Source of the DNA: an uncultured Oscillospiraceae bacterium
GTDB lineage: Bacteria; Bacillota; Clostridia; Oscillospirales; Oscillospiraceae
DNA length: 48,219 bases
NCBI GenBank assembly: GCA_950097245.1
Contig: CATNCS010000011.1
Coordinates: 1 to 48,219, forward strand
Direction: 5' to 3'
Positions 1 through 48,219 of this stretch are shown here, piece by piece. Position 1 is the first letter of the stretch, and each line of letters opens with the position of its first letter. The position numbers and the translations under genes are program-made. The notes beneath the pieces are model-generated. The model saw only the letters and a list, made by a program, of their open reading frames with translations, was not told the origin of the DNA and did not search any database.

Positions 1-1
1 G

Positions 2-637
2 TTCTTCCCCGACAGCGGCTCCATTGTGCTGGACGGGGAGGACATCACCTTCAAGCCCGAGTACAAGCGCAGCCGGGAGCTGGGCCGGCTGTTTCAGGAC
101 CCCATGAAGGGCACCGCCCCCCACATGACCATCGAGGAAAACCTGGCTCTGGCCTACCTGCGCACCAGCAAACACCAGCACGCCTACTTCAGCCGCACCA
201 GCAAGGCAGACCGGGCCTTCTTCCGGGACCAGCTGGCCAGGCTGGACATGGGGCTGGAGGACCGGATGGGCCAGCCGGTGGGGCTGCTGTCCGGCGGACA
301 GCGCCAGGCGCTGACGCTGCTCATGTCTACTATGGTGCCCCCCAAGATTCTCCTGCTGGACGAGCACACCGCCGCCCTGGACCCGGGCACCGCCGAGAAG
401 GTGCTGAAAATCACCCGGGAGGTGGTGGCGGAGCACAAAATCACCACCATGATGGTCACCCACAACATGCACCAGGCCCTGGAGCTGGGCAACCGCACCC
501 TGATGATGGACAGCGGGCGGATCGTCCTGGACGTCCAGGGGGAGGAGCGGAAGAGCATGACCGTCAGCGACCTGCTGGAGAAGTTCAAGGCCCGGGTGGG
601 CGAGGACCTGGACAACGACCGGATTTTGCTGTCTTGA
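2..637 (+). CDS. ABC transporter ATP-binding protein, 5' truncated by window edge
   Basis: The reading frame is open from the first bases of the window, so the start codon and Walker A lie outside. What remains holds a Q-loop (LFQDP), the ABC signature LSGGQRQ, Walker B ILLLDEHTAALD and the H-loop VTHN. The sequence around the Q-loop (DPMKGTAPHMTIEENL) resembles ATPases that pair with the TrpX/ABC.X-type substrate-binding proteins of Bacillota, thought to import aromatic amino acids or similar small molecules. The permease and binding protein would be upstream, outside the window. The ATPase class is certain; the substrate is inference. The gene ends in a strong terminator hairpin. Confidence 0.85.
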   Translation, partial: FFPDSGSIVLDGEDITFKPEYKRSRELGRLFQDPMKGTAPHMTIEENLALAYLRTSKHQHAYFSRTSKADRAFFRDQLARLDMGLEDRMGQPVGLLSGGQRQALTLLMSTMVPPKILLLDEHTAALDPGTAEKVLKITREVVAEHKITTMMVTHNMHQALELGNRTLMMDSGRIVLDVQGEERKSMTVSDLLEKFKARVGEDLDNDRILLS

Positions 638-642
638 ATACG

Positions 643-670
643 GGCCCGCCGCTTTCGCGGCGGGCCTTTT
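643..670 (+). terminator. Intrinsic terminator of the ABC ATPase gene
   Basis: A perfect 10-bp GC stem (GGCCCGCCGC / GCGGCGGGCC) with a TTTC loop is followed by TTTT. It starts six bases after the stop codon. A MITE-like repeat begins immediately after the T run. Confidence 0.85.
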
Positions 671-854
671 GGCTTCCCCTTTAGGGGAAGCTGGCACGGC
701 GCAGCCGTGACTGATGAGGTATTTCGCCTGCGGCAAAATATGCAGAGCAAATAAAGTCTGATAAAACTGGGTTTACTTCGTATGTTCGTCGTTGCCGAAC
801 ACCTCATCCGCCCCAGTGTGTGCACTGGGGCACCTTCCCCTAAAGGGGAAGGCT
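671..854. repeat. MITE-like palindromic repeat, copy 1
   Basis: The element has long imperfect terminal inverted repeats. The left arm opens GGCTTCCCCTTTAGGGGAAG, then a GGCACGGC..GCCGTGAC hairpin and TGATGAGG. The right arm, from about 801, carries CCTCATCCGCCCC, a CAGTG hairpin and CACCTTCCCCTAAAGGGGAAG. The AT-richer core (about 720-800) has no open frame and differs from the cores of the other copies. No transposase is present. It fills most of the 330-base gap between the ABC ATPase and the sigma factor; the remainder (855-967) is AT-rich leader with no promoter I can call. Confidence 0.8.
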
Positions 855-967
855 TTGGAGCGCAGACCTGAAAAATTTTTTATCTTCACTGAGATTTTAT
901 CCTCCACTTGCGGATATTACTTGATGAAAGGCCTTTCAAGAACAGATTTCCAAGGAGGTGAGCGGCA

Positions 968-1477
968 TTGACCCAGGAGGAATTTGCCCGGGCGGCCCAG
1001 ACCTACGGGGACACCGTCTATCGGGTGGCGTACCACGCCCTGGGCAGCCCCCAGGACGCCGAGGACGTGACCCAGACCGTGCTTTTAAAGCTGTTCGAGT
1101 GCAAAAAGAATTTTGAGTCCGACGAGCATATGAAGCACTGGATTCTGCGGGTGGCGGTGAACGAGAGCCGGCGCGTGCTGCGGTCGGCCTGGCGGCGGAC
1201 CTCCGTCCCCCTGGAGGAGTGGCACGACGCCGCTGCCCCGGAGGACCCGGCCAAGGCCGAGGTGCTGGAGACGGTGATGGCCCTGGAGCCCAAATACCGC
1301 CTGGCCGTCTACCTCTACTACTACGAGGGGCTGTCTGTGGCCGAGACCGCCGCCGCTATGAGAGCCAACGTGTCCACCGTGCAGACCTGGCTGCTCCGGG
1401 CCCGGGCCCGGCTGCGGAAGGAGCTTACCGAGGAAAAGGAGGAATCTGTCCATGTTCGACCCCAAATTGTACCGTGA
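968..1477 (+). CDS. ECF-type RNA polymerase sigma factor (sigma-70 family)
   Basis: A 169-residue protein with the two conserved sigma regions. Region 2 spans about residues 10-70 (YGDTVYRVAYHAL, then DAEDVTQTVLLKLF). Region 4 spans about 105-160 and has a helix-turn-helix (GLSVAETAAAMRANVSTVQT). It directs RNA polymerase to a small set of promoters. The start is TTG, chosen because AAGGAGGTG lies seven bases upstream and no ATG fits. The next gene starts inside its 3' end (26-base overlap), the usual arrangement for a sigma factor and its regulator. The regulon is unknown. Confidence 0.9.
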   Translation: MTQEEFARAAQTYGDTVYRVAYHALGSPQDAEDVTQTVLLKLFECKKNFESDEHMKHWILRVAVNESRRVLRSAWRRTSVPLEEWHDAAAPEDPAKAEVLETVMALEPKYRLAVYLYYYEGLSVAETAAAMRANVSTVQTWLLRARARLRKELTEEKEESVHVRPQIVP

Positions 1478-2129
1478 GGCATGCCGGGAGCTGAGAGCCC
1501 CCGAGGATAAAATTGAGGAGATTATCGCCATGACTGAAAAGACTAATAAGAAGAAAATCCGCCCCCTGCGCACCGCCCTGATCGCCGCCGCCGCCGTGGC
1601 TATGATGGTGGTGGGGGTATCCGCCGCCAACCCGGAGGCCACCCAGGAGTTTTGGCTTACCCTGAGAAACGCCGTTCAGGTGGACCAGTACCGGATGGAT
1701 TTGACCACGGAGGACGGGGAAAAGGTGTCTGTGATTTCCGTCCCCCAGGCGATGCTGGAGAACCGGGACGGCCGGGCCATCCTGATGGTGGACGGCAAAG
1801 ACGTTGCCGATATCACCGACGCGCTGGCCCGGGACCAGCACTATGTCTATGAGGACGTGGCCGAGGGCAGCAAGATCAGCGTGACCGTGGACGGGACCAT
1901 CGACGAGTGGACGATGACCGCGGACGTGGGCAAGCTGGATGAGGACGGCACCTACAACTGGTTCGGAGGCGTGACCACCACCAACGAGGACCAGGATGAC
2001 AGCTTGGGAGCCCGTATCTTTGAGGGCGCCTCGTTTGGTGAGGTTTTTGAGAGCGTGAATGTGGAAGAAAACGCGGACTCGGATGTGGAACTGACCGTGG
2101 GTATCTACGCGGTGACAGATAACGACTGA
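1452..2129 (+). CDS. Probable membrane-anchored anti-sigma factor / sigma partner
   Basis: A 225-residue protein with a cytoplasmic N-terminus of about 38 residues (MFDPKLYREACRELRAPEDK), one transmembrane helix at about 40-58, and an external acidic domain of about 165 residues with no family I recognise. GGAGGA lies nine bases before the ATG. It overlaps the ECF sigma gene by 26 bases. A short N-terminal helix region, one membrane span and an outer domain is the usual layout of regulators encoded with Clostridia ECF factors. The anti-sigma role is inferred from this; no ZAS zinc motif is seen. Confidence 0.65.
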   Translation: MFDPKLYREACRELRAPEDKIEEIIAMTEKTNKKKIRPLRTALIAAAAVAMMVVGVSAANPEATQEFWLTLRNAVQVDQYRMDLTTEDGEKVSVISVPQAMLENRDGRAILMVDGKDVADITDALARDQHYVYEDVAEGSKISVTVDGTIDEWTMTADVGKLDEDGTYNWFGGVTTTNEDQDDSLGARIFEGASFGEVFESVNVEENADSDVELTVGIYAVTDND

Positions 2130-2144
2130 ACACAGCTTTATAAG

Positions 2145-2173
2145 AGCGGGCCGGGAACCGGCCCGCTGTTTTT
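2145..2173 (+). terminator. Terminator of the sigma factor operon
   Basis: A perfect 10-bp stem AGCGGGCCGG / CCGGCCCGCT with a GAA loop, then G and TTTTT. A near-copy lies downstream of vapC at 2870-2895. Confidence 0.85.
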
Positions 2174-2185
2174 ATATCCAGCCGC

Positions 2186-2215
2186 TTGACTAAAATATAT
2201 ATCATGGTATATACT
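2186..2215 (+). promoter_or_regulatory. vapBC promoter with overlapping operator-like palindrome
   Basis: TTGACT, an 18-base spacer, then TATACT. An imperfect inverted repeat (about 2196-2213, TATATATC/GGTATATA centred on CATG) covers the -10 region. VapB-VapC complexes usually repress their own promoter at such a dyad, so autoregulation is inferred. Confidence 0.65.
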
Positions 2216-2236
2216 GTTTGCAAGGAGGTGTAAGTC

Positions 2237-2467
2237 ATGGAAACGGCAAAGGTATTTGAAAATGGACGCAGTCAAGCGGTACGGCTGCCCAAGAAATATC
2301 GCTTCAATGTGGACGAGGTTGTGGTTCAGCAGTTGGGGGACGCAATTCTCCTGGTTCCCAGGGAATCCCTGTGGCAGACCTTTCTGGAGGGGCTGGACAG
2401 CTTTACCGGCGATATATTTGAGAATGGGCGGGACCAGGGGGTCCAGAAGGAGAGAGAGCCGCTGTGA
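2237..2467 (+). CDS. vapB: VapB-family antitoxin (AbrB/SpoVT-type DNA-binding)
   Basis: A 76-residue protein with the swapped-hairpin AbrB/MazE fold signature at its N-terminus (AKVFENGRSQAVRLPKKYRF). The C-terminus is acidic and presumably wraps VapC. AAGGAGGTG sits seven bases before the ATG. The stop codon overlaps the vapC start by four bases (GTGA), which fits translational coupling. The pair is less GC-rich than its neighbours, which suggests transfer. Expected role: neutralise VapC and repress the shared promoter. Confidence 0.88.
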   Translation: METAKVFENGRSQAVRLPKKYRFNVDEVVVQQLGDAILLVPRESLWQTFLEGLDSFTGDIFENGRDQGVQKEREPL

Positions 2468-2865
2468 CATATATGCTGGACACAAACATCTGCATTTACG
2501 CCATGAAGAAAAAGCCGGAACAGGTGCTGAAGAGGCTGAAAGAGGCGCTGCACAGCGGTATCTGTATCTCGTCAATCACACTTGCCGAACTGGAATATGG
2601 GATGAAACACAGCTCAAATCCAGAAAAGAACACCCAAGCGCTGCTCCGCTTTCTGGTTCCCTTTAGCATCTTGCCCTTCGGGCCAGCTGCGGCAACGGAG
2701 TACGGAGCAATCAGAGCTTATTTGCAACGGCAGGGTACGCCCATCGGACCGCTGGATATGCTGATTGCCGGGCACGCCAGGGCAGAGGGGCTTGTTCTTG
2801 TAACGAACAATGGAAAGGAATTTGAACGGGTACCTGAATTGACAATCGAGAATTGGGCCGAATAA
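2464..2865 (+). CDS. vapC: VapC-family toxin, PIN-domain ribonuclease
   Basis: A 133-residue PIN domain. The acidic metal-binding residues are in place: D6 (MLDTNIC), E42 (LAELEYG), D98 (GPLDMLIAGHA) and the C-terminal TNNGKEFERV block. VapC toxins cleave tRNA or rRNA loops with Mg2+; the target here is unknown. The GTG start overlaps the vapB stop; an ATG three codons in is a possible alternative. Length is normal for the family, so the toxin looks intact. Confidence 0.9.
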   Translation: MTYMLDTNICIYAMKKKPEQVLKRLKEALHSGICISSITLAELEYGMKHSSNPEKNTQALLRFLVPFSILPFGPAAATEYGAIRAYLQRQGTPIGPLDMLIAGHARAEGLVLVTNNGKEFERVPELTIENWAE

Positions 2866-2869
2866 TGCG

Positions 2870-2895
2870 GCGGGCCTGGAAACCGGCCCGCTGTT
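2870..2895 (+). terminator. Terminator-like hairpin after vapC
   Basis: GCGGGCC and GGCCCGC arms around a TGGAAACC loop, followed by TGTTCT. It closely matches the terminator at 2145-2173 but has a broken T run, so it is probably weaker. Confidence 0.6.
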
Positions 2896-2944
2896 CTGCG
2901 CTTTAAATCCAACCAAAACCCAACTATTTTAAACCCGCTTCCCC

Positions 2945-2973
2945 TTGTATTTTCCAGGAGGCTGTTTTATAAT
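2945..2973 (+). promoter_or_regulatory. Sigma-A promoter for the transketolase genes
   Basis: TTGTAT, a 17-base spacer, then TATAAT, about 50 bases before the start codon at 3023. Confidence 0.7.
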
Positions 2974-3022
2974 GAAAGGCAGCAAAACCGATGAAATATT
3001 TTCAAGATAGAAGGAGAGCATT

Positions 3023-3868
3023 ATGACAGCCAGCGAAAAAAAGCAGCTGATGGCCACGGCCTGCAAGGTGCGCATGGGGGTCATCGAGGGCACCCACGGT
3101 GCCAAGGCGGGCCACCCCGGCGGCAGCCTGTCCGCCGCCGACGTTTTCACCTATCTCTACTTTAAAGAGATGAACATCGACCCTAAGGACCCCAAGAAGG
3201 AGGACCGGGACCGCTTTGTCCTGTCCAAGGGGCACACCGCGCCGGGGCTGTATGCCGCCCTGGCCAACCGGGGCTTCTTCCCTGTGGACGACCTGCCCAC
3301 CCTGCGGCACATCGACAGCTACCTCCAGGGCCACCCCAACATGAACACCGTCCCCGGTGTGGACATGTCCACCGGCTCTCTGGGCCAGGGCATCTCCGTG
3401 GCCGCGGGCATGGCTCTGGCCGCCAAGCACCAGGGGAAGAGCTGCCGGGTGTATGCCCTGCTGGGGGACGGCGAGATTCAGGAAGGCCAGGTGTGGGAGG
3501 CCTTTATGCTGGCCCACCACTACAAGCTGGACAACCTGTGCGCCGTCATCGACAACAACGGGCTCCAGATCGACGGCCCGGTGGACAAGGTCATGAGCCC
3601 CTACCCCATTCCGGACAAGCTCCGGGCCTTCGGCTGGAACGTGGTGGAGATCGACGGTCACGACTTCGACCAGATCGAAGGGGCCTTCGCCCAGGCCCGG
3701 GAGAACAAGGGAGCTCCCACCGCCATTGTGATGAAGACCACCAAGGGCAAGGGGGTCAGCTACATGGAGGGCCAGGCCGGCTGGCACGGCAAGGCCCCCA
3801 ACGACGAGGAGTATGAGAAGGCCATGGCTGAGCTGCGGGCTCAGCTGGCGGAAGTGGAGGCGATGTGA
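3023..3868 (+). CDS. Transketolase, N-terminal (thiamine diphosphate-binding) subunit
   Basis: A 281-residue protein covering the first half of a classical transketolase. The ThDP/Mg motif GDGEIQEG begins at residue 148 and ends in IDNN near 176-179. Conserved histidines sit in GHPGG (H31) and SKGHTAPGLYA (H71), and GSLGQG is at 118-123. With the downstream subunit it moves two-carbon units between sugar phosphates in the non-oxidative pentose phosphate pathway. AGAAGGAGAG precedes the ATG. Split transketolases are common in anaerobic Bacillota and archaea. One base separates the two genes, so they form one operon. Confidence 0.95.
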   Translation: MTASEKKQLMATACKVRMGVIEGTHGAKAGHPGGSLSAADVFTYLYFKEMNIDPKDPKKEDRDRFVLSKGHTAPGLYAALANRGFFPVDDLPTLRHIDSYLQGHPNMNTVPGVDMSTGSLGQGISVAAGMALAAKHQGKSCRVYALLGDGEIQEGQVWEAFMLAHHYKLDNLCAVIDNNGLQIDGPVDKVMSPYPIPDKLRAFGWNVVEIDGHDFDQIEGAFAQARENKGAPTAIVMKTTKGKGVSYMEGQAGWHGKAPNDEEYEKAMAELRAQLAEVEAM

Positions 3869-3869
3869 G

Positions 3870-4811
3870 ATGGAAGTGAAAAAAATCGCGACCCGGGACA
3901 GCTATGGCGCGGCGCTGGCCGAGCTGGGCAGGGAGCACGACGACCTGATCGTCTTTGACGCCGACCTGGCCGGCGCCACCAAGACGGGCACCTTTAAGAA
4001 GGCCTTCCCGGAGCGCCACTACAACTGCGGCATTGCCGAGGGCAACATGATCGCCGTGGCCGCCGGTGCCGCCGCCATGGGGCTGGTGCCCTTCGCCTCC
4101 AGCTTTGCCATGTTCGCCGCCGGACGGGCCTTCGAGCAGGTGCGCAACTCCATCGGCTACCCCCATCTCAATGTGAAAATCGGCGCCACCCACGGGGGCA
4201 TCTCCGTGGGCGAGGACGGGGCCTCCCACCAGTGCTGCGAGGACTTCGCCCTCATGCGCTCCATCCCTGGCATGGTGGTCATGTCCCCCGCCGACGACGT
4301 GGAGGCGAAAGCCGCCGTCAAGGCCGCCTATGAGTACCAGGGCCCCGTCTACCTGCGCTTCGGCCGGCTGGCCGTCCCCGTCTTCCACGACGAGGCCACC
4401 TTTAAGTTTGAGATCGGCAAGGGCGAGGTCCTCCAGGAGGGCTCCGACGTGGCCATTATCGCCAACGGCCTGCTGGTCAACGAGGCGATCACAGCCGGTA
4501 AGACCCTGGCCGAGGCGGGCATCTCCGCCCGGGTCATTAACCTGTGCACCATCAAGCCCCTGGACGAGGAGCTGGTGCTGAAAGCCGCCAAGGATTGCGG
4601 CAAGGTCATCACCTGCGAGGAGCACTCCGTCATCGGCGGCCTGGGCGAGGCGGTGTGCGCCCTGCTCAGCGAGAAGTGCCCCACTCCGGTGCGGCGCATC
4701 GGCGTCAACGACGAGTTCGGCCACTCCGGCCCCGCCGCCGCCCTGCTCAAGCAGTTCGGCCTGTCGGCGGAGCATATCGTAGAGGTTGCCAGGGACTTCT
4801 GCGGCAAATAA
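3870..4811 (+). CDS. Transketolase, C-terminal subunit
   Basis: A 313-residue protein with the pyrimidine-binding and C-terminal domains of transketolase: MEVKKIATRDSYGAAL at the start, the catalytic-type glutamate region NCGIAEGNM, then GATHGGISVGEDG and the C-terminal domain from about residue 185. The frame is open 19 codons upstream, but the ATG at 3870 is preferred: it follows the N-subunit stop by one base and matches the family N-terminus, and the purine-rich sequence before it lies inside the upstream gene. It forms the active enzyme with the preceding subunit. Confidence 0.95.
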   Translation: MEVKKIATRDSYGAALAELGREHDDLIVFDADLAGATKTGTFKKAFPERHYNCGIAEGNMIAVAAGAAAMGLVPFASSFAMFAAGRAFEQVRNSIGYPHLNVKIGATHGGISVGEDGASHQCCEDFALMRSIPGMVVMSPADDVEAKAAVKAAYEYQGPVYLRFGRLAVPVFHDEATFKFEIGKGEVLQEGSDVAIIANGLLVNEAITAGKTLAEAGISARVINLCTIKPLDEELVLKAAKDCGKVITCEEHSVIGGLGEAVCALLSEKCPTPVRRIGVNDEFGHSGPAAALLKQFGLSAEHIVEVARDFCGK

Positions 4812-4893
4812 TCGGTGAAAAACACGGAGTGCCTATGAAGTGACCCCCCAAAGAGAGACAAAGCTTGAGGCAAAAAATTGTTCAAGCAGCCGA

Positions 4894-4932
4894 AAGGGCT
4901 TGCTGTCTGTGAAGAGCGGACGGCAAGCCCTT
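4894..4932 (+). terminator. Hairpin downstream of transketolase
   Basis: A 14-bp stem (AAGGGCTTGCTGTC / GACGGCAAGCCCTT, one G-T wobble) without a T run. It could end or stabilise the transketolase mRNA. The rest of the 4812-5065 gap shows nothing else that I can support. Confidence 0.45.
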
Positions 4933-5065
4933 CAGCTTATACAAATCGTTCAGCATGACGGAAAACCAGAAAAAAAGACACAGTTTGCGCGGGACACATC
5001 TCTTTGTTTTCTGATAAGCAGACAGGGCGGCGGGGCACAGGTGGAACATGGGAACCGCAAAAAAA

Positions 5066-5097
5066 GAGGGAAACGAGTTTCCCCGTTTCCCTCATAA
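5066..5097 (-). terminator. Terminator of the perR-rubrerythrin-rubredoxin operon
   Basis: Read on the minus strand: GAGGGAAACG, a short loop and CGTTTCCCTC followed by seven T. It lies ten bases after the rubredoxin stop codon. Confidence 0.85.
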
Positions 5098-5106
5098 AGG
5101 TTATCC

Positions 5107-5262
5107 TTATTCCTTCTCAAAGACATCCTTGCCCATACCGCAGATGGGGCAGACCCAGTCCTCGGGGACATTTTCCCAGGGGGTGCCGGGGGCGATGCCG
5201 TTGTCGGGGTCGCCTGCGGCGGGGTCATAGACGTAGCCGCAGGGGCAGACATATTTATCCAT
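5107..5262 (-). CDS. Rubredoxin with a CXC first metal knuckle
   Basis: A 51-residue electron carrier with the usual rubredoxin body ([19 protein letters not shown], then DWVCPICG). The first iron-binding knuckle reads VCPCGYVYD, a C-P-C in place of the usual C-x-x-C; the second is a normal CPIC. The DNA at 5240-5262 is unambiguous. GGAGGAAGC lies before the ATG. It is downstream of the peroxide-reducing rubrerythrin and probably passes electrons to it. Whether the shortened knuckle changes iron binding or redox potential cannot be judged from sequence. Confidence 0.9.
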
Positions 5263-5293
5263 TTGACAGCTTCCTCCTGAATTCGATAAAATA

Positions 5294-5317
5294 TCTTCCC
5301 GCCCAGAGGGCGGGAAG
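5294..5317 (-). terminator. Hairpin between rubrerythrin and rubredoxin
   Basis: A perfect 10-bp stem CTTCCCGCCC / GGGCGGGAAG with a three-base loop; on the minus strand ATATTTTAT follows. It looks like a leaky terminator or mRNA-stabilising element that sets different levels of the two proteins. Confidence 0.6.
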
Positions 5318-5329
5318 GCAGGGTAATTC

Positions 5330-5872
5330 TTACTTGAAGTACCGCTCCAGCAGGCCCTTGAACGCCTTGCCGTGGCGGGCCTCGTCCCGGGCCATCTCAT
5401 GCACGGTGTCGTGGATGGCGTCCAGGTTCTGCTCCTTGGCCATCTTGGCTAGGGCGACCTTGCCGGCGGTGGCGCCGTTCTCAGCCTCGACGCGCATCTC
5501 CAGGTTCTTCTTGGTGGAGTCGGTGACCACCTCGCCCAGCAGCTCGGCAAACTTGGCGGCGTGCTCAGCCTCCTCCCAGGCGGCCTTCTCCCAGTACAGG
5601 CCGATCTCAGGATAGCCCTCGCGATGGGCCACACGGGCCATAGCCAGGTACATACCGACCTCAGTGCACTCGCCCTGGAAGTTGGCGCGCAGGCCCTCGA
5701 TGATCTGGGGGTCGACGCCCTGGGCTACGCCCACGATGTGCTCGGCAGCCCAGGACATCTCGCCCTTCTGCTCCACGAACTTCTCGGGGCCGACGCCGCA
5801 CTGGGGGCACTTGGCGGGGGCGGACTCGCCCTCGTAGACATAGCCGCACACGCTGCAAACAAACTTTTTCAT
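5330..5872 (-). CDS. Reverse rubrerythrin (NADH peroxidase-type)
   Basis: A 180-residue protein. A short rubredoxin-like iron site at the N-terminus ([10 protein letters not shown] and CPQCG, residues 6-25) is followed by a four-helix diiron domain with ExxH-type ligands ([25 protein letters not shown]). The N-terminal position of the rubredoxin domain makes it a reverse rubrerythrin, the form that reduces H2O2 in clostridia. The ATG overlaps the upstream regulator's stop (ATGA), so the two are translationally coupled. It is expected to protect the cell from peroxide and oxygen. Confidence 0.93.
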
Positions 5873-6291
5873 GATAATGGTTCCTCCTTATTATTTTGTT
5901 GGGAATGCGAACAGCTGAGACACAGGCCATAGAATGTGAGCTCACAGCGTTCCACCGCAAACCCGTATTGCGTGCTGACGGTCCGCTCCAGGTTGTCCTC
6001 CAGAGGAATATCCGGCAGGTCCTGAATTGTGCCGCAGCAGTTGCAAACAAAGTGACTGTGGGGGGTGACAATGGCGTCAAACCGCTCCTGCCCCCGGACC
6101 ACTCCCACACTTTTGATGTGTCCGTGCTCCTGGAAAAAGGCCAGGTTACGGTAGACGGTCCCCAGGCTCAGGTCTGGATGCTGGGGCTTGAGCTGCCGGT
6201 AAATCCACTCCGCAGAGGGATGGCAGCTTGTCCCCTGCAGGGCGGCCAGGATCGCCTCCCGCTTTTTGCTGTATCGCACGGCGCGTTCCAT
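5869..6291 (-). CDS. Fur-family regulator, PerR-like
   Basis: A 140-residue protein with the Fur winged helix ([20 protein letters not shown]) and two CxxC zinc pairs (FVCNCCG and GLCLSC). The ATG at 6291 is preferred over a TTG six codons upstream because AAGGAGG sits six bases before it and itself overlaps the longer frame. Operon position with rubrerythrin and rubredoxin points to peroxide sensing (PerR) rather than iron uptake control. A palindrome just upstream suggests autoregulation. The PerR label is inference from context. Confidence 0.88.
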
Positions 6292-6304
6292 AGGCTGCCT
6301 CCTT

Positions 6305-6323
6305 AACAATATTAATTATTGTT
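6305..6323. promoter_or_regulatory. Fur/PerR-type operator
   Basis: AACAATATTAATTATTGTT is a near-perfect AT-rich dyad between the -10 box and the ribosome site of the PerR-like gene, at roughly +2 to +20. It has the length and symmetry of a Per/Fur box. Confidence 0.6.
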
Positions 6324-6331
6324 ACGCTGGT

Positions 6332-6360
6332 ATCCTACCATATTCCTCCGGCTTTGTAAA
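6332..6360 (-). promoter_or_regulatory. Promoter of the perR-like operon
   Basis: On the minus strand TTTACA, a 17-base spacer and TAGGAT. The candidate operator lies directly downstream, so bound repressor would block initiation. Confidence 0.6.
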
Positions 6361-6406
6361 GAGGAAAAGAAGAAAAATTTGGAATGGGAGTCCACATTTT
6401 TCTGCG

Positions 6407-7105
6407 CTACTCAGTCTCCCCCGTTTTGCGGCCTTTCAAACGCCGGAGGAGCATCTCTTCCATTTTATCGCCGTATTTCATGCCCAGCAGAAACAGCGCC
6501 GCTCCCGCTAAAGCGATGGGCGCCATCACCCAGGGGGGCAGACCCAGGGTAGAGCCGCCCAGGGCGCTGGCGAAGAGCAGTCCCCAGGGCCGGGTGAGCA
6601 GCACGATAAGGGCAAACCGGCGGAAGGACAGGTCGGTGAGTCCGGCCAGGATACACAGCATATCATCGGGAAAGAAGGGGAAGAGAAAGGCCAGAATCAG
6701 AAAAATAGGCGCCTTGGCCCGCAGGACGTCCTGATACTTTTCAGACAGCTTCCGGCTGACCAGCCGGTCGGCAAAGTCCCGGCCCAGGGCCCGGGCCAGC
6801 CAGAATACCAGCAGAGAGCCGGCCGCCACCGCCCCGAAGGTGAGCAGAAAGGCAGGCCAGGTGCCGAAGAGGAGGCCCCCGGCGGCGGCGGTGATGTTGC
6901 TGGGGATGGGGGCCAGCACCACCGACAGGAACTGGACCAGGAAAAACAGCAGGTGAGAATATGGGGCAAAGTCCGCAATATAGGCCCGCAGGGAATCCAA
7001 AGAGCCCGCCGCCCGGAAAAAGCCGCTGGCGTATAAAAACCACCCGCCCCCCGCAAGCAGCAGGAGGAGGGCGGCCAGGATCAGGAGCTTCTGTCTGTGT
7101 TTCAT
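6407..7105 (-). CDS. TVP38/TMEM64-family membrane protein (DedA/VTT domain)
   Basis: A 232-residue integral membrane protein with about six hydrophobic segments. The VTT core lies at about residues 50-180 (VLAPIPSNITAAAGGLLFG, then a FPFFPDDMLCILAG segment). Related proteins include DedA flippases and scramblases, so a lipid transport role is possible but unproven. The ATG at 7105 is chosen because GGAGGCGG precedes it; the frame runs 19 codons further without family similarity. It appears to be a single gene on its own. Confidence 0.8.
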   Translation of the reverse strand: MKHRQKLLILAALLLLLAGGGWFLYASGFFRAAGSLDSLRAYIADFAPYSHLLFFLVQFLSVVLAPIPSNITAAAGGLLFGTWPAFLLTFGAVAAGSLLVFWLARALGRDFADRLVSRKLSEKYQDVLRAKAPIFLILAFLFPFFPDDMLCILAGLTDLSFRRFALIVLLTRPWGLLFASALGGSTLGLPPWVMAPIALAGAALFLLGMKYGDKMEEMLLRRLKGRKTGETE

Positions 7106-7241
7106 CGTGCCGCCTCCGTTCTCAGGGGGTATTGTAACACAGCGGCAGCGAGAATACGACAAAAATCTCCTTAAATTTTCGTGAAGAAGGTGTGAACAGC
7201 AGGGGTATCATGAGGCCCGTCCCTCCGGACGGACCGTCCTC

Positions 7242-7271
7242 AATAAAATGACCCGCCGAGGGCGGCGGGTC
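7242..7271 (-). terminator. Terminator of metF
   Basis: On the minus strand the stem GACCCGCCG / CGGCGGGTC is followed by ATTTTATT, thirteen bases after the metF stop. The rest of 7106-7241 shows nothing that I can name. Confidence 0.75.
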
Positions 7272-7283
7272 CCACAGAGATAT

Positions 7284-8150
7284 TCAAACCTTCCGGATGG
7301 AGGCGATGCTCCCGGCGATCTGCCGGGCCACATCCGGGTTGTTCATGGTGTACAGGTGGATGCCGTCCACACCGCTGGCGATGAGGTCGGCAATCTGGTC
7401 GATGGCGTAGGCGATGCCCGCCTCCCGCAGGGCGTCCGGGTGGTCCCCGTACCGGGCCAGAATACGGGTGAGCTTGGCGGGCATGGACGCCCCGCACATG
7501 GACACCATCCGCTGGATGGAGCTGGCGCTGAGCACCGGCATGATGCCCGCCTCGATGGGCACGTTGATGCCCGCGATGCGGGCCCGCTCCAGAAAGCGGA
7601 AGAAGTCCTCATTGTTGAAGAACAGTTGGCTGACCAGGTGCTGGGCCCCGGCGTCCACCTTCTCCTTCAAATGGCGGATGTCACTGACCAGGTCGGGGCT
7701 CTCCAGGTGCCCCTCCGGGTAGCAGGCGGCAGATATGCCGAAATCCCCCCGCTCCCGGATGTAAGCCACCAGCTCGCTGGCATATTTGAAATCGGTCTTC
7801 GGGGGATAGTCCGGGTTCACGTCCCCCCGCAGGGCCAGCACGTTCTCCACCCCGTCGGCCTTCAAATCGGCCAGCAGCCGGTCCACCTCCTCCCGCCCGG
7901 CGGCCACGCAGGTGAGGTGGGCCATGGCGGGGATGTGGTACCGGTTTTCGATGAGTGCGGCGATCTCATGGGTGGTCTGGTTCACCTGGGAGCCCCCCGC
8001 CCCGAAGGTGACGCTGATGAAGTCGGGGCGGATATCCTTCAGGCCGTCCAGGGTATGGTAGATGCTGTCCACCGGGGCGGTCCTCTTTGGAGGGAAGACC
8101 TCGCAGGAGAAGACGGTCCGGCCCTGGCCAAATAATTCGCACAGCTTCAT
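7284..8150 (-). CDS. metF: Methylenetetrahydrofolate reductase
   Basis: A 288-residue TIM-barrel flavoprotein of normal bacterial MetF length. Family marks are SCEVFPPK at residues 15-22 (substrate glutamate), VTFGAGGS at 47-54, ALRGD near 106 and the central AACYPEGH. It reduces 5,10-methylene-THF to 5-methyl-THF for methionine synthesis or one-carbon flux. No metV-like partner, metH or acetogenesis gene is next to it. The gene is monocistronic: a repeat lies upstream and a terminator downstream. Confidence 0.95.
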   Translation of the reverse strand: MKLCELFGQGRTVFSCEVFPPKRTAPVDSIYHTLDGLKDIRPDFISVTFGAGGSQVNQTTHEIAALIENRYHIPAMAHLTCVAAGREEVDRLLADLKADGVENVLALRGDVNPDYPPKTDFKYASELVAYIRERGDFGISAACYPEGHLESPDLVSDIRHLKEKVDAGAQHLVSQLFFNNEDFFRFLERARIAGINVPIEAGIMPVLSASSIQRMVSMCGASMPAKLTRILARYGDHPDALREAGIAYAIDQIADLIASGVDGIHLYTMNNPDVARQIAGSIASIRKV

Positions 8151-8177
8151 TAAAATCGCTTCTTTCTATTACATAGT

Positions 8178-8299
8178 GTAGGGGCGGATATCATCCGCCC
8201 GCAGATAGTGCTGCGCTTATTGTGAGAACGGGCGGGTGATACCCGCCCCGTTCGGACGGGAAACGGGTATCCGGGGCGGCGCGGAGGCCGCCCCCTACG
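8178..8299. repeat. TGTAGGGG-type hairpin-pair repeat, site a
   Basis: GTAGGGGCGGATATCATCCGCCCG opens the element as a hairpin (quoted in two parts: GTAGGGGCGGAT and ATCCGCCCG), a second hairpin GGGCGGGTGATACCCGCCC follows, and GGGGCGGC..GCCGCCCCCTAC closes it. It fills the metF-xth gap. Confidence 0.75.
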
Positions 8300-8300
8300 A

Positions 8301-9059
8301 TCAAATATCCAGCTCCAGCAGCACCGGACAGTGGTCGCTTCCCTCTATATCGGAGAGGATTTCCGCCCGGAGGATCCTGTCCTTCAGACGGTCGGAGACG
8401 ATAAAGTAGTCGATGCGCCACCCAGCGTTGTTCCTCCGGGCGTTGAAGCGGTAGGACCACCAGGAGTAGGCCCCCTCCCTGTCGGGGTAGAGATACCGGA
8501 AGGTATCGGTAAAGCCGGAGGCGAGGAGGGCAGTCATCTTCTCCCGCTCCTGGTCGGAGAAGCCGGCGTTGCCCCGGTTGGTTTTTGGATTTTTCAGGTC
8601 GATCTCCTCATGGGCCACGTTCAGGTCGCCGCAGTAGATCACCGGCTTGGTCCTGTCCAGGGACATGAGGTAGTCCCGCAGGTCGTCCTCCCACTCCATT
8701 CGGTAGTCGATCCGCTTCAGACCGTCCTGGGCATTGGGGGTGTAGCAGCACACCAGGTAAAATTTCTCATACTCCAGGGTGATGAGCCGGCCCTCGTGGT
8801 CGTGCTTGTCCATATCCATGCCGTAGGCCGCGGCCACAGGGGCGTGGGGGGTGAAGACAGCCGTCCCGGAGTATCCCTTTTTCTCGGCGGAGCTCCAAAA
8901 CTCACGGACGCCCTCCCCCAGGGGGATGTCCGCCTGACCCTGCTCCATCTTGGTCTCCTGGAGACAGAGAAAGTCGGGCCTCTGCCCCTGGTAGAAATCC
9001 AAAAATCCCTTTTTCATGCAGGCCCGCAGGCCGTTGACGTTCCAGGAAATAAATACCAT
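8301..9059 (-). CDS. xth: Exodeoxyribonuclease III (AP endonuclease)
   Basis: A 252-residue EEP-family nuclease of normal length. Motifs in order: WNVNGLRA (residues 6-13), LQETKM (metal glutamate), GDLNVAHEEIDL and the C-terminal GSDHCPV. It cuts DNA 5' of abasic sites and trims 3' blocks in base excision repair. GGAAGGAG-like sequence precedes the ATG. It is transcribed alone. Confidence 0.95.
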   Translation of the reverse strand: MVFISWNVNGLRACMKKGFLDFYQGQRPDFLCLQETKMEQGQADIPLGEGVREFWSSAEKKGYSGTAVFTPHAPVAAAYGMDMDKHDHEGRLITLEYEKFYLVCCYTPNAQDGLKRIDYRMEWEDDLRDYLMSLDRTKPVIYCGDLNVAHEEIDLKNPKTNRGNAGFSDQEREKMTALLASGFTDTFRYLYPDREGAYSWWSYRFNARRNNAGWRIDYFIVSDRLKDRILRAEILSDIEGSDHCPVLLELDI

Positions 9060-9235
9060 GGAAAACTCCTTCCGGCGGGACGGGCCCGCTGATTTTTTCT
9101 CATTATACGCCGGCCGGTTTTGTTTTGCAAGGGCGGCAGAGGCAAAGGCGCCTGTTTCAGGGCGTCTTTGACATTTCTGTAGAAACGGCAGCCGCTCCGG
9201 GCCGCAAATTGAGGCAGGTTTGTGTAAAATAGGGC

Positions 9236-9264
9236 TTGACTTTCGCTCTCTATTGCACTACTAT
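9236..9264 (+). promoter_or_regulatory. Promoter of the histidine operon
   Basis: TTGACT, a 17-base spacer, then TACTAT, leaving a leader of about 70 bases before hisZ. I see no T-box, histidine-rich leader peptide or attenuator in the leader. Confidence 0.65.
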
Positions 9265-9339
9265 GATAAAGCAAACAAGAAGGAGCGCCGCGCTGTCTCA
9301 TTTCCCCGCCGGGAGGGGATGCGCGGGAGGAGGAACAAC

Positions 9340-10404
9340 ATGGAACAGTTACACGCCGAGCGGGCGGTGCGGCAGCTGCGGGAGCTGTACCGCCGCTACG
9401 GATACACCCAGTATAAGATGAGCAAATTTGAGCCCTATGACCTCTACGCCCGCAGCAAGAGCTTTCTGGTCAGCGAGGATATCCTCACCTTCACCGACGC
9501 CGACGGGCGGCTGATGGCCCTGAAGCCGGACGTAACCCTGTCCATCGTAAAGAACGCCAAGGAGGGGGCGGGGCTGCAGAAGGTCTACTACAGCGAGAAC
9601 GTCTACCGCACCTCCCCCATGACCCGGAGCTTTCGGGAGATCATGCAGACGGGACTGGAGTGCGTGGGGGAGATCGACCTGGTGGCCATGGGTGAGGTGC
9701 TGCTGCTGGCCGCCAAAAGCCTGGAGACCATCAGCGGCGACTACCTGCTGGACGTCAGCCATCTGGGCTTTGTGGCCGGGCTGCTGGACAGCGCCCGTGT
9801 GCCGGAGGACTGCCGGGAGGAGCTGCTGAAGCGGATGGGGGAGAAAAATGTCTCCGCCCTGGGGGGACTTTGCCGGGAGCTGGGACTGGACCCGGAGATG
9901 ACTCAGGACCTGTGCCAGATGACCACCCTCTACGGCCCCCCCGCCCGGCTGCTGCCTCAGCTGGAGGAGATGGTCCGGGGAGATCGGATGTCCGCCGCCC
10001 TCCGGGAGCTGGAGGATGTATGCGCTCTCCTCCCCCAGGAGCACCTGCGGCTGGACTTCTCCATTGTCAACAACATGGACTACTACAACGGCCTCATCTT
10101 CCGGGGCTATCTGCCCGGACTGCCCAGCGGCGTGCTGTCCGGCGGACAGTACGACAATCTGCTGCGCCAGATGGGGCGGAAGGACGGGGCCATCGGCTTT
10201 GCCGTGTACATGAATCTGCTGGAGCGGCTGGAACAGCCCCGGGAGAGCTACGACGCCGACCTGCTGCTGCTCTACGACGACAAGGTTCCCGTCCCCGCCG
10301 TGCTGGAGGAGGCGGAGCGCTGCCGCCAGTCGGGCCAGAGCGTCCGGGTGGAGCGCCAGAGGCCGGAGGGGCTGTCCTTCCGGGCCGTGAGAAAGGTGGG
10401 GTGA
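9340..10404 (+). CDS. hisZ: ATP phosphoribosyltransferase regulatory subunit
   Basis: A 354-residue histidyl-tRNA synthetase paralogue. It keeps the class II core (ERAVRQLRELYRRYGYTQ, ALKPDVTLSIVKN, then SGGQYDNLLRQMG) but lacks the synthetase's C-terminal anticodon-binding domain. It activates the short HisG and makes it sensitive to histidine. The frame is open 40 codons upstream, but the ATG at 9340 with GGAGGAGGAAC before it fits the family start. It is the first gene of the operon. Confidence 0.93.
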   Translation: MEQLHAERAVRQLRELYRRYGYTQYKMSKFEPYDLYARSKSFLVSEDILTFTDADGRLMALKPDVTLSIVKNAKEGAGLQKVYYSENVYRTSPMTRSFREIMQTGLECVGEIDLVAMGEVLLLAAKSLETISGDYLLDVSHLGFVAGLLDSARVPEDCREELLKRMGEKNVSALGGLCRELGLDPEMTQDLCQMTTLYGPPARLLPQLEEMVRGDRMSAALRELEDVCALLPQEHLRLDFSIVNNMDYYNGLIFRGYLPGLPSGVLSGGQYDNLLRQMGRKDGAIGFAVYMNLLERLEQPRESYDADLLLLYDDKVPVPAVLEEAERCRQSGQSVRVERQRPEGLSFRAVRKVG

Positions 10405-10410
10405 GAGGAT

Positions 10411-11043
10411 ATGATTGACATCGCCCTGCCCAAGGGGAGACTGGGAGAGCAGGTCTATCAGATTCTGGAGCAGGCCAGCTACCCCTGCCCCTCCATCCGG
10501 GAGGAGAACCGGAAGCTGGTCTTTGAAAACCCCCGGGCCGGGGTGCGCTACTTCTGGGTCAAGCCCAGCGACGTGGCCATCTACGTGGAGCGGGCCGCCG
10601 CCGACATCGGCATCGCGGGAAAGGACATCCTGCTGGAGTACCAGCCCCAGGTTTACGAGCTGCTGGACCTGGGGGTGGGCCGGTGCAGGATGTGCGTGGC
10701 GGGAAGGAAGGGGGCCCGGGAGAGCCGGGACCAGACCCTGCGGGTGGCTACCAAATTCCCCAAAATCGCCAAAAGCCACTACAGCGCCCTCAGCCGGGAT
10801 ATCGACATCATCAAGCTCCACGGCTCCATTGAGCTGGCCCCCCTGCTGGGGCTGAGCGACGTGATTGTGGACATTGTGGAGACCGGGAAAACCCTGCTGG
10901 AGAACGACCTGGAGGTCAAGGAGACCATCGTCCCCATCAGCGCCCGGCTCATCGCCAACAAGGTGAGCTATAAGTTCAAGTACGAGGAGATCACCCGCCT
11001 GTGCCGGCGGGTAGATGAGCAGAAGAAGGAGGCGGCCCAATGA
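10411..11043 (+). CDS. hisG: ATP phosphoribosyltransferase, short form
   Basis: A 210-residue HisG_S protein: IALPKGRLG at the N-terminus, then GIAGKDILLE and the PRPP-binding stretch DVIVDIVETGKTL. It lacks the C-terminal regulatory domain of long HisG, as expected when hisZ is present. It catalyses the first step of histidine synthesis, ATP plus PRPP to phosphoribosyl-ATP. Six bases separate it from hisZ, and its stop overlaps hisC (ATGA). In most related operons hisD follows hisG; here hisC does. Confidence 0.95.
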   Translation: MIDIALPKGRLGEQVYQILEQASYPCPSIREENRKLVFENPRAGVRYFWVKPSDVAIYVERAAADIGIAGKDILLEYQPQVYELLDLGVGRCRMCVAGRKGARESRDQTLRVATKFPKIAKSHYSALSRDIDIIKLHGSIELAPLLGLSDVIVDIVETGKTLLENDLEVKETIVPISARLIANKVSYKFKYEEITRLCRRVDEQKKEAAQ

Positions 11044-12107
11044 GCCGGTTTATGAGCTCCCGTTTTGACGGGCTGGAGGCCTATGTCCCCGGGGAACAGC
11101 CCCAGGACATGCAGTATGTGAAGCTGAACACCAACGAGTCCCCCTTTCCCCCCTCCCCCGCCGTGCTGGAGGCTGTGAACCGGGAGGAGACCGGCCGGCT
11201 CAACCTCTACCCGGACCCGGAGGGCAAGGCGCTGCGGGGACGGCTGGCGGAGACCTACGGCGTAAGGCCGGAAAATGTTTTTCTGGCCAACGGCTCCGAC
11301 GAGCTGCTGTTCTTCGCCTTCATGGCCTTCTGCGACCAGAGCCGACCGGCGGCCTTCCCCAATATCAGCTACGGCTTCTACCCGGTGTACGCCCGGCTGC
11401 TGGGCCTGCCTTACACCGAGATTCCCCTCCGGGAGGGCTTTGTGCTGAATCCAAAGGACTACTGCGGACTGGGAAAAACCATTTTTATCGCCAACCCCAA
11501 CGCCCCCACCGGCCGGGCTATTTCGGTGGACAGCATTGAAGAGATCGTCCGCACCAACCCGGACCACGTGGTCCTTATCGACGAGGCCTACATAGACTTC
11601 GGCGGCCAGAGCTGCCTGCCCCTCATCAAAAAATACGACAACCTGCTGGTCTGTCAGACCTTCTCCAAGTTCCGCTCCCTGGCGGGAGGGCGGCTGGGCT
11701 TTGCCCTGGCGAGCCCGGGGCTGATCGCCGACCTGGAGAAAATCAAATACTCCACCAACTCCTACAACATCAACCGCCTGACCATGGCCGCCGCCATCGC
11801 CACCCTGGACAGCAGCGAGTATTACGTAGAGAACAGCCGGAAAATCCAGGCCAACCGGGCCTACACCACCGAAAAGCTGGCCGAACTGGGCTTTGAGACC
11901 CTGCCCAGCGTCACCAACTTCATCTTTACCCGCTGCCCCGCAGTGGACGGAGGGACCCTCTACCGGGAGCTGAAGGCCCGGGGGGTGCTGGTCCGCCACT
12001 GGGACAAGGCGGAAATCTCCGACTGGTGCCGGGTGACCATCGGCACCCGGGAGCAGATGGACATTTTCCTGGACAGGGTCCGTGAAATTTTAAAGGAGGT
12101 GGGCTAA
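11040..12107 (+). CDS. hisC: Histidinol-phosphate aminotransferase
   Basis: A 355-residue class I/II PLP aminotransferase. LNTNESPFPPSP is at residues 29-40, ANPNAPTGR at 151-159, DEAYIDF at 181-187, and the PLP lysine is K210 in TFSKF. It converts imidazole-acetol phosphate to histidinol phosphate with glutamate. The start overlaps hisG by four bases. It sits where hisD would be expected before it. Confidence 0.93.
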   Translation: MSRFMSSRFDGLEAYVPGEQPQDMQYVKLNTNESPFPPSPAVLEAVNREETGRLNLYPDPEGKALRGRLAETYGVRPENVFLANGSDELLFFAFMAFCDQSRPAAFPNISYGFYPVYARLLGLPYTEIPLREGFVLNPKDYCGLGKTIFIANPNAPTGRAISVDSIEEIVRTNPDHVVLIDEAYIDFGGQSCLPLIKKYDNLLVCQTFSKFRSLAGGRLGFALASPGLIADLEKIKYSTNSYNINRLTMAAAIATLDSSEYYVENSRKIQANRAYTTEKLAELGFETLPSVTNFIFTRCPAVDGGTLYRELKARGVLVRHWDKAEISDWCRVTIGTREQMDIFLDRVREILKEVG

Positions 12108-12108
12108 G

Positions 12109-12696
12109 ATGCGTCAGGCGGAGCTGTCCCGCAAGACAGCGGAGACAGATATCTGGCTGTCCCTGAACCTGGACGGCACTGGAAAGAGCGAAATTGAGAC
12201 GGGCTGCGGCTTTCTGGACCACATGCTCACCCTCTTCGCCCGCCACGGGCGGTTCGATCTGAAGGTGTCCTGCAAGGGGGACACCTGGGTGGACGACCAC
12301 CACACAGTGGAGGACATCGGCATCTGCCTGGGTGACGCCTTTGCCCGGGCTCTGGGGGACAAGCGGGGGATCGTCCGCTATGGCTCCTGTACCCTGCCCA
12401 TGGATGAAGCTCTCATCCTTACCGCCGTGGATATCAGCGGCCGGGGGATGCTGTGCTATGGGCTGGACATCCCCACTCAGAAGGTGGGAACCTTCGACAC
12501 CGAGCTGACCAAGGAATTTCTCATCGCCTTCGCCCGGCGCTCGGATATGACCGTCCACGTGAGGCAGCTGGCCGGAGAGAACAGCCACCATATCATCGAG
12601 GGGGCCTTCAAGAGTCTGGCCCGCTCCCTGCGCACCGCCGTCTCAATTGACCCCCAATTTGCCCAGGAGATCCCCTCCACCAAGGGGGTGCTGTGA
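12109..12696 (+). CDS. hisB: Imidazoleglycerol-phosphate dehydratase
   Basis: A 195-residue single-function HisB with no phosphatase half. Metal-binding histidine clusters are visible: DHHTVEDIGI and SHHIIEGAFK, plus GFLDHML. It dehydrates imidazoleglycerol phosphate to imidazole-acetol phosphate. AAAGGAGGTGGG precedes the ATG, one base after the hisC stop. The missing phosphatase activity is supplied by the PHP-type enzyme at the operon's end. Confidence 0.95.
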   Translation: MRQAELSRKTAETDIWLSLNLDGTGKSEIETGCGFLDHMLTLFARHGRFDLKVSCKGDTWVDDHHTVEDIGICLGDAFARALGDKRGIVRYGSCTLPMDEALILTAVDISGRGMLCYGLDIPTQKVGTFDTELTKEFLIAFARRSDMTVHVRQLAGENSHHIIEGAFKSLARSLRTAVSIDPQFAQEIPSTKGVL

Positions 12697-13313
12697 TGCT
12701 TGCCATTGTGGACTACGGGGTGGGCAACCTGTTCTCCCTCACCTGCTCCCTGAGGGCCATCGGCATAGAGGCGGCCGTCACCGGGGACGAGCGCGTTCTG
12801 GCCCGGGCGGACCGGATTATCCTCCCCGGCGTGGGGGCCTTCGGCGATGCGGCGGAGGCCCTGCGCGCCTCCGGACTGGACAGGACTGTCTGCCGCGAAG
12901 CGGCACTGGGAAAACCTCTGCTGGGCATCTGCCTGGGGATGCAGCTGCTCTTCGACTACGGCGCCGAGTACGGCCGGCACGACGGCCTGGGGCTGATTCC
13001 CGGCTCCGTCCAGCCCATCCGGCCCGTAGTTCCCCGGTCGTACAAGGTGCCCCACATGGGCTGGAACGCCCTCCGCTTCCCCAGGGACAGGCCGGTCAGC
13101 CCCCTGTTCCGGTACATAAAAGAGGGGGACTGGGTCTACTTTGTCCACTCCTACGCCGGGACGGACTGCGAGGAACACACCATCGCCACCGCCGAGTACG
13201 GCCCCCGGCTGACAGCGGCAGTGGCCAGAGACAGCGTATACGGCGTCCAGTTCCACCCGGAGAAGAGCGGAGCGGTGGGCCTGCGCATTTTAAAAGCATT
13301 TTGTGAACTGTAA
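12696..13313 (+). CDS. hisH: Imidazole glycerol phosphate synthase, glutaminase subunit
   Basis: A 205-residue class I glutamine amidotransferase. The triad is C79 (LLGICLGMQ), H187 and E189 (VQFHPEKSG). The ATG overlaps the hisB stop by one base (TGATG); a GTG one codon earlier is possible. It releases ammonia from glutamine for HisF, with which it forms a heterodimer. A hairpin repeat follows, then hisA. Confidence 0.95.
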   Translation: MLAIVDYGVGNLFSLTCSLRAIGIEAAVTGDERVLARADRIILPGVGAFGDAAEALRASGLDRTVCREAALGKPLLGICLGMQLLFDYGAEYGRHDGLGLIPGSVQPIRPVVPRSYKVPHMGWNALRFPRDRPVSPLFRYIKEGDWVYFVHSYAGTDCEEHTIATAEYGPRLTAAVARDSVYGVQFHPEKSGAVGLRILKAFCEL

Positions 13314-13318
13314 CGCCC

Positions 13319-13350
13319 TGTAGGGGGCGGCACAGAGGCCGCCCCCTACA
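13319..13350. repeat. TGTAGGGG-type hairpin repeat, site b (inside his operon)
   Basis: A perfect 13-bp inverted repeat, TGTAGGGGGCGGC / GCCGCCCCCTACA, with an ACAGAG loop, between hisH and hisA. No T run follows, so readthrough into hisA is expected; it may tune mRNA stability. Confidence 0.8.
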
Positions 13351-13384
13351 GAGTGCAAGATAAAATAATTAGGAGGAAACAATC

Positions 13385-14104
13385 ATGATTATCATTCCCG
13401 CAATTGACCTGAAGGACGGTCAGGTAGTCCGGCTGAAAAAGGGCGATTTCAACACAGTTCACCAGGTTGCGGAGGACCCGGTGGATACCGCCCGGACCTT
13501 CTACAAAGCCGGCGCCCGGTATCTCCACATGGTGGACCTGGACGGCTCCAAGGACGGCATCCGCAAAAACTCGGAGCTGGTCCGGGCCGTGGCCGAGGTG
13601 GGCCTGAAAATTGAGCTGGGGGGCGGCCTCCGCACCATGAAGGACCTGGAGGAGGTCTTCGCCCTTGGCGTCTGGCGGGCGGTCATCGGCTCCGCCGCCG
13701 TCAGCAATCCTGAATTCGTCAGGGAGGCCGTGGAAAAATTCGGCTCTGACCGCATCGCCGTGGGGGTGGACGCCAAGGACGGCCTGGTGCGCACCGCCGG
13801 CTGGGTGAAGGAGGAGGGCATCAACTACCTGGACTTCGCCAAGTCTATGGAATCCCTGGGGGTTAAAAACCTGATCTTCACCGATATCGACACCGACGGC
13901 ACCCTGACCGGCCCCTCCTTCGCCCGGCTGAAGTTCCTGCTGGAGCAGGTGAGCTGTTCCGTCACCGCCGCCGGCGGCGTGTCCTGCAACGCGGACCTCC
14001 AGGCTCTGGAGCGCATGGGGGTGCCCGCGGCCATTGTGGGCAAGGCCTGGTACGCGGGAGCCTTGGACCTGGAGCAGGCCGTCAGGGAGGGCGGCCCCCA
14101 GTGA
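13385..14104 (+). CDS. hisA: ProFAR isomerase (phosphoribosylformimino-AICAR-P isomerase)
   Basis: A 239-residue beta/alpha barrel. The first catalytic aspartate is D8 (IPAIDLKDG) and the second lies in FTDIDTDGTLTG. It has the half-barrel repeat seen in HisA/HisF. It carries out the Amadori rearrangement of ProFAR to PRFAR. AGGAGGAAAC precedes the ATG. Its stop overlaps the hisF start (GTGA). Confidence 0.95.
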   Translation: MIIIPAIDLKDGQVVRLKKGDFNTVHQVAEDPVDTARTFYKAGARYLHMVDLDGSKDGIRKNSELVRAVAEVGLKIELGGGLRTMKDLEEVFALGVWRAVIGSAAVSNPEFVREAVEKFGSDRIAVGVDAKDGLVRTAGWVKEEGINYLDFAKSMESLGVKNLIFTDIDTDGTLTGPSFARLKFLLEQVSCSVTAAGGVSCNADLQALERMGVPAAIVGKAWYAGALDLEQAVREGGPQ

Positions 14105-14859
14105 TTACTAAGCGGATCATCCCCTGCCTGGACGTGCGGGACGGTCGGGTGGTGAAGGGGATCAACTTTCAGGGGCTGGCCGACGTCAGCTCCCCGGTGG
14201 AGCTGGCCAAATTCTACAGCGGCTGCGGGGCGGATGAGCTGGTCTTCTACGATATCACCGCCTCCGCCGAGGGGAGGGCCCTGTTTACCGATATCCTCCG
14301 GGAGGCGGCCTCCTCCGTCTTCATCCCCCTCACCGTGGGGGGCGGCATCAACACCGTGGACGACTTCGACCGGGTGCTGAAGTGCGGGGCAGACAAGGTG
14401 AGCGTCAACTCCGGAGCCATCCGGGACCCCTCCCTTATCCCCCAGGCGGCCAAGCGCTACGGCGACCAGTGCGTGGTGCTCAGCGTAGACGCCAGGCGGG
14501 TGGACGGGCAGTTCCGGGTGTTCGCCAAGGGGGGCCGGGAGGACACCGGCATGGACACCATTGAGTGGATCAGGTCCGGAGTAAAAAACGGCGCGGGAGA
14601 GATTGTCCTGAACAGCATCGACACCGACGGTGTGAAGGGCGGCTTCGACCTGGAGATGCTCCAGGCCGTCTGCGACGTGGTGGACGTGCCCGTCATCGCC
14701 TCCGGCGGGGCGGGCTGCATCGAGGACTTTGTCACCCTCTTCCGCACCCTCCCCAAGGTGGATGCCGGCCTGGCCGCCTCCATCTTCCACTTTGGTGAGG
14801 TGAAAATCCCCGAGCTGAAACGGGCTTTGGCGGAAAATGGGATTCCTGCCAGATTATAA
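14101..14859 (+). CDS. hisF: Imidazole glycerol phosphate synthase, cyclase subunit
   Basis: A 252-residue barrel with D11 (IPCLDVRDGRVVKG) and the second catalytic aspartate in LNSIDTDGVKGG. It closes the imidazole ring using ammonia channelled from HisH, giving imidazoleglycerol phosphate and AICAR. The GTG start overlaps the hisA stop by four bases. A repeat separates it from hisIE. Confidence 0.95.
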   Translation: MITKRIIPCLDVRDGRVVKGINFQGLADVSSPVELAKFYSGCGADELVFYDITASAEGRALFTDILREAASSVFIPLTVGGGINTVDDFDRVLKCGADKVSVNSGAIRDPSLIPQAAKRYGDQCVVLSVDARRVDGQFRVFAKGGREDTGMDTIEWIRSGVKNGAGEIVLNSIDTDGVKGGFDLEMLQAVCDVVDVPVIASGGAGCIEDFVTLFRTLPKVDAGLAASIFHFGEVKIPELKRALAENGIPARL

Positions 14860-14860
14860 A

Positions 14861-14925
14861 GGGCCGCCGAAGGCGGCGGCCCCTACAGGAGATATGTAGG
14901 GGGCGGCGCCTTCGCCGCCCCGCAT
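14861..14925. repeat. TGTAGGGG-type hairpin-pair repeat, site c (inside his operon)
   Basis: Two hairpins: GGGCCGCCGAAGGCGGCGGC ending CCCCTACA (14861-14887), and TGTAGGGGGCGGCG..CGCCGCCCCG (14895-14922). It lies between hisF and hisIE. Confidence 0.75.
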
Positions 14926-14945
14926 TTTTTAGAAGGTGTGATACC

Positions 14946-15593
14946 ATGCTTAACATCAGCGAACTGAAATTCGACGACAGGGGCCTGATTCCCGCGATTG
15001 TAGTGGACGCAGGCAGCAAAAAAGTGCTCACCCTGGCTTATATGAGCCGGGAGAGCCTGGAGATCAGCATGAAGGAGGGCCGGACCTGCTTCTGGTCCCG
15101 CTCCCGGCAGGAGCTGTGGCGCAAGGGGGAGACCAGCGGCAATGTTCAGCACATCGTGGACATCACCGCCGACTGCGACCGGGACGCCCTGGTGGTCCGG
15201 GTGAACAAGGAGGGCCCCGCCTGTCACCTGGGGACGGACTCCTGCTTTAACGACCAGGTCTTCGCGGGGGAAGCGCCGGAGCCCTTCTCGGTCAAGGGGC
15301 TGTACGCCCTGCTGGAGGGCCGGAAGGCCGACCTGCCCGAGGGGTCCTACACCACCTACCTCTTTCAGAAGGGCATCGACAACATCCTCAAGAAGGTGGG
15401 CGAGGAGTGCACCGAGGTCATCATCGCCGGCAAGGCCGGGGACAGGCGGGAGACCGTCTATGAGATCGGCGACCTGATGTACCATGTGATGGTGCTGATG
15501 GTGGAGCTGGGCATCCCGGTGGATGACGTGCTGGCGGAGCTGGCCTCCCGCCATGTCATCGACCACAAGGTGAAGCAGGAGAAGATGACATGA
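14946..15593 (+). CDS. hisIE: Fused phosphoribosyl-AMP cyclohydrolase / phosphoribosyl-ATP pyrophosphatase
   Basis: A 215-residue fusion. HisI (about residues 1-108) has WSRSRQELWRKGETSGN, the metal site DCDRDALVV and HLGTDSCF. HisE (about 112-215) is a MazG-like helical domain with KKVGEECTEVIIAGK and EIGDLMYHVMVL. Together they carry out steps 2 and 3 of the pathway. AGAAGGTG precedes the ATG. The stop overlaps the next gene by four bases. Confidence 0.95.
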   Translation: MLNISELKFDDRGLIPAIVVDAGSKKVLTLAYMSRESLEISMKEGRTCFWSRSRQELWRKGETSGNVQHIVDITADCDRDALVVRVNKEGPACHLGTDSCFNDQVFAGEAPEPFSVKGLYALLEGRKADLPEGSYTTYLFQKGIDNILKKVGEECTEVIIAGKAGDRRETVYEIGDLMYHVMVLMVELGIPVDDVLAELASRHVIDHKVKQEKMT

Positions 15594-16408
15594 TCCAGAA
15601 TCTGCACACCCACGCCACCTTCTGCGACGGCAAGAACTCCCCGGAGGAGCTGGTCCACGAGGCCATCCGGATGGATATGGACGCCTTGGGCTTCTCCAGT
15701 CACGCCCCTCTGGCCGGACAGGAGGACTGGACCATGTCGCCGGAGGACGTCCCCCGCTACCGGGCGGAGATTCTGCGCCTGCGGAAGCAGTACGCCGGGC
15801 GTCTGGAGATTTTTCTGGGCCTGGAGCAGGACTACTACTCCCCGCCCCCGGGGGAGGGCTGGGACTACCTCATCGGTTCGGTCCACTGCGTGGAGAAGGG
15901 CGGCAGGCTGCTCTCGGTGGACAGCCTCCCCGAGGATTTTGTGCGCAGCGCCCGTCAATATTACGGCGGGGACTTTTACGCCTTCGCCCAGGACTACTAC
16001 CGGCTGGTGGGGGATGTGGCGGAAAAAACCGGCTGTCAGATTGTGGGCCACTTCGACCTGATTACCAAGTTCAACGAGGGGGACCGGCTCTTCGACACCG
16101 GCCACCCCCGGTATATTGCCGCCGCCCTGGAGGCTCTGGACCGGCTGGCGGAGCGGGATATGATTTTTGAAATCAACACCGGGGCCATGTCCCGGGGGTA
16201 CCGGACCTCGCCCTATCCCTCCCCCGCCCTGCTGCGGGCTATGTACCAGCGGAAGGTCCCCATCTGTATCACCAGCGACTGCCATGACCGCGCCAATCTG
16301 CTCTACGCCTTTGCCCAGGCGGCGGAGCTGGCCCGCTCCTGCGGCTATCAGGAGCAGATGGTCCTCACAAGCCGGGGCTTTGTGCCCCAGGCGCTGGATT
16401 TTCCCTGA
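15590..16408 (+). CDS. PHP-family histidinol-phosphatase
   Basis: A 272-residue PHP-domain phosphatase. Metal-binding motifs: HTHATFCDG at residues 5-13, GSVHCVEKG, GHFDLITKF and SDCHDRANL. It dephosphorylates histidinol phosphate and replaces the HAD phosphatase half of bifunctional HisB enzymes. ATGA overlap with hisIE makes it the last gene of the operon. The HisK/HisJ-type role follows from position and family. Confidence 0.92.
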   Translation: MIQNLHTHATFCDGKNSPEELVHEAIRMDMDALGFSSHAPLAGQEDWTMSPEDVPRYRAEILRLRKQYAGRLEIFLGLEQDYYSPPPGEGWDYLIGSVHCVEKGGRLLSVDSLPEDFVRSARQYYGGDFYAFAQDYYRLVGDVAEKTGCQIVGHFDLITKFNEGDRLFDTGHPRYIAAALEALDRLAERDMIFEINTGAMSRGYRTSPYPSPALLRAMYQRKVPICITSDCHDRANLLYAFAQAAELARSCGYQEQMVLTSRGFVPQALDFP

Positions 16409-16411
16409 ACG

Positions 16412-16454
16412 CAAAAACCGGCCCCGATGCCTGAGACAGGACATCGGGGCCGGT
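16412..16454. terminator. Bidirectional terminator between his operon and dgoK
   Basis: A perfect 13-bp stem ACCGGCCCCGATG / CATCGGGGCCGGT. On the minus strand five T follow, giving a good dgoK terminator; on the plus strand only CTTCT follows, so it is weaker for the his operon. Confidence 0.8.
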
Positions 16455-16457
16455 CTT

Positions 16458-17444
16458 CTACCTCTGCTTCGCGCTGAGAATCTTCTTCAGTCCGCTGACA
16501 CCGTAGCTCTTGCCGTCGGAGACAGGCAGCCACAGCACCTGGTCGATGAAGGGACTGTCCTCCAGGAGGACGGAAAACAGCCGGTACATGAACTCGTCGG
16601 ACACCAGGGCCGCCGTGCGGCAGTGGGGCCAGAAGTTTTTACAGTAGTACTCCAGGGACTGGCGCACGCCCCCCAGGATGACCCCCTCCCCGTAGGAGAA
16701 CCGCTGGCGGGGCGTCCCCTCCCCAAAGGCGTCCATGGCCCGGCAGATATACAGCGCCCGGTTGAAGCCGAACTTCTCCAGGTTCTCGTAGCCCTTCAGG
16801 ACCATCTCCCGGTCGGGAGGGGAGCCGTCCCACTGAAGGACGGGGGAGAGAATGGTGTCCTTCTGGATGGCATGGAACAGCTCGCCGGTGAAGTTGGAGA
16901 TGATGCCGGTAATCTGTTCCCCCTGGAGACAGGTGACGTGGGTGTGGGAGCCGGGGAGGATCAGTGCCAGGTCGGAGGGCGCCCCGGCGGACTGAAGCTC
17001 GTCCAGCGCCCCCACAATCTCGATCTCCTCACCGCGCATGTTGTTCACAAAGGTGATGTCGTCGTGGACGGTTTTCAATCCGGGGACCAAGATGATCTCC
17101 CGGTGAAAGAGGGTGTCCTCCAGGAAGGGGACCAGCCCGCCGGCCAGTTCTTCCACCGTAATGGGGAGGGCCAGATGGGGGACCTCCTTCAGGCCGTAGG
17201 CGCAGGTAATCATCCCCGAGGCGTAGATGGCGGAGATGTCCCCCTCCTCCAGCTCGTTGGCGGACAGCACGTTGTTGTATAGCTCCCACAGCCCCTCGAT
17301 CAGCACCCGGTTGCTGCCGGCGATGGCGGAGTCCTTGGAGCCCACCGCCTTCTTGACGGTGTACCGCACCTGGAAATCCCGGTCCAGCAGGTAGGCCCTG
17401 GTGTTGGAGGTGCCGGAATCGTAATAGAGAATACAGTCCTTCAT
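16458..17444 (-). CDS. dgoK: 2-dehydro-3-deoxygalactonokinase
   Basis: A 328-residue sugar kinase of the DgoK family: YYDSGTSNTRAYLLD at residues 6-20, then ASGMITCAYGLKEVPHL and the late GSHTHV and GEGVILGG motifs. It phosphorylates 2-keto-3-deoxygalactonate in the De Ley-Doudoroff galactose/galactonate route. The ATG at 17444 is the real start: it overlaps the aldolase stump's stop (ATGA), and the 100 upstream codons in this frame are an out-of-frame reading of that aldolase. Its partner aldolase is truncated, so the route is probably not functional from this locus. Confidence 0.88.
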   Translation of the reverse strand: MKDCILYYDSGTSNTRAYLLDRDFQVRYTVKKAVGSKDSAIAGSNRVLIEGLWELYNNVLSANELEEGDISAIYASGMITCAYGLKEVPHLALPITVEELAGGLVPFLEDTLFHREIILVPGLKTVHDDITFVNNMRGEEIEIVGALDELQSAGAPSDLALILPGSHTHVTCLQGEQITGIISNFTGELFHAIQKDTILSPVLQWDGSPPDREMVLKGYENLEKFGFNRALYICRAMDAFGEGTPRQRFSYGEGVILGGVRQSLEYYCKNFWPHCRTAALVSDEFMYRLFSVLLEDSPFIDQVLWLPVSDGKSYGVSGLKKILSAKQR

Positions 17445-17664
17445 TTCAGCTTCTCCCTGTAGGCCCGGGCGGTGGCGGTGATCTTGTCGAAGTGCCCCTC
17501 CTTCACCAGCAGGGGGCTGACCAGGCTGCCGCCTACCCCCACGCCCACCGCGCCGGCCTGGATAAAGTCGGCGCAGTTGTCCACCGTGATGTTGCCCACC
17601 GCGCTGACGGGGATGTGCTTCAGGGGGGCCTTCAGCGCCTTCACATAGGCGGGCCCCTGCGGGC
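17441..17664 (-). pseudogene. C-terminal stump of a KDPG/KDPGal aldolase
   Basis: Reading leftward, the frame encodes [26 protein letters not shown] and GAVGVGVGGSLV, the last third of a class I 2-keto-3-deoxy-6-phospho(gluconate/galactonate) aldolase of about 210 residues. The first two thirds, including the Schiff-base lysine region, are missing: to the right of about 17655 the sequence is part of another gene on the other strand. It is coupled to dgoK by ATGA, as in an intact aldolase-kinase operon. Confidence 0.8.
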
Positions 17665-17793
17665 CGCTGGGGGGACCCGGAGGACCTGATGGGCCCAGCG
17701 GTGTTCCTGGCCTCTGACGCCTCTAACTTTGTAAACGGCCACATCCTCTATGTGGATGGCGGTATTCTGGCCTATATCGGCAAGCAGCCCTGA
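17656..17793 (+). pseudogene. C-terminal stump of an SDR-family sugar-acid dehydrogenase
   Basis: The plus-strand frame reads [19 protein letters not shown], then [20 protein letters not shown] and KQP before TGA. This is the C-terminus of a gluconate 5-dehydrogenase/KduD-type short-chain dehydrogenase. About 200 N-terminal residues, with the Rossmann nucleotide site and catalytic Tyr-Lys, are absent. The break coincides with that of the aldolase stump. It is too short for the usual gene calls. Confidence 0.8.
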
Positions 17794-17839
17794 GGGCAAA
17801 GCAGCGTCCCTCCCGCTCTTGGGCACATTGCCCTTTTTT
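17793..17839 (+). terminator. Terminator of the former SDR gene
   Basis: AGGGCAA pairs with TTGCCCT (or a smaller GGGC/GCCC hairpin), followed by six T. The original gene's terminator has survived the truncation. Confidence 0.6.
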
Positions 17840-17884
17840 ACAAAAGTTTTACGCCTCTTTTACAGAAGATTTGACAGAGACGTA

Positions 17885-17913
17885 TTGACTTTTCCCTCCT
17901 AAAGTTTTACAAT
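17885..17913 (+). promoter_or_regulatory. Promoter of the Fe3+/spermidine-type ABC operon
   Basis: TTGACT, a 17-base spacer, then TACAAT. The leader of about 60 bases has a GGAGGC/GCCTCC hairpin (about 17932-17947) next to a TGTAGG motif, possibly a degraded copy of the hairpin repeat. Confidence 0.75.
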
Positions 17914-17980
17914 AGGGAAGTCCTGTAGGTGGAGGCAAAGGCCTCCGCTGGGGACAAAATCAAAAATGGAGGAATGAAAC

Positions 17981-19156
17981 GTGAAGAAATTATTATCCAT
18001 GCTGCTGGCCTCGGCCATGGTGCTGTCCCTGGCCGCCTGCGGCGGAGGCGGGGAAAAGAGCACCCCCGGCTCTCAAGCCGCTTCCGGCAGCCAGCCCGGC
18101 GGCTCCCAGACCGACGCCAGCACCCCTGCCGGCGACCCCATGCAGGAGCTGATTGACGCCGCCAAGGCCGAGGGCGAGCTGGTGGTCTACGGCTCCTGCG
18201 AGGAGGAGTACCTGTCCGCCGCCTGCCAGAAGTTTGAGCAGATGTACGGCATCAAGACCACCTTCCAGCGCCTGTCCACCGGCGAGGTCCAGGCCAAGAT
18301 CGAGGAGGAGAACGGCAATCCCTCCGCCGACGTCTGGTTCGGCGGCACCACCGACCCCTACAACGTGGTAGCGGCCGAGGGCCTGCTGGAGCCCTACGCG
18401 GCCATCAACGCCTCCCACATCACCAAGGACGTGTACAAGCACTCCGACAACATGTGGCACGGCATCTACACCGGCATCCTGGGCTTTATGGTCAACAAGG
18501 ACGAGCTGGACCGGATGGGCCTGGAGGCCCCCAAGGACTGGCCCGACCTGCTGGACTCCAAGTATGAGGGCCTGATCTGGCTGTCCAACTACAACACCGC
18601 CGGCACCGCCAAGCTGGTCATCAACACCATGATCCAGAAGTACGGCCACGACGAGGGCATCCAGTACCTGGTAGACCTGGACAAGAACATTGAGGTGTAC
18701 ACCAAGTCCGGCTCCGGCCCCTCCAAGAACGTGGGCACCGGCGAGTGTGTCATCGGCATCGGCTTCCTGCATGACGGCATCACCCAGATTCTGGACAACG
18801 GCTATGACAACATCGAGCTGATTATCCCCTCCAGCGGCACCTCCTGCGAGATCGGCGCCACCGCCATCTTCAAGGGCGCCAAGCACCCCAACGCCGCCAA
18901 GCTGTGGATTGAGTACGCCCTGTCCCCCGACTGCGTGAACCAGGCCGACGAGGTGGGCTCCTACCAGTTCCTGGTACTGGACAACGCCGAGCAGCCCCAG
19001 GCCGCTTACGACTTCGGCCTGGACCCCAACAACGTGATGGACTATGACTTCGACGACGCTACCGCCAACATCGGCACCTACATCGAGGAGGTCATGACCG
19101 CTCTGGCTAACGCCGGCGCCAACACCGGCGACACCGGCCGCTTCCAGACCGAGTAA
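17981..19156 (+). CDS. ABC transporter substrate-binding lipoprotein (Fe3+/polyamine/phosphonate type)
   Basis: A 391-residue exported lipoprotein: charged MKK, hydrophobic stretch, lipobox LSLAAC with C20, then a Gly/Ser/Pro-rich linker to about residue 55. The mature part has the type 2 periplasmic-binding fold of the FbpA/AfuA group (GELVVYGSCEEEYLSA, VWFGGTTDPYN, GIGFLHDG). The GTG start has GGAGGA upstream. It binds the ligand outside the membrane and delivers it to the permease below. The ligand could be Fe3+, a polyamine or a phosphonate; I see no tyrosine pair that would settle on iron. Confidence 0.85.
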   Translation: MKKLLSMLLASAMVLSLAACGGGGEKSTPGSQAASGSQPGGSQTDASTPAGDPMQELIDAAKAEGELVVYGSCEEEYLSAACQKFEQMYGIKTTFQRLSTGEVQAKIEEENGNPSADVWFGGTTDPYNVVAAEGLLEPYAAINASHITKDVYKHSDNMWHGIYTGILGFMVNKDELDRMGLEAPKDWPDLLDSKYEGLIWLSNYNTAGTAKLVINTMIQKYGHDEGIQYLVDLDKNIEVYTKSGSGPSKNVGTGECVIGIGFLHDGITQILDNGYDNIELIIPSSGTSCEIGATAIFKGAKHPNAAKLWIEYALSPDCVNQADEVGSYQFLVLDNAEQPQAAYDFGLDPNNVMDYDFDDATANIGTYIEEVMTALANAGANTGDTGRFQTE

Positions 19157-19178
19157 TACAGCTACCTGTTCGCCAACC

Positions 19179-19215
19179 GGCGGGGACTGGCGCCAAACCG
19201 TCAGTCCCCGCCTTT
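19179..19215 (+). terminator. Hairpin after the binding-protein gene
   Basis: An 11-bp stem GGCGGGGACTG / CAGTCCCCGCC followed by TTTGATT. It probably stops part of the transcription, so that binding protein is made in excess over permease and ATPase. Confidence 0.65.
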
Positions 19216-19224
19216 GATTACACA

Positions 19225-19292
19225 GGCGGGCGGACAATGTCCGCCTCTACAAAGCCTCCCTACTGTGTAGGGGCGCACATTGTGCGCCCGTC
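19225..19292. repeat. TGTAGGGG-type hairpin-pair repeat, site d
   Basis: GGCGGACAATGTCCGCC then CTCTACA, followed by TGTAGGGGCGCAC and GTGCGCCCG. Two adjacent hairpins lie between binding protein and permease. Confidence 0.7.
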
Positions 19293-19327
19293 CGACCGAA
19301 TAAAATGATGAAAAGGAGGTCTCCTCC

Positions 19328-21091
19328 ATGGCAAAAAGCCAGAGCGCGGCGCTGGACCGGAAAAAGCTGATGGCCGACCCCATTATGGTGGGCACCATCG
19401 TGGTCCTGATCACGTTTTTGACCCTGTTCATCCTCTACCCCCTGGCCATCCTGCTGGTGGACAGCTGCTACGGCGGGAACGGCTTTACTCTGGCCACCTT
19501 TCAAAAGGTGCTGGCTATGCCCACCTTTCGTACCGCCATTGGAAACACCCTGAAGGTTGGCTTTCTGGTGGGCATCCTGTCCACCGTCGTGGGCCTGCTC
19601 TTCGCCTATGTGGAGGTCTACGTCAAGATGTGGAAGATCGTGGGCGGCCTGTTCAAGGTGGTGTCCATGCTCCCTGTGGTATCGCCCCCCTTTGTGCTGT
19701 CCCTGTCCATGATTATGCTCTTCGGCAAGGCGGGCATCATCACCCGCCAGTGGCTGGGCATCTATGACAACAGCGTGTACGGCTTCTGGGGCATCGTGAT
19801 TGTCCAAACCCTCACCTTCTTCCCGGTGTGCTACATGATGCTCAAGGGCCTGCTGAAGAACATCGACCCCTCCCTGGAGGAGGCCGCCCGGGACATGGGG
19901 GCCAGCCGGTGGACGGTGTTCGCCACCGTCACCTTCCCCCTCCTTCTCCCCGGCCTGGGCAACGCCTTCCTGGTCACCTTTATCGAGTCCATCGCCGACT
20001 TCGCCAACCCCATGATTATCGGCGGCTCCTACGACACCCTGGCCACCACCATCTACCTCCAGATCACCGGCGCCTACGACAAACAGGGTGCGGCGGCCAT
20101 GGCTGTGGTACTGCTGTGCATTACGCTGGGTATGTTTATCGTGCAAAAATACTATCTGGAGGCCAAAACCGCCGCCACCCTCACCGGCAAGGCCAGCCGG
20201 GGCCGGATGCTCATCGCTGACCGGAGCGTCACCATTCCACTGACCCTCCTGTGCTCCCTGGCCACCATTTTTGTCATTATGATGTACCTCTGCGTGCCCA
20301 TTGGGGCCCTGTTCCCCACCTGGGGCTACAAGTTCCGGCCCCTGACCTTCAAGTGGTTCGGTCAGGTGTTCAGCCGGTACCACGGCCTCCAGGCCTTCCG
20401 GGACTCCTTCGTCCTGTCCCTCATTGCCTCCCCCATCACGGCATTGCTGTCCATGATTATCTCCTACCTGGTGGTCAAGCGGAAGTTCAAGTCCAAGGGC
20501 TTTATCGAGGCGGTGTCCATGCTGGCTATGGCGGTACCCGGCACGGTGCTGGGCGTGGGCTATATCCGGGGCTTCTCCGGCGGCGTGTTCCACACGGGAT
20601 TTTTGCAGGGCATCTACGGCAGCGCGGCCATCCTGATTATCGTCTTTGTGGTCCGCTCCCTGCCCACCGGAACGAGGAGCGGCATCTCGGCCCTGCGGCA
20701 GATCGACAAGTCCATCGAGGAGTCGGCCTACGACATGGGGGCGGACAGCTTTAAGGTGTTCATGACGGTTACCCTGCCCCTGATTAAGGACTCCTTCCTC
20801 AGCGGCCTGGTCACCGCCTTCGTCCGGTCCATCACCGCTATCTCCGCCATCATCCTGCTGGTCACCCCCAGCGTCTACCTCATCACCGTACAGATCAACG
20901 AGTTTGCCGAGAAGGGCGCTTACTCCATCGCCTGCGCCTTCGCCACCATTCTGATTTTGATCACCTACGGCTCGGTACTGCTGATGAACCTGTTTATCAA
21001 GTACTTCGGCACCAGCAGGAAGCTGAAGCCGGAGAAGGTCAAGAAGGCAAAAATCAAGCGGATCAACATCCAAGTTGTCAAGGAGGGCTAA
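19328..21091 (+). CDS. ABC transporter permease, two fused membrane domains (FbpB-like)
   Basis: A 587-residue protein with about 12 membrane helices in two homologous halves. Each half has the EAA loop that contacts the ATPase: EEAARDMGASRWTVF near residue 180 and EESAYDMGADSFKVF near 465. Fused permeases are typical of the Fe3+ and 2-aminoethylphosphonate importers. The ATG is preceded by AAGGAGG, which lies inside a GGAGG-TCT-CCTCC hairpin. The next gene follows after three bases. It forms the membrane channel of the importer. Confidence 0.88.
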   Translation: MAKSQSAALDRKKLMADPIMVGTIVVLITFLTLFILYPLAILLVDSCYGGNGFTLATFQKVLAMPTFRTAIGNTLKVGFLVGILSTVVGLLFAYVEVYVKMWKIVGGLFKVVSMLPVVSPPFVLSLSMIMLFGKAGIITRQWLGIYDNSVYGFWGIVIVQTLTFFPVCYMMLKGLLKNIDPSLEEAARDMGASRWTVFATVTFPLLLPGLGNAFLVTFIESIADFANPMIIGGSYDTLATTIYLQITGAYDKQGAAAMAVVLLCITLGMFIVQKYYLEAKTAATLTGKASRGRMLIADRSVTIPLTLLCSLATIFVIMMYLCVPIGALFPTWGYKFRPLTFKWFGQVFSRYHGLQAFRDSFVLSLIASPITALLSMIISYLVVKRKFKSKGFIEAVSMLAMAVPGTVLGVGYIRGFSGGVFHTGFLQGIYGSAAILIIVFVVRSLPTGTRSGISALRQIDKSIEESAYDMGADSFKVFMTVTLPLIKDSFLSGLVTAFVRSITAISAIILLVTPSVYLITVQINEFAEKGAYSIACAFATILILITYGSVLLMNLFIKYFGTSRKLKPEKVKKAKIKRINIQVVKEG

Positions 21092-21094
21092 GCC

Positions 21095-22171
21095 ATGTCG
21101 AAAGAGAAAAAAGGGGTCCGTCTGGACCACATCTCCAAAATTTATCAGGACCCCAAGACGGGCAAGGATTTTTACGCGGTGAAGAACACCTCCCTGACCA
21201 TCGAGCCGGGCTCCTTCGTCACCCTGCTGGGCCCCTCGGGCTGCGGCAAGACCACCACCCTGCGGATGATCGCCGGCTTTGAGAGCCCCGACGAGGGGGA
21301 GATCTACCTGGGGGACCAGGCCATCAACGCCCTCACCCCCAACAAGCGGGACACCGCCATGGTCTTCCAGAGCTACGCCCTGCTGCCCCACTACAACGTC
21401 TTTGACAACGTGGCCTACGGCCTGAAGCTGCGCAAGGTGCCCAAGGAGGAGATCAAGGAGCGGGTCATGAAGATTCTGGACCTGGTGGAGCTGTCCGGCA
21501 TGGAGGGCCGCATGACCAACCAGCTGTCCGGCGGACAGCAGCAGCGGGTGGCCCTGGCCCGGGCCCTGGTCATCGAGCCCAGCGTGCTCCTCTTCGACGA
21601 GCCCCTGTCCAACCTGGACGCCAAGCTGCGGGTGTCCATGCGGACGGAAATCCGCCGCATCCAGCAGGAGGTGGGCATCACCGCCATCTACGTCACCCAC
21701 GACCAGAGCGAGGCCATGGCTCTCAGCGACAACATCATCATCATGAACCAGGGCGTGGTGGCCCAGATGGGCTCCCCCCAGGACATCTACTACCACCCCA
21801 ACAGCGAGTTTGTGGCCGACTTCATCGGCGAGGCCAACTTCCTCCGGGGCACTCTGGACCGGATGGACGGGGACCACGCCATCCTGAAGGTGGAGGGCCA
21901 CGCCACCCGGGTCCCGGCCAAGGAGGGGATGACCGCCGGAGCTGAATACACCGTGGTCCTCCGGCCTGAGTCCGCCGTGCTGAAGGATGAGGGCGGCCTG
22001 CCCTGCCAGGTAACCCTGTCCTGCTTTATGGGCTCCTATCAGAATTACCATGTGCAGGTGGGCGGCGCCCTGGTCAAGCTCACCGACTACAACCCCAAGA
22101 ACAAGCGCATCTACCAGGTGGGCGAGCAGTGCTCCCTGGTGTTTGACCCGGAGTCGGTACACATCCTGTAG
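21095..22171 (+). CDS. ABC transporter ATP-binding protein (FbpC/PotA-like)
   Basis: A 358-residue ATPase. Walker A GPSGCGKTT is near residue 46, the Q-loop is VFQSYALLPHY, the signature LSGGQQQRVALARAL near 140, Walker B LLFDEPLSNLD and the H-loop VTHDQSEA. From about residue 245 there is a TOBE regulatory domain, typical of the CUT1/spermidine/iron class. It powers the import complex encoded just upstream. The stop TAG lies in a CTGTAGGG sequence that resembles the end of the TGTAGGGG repeat. Confidence 0.92.
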   Translation: MSKEKKGVRLDHISKIYQDPKTGKDFYAVKNTSLTIEPGSFVTLLGPSGCGKTTTLRMIAGFESPDEGEIYLGDQAINALTPNKRDTAMVFQSYALLPHYNVFDNVAYGLKLRKVPKEEIKERVMKILDLVELSGMEGRMTNQLSGGQQQRVALARALVIEPSVLLFDEPLSNLDAKLRVSMRTEIRRIQQEVGITAIYVTHDQSEAMALSDNIIIMNQGVVAQMGSPQDIYYHPNSEFVADFIGEANFLRGTLDRMDGDHAILKVEGHATRVPAKEGMTAGAEYTVVLRPESAVLKDEGGLPCQVTLSCFMGSYQNYHVQVGGALVKLTDYNPKNKRIYQVGEQCSLVFDPESVHIL

Positions 22172-22217
22172 GGCCGCGGGTCAGAGGTCCCACCCCATTT
22201 CCCCCAATATAAGCGTT

Positions 22218-22250
22218 AAGACTACGGCGATTGCTCGCCGTAGTCTTTCA
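22218..22250 (+). terminator. Terminator of the ABC operon
   Basis: A perfect 13-bp stem AAGACTACGGCGA / TCGCCGTAGTCTT with a TTGC loop, then TCA. The T run is short, but the stem is strong. Confidence 0.65.
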
Positions 22251-22277
22251 GAATTCTGATACAGGGAGGAATACGTC

Positions 22278-22904
22278 ATGATAGAGATGATCGGATATCT
22301 GGGGTCTGCCCTGGTAGTGGCCTCCATGCTGATGTCGTCCGTCGTCAAGCTGCGGATCATCAACACCATCGGCAGCGGAATTTTCGCGGCCTACGCCCTG
22401 ATGATCCACTCCTACCCCACGGCGCTGATGAACGTCTTTCTGGTAGGGATCAACGTGTATAACCTGGTCAAGCTGAGCCAGAAGGACCGGAGCTACGACC
22501 TGGTGGAGGGCACCTGGGGAGAGGGTCTTCTCCGCTACCTGCTGGACTACTACAGGGAGGACATTCAAACATATTTCCCCGGCTTCACCCCGGACTGCGG
22601 GGCGGACCGGGCCTATATCGTCTGCTGCAACGGAAATCCGGCAGGCGTGCTGCTGGGAACCGACAGCGGTCAGGGGACCCTGCAGGTGCTGCTGGACTAC
22701 TCCACCCCCACCTACCGCGACTGCTCCATCGGGACCTATCTGTACTCCAGGCTGCCCTCCAGAGGCGTCCACACCCTGGTTTTCTCCGGGAAGGAGTCCC
22801 AGGCCCACGCGGCCTACCTGACCAAAATGGGCTTTGCCAAAAAGGATGGGGCCTATGTCAAGAATCTGACCGCTCCTCACGCCACTGCTTCATCGCATCG
22901 CTGA
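22278..22904 (+). CDS. YgjV-like membrane domain fused to a GNAT-like domain
   Basis: A 208-residue protein. Residues 1-70 form about three membrane helices resembling the Imp-YgjV family (IGYLGSALVVASMLMSSVVK, INTIGSGIFAAYAL). Residues 85-195 look like a soluble GNAT-type fold (VEGTWGEGLLRYLLDYY, then CSIGTYLYSRL and a C-terminal AAYLTKMGFAKK typical of GNAT ends). The function is unknown. AGGGAGGAA precedes the ATG. Its last 47 bases overlap the convergent diguanylate cyclase gene. The GNAT assignment is by appearance only. Confidence 0.6.
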   Translation: MIEMIGYLGSALVVASMLMSSVVKLRIINTIGSGIFAAYALMIHSYPTALMNVFLVGINVYNLVKLSQKDRSYDLVEGTWGEGLLRYLLDYYREDIQTYFPGFTPDCGADRAYIVCCNGNPAGVLLGTDSGQGTLQVLLDYSTPTYRDCSIGTYLYSRLPSRGVHTLVFSGKESQAHAAYLTKMGFAKKDGAYVKNLTAPHATASSHR

Positions 22905-23787
22905 CCCACACAACTCTGTTTCGGCCCAGCTTTTTGGCGTCATACAGCATGGCGTCCGCCATCTTCAGGCAGGAGTCATAGGTGCTGTCCCTCCGGGGTA
23001 TCATGGTAGCCCCTCCGATGCTGATGGTGACCCAGGGGGAGACCTCAGGGTTGTGGGGAATGTGGAGGTCCTCCACCGCCTGACGGACCCGCTTCAGATG
23101 GTTAAAGGCCTTTTCTGCGGAGTCGCCCACCAGGAAGGCCACAAATTCCTCCCCCCCATAGCGGGCAAAGAAGTCCGTGCTGCGCCGCAGATGGGAGGCC
23201 ACCGTCTTGGCCACGGAGGTAATCACCGTATCCCCGGCGGGGTGGCCGAAGGTGTCGTTATACACCTTGAATTTATCAATGTCAAACATGCAGACGGAAA
23301 AGGGAATCTGAAGGCGGGTGGCCTCCTGCCATTTTATTATACTGTAGCGGTCGTGACGCCGCCGGTTGGCCACCCCGGTGAGGGGGTCGGTGACCGACAG
23401 GGCCTCAATCTGCCTCCGATAGCGGTACAGCTTGATATGGGTGTTCACCCTGGCCTTGACGATCAGCGGGTGGAACGGCTTTACAATGTAGTCCACCGCC
23501 CCCAGGGTAAGGCCGAGCTGCTCGTGTTCAATATCGGCCAGGCTGGTAATCAGAATCACCGGGATGTGCCGGGTGATGACCTCCTCCTGCAGGGTTTTCA
23601 GCAGCGTAAAGCCATTCATGTCCGGCATAACCACATCCAGCAGAATCAGCGAGTAGCTGCCTGAGCTGGCGTAGTCAAGGCCGTCCTGCGCCGTGTGGAC
23701 AAGCGTAATCTCATAATCATTCTCCAGGATGGATTTCAACTGAGTGGCCTGTACAAGGCTATCGTCTACTATCAAAATCTTTTCCAT
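22858..23787 (-). CDS. Response regulator with GGDEF domain (diguanylate cyclase, PleD-like)
   Basis: A 309-residue protein. The receiver domain (1-120) has phospho-acceptor D51 (LILLDVVMPD) and K103. The GGDEF domain (about 130-300) has an active GGEEF at 211-215, the DIDKFK metal motif and an intact RxxD inhibitory I-site at 202-205. It should make cyclic di-GMP when phosphorylated, with product feedback. No cognate kinase is adjacent. It overlaps the convergent YgjV-like gene by 47 bases. Confidence 0.93.
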   Translation of the reverse strand: MEKILIVDDSLVQATQLKSILENDYEITLVHTAQDGLDYASSGSYSLILLDVVMPDMNGFTLLKTLQEEVITRHIPVILITSLADIEHEQLGLTLGAVDYIVKPFHPLIVKARVNTHIKLYRYRRQIEALSVTDPLTGVANRRRHDRYSIIKWQEATRLQIPFSVCMFDIDKFKVYNDTFGHPAGDTVITSVAKTVASHLRRSTDFFARYGGEEFVAFLVGDSAEKAFNHLKRVRQAVEDLHIPHNPEVSPWVTISIGGATMIPRRDSTYDSCLKMADAMLYDAKKLGRNRVVWVSDAMKQWREERSDS

Positions 23788-23848
23788 TTTTACACCCCTT
23801 GTTCAGGCCGCTCCCTCCCGGTTTGAAGCGTGGCCCTGTTGTCTGATA

Positions 23849-23877
23849 AGTATATAATAAAATTCTAAAAATAGCAA
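23849..23877 (-). promoter_or_regulatory. Promoter of the diguanylate cyclase gene
   Basis: On the minus strand TTGCTA, a 17-base spacer, then TATACT, in a locally AT-rich stretch. Confidence 0.65.
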
Positions 23878-23949
23878 GAAATATTCTTGGGTAACCGCGC
23901 CTGCCTCACAAGCCCTTTGAATTTTCCGCAGCCGTACCATCTGCTCCAT

Positions 23950-23987
23950 ATAAAAAATCCCTGAAGCCGCCGGGCCTCAGGGATTTT
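23950..23987 (-). terminator. Terminator of the 5-oxoproline operon
   Basis: On the minus strand AAAATCCCTGA / TCAGGGATTTT with a GC-rich loop and a final T run, 13 bases after the last gene of the operon. It also has an A run on the other side. Confidence 0.75.
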
Positions 23988-24000
23988 CGACAATAAGCGG

Positions 24001-24831
24001 TCAGTTTCCGGCCGCCTGCTTTTTGGCCTCCAGGTAGTCGTTGAGCTCGGTGTTCAGCACGTCGGCGATGAACATGTGACCGGGGGCGTGGGTAATCACA
24101 ATGGGGGGCCTGGCGTTCTCCACAGCGGCCTGGGGGGTGACGCCGCAGGGCCAGAAGACGGTAATCTCCCCGGGGTAGATGTCCACCGCCTCGCCGTAGT
24201 CGGGCTTCATCACGTCGGCCACCCCCACCTCCGCCGGGTCGCCCATATGGACAGGAGCCCCGTGGACGTTGGGCATCTTCACGGTGATGTCATAGGCCTT
24301 CTTGGCGTTCTCCGGGGTCATAGGCCGCATGGAGCACACCATGGGGCCCTCAAAGGGGCCGGCCTTCACCGTCTGGATGTTGGTCTTGTACATGGGCACG
24401 TTGCGGCCCTGGGCGATGTGGCGCACCTCGATGCCCTCCCGGATCAGGGCCTCCTCGAAGGAGAAGGAGCAGCCGATGAGGAAGCCCACATAGCCCTCCT
24501 TCCAGTACTCGGTGGCGTCGGTGAGCTCCTTGGTGAACACGCCGTTCTCATACACCCGGTAGCGGGGGATGTCGGAGCAGATGTTGCCCCCCTCCCCCAT
24601 GGCGTGGGTGTCCGGGGTGCCCTTGATGATCTCTAAAATGGGGCAGGGGAAGGGGTTGAGCTTGGCGTACTCCTCAAAATCGGCGGCATACTCCGGGGGC
24701 AGGATGACCAGGTTGGCCTGAGCGTAGCCCCGGCACATGCCGGCGGTGGGGAAGTCGATGACGCCCTCCCGGATGAGCTTGCGGACCTCAGACGGCTTCA
24801 TGTCGATGTAGGGGGTAATGTCAAATGCCAT
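24001..24831 (-). CDS. DUF1445 / YcsI-like putative hydro-lyase
   Basis: A 276-residue protein of the YcsI/D-glutamate cyclase-like family. Marks are TAGMCRGYAQANLVILP near residues 30-46, DIPRYRVYENG, GCSFSFEEAL, and FWPCGVTPQAA near the C-terminus. The ATG at 24831 has GAGGAGGAAC before it; the five codons upstream lack a ribosome site. In B. subtilis ycsI lies in the same operon as the 5-oxoprolinase genes. A role next to glutamate/5-oxoproline chemistry is likely, but the reaction is not established here. Last gene of the operon. Confidence 0.85.
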   Translation of the reverse strand: MAFDITPYIDMKPSEVRKLIREGVIDFPTAGMCRGYAQANLVILPPEYAADFEEYAKLNPFPCPILEIIKGTPDTHAMGEGGNICSDIPRYRVYENGVFTKELTDATEYWKEGYVGFLIGCSFSFEEALIREGIEVRHIAQGRNVPMYKTNIQTVKAGPFEGPMVCSMRPMTPENAKKAYDITVKMPNVHGAPVHMGDPAEVGVADVMKPDYGEAVDIYPGEITVFWPCGVTPQAAVENARPPIVITHAPGHMFIADVLNTELNDYLEAKKQAAGN

Positions 24832-24851
24832 GATGTTCCTCCTCATTTTCT

Positions 24852-24930
24852 TGTAGGGGCGGATATTATCTGCCCGCAGGATACCACCTGTGTCGAAGCA
24901 GAGGCGGGCGGGTAATACCCGCCCCTGCAG
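24852..24930. repeat. TGTAGGGG-type hairpin-pair repeat, site e
   Basis: TGTAGGGGCGGATATTATCT then GCCCG, and GGGCGGGTAATACCCGCCCC then TGCA. It lies between pxpC and the DUF1445 gene. Confidence 0.7.
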
Positions 24931-24949
24931 AGATGGTAATCAGCATGCT

Positions 24950-25891
24950 TTACGCGTTGATTTTGCTCAGCGCCTTCAAAGCGGCCCGCTGGGCCAGCAG
25001 CAGGCCCTGGGCGTACTCCACCGGCACCCTGACAAACTGCACCTTGTCCCCCGCCTTCAGCTGGGCCAGGGTGCGGAAGTCGGCGGTGATGACGGTGGCA
25101 ATTTTGGTGTAGCCGCCGGTGGTCTGCCGGTCGCCCAGCATGATGATGGGGGTGCCGGCGGAGGGCACCTGGATGGCGCCGAAGGCGATGCCGTCAGAGA
25201 TAATGTCGCCACCCTCCTTGTGGGCAATCACGGGGCCGTCCAGGCGGCAGCCCATGCGGTCAAACTCGGGGGTGACGGTGTAGGTGCCGCTGAGGAAGGT
25301 GTCGATTCCGGCGTCGGTGAAGTAGTCGTCCTGGGGGCCCATCACCACCCGGAGGGTATACACCGGCTTGGGGGCGAACTCGGGCCTGAGCACCCGGTCC
25401 TCCATCCGCTTGAGGGTCTCCACAGGGGCCCGGAAGCCGATTTGGTCCCCCTTCTCCAGCTTGCGGCCCTGATAGCCGCCGATCTTGGCCTTCATGTAGG
25501 TGGACCGGCTGCCCATGGTGAGGGGGATATCCAGCCCGCCGGCAAAGGCGATAAAGGCCCGGCAGCCCGCCTTGGGGGCGGTAAACTTCAGCACCTGGCC
25601 CGCCTTGACGGCCACCGCCTGATAGCCGGGGACGGGTTTGCCGTCCAGCGTGGGGCCCAGGTCGCCGCCGGTGATGGCAATCACATTCGCCTTGTCAAAC
25701 TGGAGCTGGGGGCCCATCATGGTGCACTCCAGCACCGCCTCCCCCTGGTCGTTGCCGGCCAGGATGTTGGCCAGAGCGGCGGACCGGGGGTCCATCACCC
25801 CGGACACCGACACGCCGAACTGCTGATAGCCCACGCGGCCCTGGTCCTGGACGGTGGTGAGCAGGCCGGGGTTCAATACGGTGATACTCAT
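24950..25891 (-). CDS. pxpC: 5-oxoprolinase subunit C (KipA-like)
   Basis: A 313-residue protein of the biotin-dependent carboxyltransferase-like/KipA family. Family marks: VLNPGLLTTVQDQGRVGYQQ at residues 4-23, GVSVSGVMDPRSAALAN, AGGLDIPLTMGSRSTY and the late GAIQVPSAGTPIIMLGDRQT. With PxpA and PxpB it opens 5-oxoproline to glutamate using ATP. The ATG overlaps the pxpB stop (ATGA), and complete length indicates an intact gene. Confidence 0.92.
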   Translation of the reverse strand: MSITVLNPGLLTTVQDQGRVGYQQFGVSVSGVMDPRSAALANILAGNDQGEAVLECTMMGPQLQFDKANVIAITGGDLGPTLDGKPVPGYQAVAVKAGQVLKFTAPKAGCRAFIAFAGGLDIPLTMGSRSTYMKAKIGGYQGRKLEKGDQIGFRAPVETLKRMEDRVLRPEFAPKPVYTLRVVMGPQDDYFTDAGIDTFLSGTYTVTPEFDRMGCRLDGPVIAHKEGGDIISDGIAFGAIQVPSAGTPIIMLGDRQTTGGYTKIATVITADFRTLAQLKAGDKVQFVRVPVEYAQGLLLAQRAALKALSKINA

Positions 25892-26628
25892 TTTCCGCCC
25901 TCCTTCCTGGGGTGACGCTTGACCTGATAGCCCTCCGCCGCTTCCTGGGCGGCGATCTTGTCAAACTCCGCCTGGTCGATGGCGTAGAACTTGATATACT
26001 GGCCCGCCTGGGGCAGGATGGGGGTCTCGCGATTGGCGTCGTACATCCGCACGGGGGTGCGGCCGATGAGCTGCCAGCCGCCGGGGGAGTCGATGGGGTA
26101 CACGCCGGTCTGAGAGCCGGCGATGCCCACCGAGCCGGCGGGAATCTTCACCCGGGGGGTCTTGAGCCGGGGGGTAGCGATGGCCTCGTCCATGCCGCCC
26201 AGGTAGGTGAAGCCGGGGGTGAAGCCCAGCATGTAGATCAGGTACTCGGTGGAAGTGTGGATTTTGATGACCTCCTCCTCCGTCTTGCCCGCGTGCTCGG
26301 CTACAAATTTCAGGTCGGGGCCCATCTCCTCCCCGCCGTAGAGGACGGGAATCTCCAGCCCCTCGCTGGGGGGAATTTCCACCTTGTCCAGCTGGCCCAG
26401 CAGGTCTTTCAGCTTGTCCATCAGGGGGGCGCAGCGGATGACCTCCGGGTCGTAGTGGACCATGAGGGAGCGGTAGGTGGGCACCGTCTCCACGATGCCG
26501 GGGATGTCGCTGCTGCTCAGGGCGATGTTGAAGGCGCGGATCTGGGCGTTGACAGGCTCGCTGATCTCGTTGCCAAACTCCACGCACACCGAGGTATCGC
26601 CCGTCAGCAGAAATCTGACGTCTGCCAT
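25888..26628 (-). CDS. pxpB: 5-oxoprolinase subunit B (KipI-like)
   Basis: A 246-residue protein with the KipI/allophanate-hydrolase subunit 1 fold: GDTSVCVEFGNEI at residues 9-21, then EIPVLYGGEEMGPDL, MLGFTPGFTYLGGMD near 133-147 and GSVGIAGSQTGVYPIDSPGG. It forms a complex with PxpC. In B. subtilis KipI also inhibits the sporulation kinase KinA; this is known for that homologue only and cannot be read from the sequence here. Confidence 0.92.
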   Translation of the reverse strand: MADVRFLLTGDTSVCVEFGNEISEPVNAQIRAFNIALSSSDIPGIVETVPTYRSLMVHYDPEVIRCAPLMDKLKDLLGQLDKVEIPPSEGLEIPVLYGGEEMGPDLKFVAEHAGKTEEEVIKIHTSTEYLIYMLGFTPGFTYLGGMDEAIATPRLKTPRVKIPAGSVGIAGSQTGVYPIDSPGGWQLIGRTPVRMYDANRETPILPQAGQYIKFYAIDQAEFDKIAAQEAAEGYQVKRHPRKEGGK

Positions 26629-26699
26629 AGAATAGCTCCTTTCGCGGCTTCAGGGCAGGCCCGGGAAGACCTGGCCCTGCCCTGAAGGGGAGTTTTTAT

Positions 26700-27965
26700 T
26701 TACTTGAAGAGATTCAGAATGTTGGGGACGGACTGCACGCCGGAGTACAGGGCGATGGCCACCACAACAACGCCCGGAATAATCATCCACATGGGGTGGT
26801 TGTAGTTCTCGCCCACAATCCGCTTGCTGCGGCTGGCAATGAGCATCACGCCCAGGGTGATGGGCAGGATCAGGCCGTTGAAGGCGCCGGCGACGATGAG
26901 CAGCTGGGCGGCGTTGCCCACGATGACCATCATCAGGGTGGAGAAGGCGATAAAGCCGATGACGCACTGGCGCTCATACTTGGCGATCACGGGGTGGAGC
27001 GTCTTCAGGAAGGAGACGGAGGTGAAGGCCGCGCCCACCACGGAGGAGACGCCCGCGGAGAACAGGCACAGGCCGAACAGCCGGTAGCCCAGGTCGCCGG
27101 CGGCCAGACGGAAGGCCTCGGCGGCGGGGTTGCCGCCCTTGGCGGCGTCGGTGATGATCTGAGCGTTCTCGGCCACCCAGGTGGTGCCCACGGTGCAGGT
27201 GCCCAGCACGGCCAGGAACAGCAGAATACGCACCAGGCCGGAGGTGCCGCACCCCTGAACCACGCTGCGGCGGACATGGCCCACGTTCTCGGGGCCGGAG
27301 ATGCCGGCGTCCAGCAGGCGGTGGGCTCCGGAGAAGGCGATATAGCCGCCGCAGGAACCGCCCAGGATGGTGGTCAGGGCGGTGAACATGCCGGTATCGG
27401 TATCCAGCAGCTTGTCAAAGCTGCCCAGGCCCTTGACGACCTCGCCCATGGGGGGCTGGGACTTGACGGCCACCACCAGCACGGTGAGGAGGATGACGGC
27501 GGCCAGCACGGTGGCCACCTTGTCCATAATGGTCTTGGCGTTCTTGTTCACAAAAATGATGATGCCCAGACAGCCGGCAATCACAGCGCCGACCTTCTGG
27601 TTCAGGCCGAACATGGCGTTGAAGCCCAGGGCCACGCCGCCCACATTGCCCACGTTGAAGGCCAGGCCGCCGATGGCCACCAGAATGGCGATAACCACGC
27701 CCAGGCCGGGCAGCAACTTGTTGGCCACGTCCTGGGCCCGCATGCCGGACACGGAGACCACGGACCAGATGTTCATCTGGGCGGTGATGTCCATCAGAAT
27801 GACCAGCACGATTACCAGGGCCAGGGCCGCGCCGTGCTGGGCGGTAAAGGTAGAGGTCTGGGTCAGAAAGCCGGGGCCGATGGCGGATGTAGCCATCAGG
27901 AAGGCGGCTCCGAACAGCACGGAGCGGCTGGGCTTCGCGCCACTGTTGGTAAGATTATTGCTCAT
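26700..27965 (-). CDS. NRAMP-superfamily permease without metal-binding motifs (YcsG-like)
   Basis: A 421-residue membrane protein with about 11 helices and NRAMP-type architecture. The first-helix metal motif DPGN is replaced by GPGF at residues 30-33, and the sixth-helix MPH motif by SGAH at 212-215. Those residues bind Mn2+/Fe2+ in true NRAMP proteins, so a metal ion is an unlikely substrate. B. subtilis YcsG occupies the same place in the ycsF operon. Import of 5-oxoproline or a related organic compound is the natural inference. GGAGG precedes the ATG. Confidence 0.85.
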   Translation of the reverse strand: MSNNLTNSGAKPSRSVLFGAAFLMATSAIGPGFLTQTSTFTAQHGAALALVIVLVILMDITAQMNIWSVVSVSGMRAQDVANKLLPGLGVVIAILVAIGGLAFNVGNVGGVALGFNAMFGLNQKVGAVIAGCLGIIIFVNKNAKTIMDKVATVLAAVILLTVLVVAVKSQPPMGEVVKGLGSFDKLLDTDTGMFTALTTILGGSCGGYIAFSGAHRLLDAGISGPENVGHVRRSVVQGCGTSGLVRILLFLAVLGTCTVGTTWVAENAQIITDAAKGGNPAAEAFRLAAGDLGYRLFGLCLFSAGVSSVVGAAFTSVSFLKTLHPVIAKYERQCVIGFIAFSTLMMVIVGNAAQLLIVAGAFNGLILPITLGVMLIASRSKRIVGENYNHPMWMIIPGVVVVAIALYSGVQSVPNILNLFK

Positions 27966-28015
27966 GTAAGTACCTCCAAATAGTCAGTTTTCTCTCCCTT
28001 GTGAAGTTTTGCTAC

Positions 28016-28092
28016 CGCAGGGGCCGCCGCCTTCGGCGGCCCGCCGGAGCAGGGCTTGGAACACGGGGCGGCGAAGGCGCCGCCCCCTACAG
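28016..28092. repeat. TGTAGGGG-type hairpin-pair repeat, site f
   Basis: GGGCCGCCGCCTTCGGCGGCCC hairpin (quoted arms GGGCCGCCG and CGGCGGCCC), then GGGGCGGCG and CGCCGCCCCCTAC. It lies between pxpA and the permease gene. Confidence 0.7.
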
Positions 28093-28100
28093 GGACACCA

Positions 28101-28868
28101 TTACACAATGTCGGCGATGGGGGCGATGGTAACGCCCTCCGCCTCCAGGCGGGCCCGGATGTTCTTGACAAACTCCACCGCAGAGGGGTTGTCGCCGTGG
28201 ACGCAGATGGAGTGGGCGTCGATGGAGACCTCCTCGCCGGTGATGGCGGTGACCTTGCCCTCAGTGACCATGCGGATGGTGCGGGCGATGGCCTCGTCCT
28301 TGTCGTGAATCACCGCGCCGGGCTTGGAGCGGGGCACCAAGGAGCCGTCGGCCTGGTAGGCCCGGTCCGCGAAGACCTCGCTGGCGATCTTCAGTCCCAC
28401 CTGCTTGCCGGCCTCCAGCATCTTGCTGCCGGCCAGACCCAGCAGGATCACGTCCTTGTCCACGCTGGCGATTCCCTCGGCGATGGCCAGGGCCAGGTCC
28501 ATATCCTTGCCGGCCATGTTGTACAGAGCTCCGTGGGGCTTCACGTGCTGGAGCTTCACCCCGTTGGCGGCGGTGAAGGCCAGCAGGGCGCCCATCTGAT
28601 ACTGGATGTAGGCTTTGGCCTCCTTGGGGGAACAGACCATGTTCCGGCGGCCGAAGCCCATCAGGTCGGGGAACCCGGGGTGAGCGCCCACCGCCACGCC
28701 GGCGGCCTTACAGGCGGCCACGGTCTTGTCCATCACCAGCGGGTCGCCGGCGTGATAGCCGCAGGCCACGTTGGCGGAGGACACATGGGCGATGACCGAT
28801 TCGTCCATACCGATGGTATAGGCGCCGAAGCTCTCGCCCAGGTCGCTGTTCAGGTCTACTTTGTACAT
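28101..28868 (-). CDS. pxpA: 5-oxoprolinase subunit A (LamB/YcsF family)
   Basis: A 255-residue protein: [19 protein letters not shown] at residues 4-22, [29 protein letters not shown] and KPHGALYNM, all hallmarks of YcsF/PxpA. It is the catalytic partner of PxpBC in ATP-dependent hydrolysis of 5-oxoproline to glutamate. The ATG at 28868 follows GAAGGAGG; the six codons upstream contain that ribosome site. It is the first gene behind a sigma-54 promoter. Confidence 0.93.
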
Positions 28869-28907
28869 AGCAAAGACCTCCTTCAAAAGTTTTCAGCTAT
28901 AATACAG

Positions 28908-28923
28908 AGCAACTTTTGTGCCA
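28908..28923 (-). promoter_or_regulatory. Sigma-54 (-24/-12) promoter of the 5-oxoproline operon
   Basis: On the minus strand the sequence is TGGCACAAAAGTTGCT. It matches the sigma-54 consensus TGGCAC-N5-TTGCT, with exactly ten bases between the GG and GC. Transcription would start near 28897, about 30 bases before the pxpA ATG. Sigma-54 needs an NtrC-type activator, and one is encoded directly upstream. Confidence 0.88.
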
Positions 28924-29009
28924 ACACTGCCGAGTCCAAAAAACTTTATTCAAAATACCGGGCATATCCATTTTTTCAAACTTTTTTCCACTGTTTTTCT
29001 GATACTTTC

Positions 29010-29053
29010 ACAAAAGAAACGCCCCGCCGTGCGATTTTGCACAGCCGGGCGTT
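29010..29053 (-). terminator. Terminator of the symporter-kinase-activator operon
   Basis: On the minus strand a 15-bp stem (AACGCCCGGCTGTGC / GCACGGCGGGGCGTT, one mismatch and one wobble) is followed by TTCTTTT. It separates the regulatory operon from the sigma-54 promoter, so the two operons are transcribed independently. Confidence 0.75.
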
Positions 29054-29073
29054 CAATTTCGCACAGCACTTTG

Positions 29074-30441
29074 CTAAACATCTCCGCTGTTTTCCGCATC
29101 CAGCCGGCGCTTCAGGGTAAAGCGGGTACAGCCCAGCAGCTCCGCCGCTCTGGACAGATTGCCCCCCGACAGCTCCATCGCCCGGTCAATATAGCTCCGC
29201 TCGAAGGCATCCACCTCATGGCGCAGGTCTATCGCGCCCAGCTCCAGGTTGTACATGGGGAAGCTGAGCCCCGAGGCCGGCCTGCGGGGGGACAGCGTCA
29301 GTCCCGTCTCCGCCCCGGTGAGCAGGTCCCCCTTGCTGAACAGGGTGCACCGCTCCATCACATTGCGCAGCTCCCGCACGTTGCCATGCCAGTGGTAGCG
29401 CTCCAGCACGGCCAGAAAATCCGGGTCGATGCCCCGGATGGACTTGTTGAACTTCCGGTTGAAGTGCTCCAGATAGAACTGGCACAGCACAGGGACGTCC
29501 TCCGGCCGCTCCCGCAGGGGCGGGATGCTGATCTGCATCACATTCAGACGGTAGTACAGGTCCTCCCGGAAGCTCCCCTTTCGCACCTCCTCCTCCAGGT
29601 TGCGGTTGGTGGCGGCGGCAATCCGGATATTGACCTCGATGTCCCGCAGGCCGCCTACCCGCTTGAAGGTGCGGTCCTCCAGAAAGGTGAGCAGCTTGGC
29701 CTGCATGACCAGGGGCATCTCGCCGATCTCGTCCAGAAAGACCGTGCCGCCGTTGGCCAGCTCCATCAGGCCCTTCTTGGTCTTGGCCGCGCCGGTAAAG
29801 GCCCCCTTCTCATAGCCGAACAGCTCCGACTCCAGCAGATTGGGGGGAATCGCGCCGCAGTTGATCTTCACCAGGGGCTTGTTCCGGCGGGCGCTGTTGT
29901 CGTGGATGTTGTGGACCACAACCTCCTTGCCCGTGCCGGTCTCGCCGCAGATGAGCAGGTCCACCGTGTCGTTTTCCGCCAGCACCTGGATGTCGCTCCG
30001 GATGCGCTGAATGGCGGGACTGGCCCCCAGCAGGCACCGGGGGCGCAGCTTCATCAGCTCCAGGCTGCGGCGGCTGGTCAGCTGCTCGATCCCCCGCCGG
30101 ATAATCAGATCCACCTCCTCCAGGTCGAAGGGCTTCTGGACATAGTGGCTGACCCCTAGCTTCATGGCCTCCACCGCCTGGGAGACGGAGCCGTAGGCCG
30201 TCATCAGAATCACCTGGACGTCCTCGTCCAGCCGCTTGAAGTCTGAGATATGGTCCAGTCCCGCCTCGTCCCCCAGCCGGTTGTCCAGCAGCACCACATC
30301 CGGGCGAAGGGCCTCGGCCCGCTTCAGACCCTCCTGGATATCTCCGGCGGTGTCCACCTGGTAGCCCAGGTCGGACAGGCCGCTCTCCAGGGTCATACGG
30401 ATCAAAAACTCGTCGTCTACCACCAATACCTTGTATTTCAC
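29074..30441 (-). CDS. Sigma-54-dependent response regulator (NtrC family)
   Basis: A 455-residue activator with three domains. The receiver (1-120) has D53 (VVLLDNRLGD) and K103. The AAA+ domain (about 140-375) has Walker A GETGTGKE at 166-173, the sigma-54 contact loop GAFTGA at 213-218, and Walker B GGTVFLDEIGEMP. The C-terminal Fis-type helix-turn-helix (about 410-450) includes LSRAAELLGCTRFTLKRRL. It remodels sigma-54 polymerase to open promoters. Its start overlaps the kinase stop (ATGA). The 5-oxoproline operon next door is its probable target. Confidence 0.95.
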   Translation of the reverse strand: MKYKVLVVDDEFLIRMTLESGLSDLGYQVDTAGDIQEGLKRAEALRPDVVLLDNRLGDEAGLDHISDFKRLDEDVQVILMTAYGSVSQAVEAMKLGVSHYVQKPFDLEEVDLIIRRGIEQLTSRRSLELMKLRPRCLLGASPAIQRIRSDIQVLAENDTVDLLICGETGTGKEVVVHNIHDNSARRNKPLVKINCGAIPPNLLESELFGYEKGAFTGAAKTKKGLMELANGGTVFLDEIGEMPLVMQAKLLTFLEDRTFKRVGGLRDIEVNIRIAAATNRNLEEEVRKGSFREDLYYRLNVMQISIPPLRERPEDVPVLCQFYLEHFNRKFNKSIRGIDPDFLAVLERYHWHGNVRELRNVMERCTLFSKGDLLTGAETGLTLSPRRPASGLSFPMYNLELGAIDLRHEVDAFERSYIDRAMELSGGNLSRAAELLGCTRFTLKRRLDAENSGDV

Positions 30442-32087
30442 AATGCTCCTCCTGTCCCGTGGAAGGTCAAAATTGCCTCAGTCCCCTTTCCGGGGACGCT
30501 GTGAATGTTCAGGCTTCCGCCGTTTTGCCCCAGCAGCCGCCGGACGATGGACAGCCCCAGCCCGCCGTCCTCCCCGTTCAAGGCCCGCTCCAGCGTCTGG
30601 GGGGACATGCCCGTCCCGCTGTCTGACACGGTGACCGACACAGCGTCCTGAACCGCCCGGCCCGCCAGCGTCACCCTGCCCCCGTCAGGCATGGCCTTGA
30701 TGCTGTTGTTGATGAGGTTGATGAGCATCTGCCGCAGCTCCTGCTCGTCGGCAAAGAGCCACAGCGCGCCCTCCATCTCCACAGACAGGGTGATGCCCTT
30801 GTTCTCCATCACCTTGAAGTACAGCATCATCAGCTCGTCGCACAGGGCGTTCAGGCTGACGGTGGTCTTTTCGCTCTCCCGCTTCCGGGAGAGATTGAGC
30901 AGGTTTTCAATCAGCAGGTTGACCCGGTCCACCTCCTTGACCATCTCCCGGCACAGCAGGATGTCCCGCTCCTCAGACAGCTTGCGCCCCACCACCTGGA
31001 GCCCGGCCCGGATGCCGGCCAGGGGGTTGCGGGCCTCGTGGGCCACATCGGCGGCCAGCTGGCCGGTATAGGCCAGCTTCTCGTCCCGGCTGATCTTCTC
31101 CTCCATGTGCTTCTTATAGGTCACGTCGTCGATGGTGCACAGGGTCCCCCAGCTGGAGCCGTCCTGGTTGCGCAGCCTCCAGGCCCCGAACTCATAGTCC
31201 CGGACCTTCCCCTCGCTGTCCCGCATGCGGGCGGGGGCGGGCAGCACCTCGTCCCGCTGGACCATCTCGGCCAGCAGCTCCCTCAGGTCCCGCCCCAGGC
31301 TGTCCCGCTCCCCCTCCAGGCCGAGCATGGCATCGGCCCGGACGTTTTGAAAGATAACCCGGTTCTCCTGGTCATACACCACCACTCCCAGGGGAAGGTT
31401 CTCCACAATGCTCTCGTTCAGGGCCTTAACCCGGGTCAGCTCCCGGGTGTAGCCCCGCAGGCTCTCCATCATGGACTGGAAGGCCGCGGCCAGCTGGCCC
31501 GTCTCGTCCCGGCGGCGGGTGTACTCCACTGCCAGGTCCTCCGCCCGGTCCGGGGTCCGGCTGACCCGGGTGCACACCTCGCTGAGCTGGCGCAGGGGGG
31601 CGGAGATGTTGTTGGCAATGAGCACGCTGGCCTGAACAATAATCAGCAGCATGGCAATGGCGGCCAGGATCATATACCGCTGCTCCTCAATAAACTCCGC
31701 CCGCAGCTGCCGCTGATCCAGGCAGTACAGCACCCGCCAGTTCAGCCGGTTGGAGGTGCTGTCCTCCAGCACCAGCTCCTCGTCCCCCGGGGTCCTGCGG
31801 CCAAACAGCAGCTGCCCGTCGGAGTCGTAGAGAAACAGGCTGTCCCCCCGGTAGGTCCGCTCGTATTTTTCCAGCAGATCGCCGGGATTCAGCCAGTAGT
31901 TCCCCGCGTCAATGTCGGAGTTGATGTAGGCCGCCAGCGCCTTGGCGTTCACCGACTCCGTCTCAATCTTCACCTCATATTCCGTCTGGTACAGAATATA
32001 GCAGAAGCAGACCACGGTAATCAGGCTGATGCAGACAAAGGGGGCCAGAATTTTATTTTCGATGGTGACCTTCAGCTGCCGTCTCAT
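30438..32087 (-). CDS. Membrane sensor histidine kinase (NtrB-like)
   Basis: A 549-residue kinase. Transmembrane helices at about 12-33 and 139-158 enclose an extracellular sensor region of about 105 residues. Then come a HAMP domain (about 160-215), a PAS domain (about 222-330), the H-box DVAHEARNPLAGIR with H350, and a HATPase domain with N-box NLINNSIKAM, DSGTGM and GGLGLSI. It should phosphorylate D53 of the downstream activator. ATGA overlaps join it to both neighbours, so symporter, kinase and regulator are made together. The signal is unknown. Confidence 0.94.
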   Translation of the reverse strand: MRRQLKVTIENKILAPFVCISLITVVCFCYILYQTEYEVKIETESVNAKALAAYINSDIDAGNYWLNPGDLLEKYERTYRGDSLFLYDSDGQLLFGRRTPGDEELVLEDSTSNRLNWRVLYCLDQRQLRAEFIEEQRYMILAAIAMLLIIVQASVLIANNISAPLRQLSEVCTRVSRTPDRAEDLAVEYTRRRDETGQLAAAFQSMMESLRGYTRELTRVKALNESIVENLPLGVVVYDQENRVIFQNVRADAMLGLEGERDSLGRDLRELLAEMVQRDEVLPAPARMRDSEGKVRDYEFGAWRLRNQDGSSWGTLCTIDDVTYKKHMEEKISRDEKLAYTGQLAADVAHEARNPLAGIRAGLQVVGRKLSEERDILLCREMVKEVDRVNLLIENLLNLSRKRESEKTTVSLNALCDELMMLYFKVMENKGITLSVEMEGALWLFADEQELRQMLINLINNSIKAMPDGGRVTLAGRAVQDAVSVTVSDSGTGMSPQTLERALNGEDGGLGLSIVRRLLGQNGGSLNIHSVPGKGTEAILTFHGTGGAL

Positions 32088-33544
32088 CGCCCTTCCCCCT
32101 CTGCCCGCCTCTCAACGGCGGAGACCAAAAGCATGGCGGCGGTGGAGAGCGGGGTGGCGAACATGGCGGGATGCGCGGTCAGGGCCCCGGTGTAATACAT
32201 GGGGTACAGCACCAGAATCGATCCGCAGCCCGCAAAAATACAGGCCCAGATTCCCCGTCTGGTCAGCCGCATGCCCAGCAGCGTCCCGTACAGGGGCGGG
32301 AAGAGCAGGATGCTGACAATCCCCCACACATCGCCCCCGTAGGACAGGGTAAAGTTGGGCGGGTTCAGGGTGAGCAGCATGGAGAAGGTCCCGCCACCAA
32401 ACACCGCCAGCCGCCCCAGCTTTACCGTCTGCTTGGCGGAGATATCCCGAAAGAACAGCCCGGGCAGTACGTCGTAGGAGAAGGAGGACGCGATAAGCAG
32501 CAGCTGGGAGTTGGCTGTGGAGACGCAGGCCCCAATCACCGAAAAGAGGAAGAAGCCGCTCCAGGGGCCGTACAGCTCATTGTTAATCAGGCGGATAATG
32601 ATCCCGTCGGTGGTCTCGGCAAAGGGCAGGGAGGGGATCAGCACCCGCATGCCCAGGCCGATATTGGTCAGCAGAAAGTAGATCACCGCCAGCAGAATCA
32701 GCGAGTAGACAACGGTGCGCTGGGCGGTCTGCCGGTCCTGTGCCCCCAGCAGCCGGACCAGATACTGGGGATTGGCCGCCAGCCCCAGCCCCCAGCCCCA
32801 AAACATGCTCAGGCTGACCAGCGGCGTGTACCGGCCTCCGAACAGGGCCAGAAGGTCCCCCGGCCGGTTGGAGGCCGCGGCGGCCTCATGGGCCCGGCCC
32901 GAGATTTCCCCGGCCCGGCTGTACAGCACCTCCAGCCCTCCCACCTGAGACACCACCGAGAAAAACAGCACAATCAGGCTGACTGTGAGCAGAATCAGGT
33001 TGAACATGTCGGTGCGCACCACCGAGCGGTAGCCCCCGAAGGTGGTGTAGATGATAAACAGATACACCATGCCCACCGCCACGGGGTAGGGGATGTCGAA
33101 CAGGGCGGACGCCACCATGCCGAAGCCCTTGTACTGGGCCACCAGGTAGAATATGTACACCAGAATAAAGACAATCCCGTAGACAATCTGCAGCGCCCGG
33201 GAGCCGTAGCGGAGGCGGAACAGCTCCGGGACGGTGATGATGTTGTTCTGATACAGTCTTCTGGTCACCAGTCCCAGCAGAAAAGCCCCCAGAAACCAGG
33301 GAATCACCGAAAAGGACAGGGCCGACAGACCGTCCTCATACACGCTCCCCGTCAGGCTGAGGATGGTGATGGCGGATATCCAGGTCCCCGTAAAGGTGCA
33401 TACGCACAGGGGCAGGCTCACCTTCCGCTCACAGATAAAATAGTCCTCCGGCGTGTTCACGTCCCGCAGGCTGCTCTTGCCGATAATCAGCAGAACAACC
33501 GAGTAGACGCAGAAATAGCACAGATACAGCACAGTCCTGCTCAC
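32084..33544 (-). CDS. Sodium/solute symporter (SSS) family protein
   Basis: A 486-residue protein with about 13 membrane helices of the SSS/PutP family: YFICERKVSLPL after helix 1, TFTGTWISAITILSLTGS, YLVAQYKGFG, and FGGYRSVVRTD typical of the family core. It could import the inducing compound, or act as a transport-coupled sensor as the SSS part of Pseudomonas CbrA does. The GTG start is preceded by GGGGAGGGAG. Its stop overlaps the kinase start, which links transport to signalling. The substrate is not known. Confidence 0.9.
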   Translation of the reverse strand: MSRTVLYLCYFCVYSVVLLIIGKSSLRDVNTPEDYFICERKVSLPLCVCTFTGTWISAITILSLTGSVYEDGLSALSFSVIPWFLGAFLLGLVTRRLYQNNIITVPELFRLRYGSRALQIVYGIVFILVYIFYLVAQYKGFGMVASALFDIPYPVAVGMVYLFIIYTTFGGYRSVVRTDMFNLILLTVSLIVLFFSVVSQVGGLEVLYSRAGEISGRAHEAAAASNRPGDLLALFGGRYTPLVSLSMFWGWGLGLAANPQYLVRLLGAQDRQTAQRTVVYSLILLAVIYFLLTNIGLGMRVLIPSLPFAETTDGIIIRLINNELYGPWSGFFLFSVIGACVSTANSQLLLIASSFSYDVLPGLFFRDISAKQTVKLGRLAVFGGGTFSMLLTLNPPNFTLSYGGDVWGIVSILLFPPLYGTLLGMRLTRRGIWACIFAGCGSILVLYPMYYTGALTAHPAMFATPLSTAAMLLVSAVERRAEGEGR

Positions 33545-33585
33545 AGCAATCTCCCTCCCCGCAGCTGTTGTGTTTTTCCTGTAGA

Positions 33586-33615
33586 ATCATATCATATCTC
33601 ACCCGGCAATTGCAA
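33586..33615 (-). promoter_or_regulatory. Promoter of the symporter-kinase-activator operon
   Basis: On the minus strand TTGCAA, an 18-base spacer, then TATGAT. This is an ordinary sigma-A promoter, in contrast to the sigma-54 promoter of the target operon. Confidence 0.6.
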
Positions 33616-33636
33616 CATCGGGATATATCCGCCCTC

Positions 33637-34413
33637 TCAAAGGGTCCGCAAAACCTCCTCCACGCTGGAGCACACAGAGAACTCCTCCTGGAGCCGGGGG
33701 TGGGCGGTGTCCATGATGTAGGGGCGCCCCGCCATGCGGAGCATGGGCAGGTCGTTGAAATTGTCGCCGAAGGCCATAACCCGCTCCGGGGAAATATTCA
33801 AAATTTTGCAGAGCCGGTCCAGTCCCGTCCCCTTGTCCGCCAGGGTAAAGTCCAGCCAGGCGGCGCCGGCCACGGCGGCGCGAAATCTCTCTCCCCATTT
33901 GGGGACCAGCGCCTCCCGCGCCCCCTCCAGGCCGCCGGGACAGTAGGCCGACACCTTGACAATGTCCTCCGGGACCTCCTTCGGCGAGGGGACCCGGCAG
34001 ATATTGTTGCCGGTGAACCAGCGGATGTGCGCCTCAAAATCCGGCCCCTTGGGGCAGAGATAGCTGGTGTCGGCCCCTGAGATCAGCACCTCCACCCCGG
34101 GCAGGGCCATAATATCCCTGCTCAGCTCCTCCGCCAGGGCCCGCTCCATCACCGTTTTGCTCCAAACCGGACCGGGCCCTCCGGGACCATAGATGACAGC
34201 GCCGTTCTCGCACAGAAACGGCACCCTGTCCGCCACCGGGGCGAACAGCTGCCGCAGACTGTGGTACTGCCGCCCGCTGGCGGGGCAGAATAAAATCCCC
34301 CGCCCCTCCAGCCGGCGGATCTGCTCAAAAATTTCAGGCGGGATGTCCGCCGCCCCGCCTCGCAGCAAGGTGCCGTCGATGTCGCTGGCAATCAGTTCTA
34401 CCGTGCCCCCCAT
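33637..34413 (-). CDS. HAD-superfamily Cof-type phosphatase
   Basis: A 258-residue HAD hydrolase of the Cof/IIB cap group. Motif I is ASDIDGTLL (residues about 9-17), motif II FCPASGR, and motif III/IV a late lysine with MAFGDNFNDLPML near 205. Such enzymes dephosphorylate sugar phosphates or nucleotide phosphates; the substrate is not predictable. The ATG at 34413 follows GAGGAGGAAGG; the frame upstream runs through the leader hairpin and is not coding. Confidence 0.9.
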   Translation of the reverse strand: MGGTVELIASDIDGTLLRGGAADIPPEIFEQIRRLEGRGILFCPASGRQYHSLRQLFAPVADRVPFLCENGAVIYGPGGPGPVWSKTVMERALAEELSRDIMALPGVEVLISGADTSYLCPKGPDFEAHIRWFTGNNICRVPSPKEVPEDIVKVSAYCPGGLEGAREALVPKWGERFRAAVAGAAWLDFTLADKGTGLDRLCKILNISPERVMAFGDNFNDLPMLRMAGRPYIMDTAHPRLQEEFSVCSSVEEVLRTL

Positions 34414-34437
34414 AAAGCCTTCCTCCTCTGTCTCTAT

Positions 34438-34464
34438 CGGACCGGCCCTGAGACGGCCGGTCCG
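34438..34464 (-). other. Leader hairpin in the HAD phosphatase 5' UTR
   Basis: A perfect 10-bp stem CGGACCGGCC / GGCCGGTCCG with a seven-base loop, 25 bases before the start codon and just upstream of the ribosome site. No T run, so it is not a terminator; it may stabilise the transcript. Confidence 0.45.
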
Positions 34465-34473
34465 GCATCGCCT

Positions 34474-34502
34474 ATTGTACTCCCCCATATCCTGGCTGGC
34501 AA
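34474..34502 (-). promoter_or_regulatory. Sigma-A promoter of the HAD phosphatase gene
   Basis: On the minus strand TTGCCA, a 17-base spacer, then TACAAT. It points away from the flagellin-like gene's promoter three bases further right. Confidence 0.6.
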
Positions 34503-34505
34503 CCT

Positions 34506-34531
34506 TATTTTTCTCTCCGGTTTGCCGATAA
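34506..34531 (+). promoter_or_regulatory. Sigma-28 (SigD/FliA)-like promoter of the flagellin-family gene
   Basis: GCCGATAA at 34524-34531 is a full match to the sigma-28 -10 element. The -35 is poor: TATT 14 bases upstream (or TTAT at 15) against consensus TAAA. No sigma-A pair fits better. It lies 47 bases before the start codon. Confidence 0.6.
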
Positions 34532-34577
34532 TTACAGTATAAGCAAAACGCAGTGGCCGACAGAGGAGGGATTTGGA

Positions 34578-37121
34578 GTGAGCGAGCTGACTATCCGCAG
34601 AAACAGAGGCCTTGCCGCGCCCCAGTACCAGGGTATCAAGAGGGCGGAAAAGCAGGCCGGCAGCAGCGCAGCCGGAAGGGTGACGGAAAAGACGGGCCTG
34701 GCCGTCTCAGGGACCCTGCGCCAGCTGATGTCCCGGGCCGGCCAGGCAGAGAGCGGAACCCGTGAGAGCCGCCGGGCCCTTCAGATGGGGGAGAGCATAC
34801 TGGGCGAGGTGAAGGAGAGCCTGGAGCGCCTGGCCCTGCTGGCCAAGGAGTCGGCGGAGGGAAACAGCCCCGACCGCGCCGCCCTTCAGACGGAGCTGGA
34901 GCAGCTGCGGGACAACATCGACCGTATGCTCAACTGCGCCGTCTCAGGGGACACGCCGCTGTTTCTCGACGGAGAGCCGGACCTTGACAGCGACAAGCTG
35001 GCCGTGCTGTACCTGGGCGCGGTCATCGCCGGCGGCTCCCCCGAGCACGCGGACCCCGCCCAGGCGCTGGAGGGTCTGGTCCAGCTGCTGGAAAAGCTGC
35101 ACGCCGGAGTTCCCATGGATCAGGCCATCCAGGAGCTGACAGGCGGCGTGTTTACCGGCCTGGCCGACCTCCAGGCCCAGCTTGCCAACGGCACCGCCCC
35201 GGGGCTGGATGCCTTTCTGGCCAAGCTGCTGCCCTCTGACAGCGCCTCCGCCCTGACCCCCGACTCCCTCCTGCCCACCCTTCTGGAGGGGATGGAGGGG
35301 ATGAATCTGGAGCTGCTGATGGACCTGCTCACCGCGGGACAGGGGGCCAAGCCGGAGCCGGGCATATCCCCGGAGGGCGCGGCCCGGACGGAGGTCCCTT
35401 CCACAATGTCCCCGCCGGCCTCCTCCGCCCGGCTCGGGGACTTTCAGGTCTCCGGTACGGACCTGTCCGGGGTATCCTTCAACTCCTCCACCGGACAGCT
35501 GACGGTGAGCGGAACGGCGGACGTCGTCATCCGGGGGGCGGGGCAGGAGGGCCAGTCCATCCTGCTCACCGGCTCAGGGACAGTGACCCTGCAAAACGTG
35601 AGCGTCCCCTCCCTCACCGTCAGCGCCGAGGCGGCCCGCCTGTTTACCGCGGGGGAGAGCCAGCTGGGCCAGGTGCTGCTGGAACAGGGGGCCTCCCTCA
35701 CCCTGGACGGCGGCGCCCTGCTGAAACTATCCTCCCTCCGGGGAGACGCCTCCAACCTCCTGCGCCTGACCGGAGGCGCGGTGGAGATCACCGGGGAGGC
35801 GGGCAAAAATCCGGAGGCCCTCACGGTCCCGGTGGTGGTGGAGGGGCTCGCCTCCCTGGCGGGCCGGGCCGTCAGCGTCACCAACGCCGGCGGACAGCCG
35901 CTGGAGCCCCTTGATCTGGTCTGGAAGACGCTGCTCCCGGGCTGGAGCGGCCTTACCTCCATGGAACTGGACGGCAAACAGGCCAGGCTGGCGCTGATGA
36001 ACGGCGACCCCGTCCGGCTGTGGCTGGCCAAGGGGGACCCGTCCCACGGATATCCCATCCACGGCCTGATCCTTCGGGGCAAGGACGCCGCCTCCGACCA
36101 CCCCCGGACCCGCTACTCCTACCTCCGCTGGAACCAGCAGACAAGGCGCTTTCAGGAGGTCTCCGTGTACCCCAACCCCTTTTCCGTCACCGGCGGCCAG
36201 GCGGGCCTGGACTGGGTCTATGAGGAGGAATCTCAAACCCTGCGCATCCTGTCCAACCAGGTGACCGCCATCTCCGGCGGCCTGGGGACCGATGTCAATC
36301 AGGAGCCCTTCAGCGGCAGAATCGCTCTGGCCGACCACATCGGAGCGATGGAGCTGACCCTGGAGGACGTGGTCTGCCGGGTGGAGGAGGGCCGGGCCTT
36401 CGACCTGGGCCAGGGGAACGACGTGACCCTGTTCCTTCTCAACGGAACCAGCAGCCTCTTTGAGAGCGGCCTGGGCTGCTCCGGCATCTCCCTGGGGGAC
36501 GGTACCACCCTGAATATCGACTGTGTGAAGCCCCGGGACGGCGGGGAGCCCAACGGCATCCTCACCGCCACCGGAGGAACCGGCAGCGCCGGAATCGGCT
36601 GGGACAGCGATGAGAACGGGGAGCGGACCGGCCATATTCTCATCCGGGGCGGGGGCGGCTCGGGGGGCAGACAGGGCTTTACCACCTCTGTCACCATTGT
36701 CGGCGGCCTGATCGCCTCCACCGGCGGCGGAGAGGGCGGGGTGAACAGGGGCATCTCCCTCCAGATGGGGGAGGACGCCGTCACTATGCCTCAATTCCGC
36801 CTCTCCTCCAGAACCCTGCGCCTGGACCGGCTGAGCGTACTCACCCGGGAATACGCCAGGGCCGCCCAGGAGGCCCTGGATGCGGACCTGCGCTGGGTCG
36901 CCCGGGTCCAGGACGCCTATGGCGCCCTCCAGGAACAGAGCTACGGCGCTCTCACCAGCGTATGCCGGTATATCGACGAAAAACGGCGTCTGGTGCGGGA
37001 CACCGACTCTGCCAGCACCCTGCTGGAGGACATGCAGCGCTCCATCCTCTGCCAGCCCGGCCAGGCCCTTCTCACCCACGGCGGGCGGGCCTCTGAGGAT
37101 GTGCAGAATCTGTTGGAGTAG
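34578..37121 (+). CDS. Flagellin-family protein with a large beta-rich central insert
   Basis: An 847-residue protein. Residues about 35-120 align with the flagellin N-terminal rod domain: TGLAVSGTLRQ (39-49), ERLALLAKESAEG (83-95), DRAALQTELEQLRDNIDRM (99-117). The last 110 residues match the flagellin C-terminus: EALDADLRWVARVQDAYGAL, RDTDSA near 807, and a final helix ending VQNLLE. Between them are about 600 residues of beta-helix-like and glycine-rich sequence (SGTGTVTLQNVSV-type strands; GTGSAGIGW, VTIVGGLIASTGGG). The outermost assembly segments are degenerate. The GTG start follows GAGGAGGG. It is probably a minor or modified filament protein; no flagellar gene is adjacent. Confidence 0.8.
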   Translation: MSELTIRRNRGLAAPQYQGIKRAEKQAGSSAAGRVTEKTGLAVSGTLRQLMSRAGQAESGTRESRRALQMGESILGEVKESLERLALLAKESAEGNSPDRAALQTELEQLRDNIDRMLNCAVSGDTPLFLDGEPDLDSDKLAVLYLGAVIAGGSPEHADPAQALEGLVQLLEKLHAGVPMDQAIQELTGGVFTGLADLQAQLANGTAPGLDAFLAKLLPSDSASALTPDSLLPTLLEGMEGMNLELLMDLLTAGQGAKPEPGISPEGAARTEVPSTMSPPASSARLGDFQVSGTDLSGVSFNSSTGQLTVSGTADVVIRGAGQEGQSILLTGSGTVTLQNVSVPSLTVSAEAARLFTAGESQLGQVLLEQGASLTLDGGALLKLSSLRGDASNLLRLTGGAVEITGEAGKNPEALTVPVVVEGLASLAGRAVSVTNAGGQPLEPLDLVWKTLLPGWSGLTSMELDGKQARLALMNGDPVRLWLAKGDPSHGYPIHGLILRGKDAASDHPRTRYSYLRWNQQTRRFQEVSVYPNPFSVTGGQAGLDWVYEEESQTLRILSNQVTAISGGLGTDVNQEPFSGRIALADHIGAMELTLEDVVCRVEEGRAFDLGQGNDVTLFLLNGTSSLFESGLGCSGISLGDGTTLNIDCVKPRDGGEPNGILTATGGTGSAGIGWDSDENGERTGHILIRGGGGSGGRQGFTTSVTIVGGLIASTGGGEGGVNRGISLQMGEDAVTMPQFRLSSRTLRLDRLSVLTREYARAAQEALDADLRWVARVQDAYGALQEQSYGALTSVCRYIDEKRRLVRDTDSASTLLEDMQRSILCQPGQALLTHGGRASEDVQNLLE

Positions 37122-37133
37122 CCCGTTTATCAG

Positions 37134-37168
37134 GACAGCCCGCCGGGTCATCCGGCGGGCTGTCAGTA
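37134..37168. terminator. Bidirectional terminator
   Basis: A perfect 13-bp stem GACAGCCCGCCGG / CCGGCGGGCTGTC with a GTCAT loop; AGTATTTTATT follows on the plus strand. It serves the flagellin-like gene and, less well, the convergent coiled-coil gene. Confidence 0.75.
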
Positions 37169-37170
37169 TT

Positions 37171-37884
37171 TTATTCCTCGTCAATGGGCATGGGGGCCTC
37201 GGGGCGGCCCAGCTCGGTGGCGTCGTAGGCCCGGCGGACCCCCTCCAGGGCCTCCTCCTGGCCGCTCATCAGGGCGTTGAGCTGCTCCAGGCTGGTCCCC
37301 GCCTTCTCCAGCTCGCTGGCGGCGTGGGACACGGTGGTCTCCACCTGGCTGCACAGGGCGTCGTACTCCCGGGCCACCCGCTGGAGCCACTGCTCCACCT
37401 GGCGGCGGGCCTTCTGGGCGTCCCGCTCCGCCTTCTCCTGGATGGCCTGGGCCCGGCGGTGGGCCTCCAGCTCCACCCCGGCGGTGCGCTCCTTCAGCTC
37501 CACGTACGCCCGGGCGTCGGGGCGGACCTCCTCCAGCTGCCGGCGCAGCTCATCCCGGTCCTGACGGAGGCGCTCCACCTCCCGCTTCAGCTGCTCCCCC
37601 TGCTTCTGGCTGGCGGACAGGTCCTGCCCGGTCTGCTCCAACTGGGCGGACAGGCTGTCCCGGCTCTGGCGGGCGGTCTCCAGCTCCCGGCGGACCTCCT
37701 CCAGCTGGGCGGACAGGTCGTCCCGCTCCCGGCGGAGGGCCTCGCACTGATGCTCCGCCTCCTCCAGCCGGCCGCTCAGCTCCTGCTGGGCCTGGGCGGC
37801 CTGCCTGGCCTGGGCCTCCAGAAAGGTCAGTACGTCCTGTTTATTGAAGCCGCCCACGGCGGCGGAGCGGAAGGGATGATCCAT
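37171..37884 (-). CDS. DivIVA-like coiled-coil protein
   Basis: A 237-residue protein. The N-terminus FRSAAVGGFNKQDVLTFLE resembles the DivIVA/GpsB lipid-binding head, followed by an almost unbroken Glu/Gln/Arg-rich coiled coil from about 22 to 215 with a break at EVRPDARAYVELKERTAGV. Proteins of this build sit at division sites or cell poles and recruit other factors. The similarity is limited to the head and the coil, so the exact role is open. Transcribed alone. Confidence 0.65.
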   Translation of the reverse strand: MDHPFRSAAVGGFNKQDVLTFLEAQARQAAQAQQELSGRLEEAEHQCEALRRERDDLSAQLEEVRRELETARQSRDSLSAQLEQTGQDLSASQKQGEQLKREVERLRQDRDELRRQLEEVRPDARAYVELKERTAGVELEAHRRAQAIQEKAERDAQKARRQVEQWLQRVAREYDALCSQVETTVSHAASELEKAGTSLEQLNALMSGQEEALEGVRRAYDATELGRPEAPMPIDEE

Positions 37885-37956
37885 AGCTGTGCACCTCTCT
37901 CTGTTCTATCTTTGCTATTTTAGCACAGCCTTTGACAAATTACAATCACTATTTCA

Positions 37957-37986
37957 TTGACGGAGCTCCCCCATTGATGGTATACT
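37957..37986 (+). promoter_or_regulatory. Promoter of the methyltransferase gene
   Basis: TTGACG, an 18-base spacer, then TATACT, about 40 bases before the start at 38027. Confidence 0.65.
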
Positions 37987-38026
37987 GGTCCCAATTTTGG
38001 AGCAATATGACAAGGAGGACACGGCT

Positions 38027-38890
38027 ATGTGGCTGTCCGACAAGTGGATCGACTATGAGCTCATCGACTGCGGCCGGGGGGAGAAGCTGGAGCGCTGGGG
38101 GGACCAGCTGCTGGTGCGGCCCGACCCCCAGGCCATCTGGAACACACCCCGGTCCCACCCGGGCTGGAAGAAAAACGCCGGGCGGTACGCCCGCTCCTCC
38201 ACCGGAGGCGGCCAGTGGGTCAACAAATCCATGCCGGAGCGGTGGACGGTGTCCTACGGGGGGCTCACCTTCAATGTCAAGCCCATGAACTTTAAGCACA
38301 CCGGCCTCTTCCCGGAGCAGGCGGCCAACTGGGACTTTGCCATGGAGCAGATCAGAAACGCCGGCCGGCCGGTGAGCGTGCTCAACCTCTTCGCCTATAC
38401 CGGCGGGGCCACGGTGGCCTGCGCCGCCGCCGGGGCGTCGGTGTGCCACGTGGACGCCGCCAGGGGGATGGTCCAGTGGGCCCGGGAGAACGCCAAATCC
38501 TCCGGGCTGGAGGAGGCCCCCATCCGCTGGATCGTGGACGACTGCGGCAAGTTCGTGGAGCGGGAGATTCGCCGGGGCCGGAAGTACGACGCCGTCATCA
38601 TGGACCCGCCCTCCTACGGCCGGGGGCCCACCGGCGAGGTGTGGAAGCTGGAGGACAGCCTCTACCCCTTTGTGGATCTGGTGAGCGGCGTGCTGTCAGA
38701 CGACCCGCTGTTTATCATCCTCAACTCCTACACCACCGGCCTGGCCCCCAGCGTAGTCACCTATATTCTGGAGACCCTGATTTCCAAAAAATTCGGCGGC
38801 CGCACCGTCTCTGACGAGCTGGGCCTGCCTGTCACGGAAAGCGGCCTGGCCCTGCCCTGCGGGGCCACGGGGCGGTGGATCAAAACCTGA
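38027..38890 (+). CDS. Class I SAM-dependent methyltransferase (RlmI/RlmK-like)
   Basis: A 287-residue Rossmann methyltransferase. Motif I is LNLFAYTGGATVACAAAGA, with VDAARGMVQWARENA following, and the catalytic-type DPPSYGRGP near 200. This is the COG1092 group, whose studied members methylate 23S rRNA cytosine or guanine. It lacks the N-terminal PUA domain of RlmI. The ATG at 38027 follows AAGGAGG; an earlier ATG at 37997 has no ribosome site. The RNA target is inference. Confidence 0.85.
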   Translation: MWLSDKWIDYELIDCGRGEKLERWGDQLLVRPDPQAIWNTPRSHPGWKKNAGRYARSSTGGGQWVNKSMPERWTVSYGGLTFNVKPMNFKHTGLFPEQAANWDFAMEQIRNAGRPVSVLNLFAYTGGATVACAAAGASVCHVDAARGMVQWARENAKSSGLEEAPIRWIVDDCGKFVEREIRRGRKYDAVIMDPPSYGRGPTGEVWKLEDSLYPFVDLVSGVLSDDPLFIILNSYTTGLAPSVVTYILETLISKKFGGRTVSDELGLPVTESGLALPCGATGRWIKT

Positions 38891-38891
38891 T

Positions 38892-38929
38892 AAAAAGGAG
38901 CGAATCGGCCGGGATTCGCTCCTTTTTTT
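38892..38929 (+). terminator. Terminator of the methyltransferase gene
   Basis: AAGGAGCGAATC / GATTCGCTCCTT stem with a GGCCGG loop and seven T. Confidence 0.9.
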
Positions 38930-38942
38930 GGCTTCTTTTCCA

Positions 38943-38972
38943 TTGACGTATCCGCACCCCGGATGGTATAAT
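38943..38972 (+). promoter_or_regulatory. Promoter of the ecfA1-ecfA2-ecfT operon
   Basis: TTGACG, an 18-base spacer, then a perfect TATAAT, 34 bases before ecfA1. Confidence 0.8.
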
Positions 38973-39006
38973 ACAGTCTTGATTTTAAGACATCGGAGGG
39001 ACCGCC

Positions 39007-39864
39007 ATGTCCGCCATTATCCAGACCCGCGATCTGCACTTCTCCTACCCCGCCGCCGAGGGCGAAACCCCGGTGGTGCTGGACGGAGTTTCCCTGGAAA
39101 TTGAGGAGGGCTCCTTCGTGGCCGTGCTGGGCCACAACGGCTGCGGCAAGTCCACCCTGGCCAAGCACATGAACGCTATCCTCCTCCCCTCCGGCGGGAC
39201 CGTCTATGTGGACGGCATCGACACCAGTGACGAGGACAGGCTCCTTGATATCCGCCGCGCCGTGGGGATGGTCTTCCAGAACCCGGACAACCAGATCGTC
39301 GCCAACGTGGTGGAGGAGGACGTGGCCTTCGCCCCCGAGAACCTGGGGGTCCCCCCCGACGAGATTCGTCGGCGGGTGGACGACGCCCTGAAGGCGGTAA
39401 ACATGTACCACTACCGGGAGCACGCCCCACACCTTCTGTCCGGCGGACAGAAGCAGCGGGTGGCCATCGCGGGGGTCATCGCCATGCGGCCCCGGTGCAT
39501 CGTGCTGGACGAGCCCACCGCCATGCTGGACCCCATCGGCCGCCGGGACGTGCTGAACACCATCAAAACCCTGAACCGGGAGCGGGGGGTCACCGTGGTC
39601 CTTATCACCCACCACATGGACGAGGCCGCCCAGGCGGACCGGCTCATCGTCATGGCCAAGGGTAAGGTGGTTGCCGACGGCGCGCCGAAGGCGGTCTTCT
39701 CCCAGGTGGAGGAGCTGCGGAAGGTGGGCCTCACCGTCCCCCAGACCACAGCGCTGCTGTGGGAGCTGCGCCAGGAGGGCTGTGACGTCCCCCTGGACGC
39801 CCTCTCCGACGAGGAGTGCGCGCAGGCGCTGTTTCAGCTGCTGAAAAAAAGGCTTCCCCTTTAG
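39007..39864 (+). CDS. ecfA1: ECF transporter ATPase A1
   Basis: A 285-residue ATPase: Walker [10 protein letters not shown] near residue 44, Q-loop [10 protein letters not shown] typical of EcfA, signature [14 protein letters not shown], Walker [12 protein letters not shown] and the H-loop ITHHMDEA. With EcfA2 and EcfT it forms the energising module shared by several vitamin-binding S components. The last four residues and the TAG stop are read from the left end of a MITE-like repeat (from 39851), so the native C-terminus has been replaced. The core domain is unaffected. Confidence 0.95.
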
Positions 39865-40032
39865 GGGAAGCTGGCACCGCCGAAGGCGGTGACTGATGAG
39901 GCCATTTTGCAAAGCAAAATGTATGAAATTAACACAATTTTGTAAATGCTTTTTTGTTGCGCACATTTCGCCTGTGGCGAAATGACCTCATCCGCCCCCT
40001 TCGGGGGCACCTTCCCCTAAAGGGGAAGGCTT
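39851..40032. repeat. MITE-like palindromic repeat, copy 2
   Basis: The ends GGCTTCCCCTTTAGGGGAAG and CTTCCCCTAAAGGGGAAGGC match copy 1. The inner hairpin arms are GGCACCGCCGAAGGCGGTGAC and CCGCCCCCTTCGGGGG, with an AT-rich core. It sits between ecfA1 and ecfA2 and overlaps the ecfA1 3' end by 14 bases. Confidence 0.85.
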
Positions 40033-40080
40033 CGGACGCGACCCTTTGGGCGTGTACCACTTTGATAAGGATGTATCTCT

Positions 40081-40944
40081 ATGGACCCCATTATTGAAAC
40101 CAAGAACCTCACCCACACCTACTCCGCCGGGACGCCCTTTGAGCACACGGCCCTGGACGGCGTGGACTTCTGCGCCTACCCCGGGGAGTACCTGGGGGTC
40201 ATCGGCCACACCGGCTCGGGAAAATCCACCCTGATTCAGCACCTCAACGCCCTGCTCAAGCCCACGTCAGGGACGGTGCTGTTCCAGGACACCGACATCT
40301 GGTCCGACCCCAAAATCACAAAGAAAACCCGCTTCCAGGTGGGGCTGGTGTTCCAGTACCCGGAGTACCAGCTCTTTGAGGAGACGGTGTACAAGGACAT
40401 CTCCTTCGGCCCCAAAAACATGGGGCTGGACGAGAAGGAGATTGACCGCCGGGTGCGGGCGGCGGCCTACTTCGTGGGCCTGCGGGACGACCAGCTGGAT
40501 AAGTCCCCCTTTGAGCTGTCCGGGGGCCAGAAGCGGCGGGTGGCCATCGCCGGGGTGATCGCCATGGAGCCCAAGGTGCTCATCCTGGACGAGCCCACCG
40601 CCGGCCTGGACCCGGAGGGGGTGGAGTCCATCCTGGGCAATATCCGGGAGTACCACCAGGCCCACAACGCCACCATCATCCTGGTGTCCCACTCCATGGA
40701 GGAGGTGGCCCGGTCGGTGGACCGGCTGGTGGCGGTCAACGACGGCAAGATACCCTTCCAGGGCGCCCCACGGGAGGTCTTCCGCCACGGGGATGAGCTG
40801 GAGCAGATGGGGCTGGGCGTCCCCCAGCTCACCAGGGTGTTCCACCGGCTCAAGGCCATGGGGGTGGACATCGACCCCTCGGTGTACACTCTGGACCAGG
40901 CCAAACAGGCTATTCTGACCAAGCTTGGAAAGGTGGTGGACTGA
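40081..40944 (+). CDS. ecfA2: ECF transporter ATPase A2
   Basis: A 287-residue ATPase with Walker A GHTGSGKST near residue 43, Q-loop VFQYPEYQLFEETV diagnostic of EcfA2, signature LSGGQKRRVAIAGV and Walker B LILDEPTAGLD. It pairs with EcfA1. In most Bacillota the two genes nearly touch; here a repeat and about 215 bases part them. AAGGATG precedes the ATG, a weaker site than elsewhere. The ecfT start abuts its stop. Confidence 0.95.
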   Translation: MDPIIETKNLTHTYSAGTPFEHTALDGVDFCAYPGEYLGVIGHTGSGKSTLIQHLNALLKPTSGTVLFQDTDIWSDPKITKKTRFQVGLVFQYPEYQLFEETVYKDISFGPKNMGLDEKEIDRRVRAAAYFVGLRDDQLDKSPFELSGGQKRRVAIAGVIAMEPKVLILDEPTAGLDPEGVESILGNIREYHQAHNATIILVSHSMEEVARSVDRLVAVNDGKIPFQGAPREVFRHGDELEQMGLGVPQLTRVFHRLKAMGVDIDPSVYTLDQAKQAILTKLGKVVD

Positions 40945-41754
40945 ATGGCGCTGAAAGACATCACCCTGGGCCAGTATTTCCCCGGAAACTCCCCGGTCCA
41001 CCGCCTGGACCCCCGCACCAAGCTCATTGCCGTGGTTCTCTATATCGTGGCCCTGTTCCTGGCAAACTGGTTCGTCACCTACGCCATCATGTTTCTGGTG
41101 TTGGCCGGGGCTATCGCCATCTCTAAAGTGCCCCCGAAATCCATCCTCCGGGGCTTGAAGCCGGTGCTGTTTATCGTGGTGTTTACCGCGGTGCTCAACC
41201 TGTTCTACACCCCGGGTGACACCGTGCTGGCCCAGTTCTGGATCTTTACCATCACCCTGGAGGGGGTGTACCGGGCCTTCTTTATGGTCATCCGCATCAT
41301 GATGCTTATCTCGGGCACCTTCCTGCTCACCTACACCACCTCTCCCATCCTGCTCACCGACGGGCTGGAGTCGCTGATGAATCCCCTGAAGAAAATAAAG
41401 GTGCCCGTCCACGAGCTGGCTATGATGATGTCCATCGCCCTGCGGTTTATTCCCACGCTGATTGAGGAGACGGACAAAATCATGTCCGCCCAGCGGGCCC
41501 GGGGGGCGGACTTTGAGAGCGGAAACCTCATCCAGCGGGCCAAGGCCCTGCTGCCCCTGCTGGTGCCCCTGTTCATCTCCGCCTTCCGCCGGGCCGACGA
41601 GCTGGCCACCGCCATGGAGTGCCGCTGCTACCACGGCGGCGAGGGGAGAACCCGCCTGCGGCAGCTCAAGTACAAGACCGCCGACTATGTGACCCTGCTG
41701 CTCTTCCTGGCAATTACCGTGGGGGTGGGCGTGTTAGGGCGGTTGGGCCTGTAG
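40945..41754 (+). CDS. ecfT: ECF transporter transmembrane protein T
   Basis: A 269-residue protein with about five or six helices and the two coupling-helix motifs that bind the ATPases (QRARGADFE and FRRADELATAMECRCY, residues about 185-235). It holds S components for vitamins or metals against EcfA1A2. No S component is present in the window. Its TAG stop falls on the TGTAGG end of a hairpin repeat. Confidence 0.94.
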   Translation: MALKDITLGQYFPGNSPVHRLDPRTKLIAVVLYIVALFLANWFVTYAIMFLVLAGAIAISKVPPKSILRGLKPVLFIVVFTAVLNLFYTPGDTVLAQFWIFTITLEGVYRAFFMVIRIMMLISGTFLLTYTTSPILLTDGLESLMNPLKKIKVPVHELAMMMSIALRFIPTLIEETDKIMSAQRARGADFESGNLIQRAKALLPLLVPLFISAFRRADELATAMECRCYHGGEGRTRLRQLKYKTADYVTLLLFLAITVGVGVLGRLGL

Positions 41755-41799
41755 GTGCGCGCTGTGCGCGCCCGCGGGCGGCCACAGGCCGCCCCTACA
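41750..41799. repeat. TGTAGGGG-type hairpin-pair repeat, site g
   Basis: TGTAGGTGCGCGC..GCGCGCCCG and GGGCGGCC..GGCCGCCCCTACA. Its left end supplies the ecfT stop and its right end, read leftward, supplies the stop of the 86-residue gene. Confidence 0.8.
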
Positions 41800-42055
41800 A
41801 AAAGGCAGCTAAAACCTCTTGACGCAGGCCCAATCCGAAGAGATAATAGGCGTTGACCAGCTTCGCCATGTACCAGGACTGAGCATTCTCGAAATTGAAG
41901 TACAGGTCGTTACCCAGCTTTTCCGCAATCTGTTCGCTGATGGCGTTGAACGCCCGCTCCGCCTCCCGAAACTCCGGGAGTGCGTTGCAGAAGGTACAGA
42001 CCTGTTCGGCAATATATGGGTTATCCACAAAAAGCATTTTCAGTTTGTCATTCAT
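41795..42055 (-). CDS. Small protein of unknown function, divergent from an XRE regulator
   Basis: An 86-residue protein that I do not recognise. It is rich in alpha-helix-forming residues (AEQVCTFCNALPEFREAERA, FENAQSWYMAKLVNAYYLF) and has no membrane span or catalytic motif. It has a consensus sigma-A promoter overlapped by a palindrome, and faces an XRE-type gene, so it may be a toxin, antitoxin or accessory protein. Its TAG stop comes from the adjacent hairpin repeat, so the original C-terminus may have been longer. Lower GC than its surroundings suggests transfer. Confidence 0.6.
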   Translation of the reverse strand: MNDKLKMLFVDNPYIAEQVCTFCNALPEFREAERAFNAISEQIAEKLGNDLYFNFENAQSWYMAKLVNAYYLFGLGLRQEVLAAFL

Positions 42056-42084
42056 GGTTTCAACTCATTTTACGACCCTAAACT

Positions 42085-42099
42085 GTATATATTATATAC
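42085..42099. promoter_or_regulatory. Operator-like palindrome between the divergent genes
   Basis: GTATATATTATATAC is a perfect 15-base dyad covering the -10 box of the leftward promoter. AAAC(T/C)GTAT also occurs twice around it (42080, 42106). It is a likely binding site for the XRE protein. Confidence 0.55.
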
Positions 42100-42119
42100 G
42101 TCTTTAAACCGTATGTCAA
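42091..42119 (-). promoter_or_regulatory. Consensus promoter of the 86-residue gene
   Basis: On the minus strand TTGACA, a 17-base spacer, then TATAAT: a perfect sigma-A promoter, the strongest in the window. Confidence 0.8.
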
Positions 42120-42135
42120 GTACTTTGGAGGCACT

Positions 42136-42357
42136 ATGGCAAATTTTTCTGAGCGTGTAAAAGAACTTCGCAAGGAACGAGGTCTGAAACAACGTGAACT
42201 GGCCGAAATTTGCGGACGGACTTTGCGCGGTTATCAGCAATACGAATATGGCGAAGGCTACCCCGAGGTCCCCGGCCTGCTCTTCCTGGCGGAATACTTT
42301 GACGTCAGCCTGGATTACCTCATGGGCCGGACGGATAAGCGGGAAGTGAACAGATAG
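42136..42357 (+). CDS. XRE-family transcriptional regulator
   Basis: A 73-residue single-domain Cro/C1 helix-turn-helix protein (FSERVKELRKERGLKQREL, then RTLRGYQQYEYGEGYP as recognition region, ending FDVSLDYLMGRTD). TTTGGAGG precedes the ATG. It probably represses the strong divergent promoter. Its lower GC resembles the 86-residue gene, and together they form a small inserted unit bounded by repeats between ecfT and truA. Confidence 0.88.
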   Translation: MANFSERVKELRKERGLKQRELAEICGRTLRGYQQYEYGEGYPEVPGLLFLAEYFDVSLDYLMGRTDKREVNR

Positions 42358-42364
42358 CACCAAA

Positions 42365-42498
42365 AGCCTTCCCCTTTAGGGGAAGGTGGCACGGCGAAGC
42401 CGTGACGGATGAGGCCGATAACCGGCGCACTCCGTCAGACGGCCTCATCCGCCCCAGTGTGCGCACACTGGGGCACCTTCCCCTAAAGGGGAAGGCTT
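42365..42498. repeat. MITE-like palindromic repeat, copy 3
   Basis: Arms CCTTCCCCTTTAGGGGAAGG and CTTCCCCTAAAGGGGAAGGC, inner GGCACGGCGAAGCCGTGACG and CCTCATCCGCCCC. At 134 bases it is shorter than the other two copies because its core is only about 25 bases. It lies between the XRE gene and truA. Confidence 0.85.
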
Positions 42499-42528
42499 AC
42501 CGCTGCGGCGGGACGAAAGGTTTTTACA

Positions 42529-43281
42529 ATGGAACGCAACATAGCCCTAAAATTAATGTACAACGGCACCGCCTACCACGGGTGGCAGGTGCAGAAGAAC
42601 GCGATTTCGGTGGCGGAGACCCTGGAAAAGGCGCTGGCGGCCACGGTGGGCCATCCGGTGAAGTGCACCGGGGCGGGGCGCACCGACGCGGGGGTCCACG
42701 CTGAAGTCTACGTGGCCAACTTCCGCACCACCTGCCGCATCCCCCTGGACAAGCTCCCCCTGGCGGTAAACACCCGGCTGCCCGACGACATCGTGGTGGT
42801 CAGGGCCACCCAGGTGCCCGACGGGTTCAATGCCATCGGCTCCTGCCGGAAAAAGGAGTACACCTATAAAATCTACAACTCCCGGCTGGGCAATCCGTTT
42901 TATGTCAACCGGGCCTGGTTCTACCCCAGGCACCTGGATGAGGGGGTTATGGCCCGGGCGGCGGAGCAGTTTGTGGGCACCCACGACTTCCGGGCGGTGC
43001 GCTCGGTGGGCACCGAGACCAGGACCACCGTGCGGACGGTGTACTGGTTCGACGTGGAGCGCGACGGCGACCTCATCTCCTGCCGGGTGTGCGCCAACGG
43101 CTTTTTATACAACATGGTCCGTGCCATGGTGGGCACCGTGGTCTACGCCGCCGAGGGCAAGCTGGCCCCGGAGGACATCCCCGCCATTCTGGAGTCGGGC
43201 AACCGCACTCTGGCCGGGCCCACCGTCCCGCCCGGCGGGCTGTACATGACAAAATTGTGGTATGAAGAGGATATATTGTAA
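42529..43281 (+). CDS. truA: tRNA pseudouridine(38-40) synthase
   Basis: A 250-residue TruA of normal length. Catalytic D53 lies in GAGRTDAGVHA; other marks are YNGTAYHGWQVQ (residues 11-22), KKEYTYKIYNS and NGFLYNMVRAMVG. It isomerises uridines 38-40 in the tRNA anticodon arm. Its place behind the ecf genes is conserved in Bacillota, although a small inserted unit intervenes here. GAAAGG precedes the ATG. Confidence 0.95.
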   Translation: MERNIALKLMYNGTAYHGWQVQKNAISVAETLEKALAATVGHPVKCTGAGRTDAGVHAEVYVANFRTTCRIPLDKLPLAVNTRLPDDIVVVRATQVPDGFNAIGSCRKKEYTYKIYNSRLGNPFYVNRAWFYPRHLDEGVMARAAEQFVGTHDFRAVRSVGTETRTTVRTVYWFDVERDGDLISCRVCANGFLYNMVRAMVGTVVYAAEGKLAPEDIPAILESGNRTLAGPTVPPGGLYMTKLWYEEDIL

Positions 43282-43288
43282 GTAGAGT

Positions 43289-44470
43289 ATGGAAGAGAAC
43301 AAAAAAATTCCCGCCCCCAAGCGGCTGAAAAAGCCAAGCCGGGTTGTCCGGCTGCTGGCTCTGCTGGCTACATCGGCCCTGATCCTGCTGGCTGTGGTGC
43401 TGGTGGTCTACCGGGACACCGTCAACATCAACACCATAAAGCGCTGGCTGGCCTACCGGAACATGGAGACCGGCGTCACCGGCGAGGCGCCCCCCTTCTC
43501 CCACGCCGGGGGCGACAAGCTGTCCATCGCCTATCTGGACAGCGGCGCGGTGACGGCCTCCGCCGCCGGGGCCCACTACTACGGCCTGGACGGCCAGCAG
43601 CTGGCCGAGGAGGTCCTCTCCCTGGAAAACCCGGTGCTCACCGCCTCCCCCACCACCGCCGTGGTCTACGACGCGGGCAACCAGACCCTGTTTGCCTTTC
43701 GGGACGGGGAGGAGTCCTTCAAGCTCACCCTGGAGGGCAGCGCCGATCTGCTGTCCGCCCGGCCCAACGGGGGAGGCTGGCTGGCCGTCACCGCCCAGCA
43801 GAGCGGCTACAAGGGGGCGGTCACCGTCTACGACCGGAAGAGCGAGCCAGTGATCCAGATCAGCCTGTCCTTCACCTTCGCGGTGGACGCCGCCGTCTCC
43901 CCCGACGGCAGGACGGTGGCGGTCATTACCATCGGCCAGCAGGGCGGCTCCTTCTTCAGCCGCCTGCTCCTCTACCAGGTCAACCAGAAGGAGCCCTTTG
44001 CCCAGATCGACCTGGGCAGCCTCACCGTGCTGGACATGGACTTTGACGAGGGGCTGATCTGGCTGCTGGGGGAGGACCGGCTGATTACCGTCGCCCTCAC
44101 CACCGAGGGCGAGACGGTGCAGACCTACTATTTCAGCCCCAATTATCTGAAGGGCTGCTCCCTGGGGGGCGACGGCTTCGCCCTGCTCCTGGTGGGTCGG
44201 TACCGCTCCGGCGCCGCCGACCAGGCCCTGCGCATCGACAGCTCCGCCCAGGTGACTCAGACTCTCTCTCTCTCCGGCCAGGTGCTGGACTATGCCGCCG
44301 CCGGCGACTGCTTTGCCCTGCTCACTGGCGGCCAGCTGTCCCTCTACAACAGCGAGCTGATGTACTTCGCCGGAGTGGAGAACACCCACGCGGCCCGAAA
44401 GGTGGCCCTGGCCTCCAACGGCTCCGCCCTGCTGGCCAACGACCAGCAGGCCTGGCTGTATATTCCGTAG
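43289..44470 (+). CDS. DUF5711-family membrane-anchored protein
   Basis: A 393-residue protein: a basic cytoplasmic tail, one transmembrane helix at about 20-42, and an outer domain of about 340 residues with repeated strand-turn units (GAHYYGLDGQQLAEEV, SPTTAVVYDAGNQTLFAF, VSPDGRTVAVITIG) that suggest a beta-propeller. The family is common in Clostridia and has no known function. It follows truA by seven bases, so it is probably cotranscribed. Its TAG stop is part of a hairpin repeat. Confidence 0.75.
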   Translation: MEENKKIPAPKRLKKPSRVVRLLALLATSALILLAVVLVVYRDTVNINTIKRWLAYRNMETGVTGEAPPFSHAGGDKLSIAYLDSGAVTASAAGAHYYGLDGQQLAEEVLSLENPVLTASPTTAVVYDAGNQTLFAFRDGEESFKLTLEGSADLLSARPNGGGWLAVTAQQSGYKGAVTVYDRKSEPVIQISLSFTFAVDAAVSPDGRTVAVITIGQQGGSFFSRLLLYQVNQKEPFAQIDLGSLTVLDMDFDEGLIWLLGEDRLITVALTTEGETVQTYYFSPNYLKGCSLGGDGFALLLVGRYRSGAADQALRIDSSAQVTQTLSLSGQVLDYAAAGDCFALLTGGQLSLYNSELMYFAGVENTHAARKVALASNGSALLANDQQAWLYIP

Positions 44471-44536
44471 GGGTGGCCTGTGGCCGCCCGTCTCTCCTGA
44501 GCCTGATTCTCTGGGCGGCCAAAAGCCGCCCCTGCA
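44467..44536. repeat. TGTAGGGG-type hairpin-pair repeat, site h
   Basis: GTAGGGGTGGCC..GGCCGCCCG and GGGCGGCC..GCCGCCCCTGCA. The left end supplies the DUF5711 stop; the right end abuts the AAGGAGG site of the next gene. Confidence 0.75.
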
Positions 44537-44548
44537 AGGAGGTTTTTT

Positions 44549-45244
44549 ATGCCCTGCGTTGTTTACGATATTGCCATTGCTGCGATCCTGATCTTTTTTA
44601 TCTGGCTGGGCTGCCGAAAGGGCCTTGTGCTGACGCTGTGCTCCCTGCTGGCGGTCTTCGTGGCGCTGATTGGGGCCACATTTCTCTCCGACGCCCTGGC
44701 CGGGCCGGTGGCCCAGGCCATTGAGCCCGCAATCACCGGCAGCATCCACGACACGGTGACCAGCTACTACCAGCGCGTCCCGGAGGCGGACACCTCCACT
44801 CAGGACGGGGATGACTGGCTGGCCCAGCTCCCCCTGGAGGAGCTGCTGGAGCCCCTGCGGGAATCCCGGTTTTTCAAGGGCTACGCGGAGGCCTTCCAGA
44901 GGGCGGTGGACAACAAGGCGGCCCAGATTGTCACTCACGCCGCCCAGGCCCTGGCCCACTACGTGGCGGTGCAGATCGCCCGGGTTGTCATCTTTGTTCT
45001 CGCCTTCTTTGCCCTTCTCATCGCATGGCGGCTCCTCAGCCGCGCGCTGGACCTGGTGGCCCATCTGCCAGTGCTTTACACCGCCAACCGCTGGGGCGGC
45101 GGGATTGCCGGCCTTGTCAAGGGAATACTGGTTTTGTTAATCGCCGGCTGGCTGCTGAGAGACAGCCTCCCCCCGGAGGCGGTCCAGCAGACGCTGCTGC
45201 TGAAGCTCTTCTGCGCGGCCGGTCCGTCGTCATTTTTCCTGTGA
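44549..45244 (+). CDS. CvpA-family membrane protein
   Basis: A 231-residue protein with about four helices: one at 9-25, one at 29-48 (CSLLAVFVALIGATFLSDAL), and two at about 145-165 and 195-212. The CvpA features are an N-terminal DIAIAAILIFFIWLGCRKG and the later GGIAGLVKGILVL. CvpA proteins affect envelope integrity and colicin V export in enterobacteria; in Bacillota the role is unclear. AAGGAGG precedes the ATG. Confidence 0.85.
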   Translation: MPCVVYDIAIAAILIFFIWLGCRKGLVLTLCSLLAVFVALIGATFLSDALAGPVAQAIEPAITGSIHDTVTSYYQRVPEADTSTQDGDDWLAQLPLEELLEPLRESRFFKGYAEAFQRAVDNKAAQIVTHAAQALAHYVAVQIARVVIFVLAFFALLIAWRLLSRALDLVAHLPVLYTANRWGGGIAGLVKGILVLLIAGWLLRDSLPPEAVQQTLLLKLFCAAGPSSFFL

Positions 45245-45285
45245 TCCCTGTATTTCTCAGGAAGAAGTTCATATCCAGTTCATAA

Positions 45286-45307
45286 TTGGGGTGTACTATC
45301 TCCCCAA
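45286..45307 (+). other. Hairpin in the leader of the clpE-like gene
   Basis: TTGGGG and CCCCAA arms around a ten-base loop, 33 bases before the start codon. Possibly regulatory; no CtsR operator is visible. Confidence 0.35.
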
Positions 45308-45340
45308 ACGTGGACTTTTCCCGAAAGGAGCGTATGGCCT

Positions 45341-47656
45341 ATGCAGCCTACTATGTGCAGCCGCTGCGGCAAAAATGTGGCGGTCATCTTTATTACAAAA
45401 TTAGAGGGCGGCACCTCCAAAAACGAGGGGCTGTGCCTCAAGTGCGCCCGGGAGATGGGCATCAAGCCCATCGACGACATGATGAAGAAAATGGGCATCA
45501 GCGACGAGGACCTGGACAGCCTCACCACCGAGATGATGTCCGCCTTCGGCGGCGCCGAGGGCATGGAGGGCATGATGTCCCCCGCCAAGGACGAGGACGA
45601 CGAGGAGGACGACGGCCGCACCGCCACCTTCCCCTTCCTCAACCAGCTCTTTGGCGGCTCCTCCTCCGCCCCGGAAAAGCCCTCCTCCGGCGAGGGCTCC
45701 AGCCCTCCCCCCAGCCGGGGCGAGAAGCAGGCCAAGCCCGCCAAGCGGAAATTCCTGGACAGCTACTGCATCTCCCTGTCCCAGCGGGCCCAGGAGGGCA
45801 AGCTGGATAAGCTCATCGGCCGGGAGCGGGAGCTGGAGCGGGTGGTGCAGATTCTCAACCGCCGGCAGAAGAACAACCCCTGTCTCATCGGCGAGCCCGG
45901 CGTGGGCAAGACGGCCATCGCCGAGGGCCTGGCCCAGCGCATCGCCGACAAGGACGTGCCCTACAAGCTGCTGGACAAGGAGGTCTACCTCCTCGATCTC
46001 ACCGCCCTGGTGGCGGGCACCCAGTTCCGGGGCCAGTTTGAGAGCCGCATGAAGGGCCTCATCGAGGAGATCAAGAAGCTGGGCAACATCATCCTGGTCA
46101 TCGACGAGGTCCACACCATCGTGGGTGCCGGCGACGCCGAGGGCTCCATGAACGCCGCCAACATCCTCAAGCCCGCCCTCAGCCGGGGTGAGCTCCAGGT
46201 CATCGGCGCCACCACCCTCAATGAGTACCGCAAGCACATCGAGAAGGACACCGCCCTGGAGCGGCGCTTCCAGCCCGTTATCATCGAGGAGCCCTCCATT
46301 GAGGACAGCGTGAAGGTCATTGAGGGGGTCGCCCCCTACTACGAGTCCTTCCACCAGGTGGCCGTCTCACCCGCCATGTGCCGGCTGGCCGTCACCATGA
46401 GCGAGCGGTATATCACCGACCGCTATCTCCCCGACAAGGCCATCGACCTGATTGACGAGGCCTGCTCCAACGTGAACCTCCACAACAAGGCCCTGGCCCG
46501 CCTCAACGCGGTGGACAAGGAGCTGGCCGACCTGGCCAAGGAGAAGGAGGTCATGATGGCCGCCGCCACCGAGGAGTCCTACAAGCGGCTGGCCGACATC
46601 AAGAGCCTGGAGCTGCGGCTGGAGGAGGAGAAGAAGGGGCTGGAGGGGGAGGCCCACCCCGCCCTCACCCAGGAACACCTGGCCAACGTCATCGAGCTTT
46701 GGACCAACATCCCCGCCAGCCGCATCCAGGAGCAGGAGTTCCAGCGGCTGGCCAGGCTGGAGGAGCGCCTGGAGGCCCATGTCATCGGCCAGGACGAGGC
46801 GGTAAAGGCGGTCTCCGCCGCCATCCGCCGGGGCCGCGTGGGCATCTCGCCCAAGCACAAGCCGGTCTCCTTCATCTTTGTGGGCTCCACCGGCGTGGGC
46901 AAGACCGAGCTGGTGAAGCAGCTGGCCGCCGACCTGTTCGACACCCCGGAGTCCCTCATCCGCCTGGATATGTCCGAGTTTATGGAGAAGCACGCCGTCT
47001 CACGGATCATCGGCTCCCCCCCGGGCTACGTGGGCTACGACGAGGCGGGCCAGCTCACGGAGAAGATCCGCCGCAAGCCCTACTCCGTGGTCCTCTTCGA
47101 CGAGATTGAGAAGGCCCACCCCGACGTGCTGAACATTCTCCTTCAGGTGCTGGACGACGGCCGCATCACCGACGCCCACGGCCGGACGGTGAACTTTGAG
47201 AACACCGTCATCGTCATGACCACCAACGCCGGCAGCAGCACCAAGGGGGGCGGCTCGGTGGGCTTCGGCCGCACCGCCAACGAGCAGGGCAAGGAGAAAG
47301 CTCTAAAAGCCCTCAACGACTTCCTCCGCCCGGAGTTTATCAACCGGGTGGACGAGATTGTCTACTTCAACCAGCTGTCTGAGGAGGACTTTAAGAAGAT
47401 CGCCGTCCTCATGCTCAAGGAGCTGGTGGACACCCTGAATGAGAAGGACATCAACTTCACCTGGGACGACACCCTCCTGGATTACCTGGTGAAGAAGTCC
47501 TACTCCGCCACCTACGGCGCCCGGAACCTCCGCCGCCTCATCCAGAAGGAGCTGGAGGACGCCATCGCCGTCCGGCTCATTGAGGGCTATCAGAACCCGG
47601 TATCCCAGCTCAAGGCCGTCTCCGACGGGGAGAAGCTGGAGCTGCTGGCGATGTAA
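45341..47656 (+). CDS. ClpE-like Hsp100 ATPase with N-terminal zinc finger
   Basis: A 771-residue unfoldase. A four-cysteine zinc finger (CSRC at 6-9, CLKC at 32-35) replaces the Clp-N repeat domain. Then an acidic and Pro/Ser-rich linker runs to about 135. NBD1 has Walker A GEPGVGKT (184-191) and VIDEVHT; a coiled middle domain lies near 385-440; NBD2 has GSTGVGKTE (about 515-523) and [15 protein letters not shown] tripeptide in [10 protein letters not shown] matches the ClpP-binding loop. It should feed damaged proteins to ClpP. AAAGGAG precedes the ATG; ATG at 45353 is an alternative. Confidence 0.9.
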
Positions 47657-47660
47657 GCAT

Positions 47661-47696
47661 AAAAAATCCACCGACAAACTGTCGGTGGATTTTTTT
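47661..47696. terminator. Bidirectional terminator between clpE-like and spoVT-like genes
   Basis: A long stem AATCCACCGACA / TGTCGGTGGATT with A and T runs on both sides; it works for both convergent genes. Confidence 0.92.
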
Positions 47697-48219
47697 CAGC
47701 TCTCCATGTGCCGTCCCAGAAAACCGGCGATGGACTGGGCCAGCTTGTACTCCACCTCTCCGCCGGTGAGCTTATCGCCCGTCCCTGCGAAGAGGACACA
47801 GCCCAGCACGTCCCCCTCGGAGAGAATGGGGGCGGCGGTGGAAAGGGAATACTTGTCGCTGTCGGCGCACAGGGGAATGGTCTCCTCACCCGGCTTGTAC
47901 TGGTAGACCTGCCGGCCCTCCATCAGCCGCTCCATCTGGGGAGAGATGGCCTTTTCCGCCAGCTCCCGGCGGGGCACCCCCGCCACAGCGATGCAGCTGT
48001 CCCGGTCGGTGATCACGGTCACCTGACCGGTGGTGCGGTTCAGGGTCTCGCACAGCTGGCCGGCGAAGTCCACCAGCCCCCCCATCAGGGAATACTTCTT
48101 GAAAATCACGCCGCCGTCCTTGTCGGTGTATATCTCCAGGGGGTCGCCGTCACTGACAACCTTGACAGTGAAAATTTTGTCGTTGTGCTTGTCGCTCTCC
48201 TGGATGATCTGTATCTCGT
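47696..48219 (-). CDS. SpoVT-like sporulation regulator, 5' end outside the window
   Basis: The frame stays open to the window edge. The C-terminal GAF-like domain matches SpoVT (LMGGLVDFAGQLCETLN, VTVITDRDSCIAVAGVPRRE, GCVLFAGTG). Before it is the end of the AbrB-type DNA-binding part, GDPLEIYTDKDGGVIFKKYS. Further upstream, EIQIIQESDKHNDKIFTVK does not resemble the usual IPKEIRRTLRIREGDPLEI region; the swapped-hairpin segment seems to hold about 13 extra residues. SpoVT controls forespore genes in endospore formers, so the organism probably sporulates. The end at 48219 is the window edge. Confidence 0.8.
   Translation of the reverse strand, partial: EIQIIQESDKHNDKIFTVKVVSDGDPLEIYTDKDGGVIFKKYSLMGGLVDFAGQLCETLNRTTGQVTVITDRDSCIAVAGVPRRELAEKAISPQMERLMEGRQVYQYKPGEETIPLCADSDKYSLSTAAPILSEGDVLGCVLFAGTGDKLTGGEVEYKLAQSIAGFLGRHMES

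Follow-up and report, generated by a model that had tools for sequence, protein, structure and literature searches.

In the window, the whole stretch of 48,219 nucleotides that was analysed, from a gut-type bacterium, two minus-strand operons probably constitute a regulon for 5-oxoproline catabolism, governed via sigma-54 by a two-component system of its own (probability roughly 0.78). One operon encodes an SSS-family symporter, a membrane histidine kinase and an NtrC-type activator, the other PxpA, an NRAMP-fold permease, PxpB, PxpC and a D-glutamate cyclase-family protein. Since the sensor set, a -24/-12 element and a likely docking site for the activator recur together with pxp genes in relatives, control of the pxp operon by the sensor set is, as far as sequence comparison can tell, probably real.

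Table 1. Features of the sensor and pxp operons, in the direction of transcription.
Feature	Position	Strand	Basis or remark
sigma-70-type promoter-like site, TTGCAA-18-TATGAT, TG before second hexamer	33586..33615	-	ahead of sensor operon; consensus scan
SSS-family symporter	32084..33544	-	PF00474 125.8 bits
membrane histidine kinase	30438..32087	-	short extracytoplasmic domain, HAMP, marginal PAS, HisKA, HATPase
NtrC-type response regulator, sigma-54 activator	29074..30441	-	PF00158 231.7 bits, PF00072, PF02954
upstream dyad copy TGTGC-N6-GAACG, likely activator site	29050..29065	-	motif conservation
dyad TGTGC-N6-GCACG, likely activator site, loop-proximal hairpin stem	29028..29043	-	motif conservation
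terminator-like hairpin, 3' of activator gene	29019..29052	-	T-rich tail to 29012
sigma-54 -24/-12 element TGGCACAAAAGTTGCT	28908..28923	-	0 mismatches to consensus
pxpA, 5-oxoprolinase subunit A	28101..28868	-	PF03746 349 bits; NF003814 386 vs cut-off 226
NRAMP-fold permease, PxpT/YcsG/PxpG type	26700..27965	-	PF01566 78.5 bits
pxpB	25888..26628	-	PF02682; TIGR00370 220.9 vs cut-off 145.55
pxpC	24950..25891	-	PF02626; TIGR00724 306 vs 230.2
D-glutamate cyclase-family gene	24001..24846	-	PF07286 222.1 bits; NF003969 'putative hydro-lyase' 374.6 vs 324

The genes and coordinates given in the original prediction, an earlier note on this DNA, hold when open reading frames and Pfam profile matches are considered, and the core Pfam domains of the locus score well over their cut-offs. 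Homologues of PxpA, PxpB and PxpC are all present together according to Pfam and NCBIfam; the PxpC equivalog model NF045499 scored 251.7, under its cut-off of 500, and the broader family model TIGR00724 scored above its own. The last gene of the operon matches PF07286, which we take to be the DUF1445 of the original prediction. Overlaps of 4 bases join the symporter, kinase and activator genes, and the ATG of pxpA (at 28868) has a Shine-Dalgarno-like AGGAGG a short way upstream. A consensus scan of 23800-33750 revealed six sigma-70-like sites, among them the one ahead of the sensor operon, versus 1.8 expected from shuffles; such consensus matches alone are no proof of promoter function.

A search of the genus with the kinase led to an orthologue in 12 other genomes (61-93% identity), with pxp genes following it in all 12. 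All eight genes were present in 10 of these relatives; the contig of L057 breaks off within the permease gene, and in L058 no cyclase-family gene was found. The same gene order occurs in Pygmaiobacter massiliensis and Anaerotruncus sp. G3(2012) and, with an extra pxpC, in Faecalispora jeddahensis. Four further genomes of the class carry the sensor set with kinase identities of 26-29%; class-level sets were reached through pxpA and through another query. Taken together, pxp genes follow the sensor set in 20/20 sensor loci examined, where 19 of the 20 genomes came from kinase searches blind to pxp and G766 supplied the class-level query. The kinase search of 292 class genomes returned the genome of the query plus three more, all carriers of pxpA, and kinase sampling, in which only 3-4 candidates were scored per genome so that divergent sensor sets may have been missed, gave 3/300 family genomes and 3/394 order genomes, all of the genus. 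A scan of named genomes produced at least 80 kinase loci, nine of which were compared with the eight genes; of the 80 listed, four match the kinase nearly over its full length and the remaining 76 show no more than 31% identity. On the best PxpABC tree, which has many weak nodes, sensor presence requires seven changes (Fitch), and eight on the collapsed tree, a count that treats polytomies crudely; our claim is limited to the sensor set having been gained or lost repeatedly. Sensorless relatives show that the 5-oxoproline pathway can run without sensor-type control, a point counted against the regulon reading, and those close relatives that have the pathway and lack the sensor are natural controls.

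The activator contains receiver, sigma-54 AAA+ and Fis-type helix-turn-helix domains, and the GAFTGA motif of its AAA+ domain is present in all 16 loci compared. Kinase and regulator find their top NCBIfam models in AtoS (193.7 bits) and AtoC (411.8 bits), well short of the equivalog cut-offs of 646 and 714. For what had been described as a PAS-HAMP kinase, the HAMP domain is present and the PAS match is marginal (PAS_7, 27.7 versus a cut-off of 27). The SSS domain and the kinase reside in separate genes and not in a CbrA-type fusion, and the STAC domain is absent among the Pfam matches at the locus. A structure model of the whole kinase was poor (pLDDT 65.2, pTM 0.31) and was used for secondary structure only; when the extracytoplasmic sensor domain was modelled alone and compared with Cache/PDC folds, matches were marginal and no ligand was read from them, and this marginal fold match was counted against the regulon reading.

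Judged from gene content, 5-oxoproline is the likeliest candidate for the signal. A symporter relative occupies the same position in all 20 sensor loci, and a Ser-Thr pair, presumably from the Na2 site, is conserved in 15/16 loci. That the symporter could serve another substrate was also counted against the regulon reading. With the same sigma-54 wiring, the set might instead respond to glutamate, glutamine, proline, a peptide product or nutrient status, pxp expression being one response to that signal; we regard this as a serious possibility, though the less probable one. The top equivalog-type model of the symporter is the proline transporter PutP (TIGR02121), albeit at 122 bits under a cut-off of 515.5, and the Pseudomonas SSS-domain kinase CbrA transports histidine, a CbrAB variant reportedly having failed on several amino acids (PMC7918813). 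The constant company of pxp genes in loci found mostly without regard to them speaks for 5-oxoproline over these other signals.

A terminator had been predicted between the two operons, and a terminator-like hairpin is indeed located there, having one stem mismatch, followed by TTCTTTT, and folding over 44 bases with -28.9 kcal/mol. It is missing from the output of a mechanical terminator scan, probably because of the stem mismatch. In 13 genus sequences, 90.6% of the cells in the outer 9 pairs are paired and two-sided changes occur in 7 of these 9 pairs, so the outer stem covaries. The inner part is a dyad, TGTGC-N6-GCAC, with 4 of 5 pairs invariant in the same sequences; the form TGTGC-N6-GCACG is also found in L108-L110, with C as first base in L110. 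Another copy of the motif is found 22-23 bp upstream, mostly outside the hairpin, and agrees 10/10 with TGTGC-N6-G[CA]AC[AG] in 14 of 16 loci. The original prediction did not include the dyads, although one of them sits within the terminator noted there. TGTGC-N6-GCACR has three matches in the genome, the two others on contigs C8 and C36, and none in the stretches around the other -24/-12 sites of the genome. On our reading, none of the four class-level relatives has a recognisable motif, apart from a loose resemblance in L229. Among the sensorless operons, L099 has a dyad-like match of 9/10 inside the upstream gene, a score reached by 0.3% of shuffles, and the other nine score 6-8/10. The unrecognisable class-level dyads and the match in L099 were both counted against the regulon reading.

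From these patterns of conservation, the dyad is likely the enhancer of the activator, placed inside the terminator-like hairpin 3' of the activator's own gene. It is unlikely that the TGTGC/GCACA part is terminator stem and no activator site. Its place in a hairpin with a T-rich tail, the fact that loop-proximal stems can be conserved and the near match in L099 would fit such a role, but it would leave unexplained that the outer stem compensates while the inner pairs stay fixed, that a second copy recurs at a set distance mostly beyond the hairpin and that nine of the ten sensorless operons score low. Going further, a single DNA element might serve two systems, in that the candidate enhancer is built into the hairpin terminating the activator's own operon and that sensor-operon transcription and enhancer occupancy interfere with each other; we put this forward tentatively and consider it rather doubtful. 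If it were true, the bound protein might form a roadblock by which termination is sharpened and activator synthesis kept down, and polymerase moving through might strip the enhancer of activator, which would build in negative feedback and insulate the sigma-54 promoter. Placing an enhancer within a terminator would be a simple design, one that could be looked for in other systems.

The -24/-12 element TGGCACAAAAGTTGCT is situated 40 bp ahead of pxpA and is the sole match without mismatch among 11 window matches with up to 2 mismatches. As these 11 are fewer than the 24 expected by chance from shuffles, the weight of the element lies in its exactness, position and conservation. A chance origin was considered and ruled out by exact position and conservation. 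A -24/-12 element is located between activator and pxp genes in 20/20 sensor-bearing loci examined, including G753 and G766, which were picked up through having the element; the choice of these two for the element was counted against the regulon reading. In the genus, all 13 sensor loci score 11/11 with the element at -55 to -58. Full scores were obtained in 16/16 sensor loci versus a best of 7-8/11 in 10/10 sensorless genus operons, and the element was thus not found in these ten close pxp operons lacking the sensor set. At class level, L222 and L223 score 10/11, and L228 and L229 are exact.

Sensor set and pxp operon could be mere neighbours, pxpA being transcribed by read-through or from a sigma-70 promoter. 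The pxp operon of sensorless relatives stands behind what we read as a sigma-70-type sequence, and a sigma-70-like site (28979-28952) occurs just upstream of the -24/-12 element. We nevertheless consider this very improbable, because a conserved terminator-like hairpin stands between the operons, the exact element occurs in the genus only together with the sensor set and, in two of the four class-level loci, an exact element still lies 3' of the activator gene despite a shuffled operon order.

The absence of rpoN had been named as an observation that would refute sigma-54 control; a profile search detected the gene in the genome (PF00309 over cut-off). It is present in 19 of 20 sensor genomes, the exception being G351, which is 77% complete. 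The lack of a visible rpoN in G351 was counted against the regulon reading. Genome-wide, six exact -24/-12 matches were found versus one for a reversed control pattern; those on C62 and C65 are inside open reading frames, that on C38 overlaps an ORF of 221 aa and that on C41 is about 200 bp ahead of an ORF of 193 aa. Seven proteins exceeded the curated PF00158 cut-off of 20.2, two with high scores and five with 24.9-33.9 bits, and since matches were also obtained in all 14 control genomes, we infer that the five low scorers are other AAA+ proteins. The pxp-linked activator is one of the two high scorers, each of which adjoins one -24/-12 element, and C11 and C70 are the only contigs having both an exact element and a high-scoring activator. 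That the PAS-type activator on C70, present in the same cell, drives the pxp promoter while the local two-component system does something else is most improbable of all, for it has a divergent gene with a -24/-12 element of its own and TGTGC-N6-GCAC[AG] was not found on its contig. In summary, activator control of the pxp operon, as originally predicted, is well supported by rpoN and by an element seen in 20/20 sensor loci and in none of ten sensorless ones, and the proposed synteny check came out in its favour.

The circuit may then work as follows. The sensor operon would be made from a housekeeping promoter, and symporter and kinase would together signal the presence of 5-oxoproline, or of a closely related compound, outside the cell; the symporter would probably import or bind this compound and modulate the kinase. 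By analogy with its family, the kinase would phosphorylate the NtrC-type regulator, which may bind both TGTGC-N6-GCAC-type dyads, spaced by 22-23 bp and including the one within the hairpin, and activate sigma-54 polymerase at the -24/-12 element ahead of pxpA. As judged from characterised homologues, permease and PxpABC would import 5-oxoproline and cleave its ring to yield glutamate; more speculatively, the pathway may lead on to D-glutamate or 5-oxo-D-proline through the cyclase-family gene.

Glutamine and glutamate spontaneously give rise to 5-oxoproline; how bacteria regulate its use has scarcely been studied. Among the papers listed in the literature searches, no description of a pxp operon under sigma-54 symporter-kinase-activator control was found, in agreement with the original statement that no such control was described, and none of those listed dealt with this wiring in connection with activator upstream sites and terminators. 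The locus would represent a real and apparently undescribed regulon, known in its general type and unusual in nesting enhancer and terminator, and offers a complete, testable circuit in anaerobic Clostridia, across several families.

The B. subtilis ycsF-ycsG-ycsI-kipI-kipA-kipR operon has the same five structural genes in another order and is regulated by the IclR-type KipR, versus a sigma-54 two-component system here. In Pseudomonas, the response regulator CbrB acts with sigma-54, and the sensor operon of E. coli AtoSC is not known to contain a symporter gene. For C. glutamicum pxpTABC, a GntR repressor, PxpR, binds 5-oxoproline and PxpT takes part in its uptake; the authors state that, to their knowledge, the regulation of 5-oxoproline use had not previously been studied, and B. 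subtilis YcsG is mentioned as well (PMC13274462, 2026). That system shares the NRAMP-family permease, PxpABC and substrate-responsive control, whereas the available text of the report names no sigma factor, kinase, symporter sensor or D-glutamate cyclase (PMC13274462). Clostridial sigma-54 regulons (Nie et al., 2019; PMC6615313) likewise include activator-specific control of amino-acid catabolism, about 10% of the activators being response regulators, but Table 1 of that paper, with 39 activator groups, names no pxp, ycsF or kip. E. coli AtoSC-atoDAEB is similarly a catabolic operon under sigma-54 whose inverted site is paired; it serves another pathway and has a 40-bp palindrome of two 20-bp sites (PMC3118216) in place of the tandem dyads found here in a terminator-like hairpin. 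In Pseudomonas CbrA-CbrB, too, SSS symporter and kinase lie upstream of a response regulator; symporter and kinase of CbrA are fused and Na2 residues are missing (PMC7918813), whereas the present locus has separate genes and a symporter with a retained Ser-Thr pair. The symporter-kinase-activator arrangement is an addition to the known transporter-linked sensors.

In the window, the positions predicted for all eight genes were borne out, that is, for the sensor set of SSS symporter, histidine kinase and NtrC-type activator and for pxpA, an NRAMP-fold permease, pxpB, pxpC and a D-glutamate-cyclase-family gene. The sensor genes are joined by 4-base overlaps, with a sigma-70-type site 5' of the symporter gene, and the claimed sigma-54 promoter is present as an exact -24/-12 element 40 bp 5' of the pxpA ATG. 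The sigma-54 gene rpoN, which the original prediction presupposed, is located on a different contig of the same genome. In a search of this genome, seven PF00158 matches exceed the cut-off. Two of these, the window activator and one on contig C70, are strong (243.7 and 234.7 bits), and the remaining five are weak (24.9-33.9 bits). The C70 activator is a PAS-type one-component regulator divergent from an Asp/Glu racemase-family gene, and glutamate chemistry may be touched by both sigma-54 systems. For the HAD and receiver-GGDEF genes flanking the window operons, no match at E 1e-15 was obtained in the flanks, some of them short, fetched from 12 genus relatives.

Kinase orthologues (61-100% identity) were encountered in 13 of the 64 genus genomes searched, our own included, when matches at 27-31% identity were taken as other kinases. 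The loci of all 12 other genomes were fetched, and in 10 of them the eight genes occur in the same order. In L057 a contig end cuts the locus inside the permease gene, and in L058 the cyclase-family gene was not found in the remaining 1.8 kb. All 13 loci carry an exact -24/-12 element, at -55 to -58. Apparent permease swaps (listed in the table) concern a type, present in two loci, that is 60-61% identical to the window permease (83% between the two), and a third type in two loci lacking the sensor set (77-78% to the window permease, 91% to each other); the remaining pxp-operon genes are 90-99% identical.

Coordinates of individual features in the window and in compared loci
Locus	Positions	Feature	Remark
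Window	22858-23787	receiver-GGDEF gene	directly downstream of pxp operon, same strand
L018 (C70 of own genome)	7901-9292 and 9489-10305	activator and racemase-family gene	TGGCATACGGTTTGCT 5' of racemase-family gene
L052	5460-6647	permease gene	apparently swapped in place
L054	8676-9911	permease gene	apparently swapped in place
L092	4896-6119	permease gene	apparently swapped in place
L095	7917-9131	permease gene	apparently swapped in place
L095	3910-6628	OmpR-type regulator and histidine kinase	upstream of sensorless pxpA
L058	3656-5016	activator gene	two overlapping pieces; possible frameshift or assembly error
L098 (sensorless)	3635-6586	long protein with solute-binding, GGDEF and EAL domains	ends about 110 bp 5' of pxpA; same gene in sensorless L099
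L110 (Faecalispora jeddahensis)	16154-18064	tandem pxpC pair	
G1077 (Pygmaiobacter massiliensis), C1	1473340-1473474	rpoN	perhaps few kb downstream of pxp operon, if C1 is the L108 contig

Operons without the sensor set served as natural controls. With E up to 1e-30, pxpA is present in 28 of the 64 genus genomes: 13 with the sensor set, 10 with a close pxpA (83-99%) and no sensor set, and five with divergent or partial copies only. All 10 sensorless close-pxpA loci, three of the five divergent or partial ones and second copies from two sensor genomes were fetched. The same five-gene operon occurs in eight of these 10 sensorless loci. The best -24/-12 score within 300 bp upstream was 7-8/11 in all 10, which is the shuffle level, and 11/11 in 16/16 sensor loci. 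The best dyad score (for the motif described below) was 6-8/10 in nine of the 10; L099 has a 9/10 match, a level met by 0.3% of shuffles, within the gene 5' of pxpA. By eye, several sensorless loci have a sigma-70-like sequence 5' of pxpA. The rpoN gene was detected in 42 of the 64 genus genomes, in 12 of the 13 with the sensor set (the exception is 77% complete) and in six of the 10 sensorless ones; it was not found in three sensorless genomes that are at least 97% complete. A second, divergent set in the order pxpB-pxpC-pxpA (pxpA 55-56% identical) occurs in L102, L103 and L106, and two genomes with it also carry the sensor-controlled operon.

In the stretch that separates the activator stop codon from the promoter, the 13 genus sequences share a TGTGC-N6-GCAC dyad, a candidate activator site, within a longer hairpin. 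One sequence has C in place of the first T; neither GTGC nor GCAC varies, and four of five inner pairs are unchanging. Pairing across the nine outer pairs amounts to 90.6%, and seven of them show two-sided changes. Against 500 shuffles, figures that ignore relatedness and hence are not probabilities, four of five measures were met by none and the count of pairs with two-sided change by 29; all slid controls were lower. This pattern is, judged from the sequences, that of RNA pairing in the outer stem and of protein recognition in the inner dyad. The motif is repeated 22-23 bp further upstream, about two helical turns away; this second copy matches 10/10 in 14 of 16 loci and is degenerate in L054 and L055. 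The dyad centre is placed 82-161 bp 5' of the -24.

Beyond the genus, a scan of named genomes revealed the sensor set, among the matches listed, in Pygmaiobacter massiliensis, Anaerotruncus sp. G3(2012) and Faecalispora jeddahensis; the first and last are Oscillospiraceae in NCBI taxonomy. Locus L107 and genome G351 were taken as one and counted once. P. massiliensis has the same hairpin shortly 3' of the activator gene. The dyads are about 250 bp 3' of this gene in F. jeddahensis and about 170 bp 3' of it in Anaerotruncus, so that in these two they need not belong to the gene's own terminator; in the F. jeddahensis stretch a short hairpin is retained together with a T run, and the Anaerotruncus stretch has T runs downstream but does not fold as a single hairpin. 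Within the class, pxpA occurs in 32 of 392 genomes, own included. Among the upstream regions of 29 other pxpA loci (two further pxpA genomes fall outside this check), a 10/11 element adjoins an activator gene in two, both with the whole sensor set. When 292 class genomes were searched with the kinase of one of these two, G766, the matches were G766 itself and three others, all with pxpA. In the two genomes new to the set, despite altered operon order (cyclase-family gene, a distant NRAMP relative of 23% identity, pxpA, pxpB, pxpC in L228; permease, pxpB, pxpC, pxpA in L229), both loci keep an exact -24/-12 element 105-170 bp 3' of the activator gene; the cyclase-family gene was not found in the L222 and L229 loci. 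Three of the four class-level relatives have a clear hairpin, ending in a T-rich tail, 3' of the activator gene; in L229 a hairpin was read by eye, and a resemblance to the dyad motif is seen in L229 alone. In total, the -24/-12 element is present in 20/20 sensor loci, of which 19 came from kinase searches blind to the promoter and G766 was the query (G766 and G753 were originally spotted via the element), and rpoN in 7/7 non-genus sensor genomes.

The structural genes point to 5-oxoproline. According to PMC13274462, growth of C. glutamicum on 5-oxoproline requires both the permease PxpT and PxpABC. The symporter scored below every curated NCBIfam cut-off, its best equivalog-type model being PutP. 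A Ser-Thr pair conserved in the symporter falls, in an alignment, on a Ser-Ser pair of a sodium/glucose cotransporter that forms part of the Na2 site. The extracytoplasmic stretch of the kinase (about 100 residues, model pLDDT 81) gave marginal Cache/PDC-like matches; the ligand may thus be read by the kinase, the symporter or both.

Genes pxp, ycsF and kip are absent from the table of 39 clostridial sigma-54 activator groups in PMC6615313, as are oxoprol-, LamB and YcsF from the main text of two sigma-54 surveys; C. difficile Pxp work lies outside this comparison. PMC13274462 describes GntR control of the pathway in C. glutamicum and states that, to its authors' knowledge, regulation was previously unstudied. 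A catabolic operon under a sigma-54 two-component system is of a well-known general kind, and the present variant, as predicted from sequence, is new because of its pxp target, its separate symporter gene and its candidate nested enhancer.
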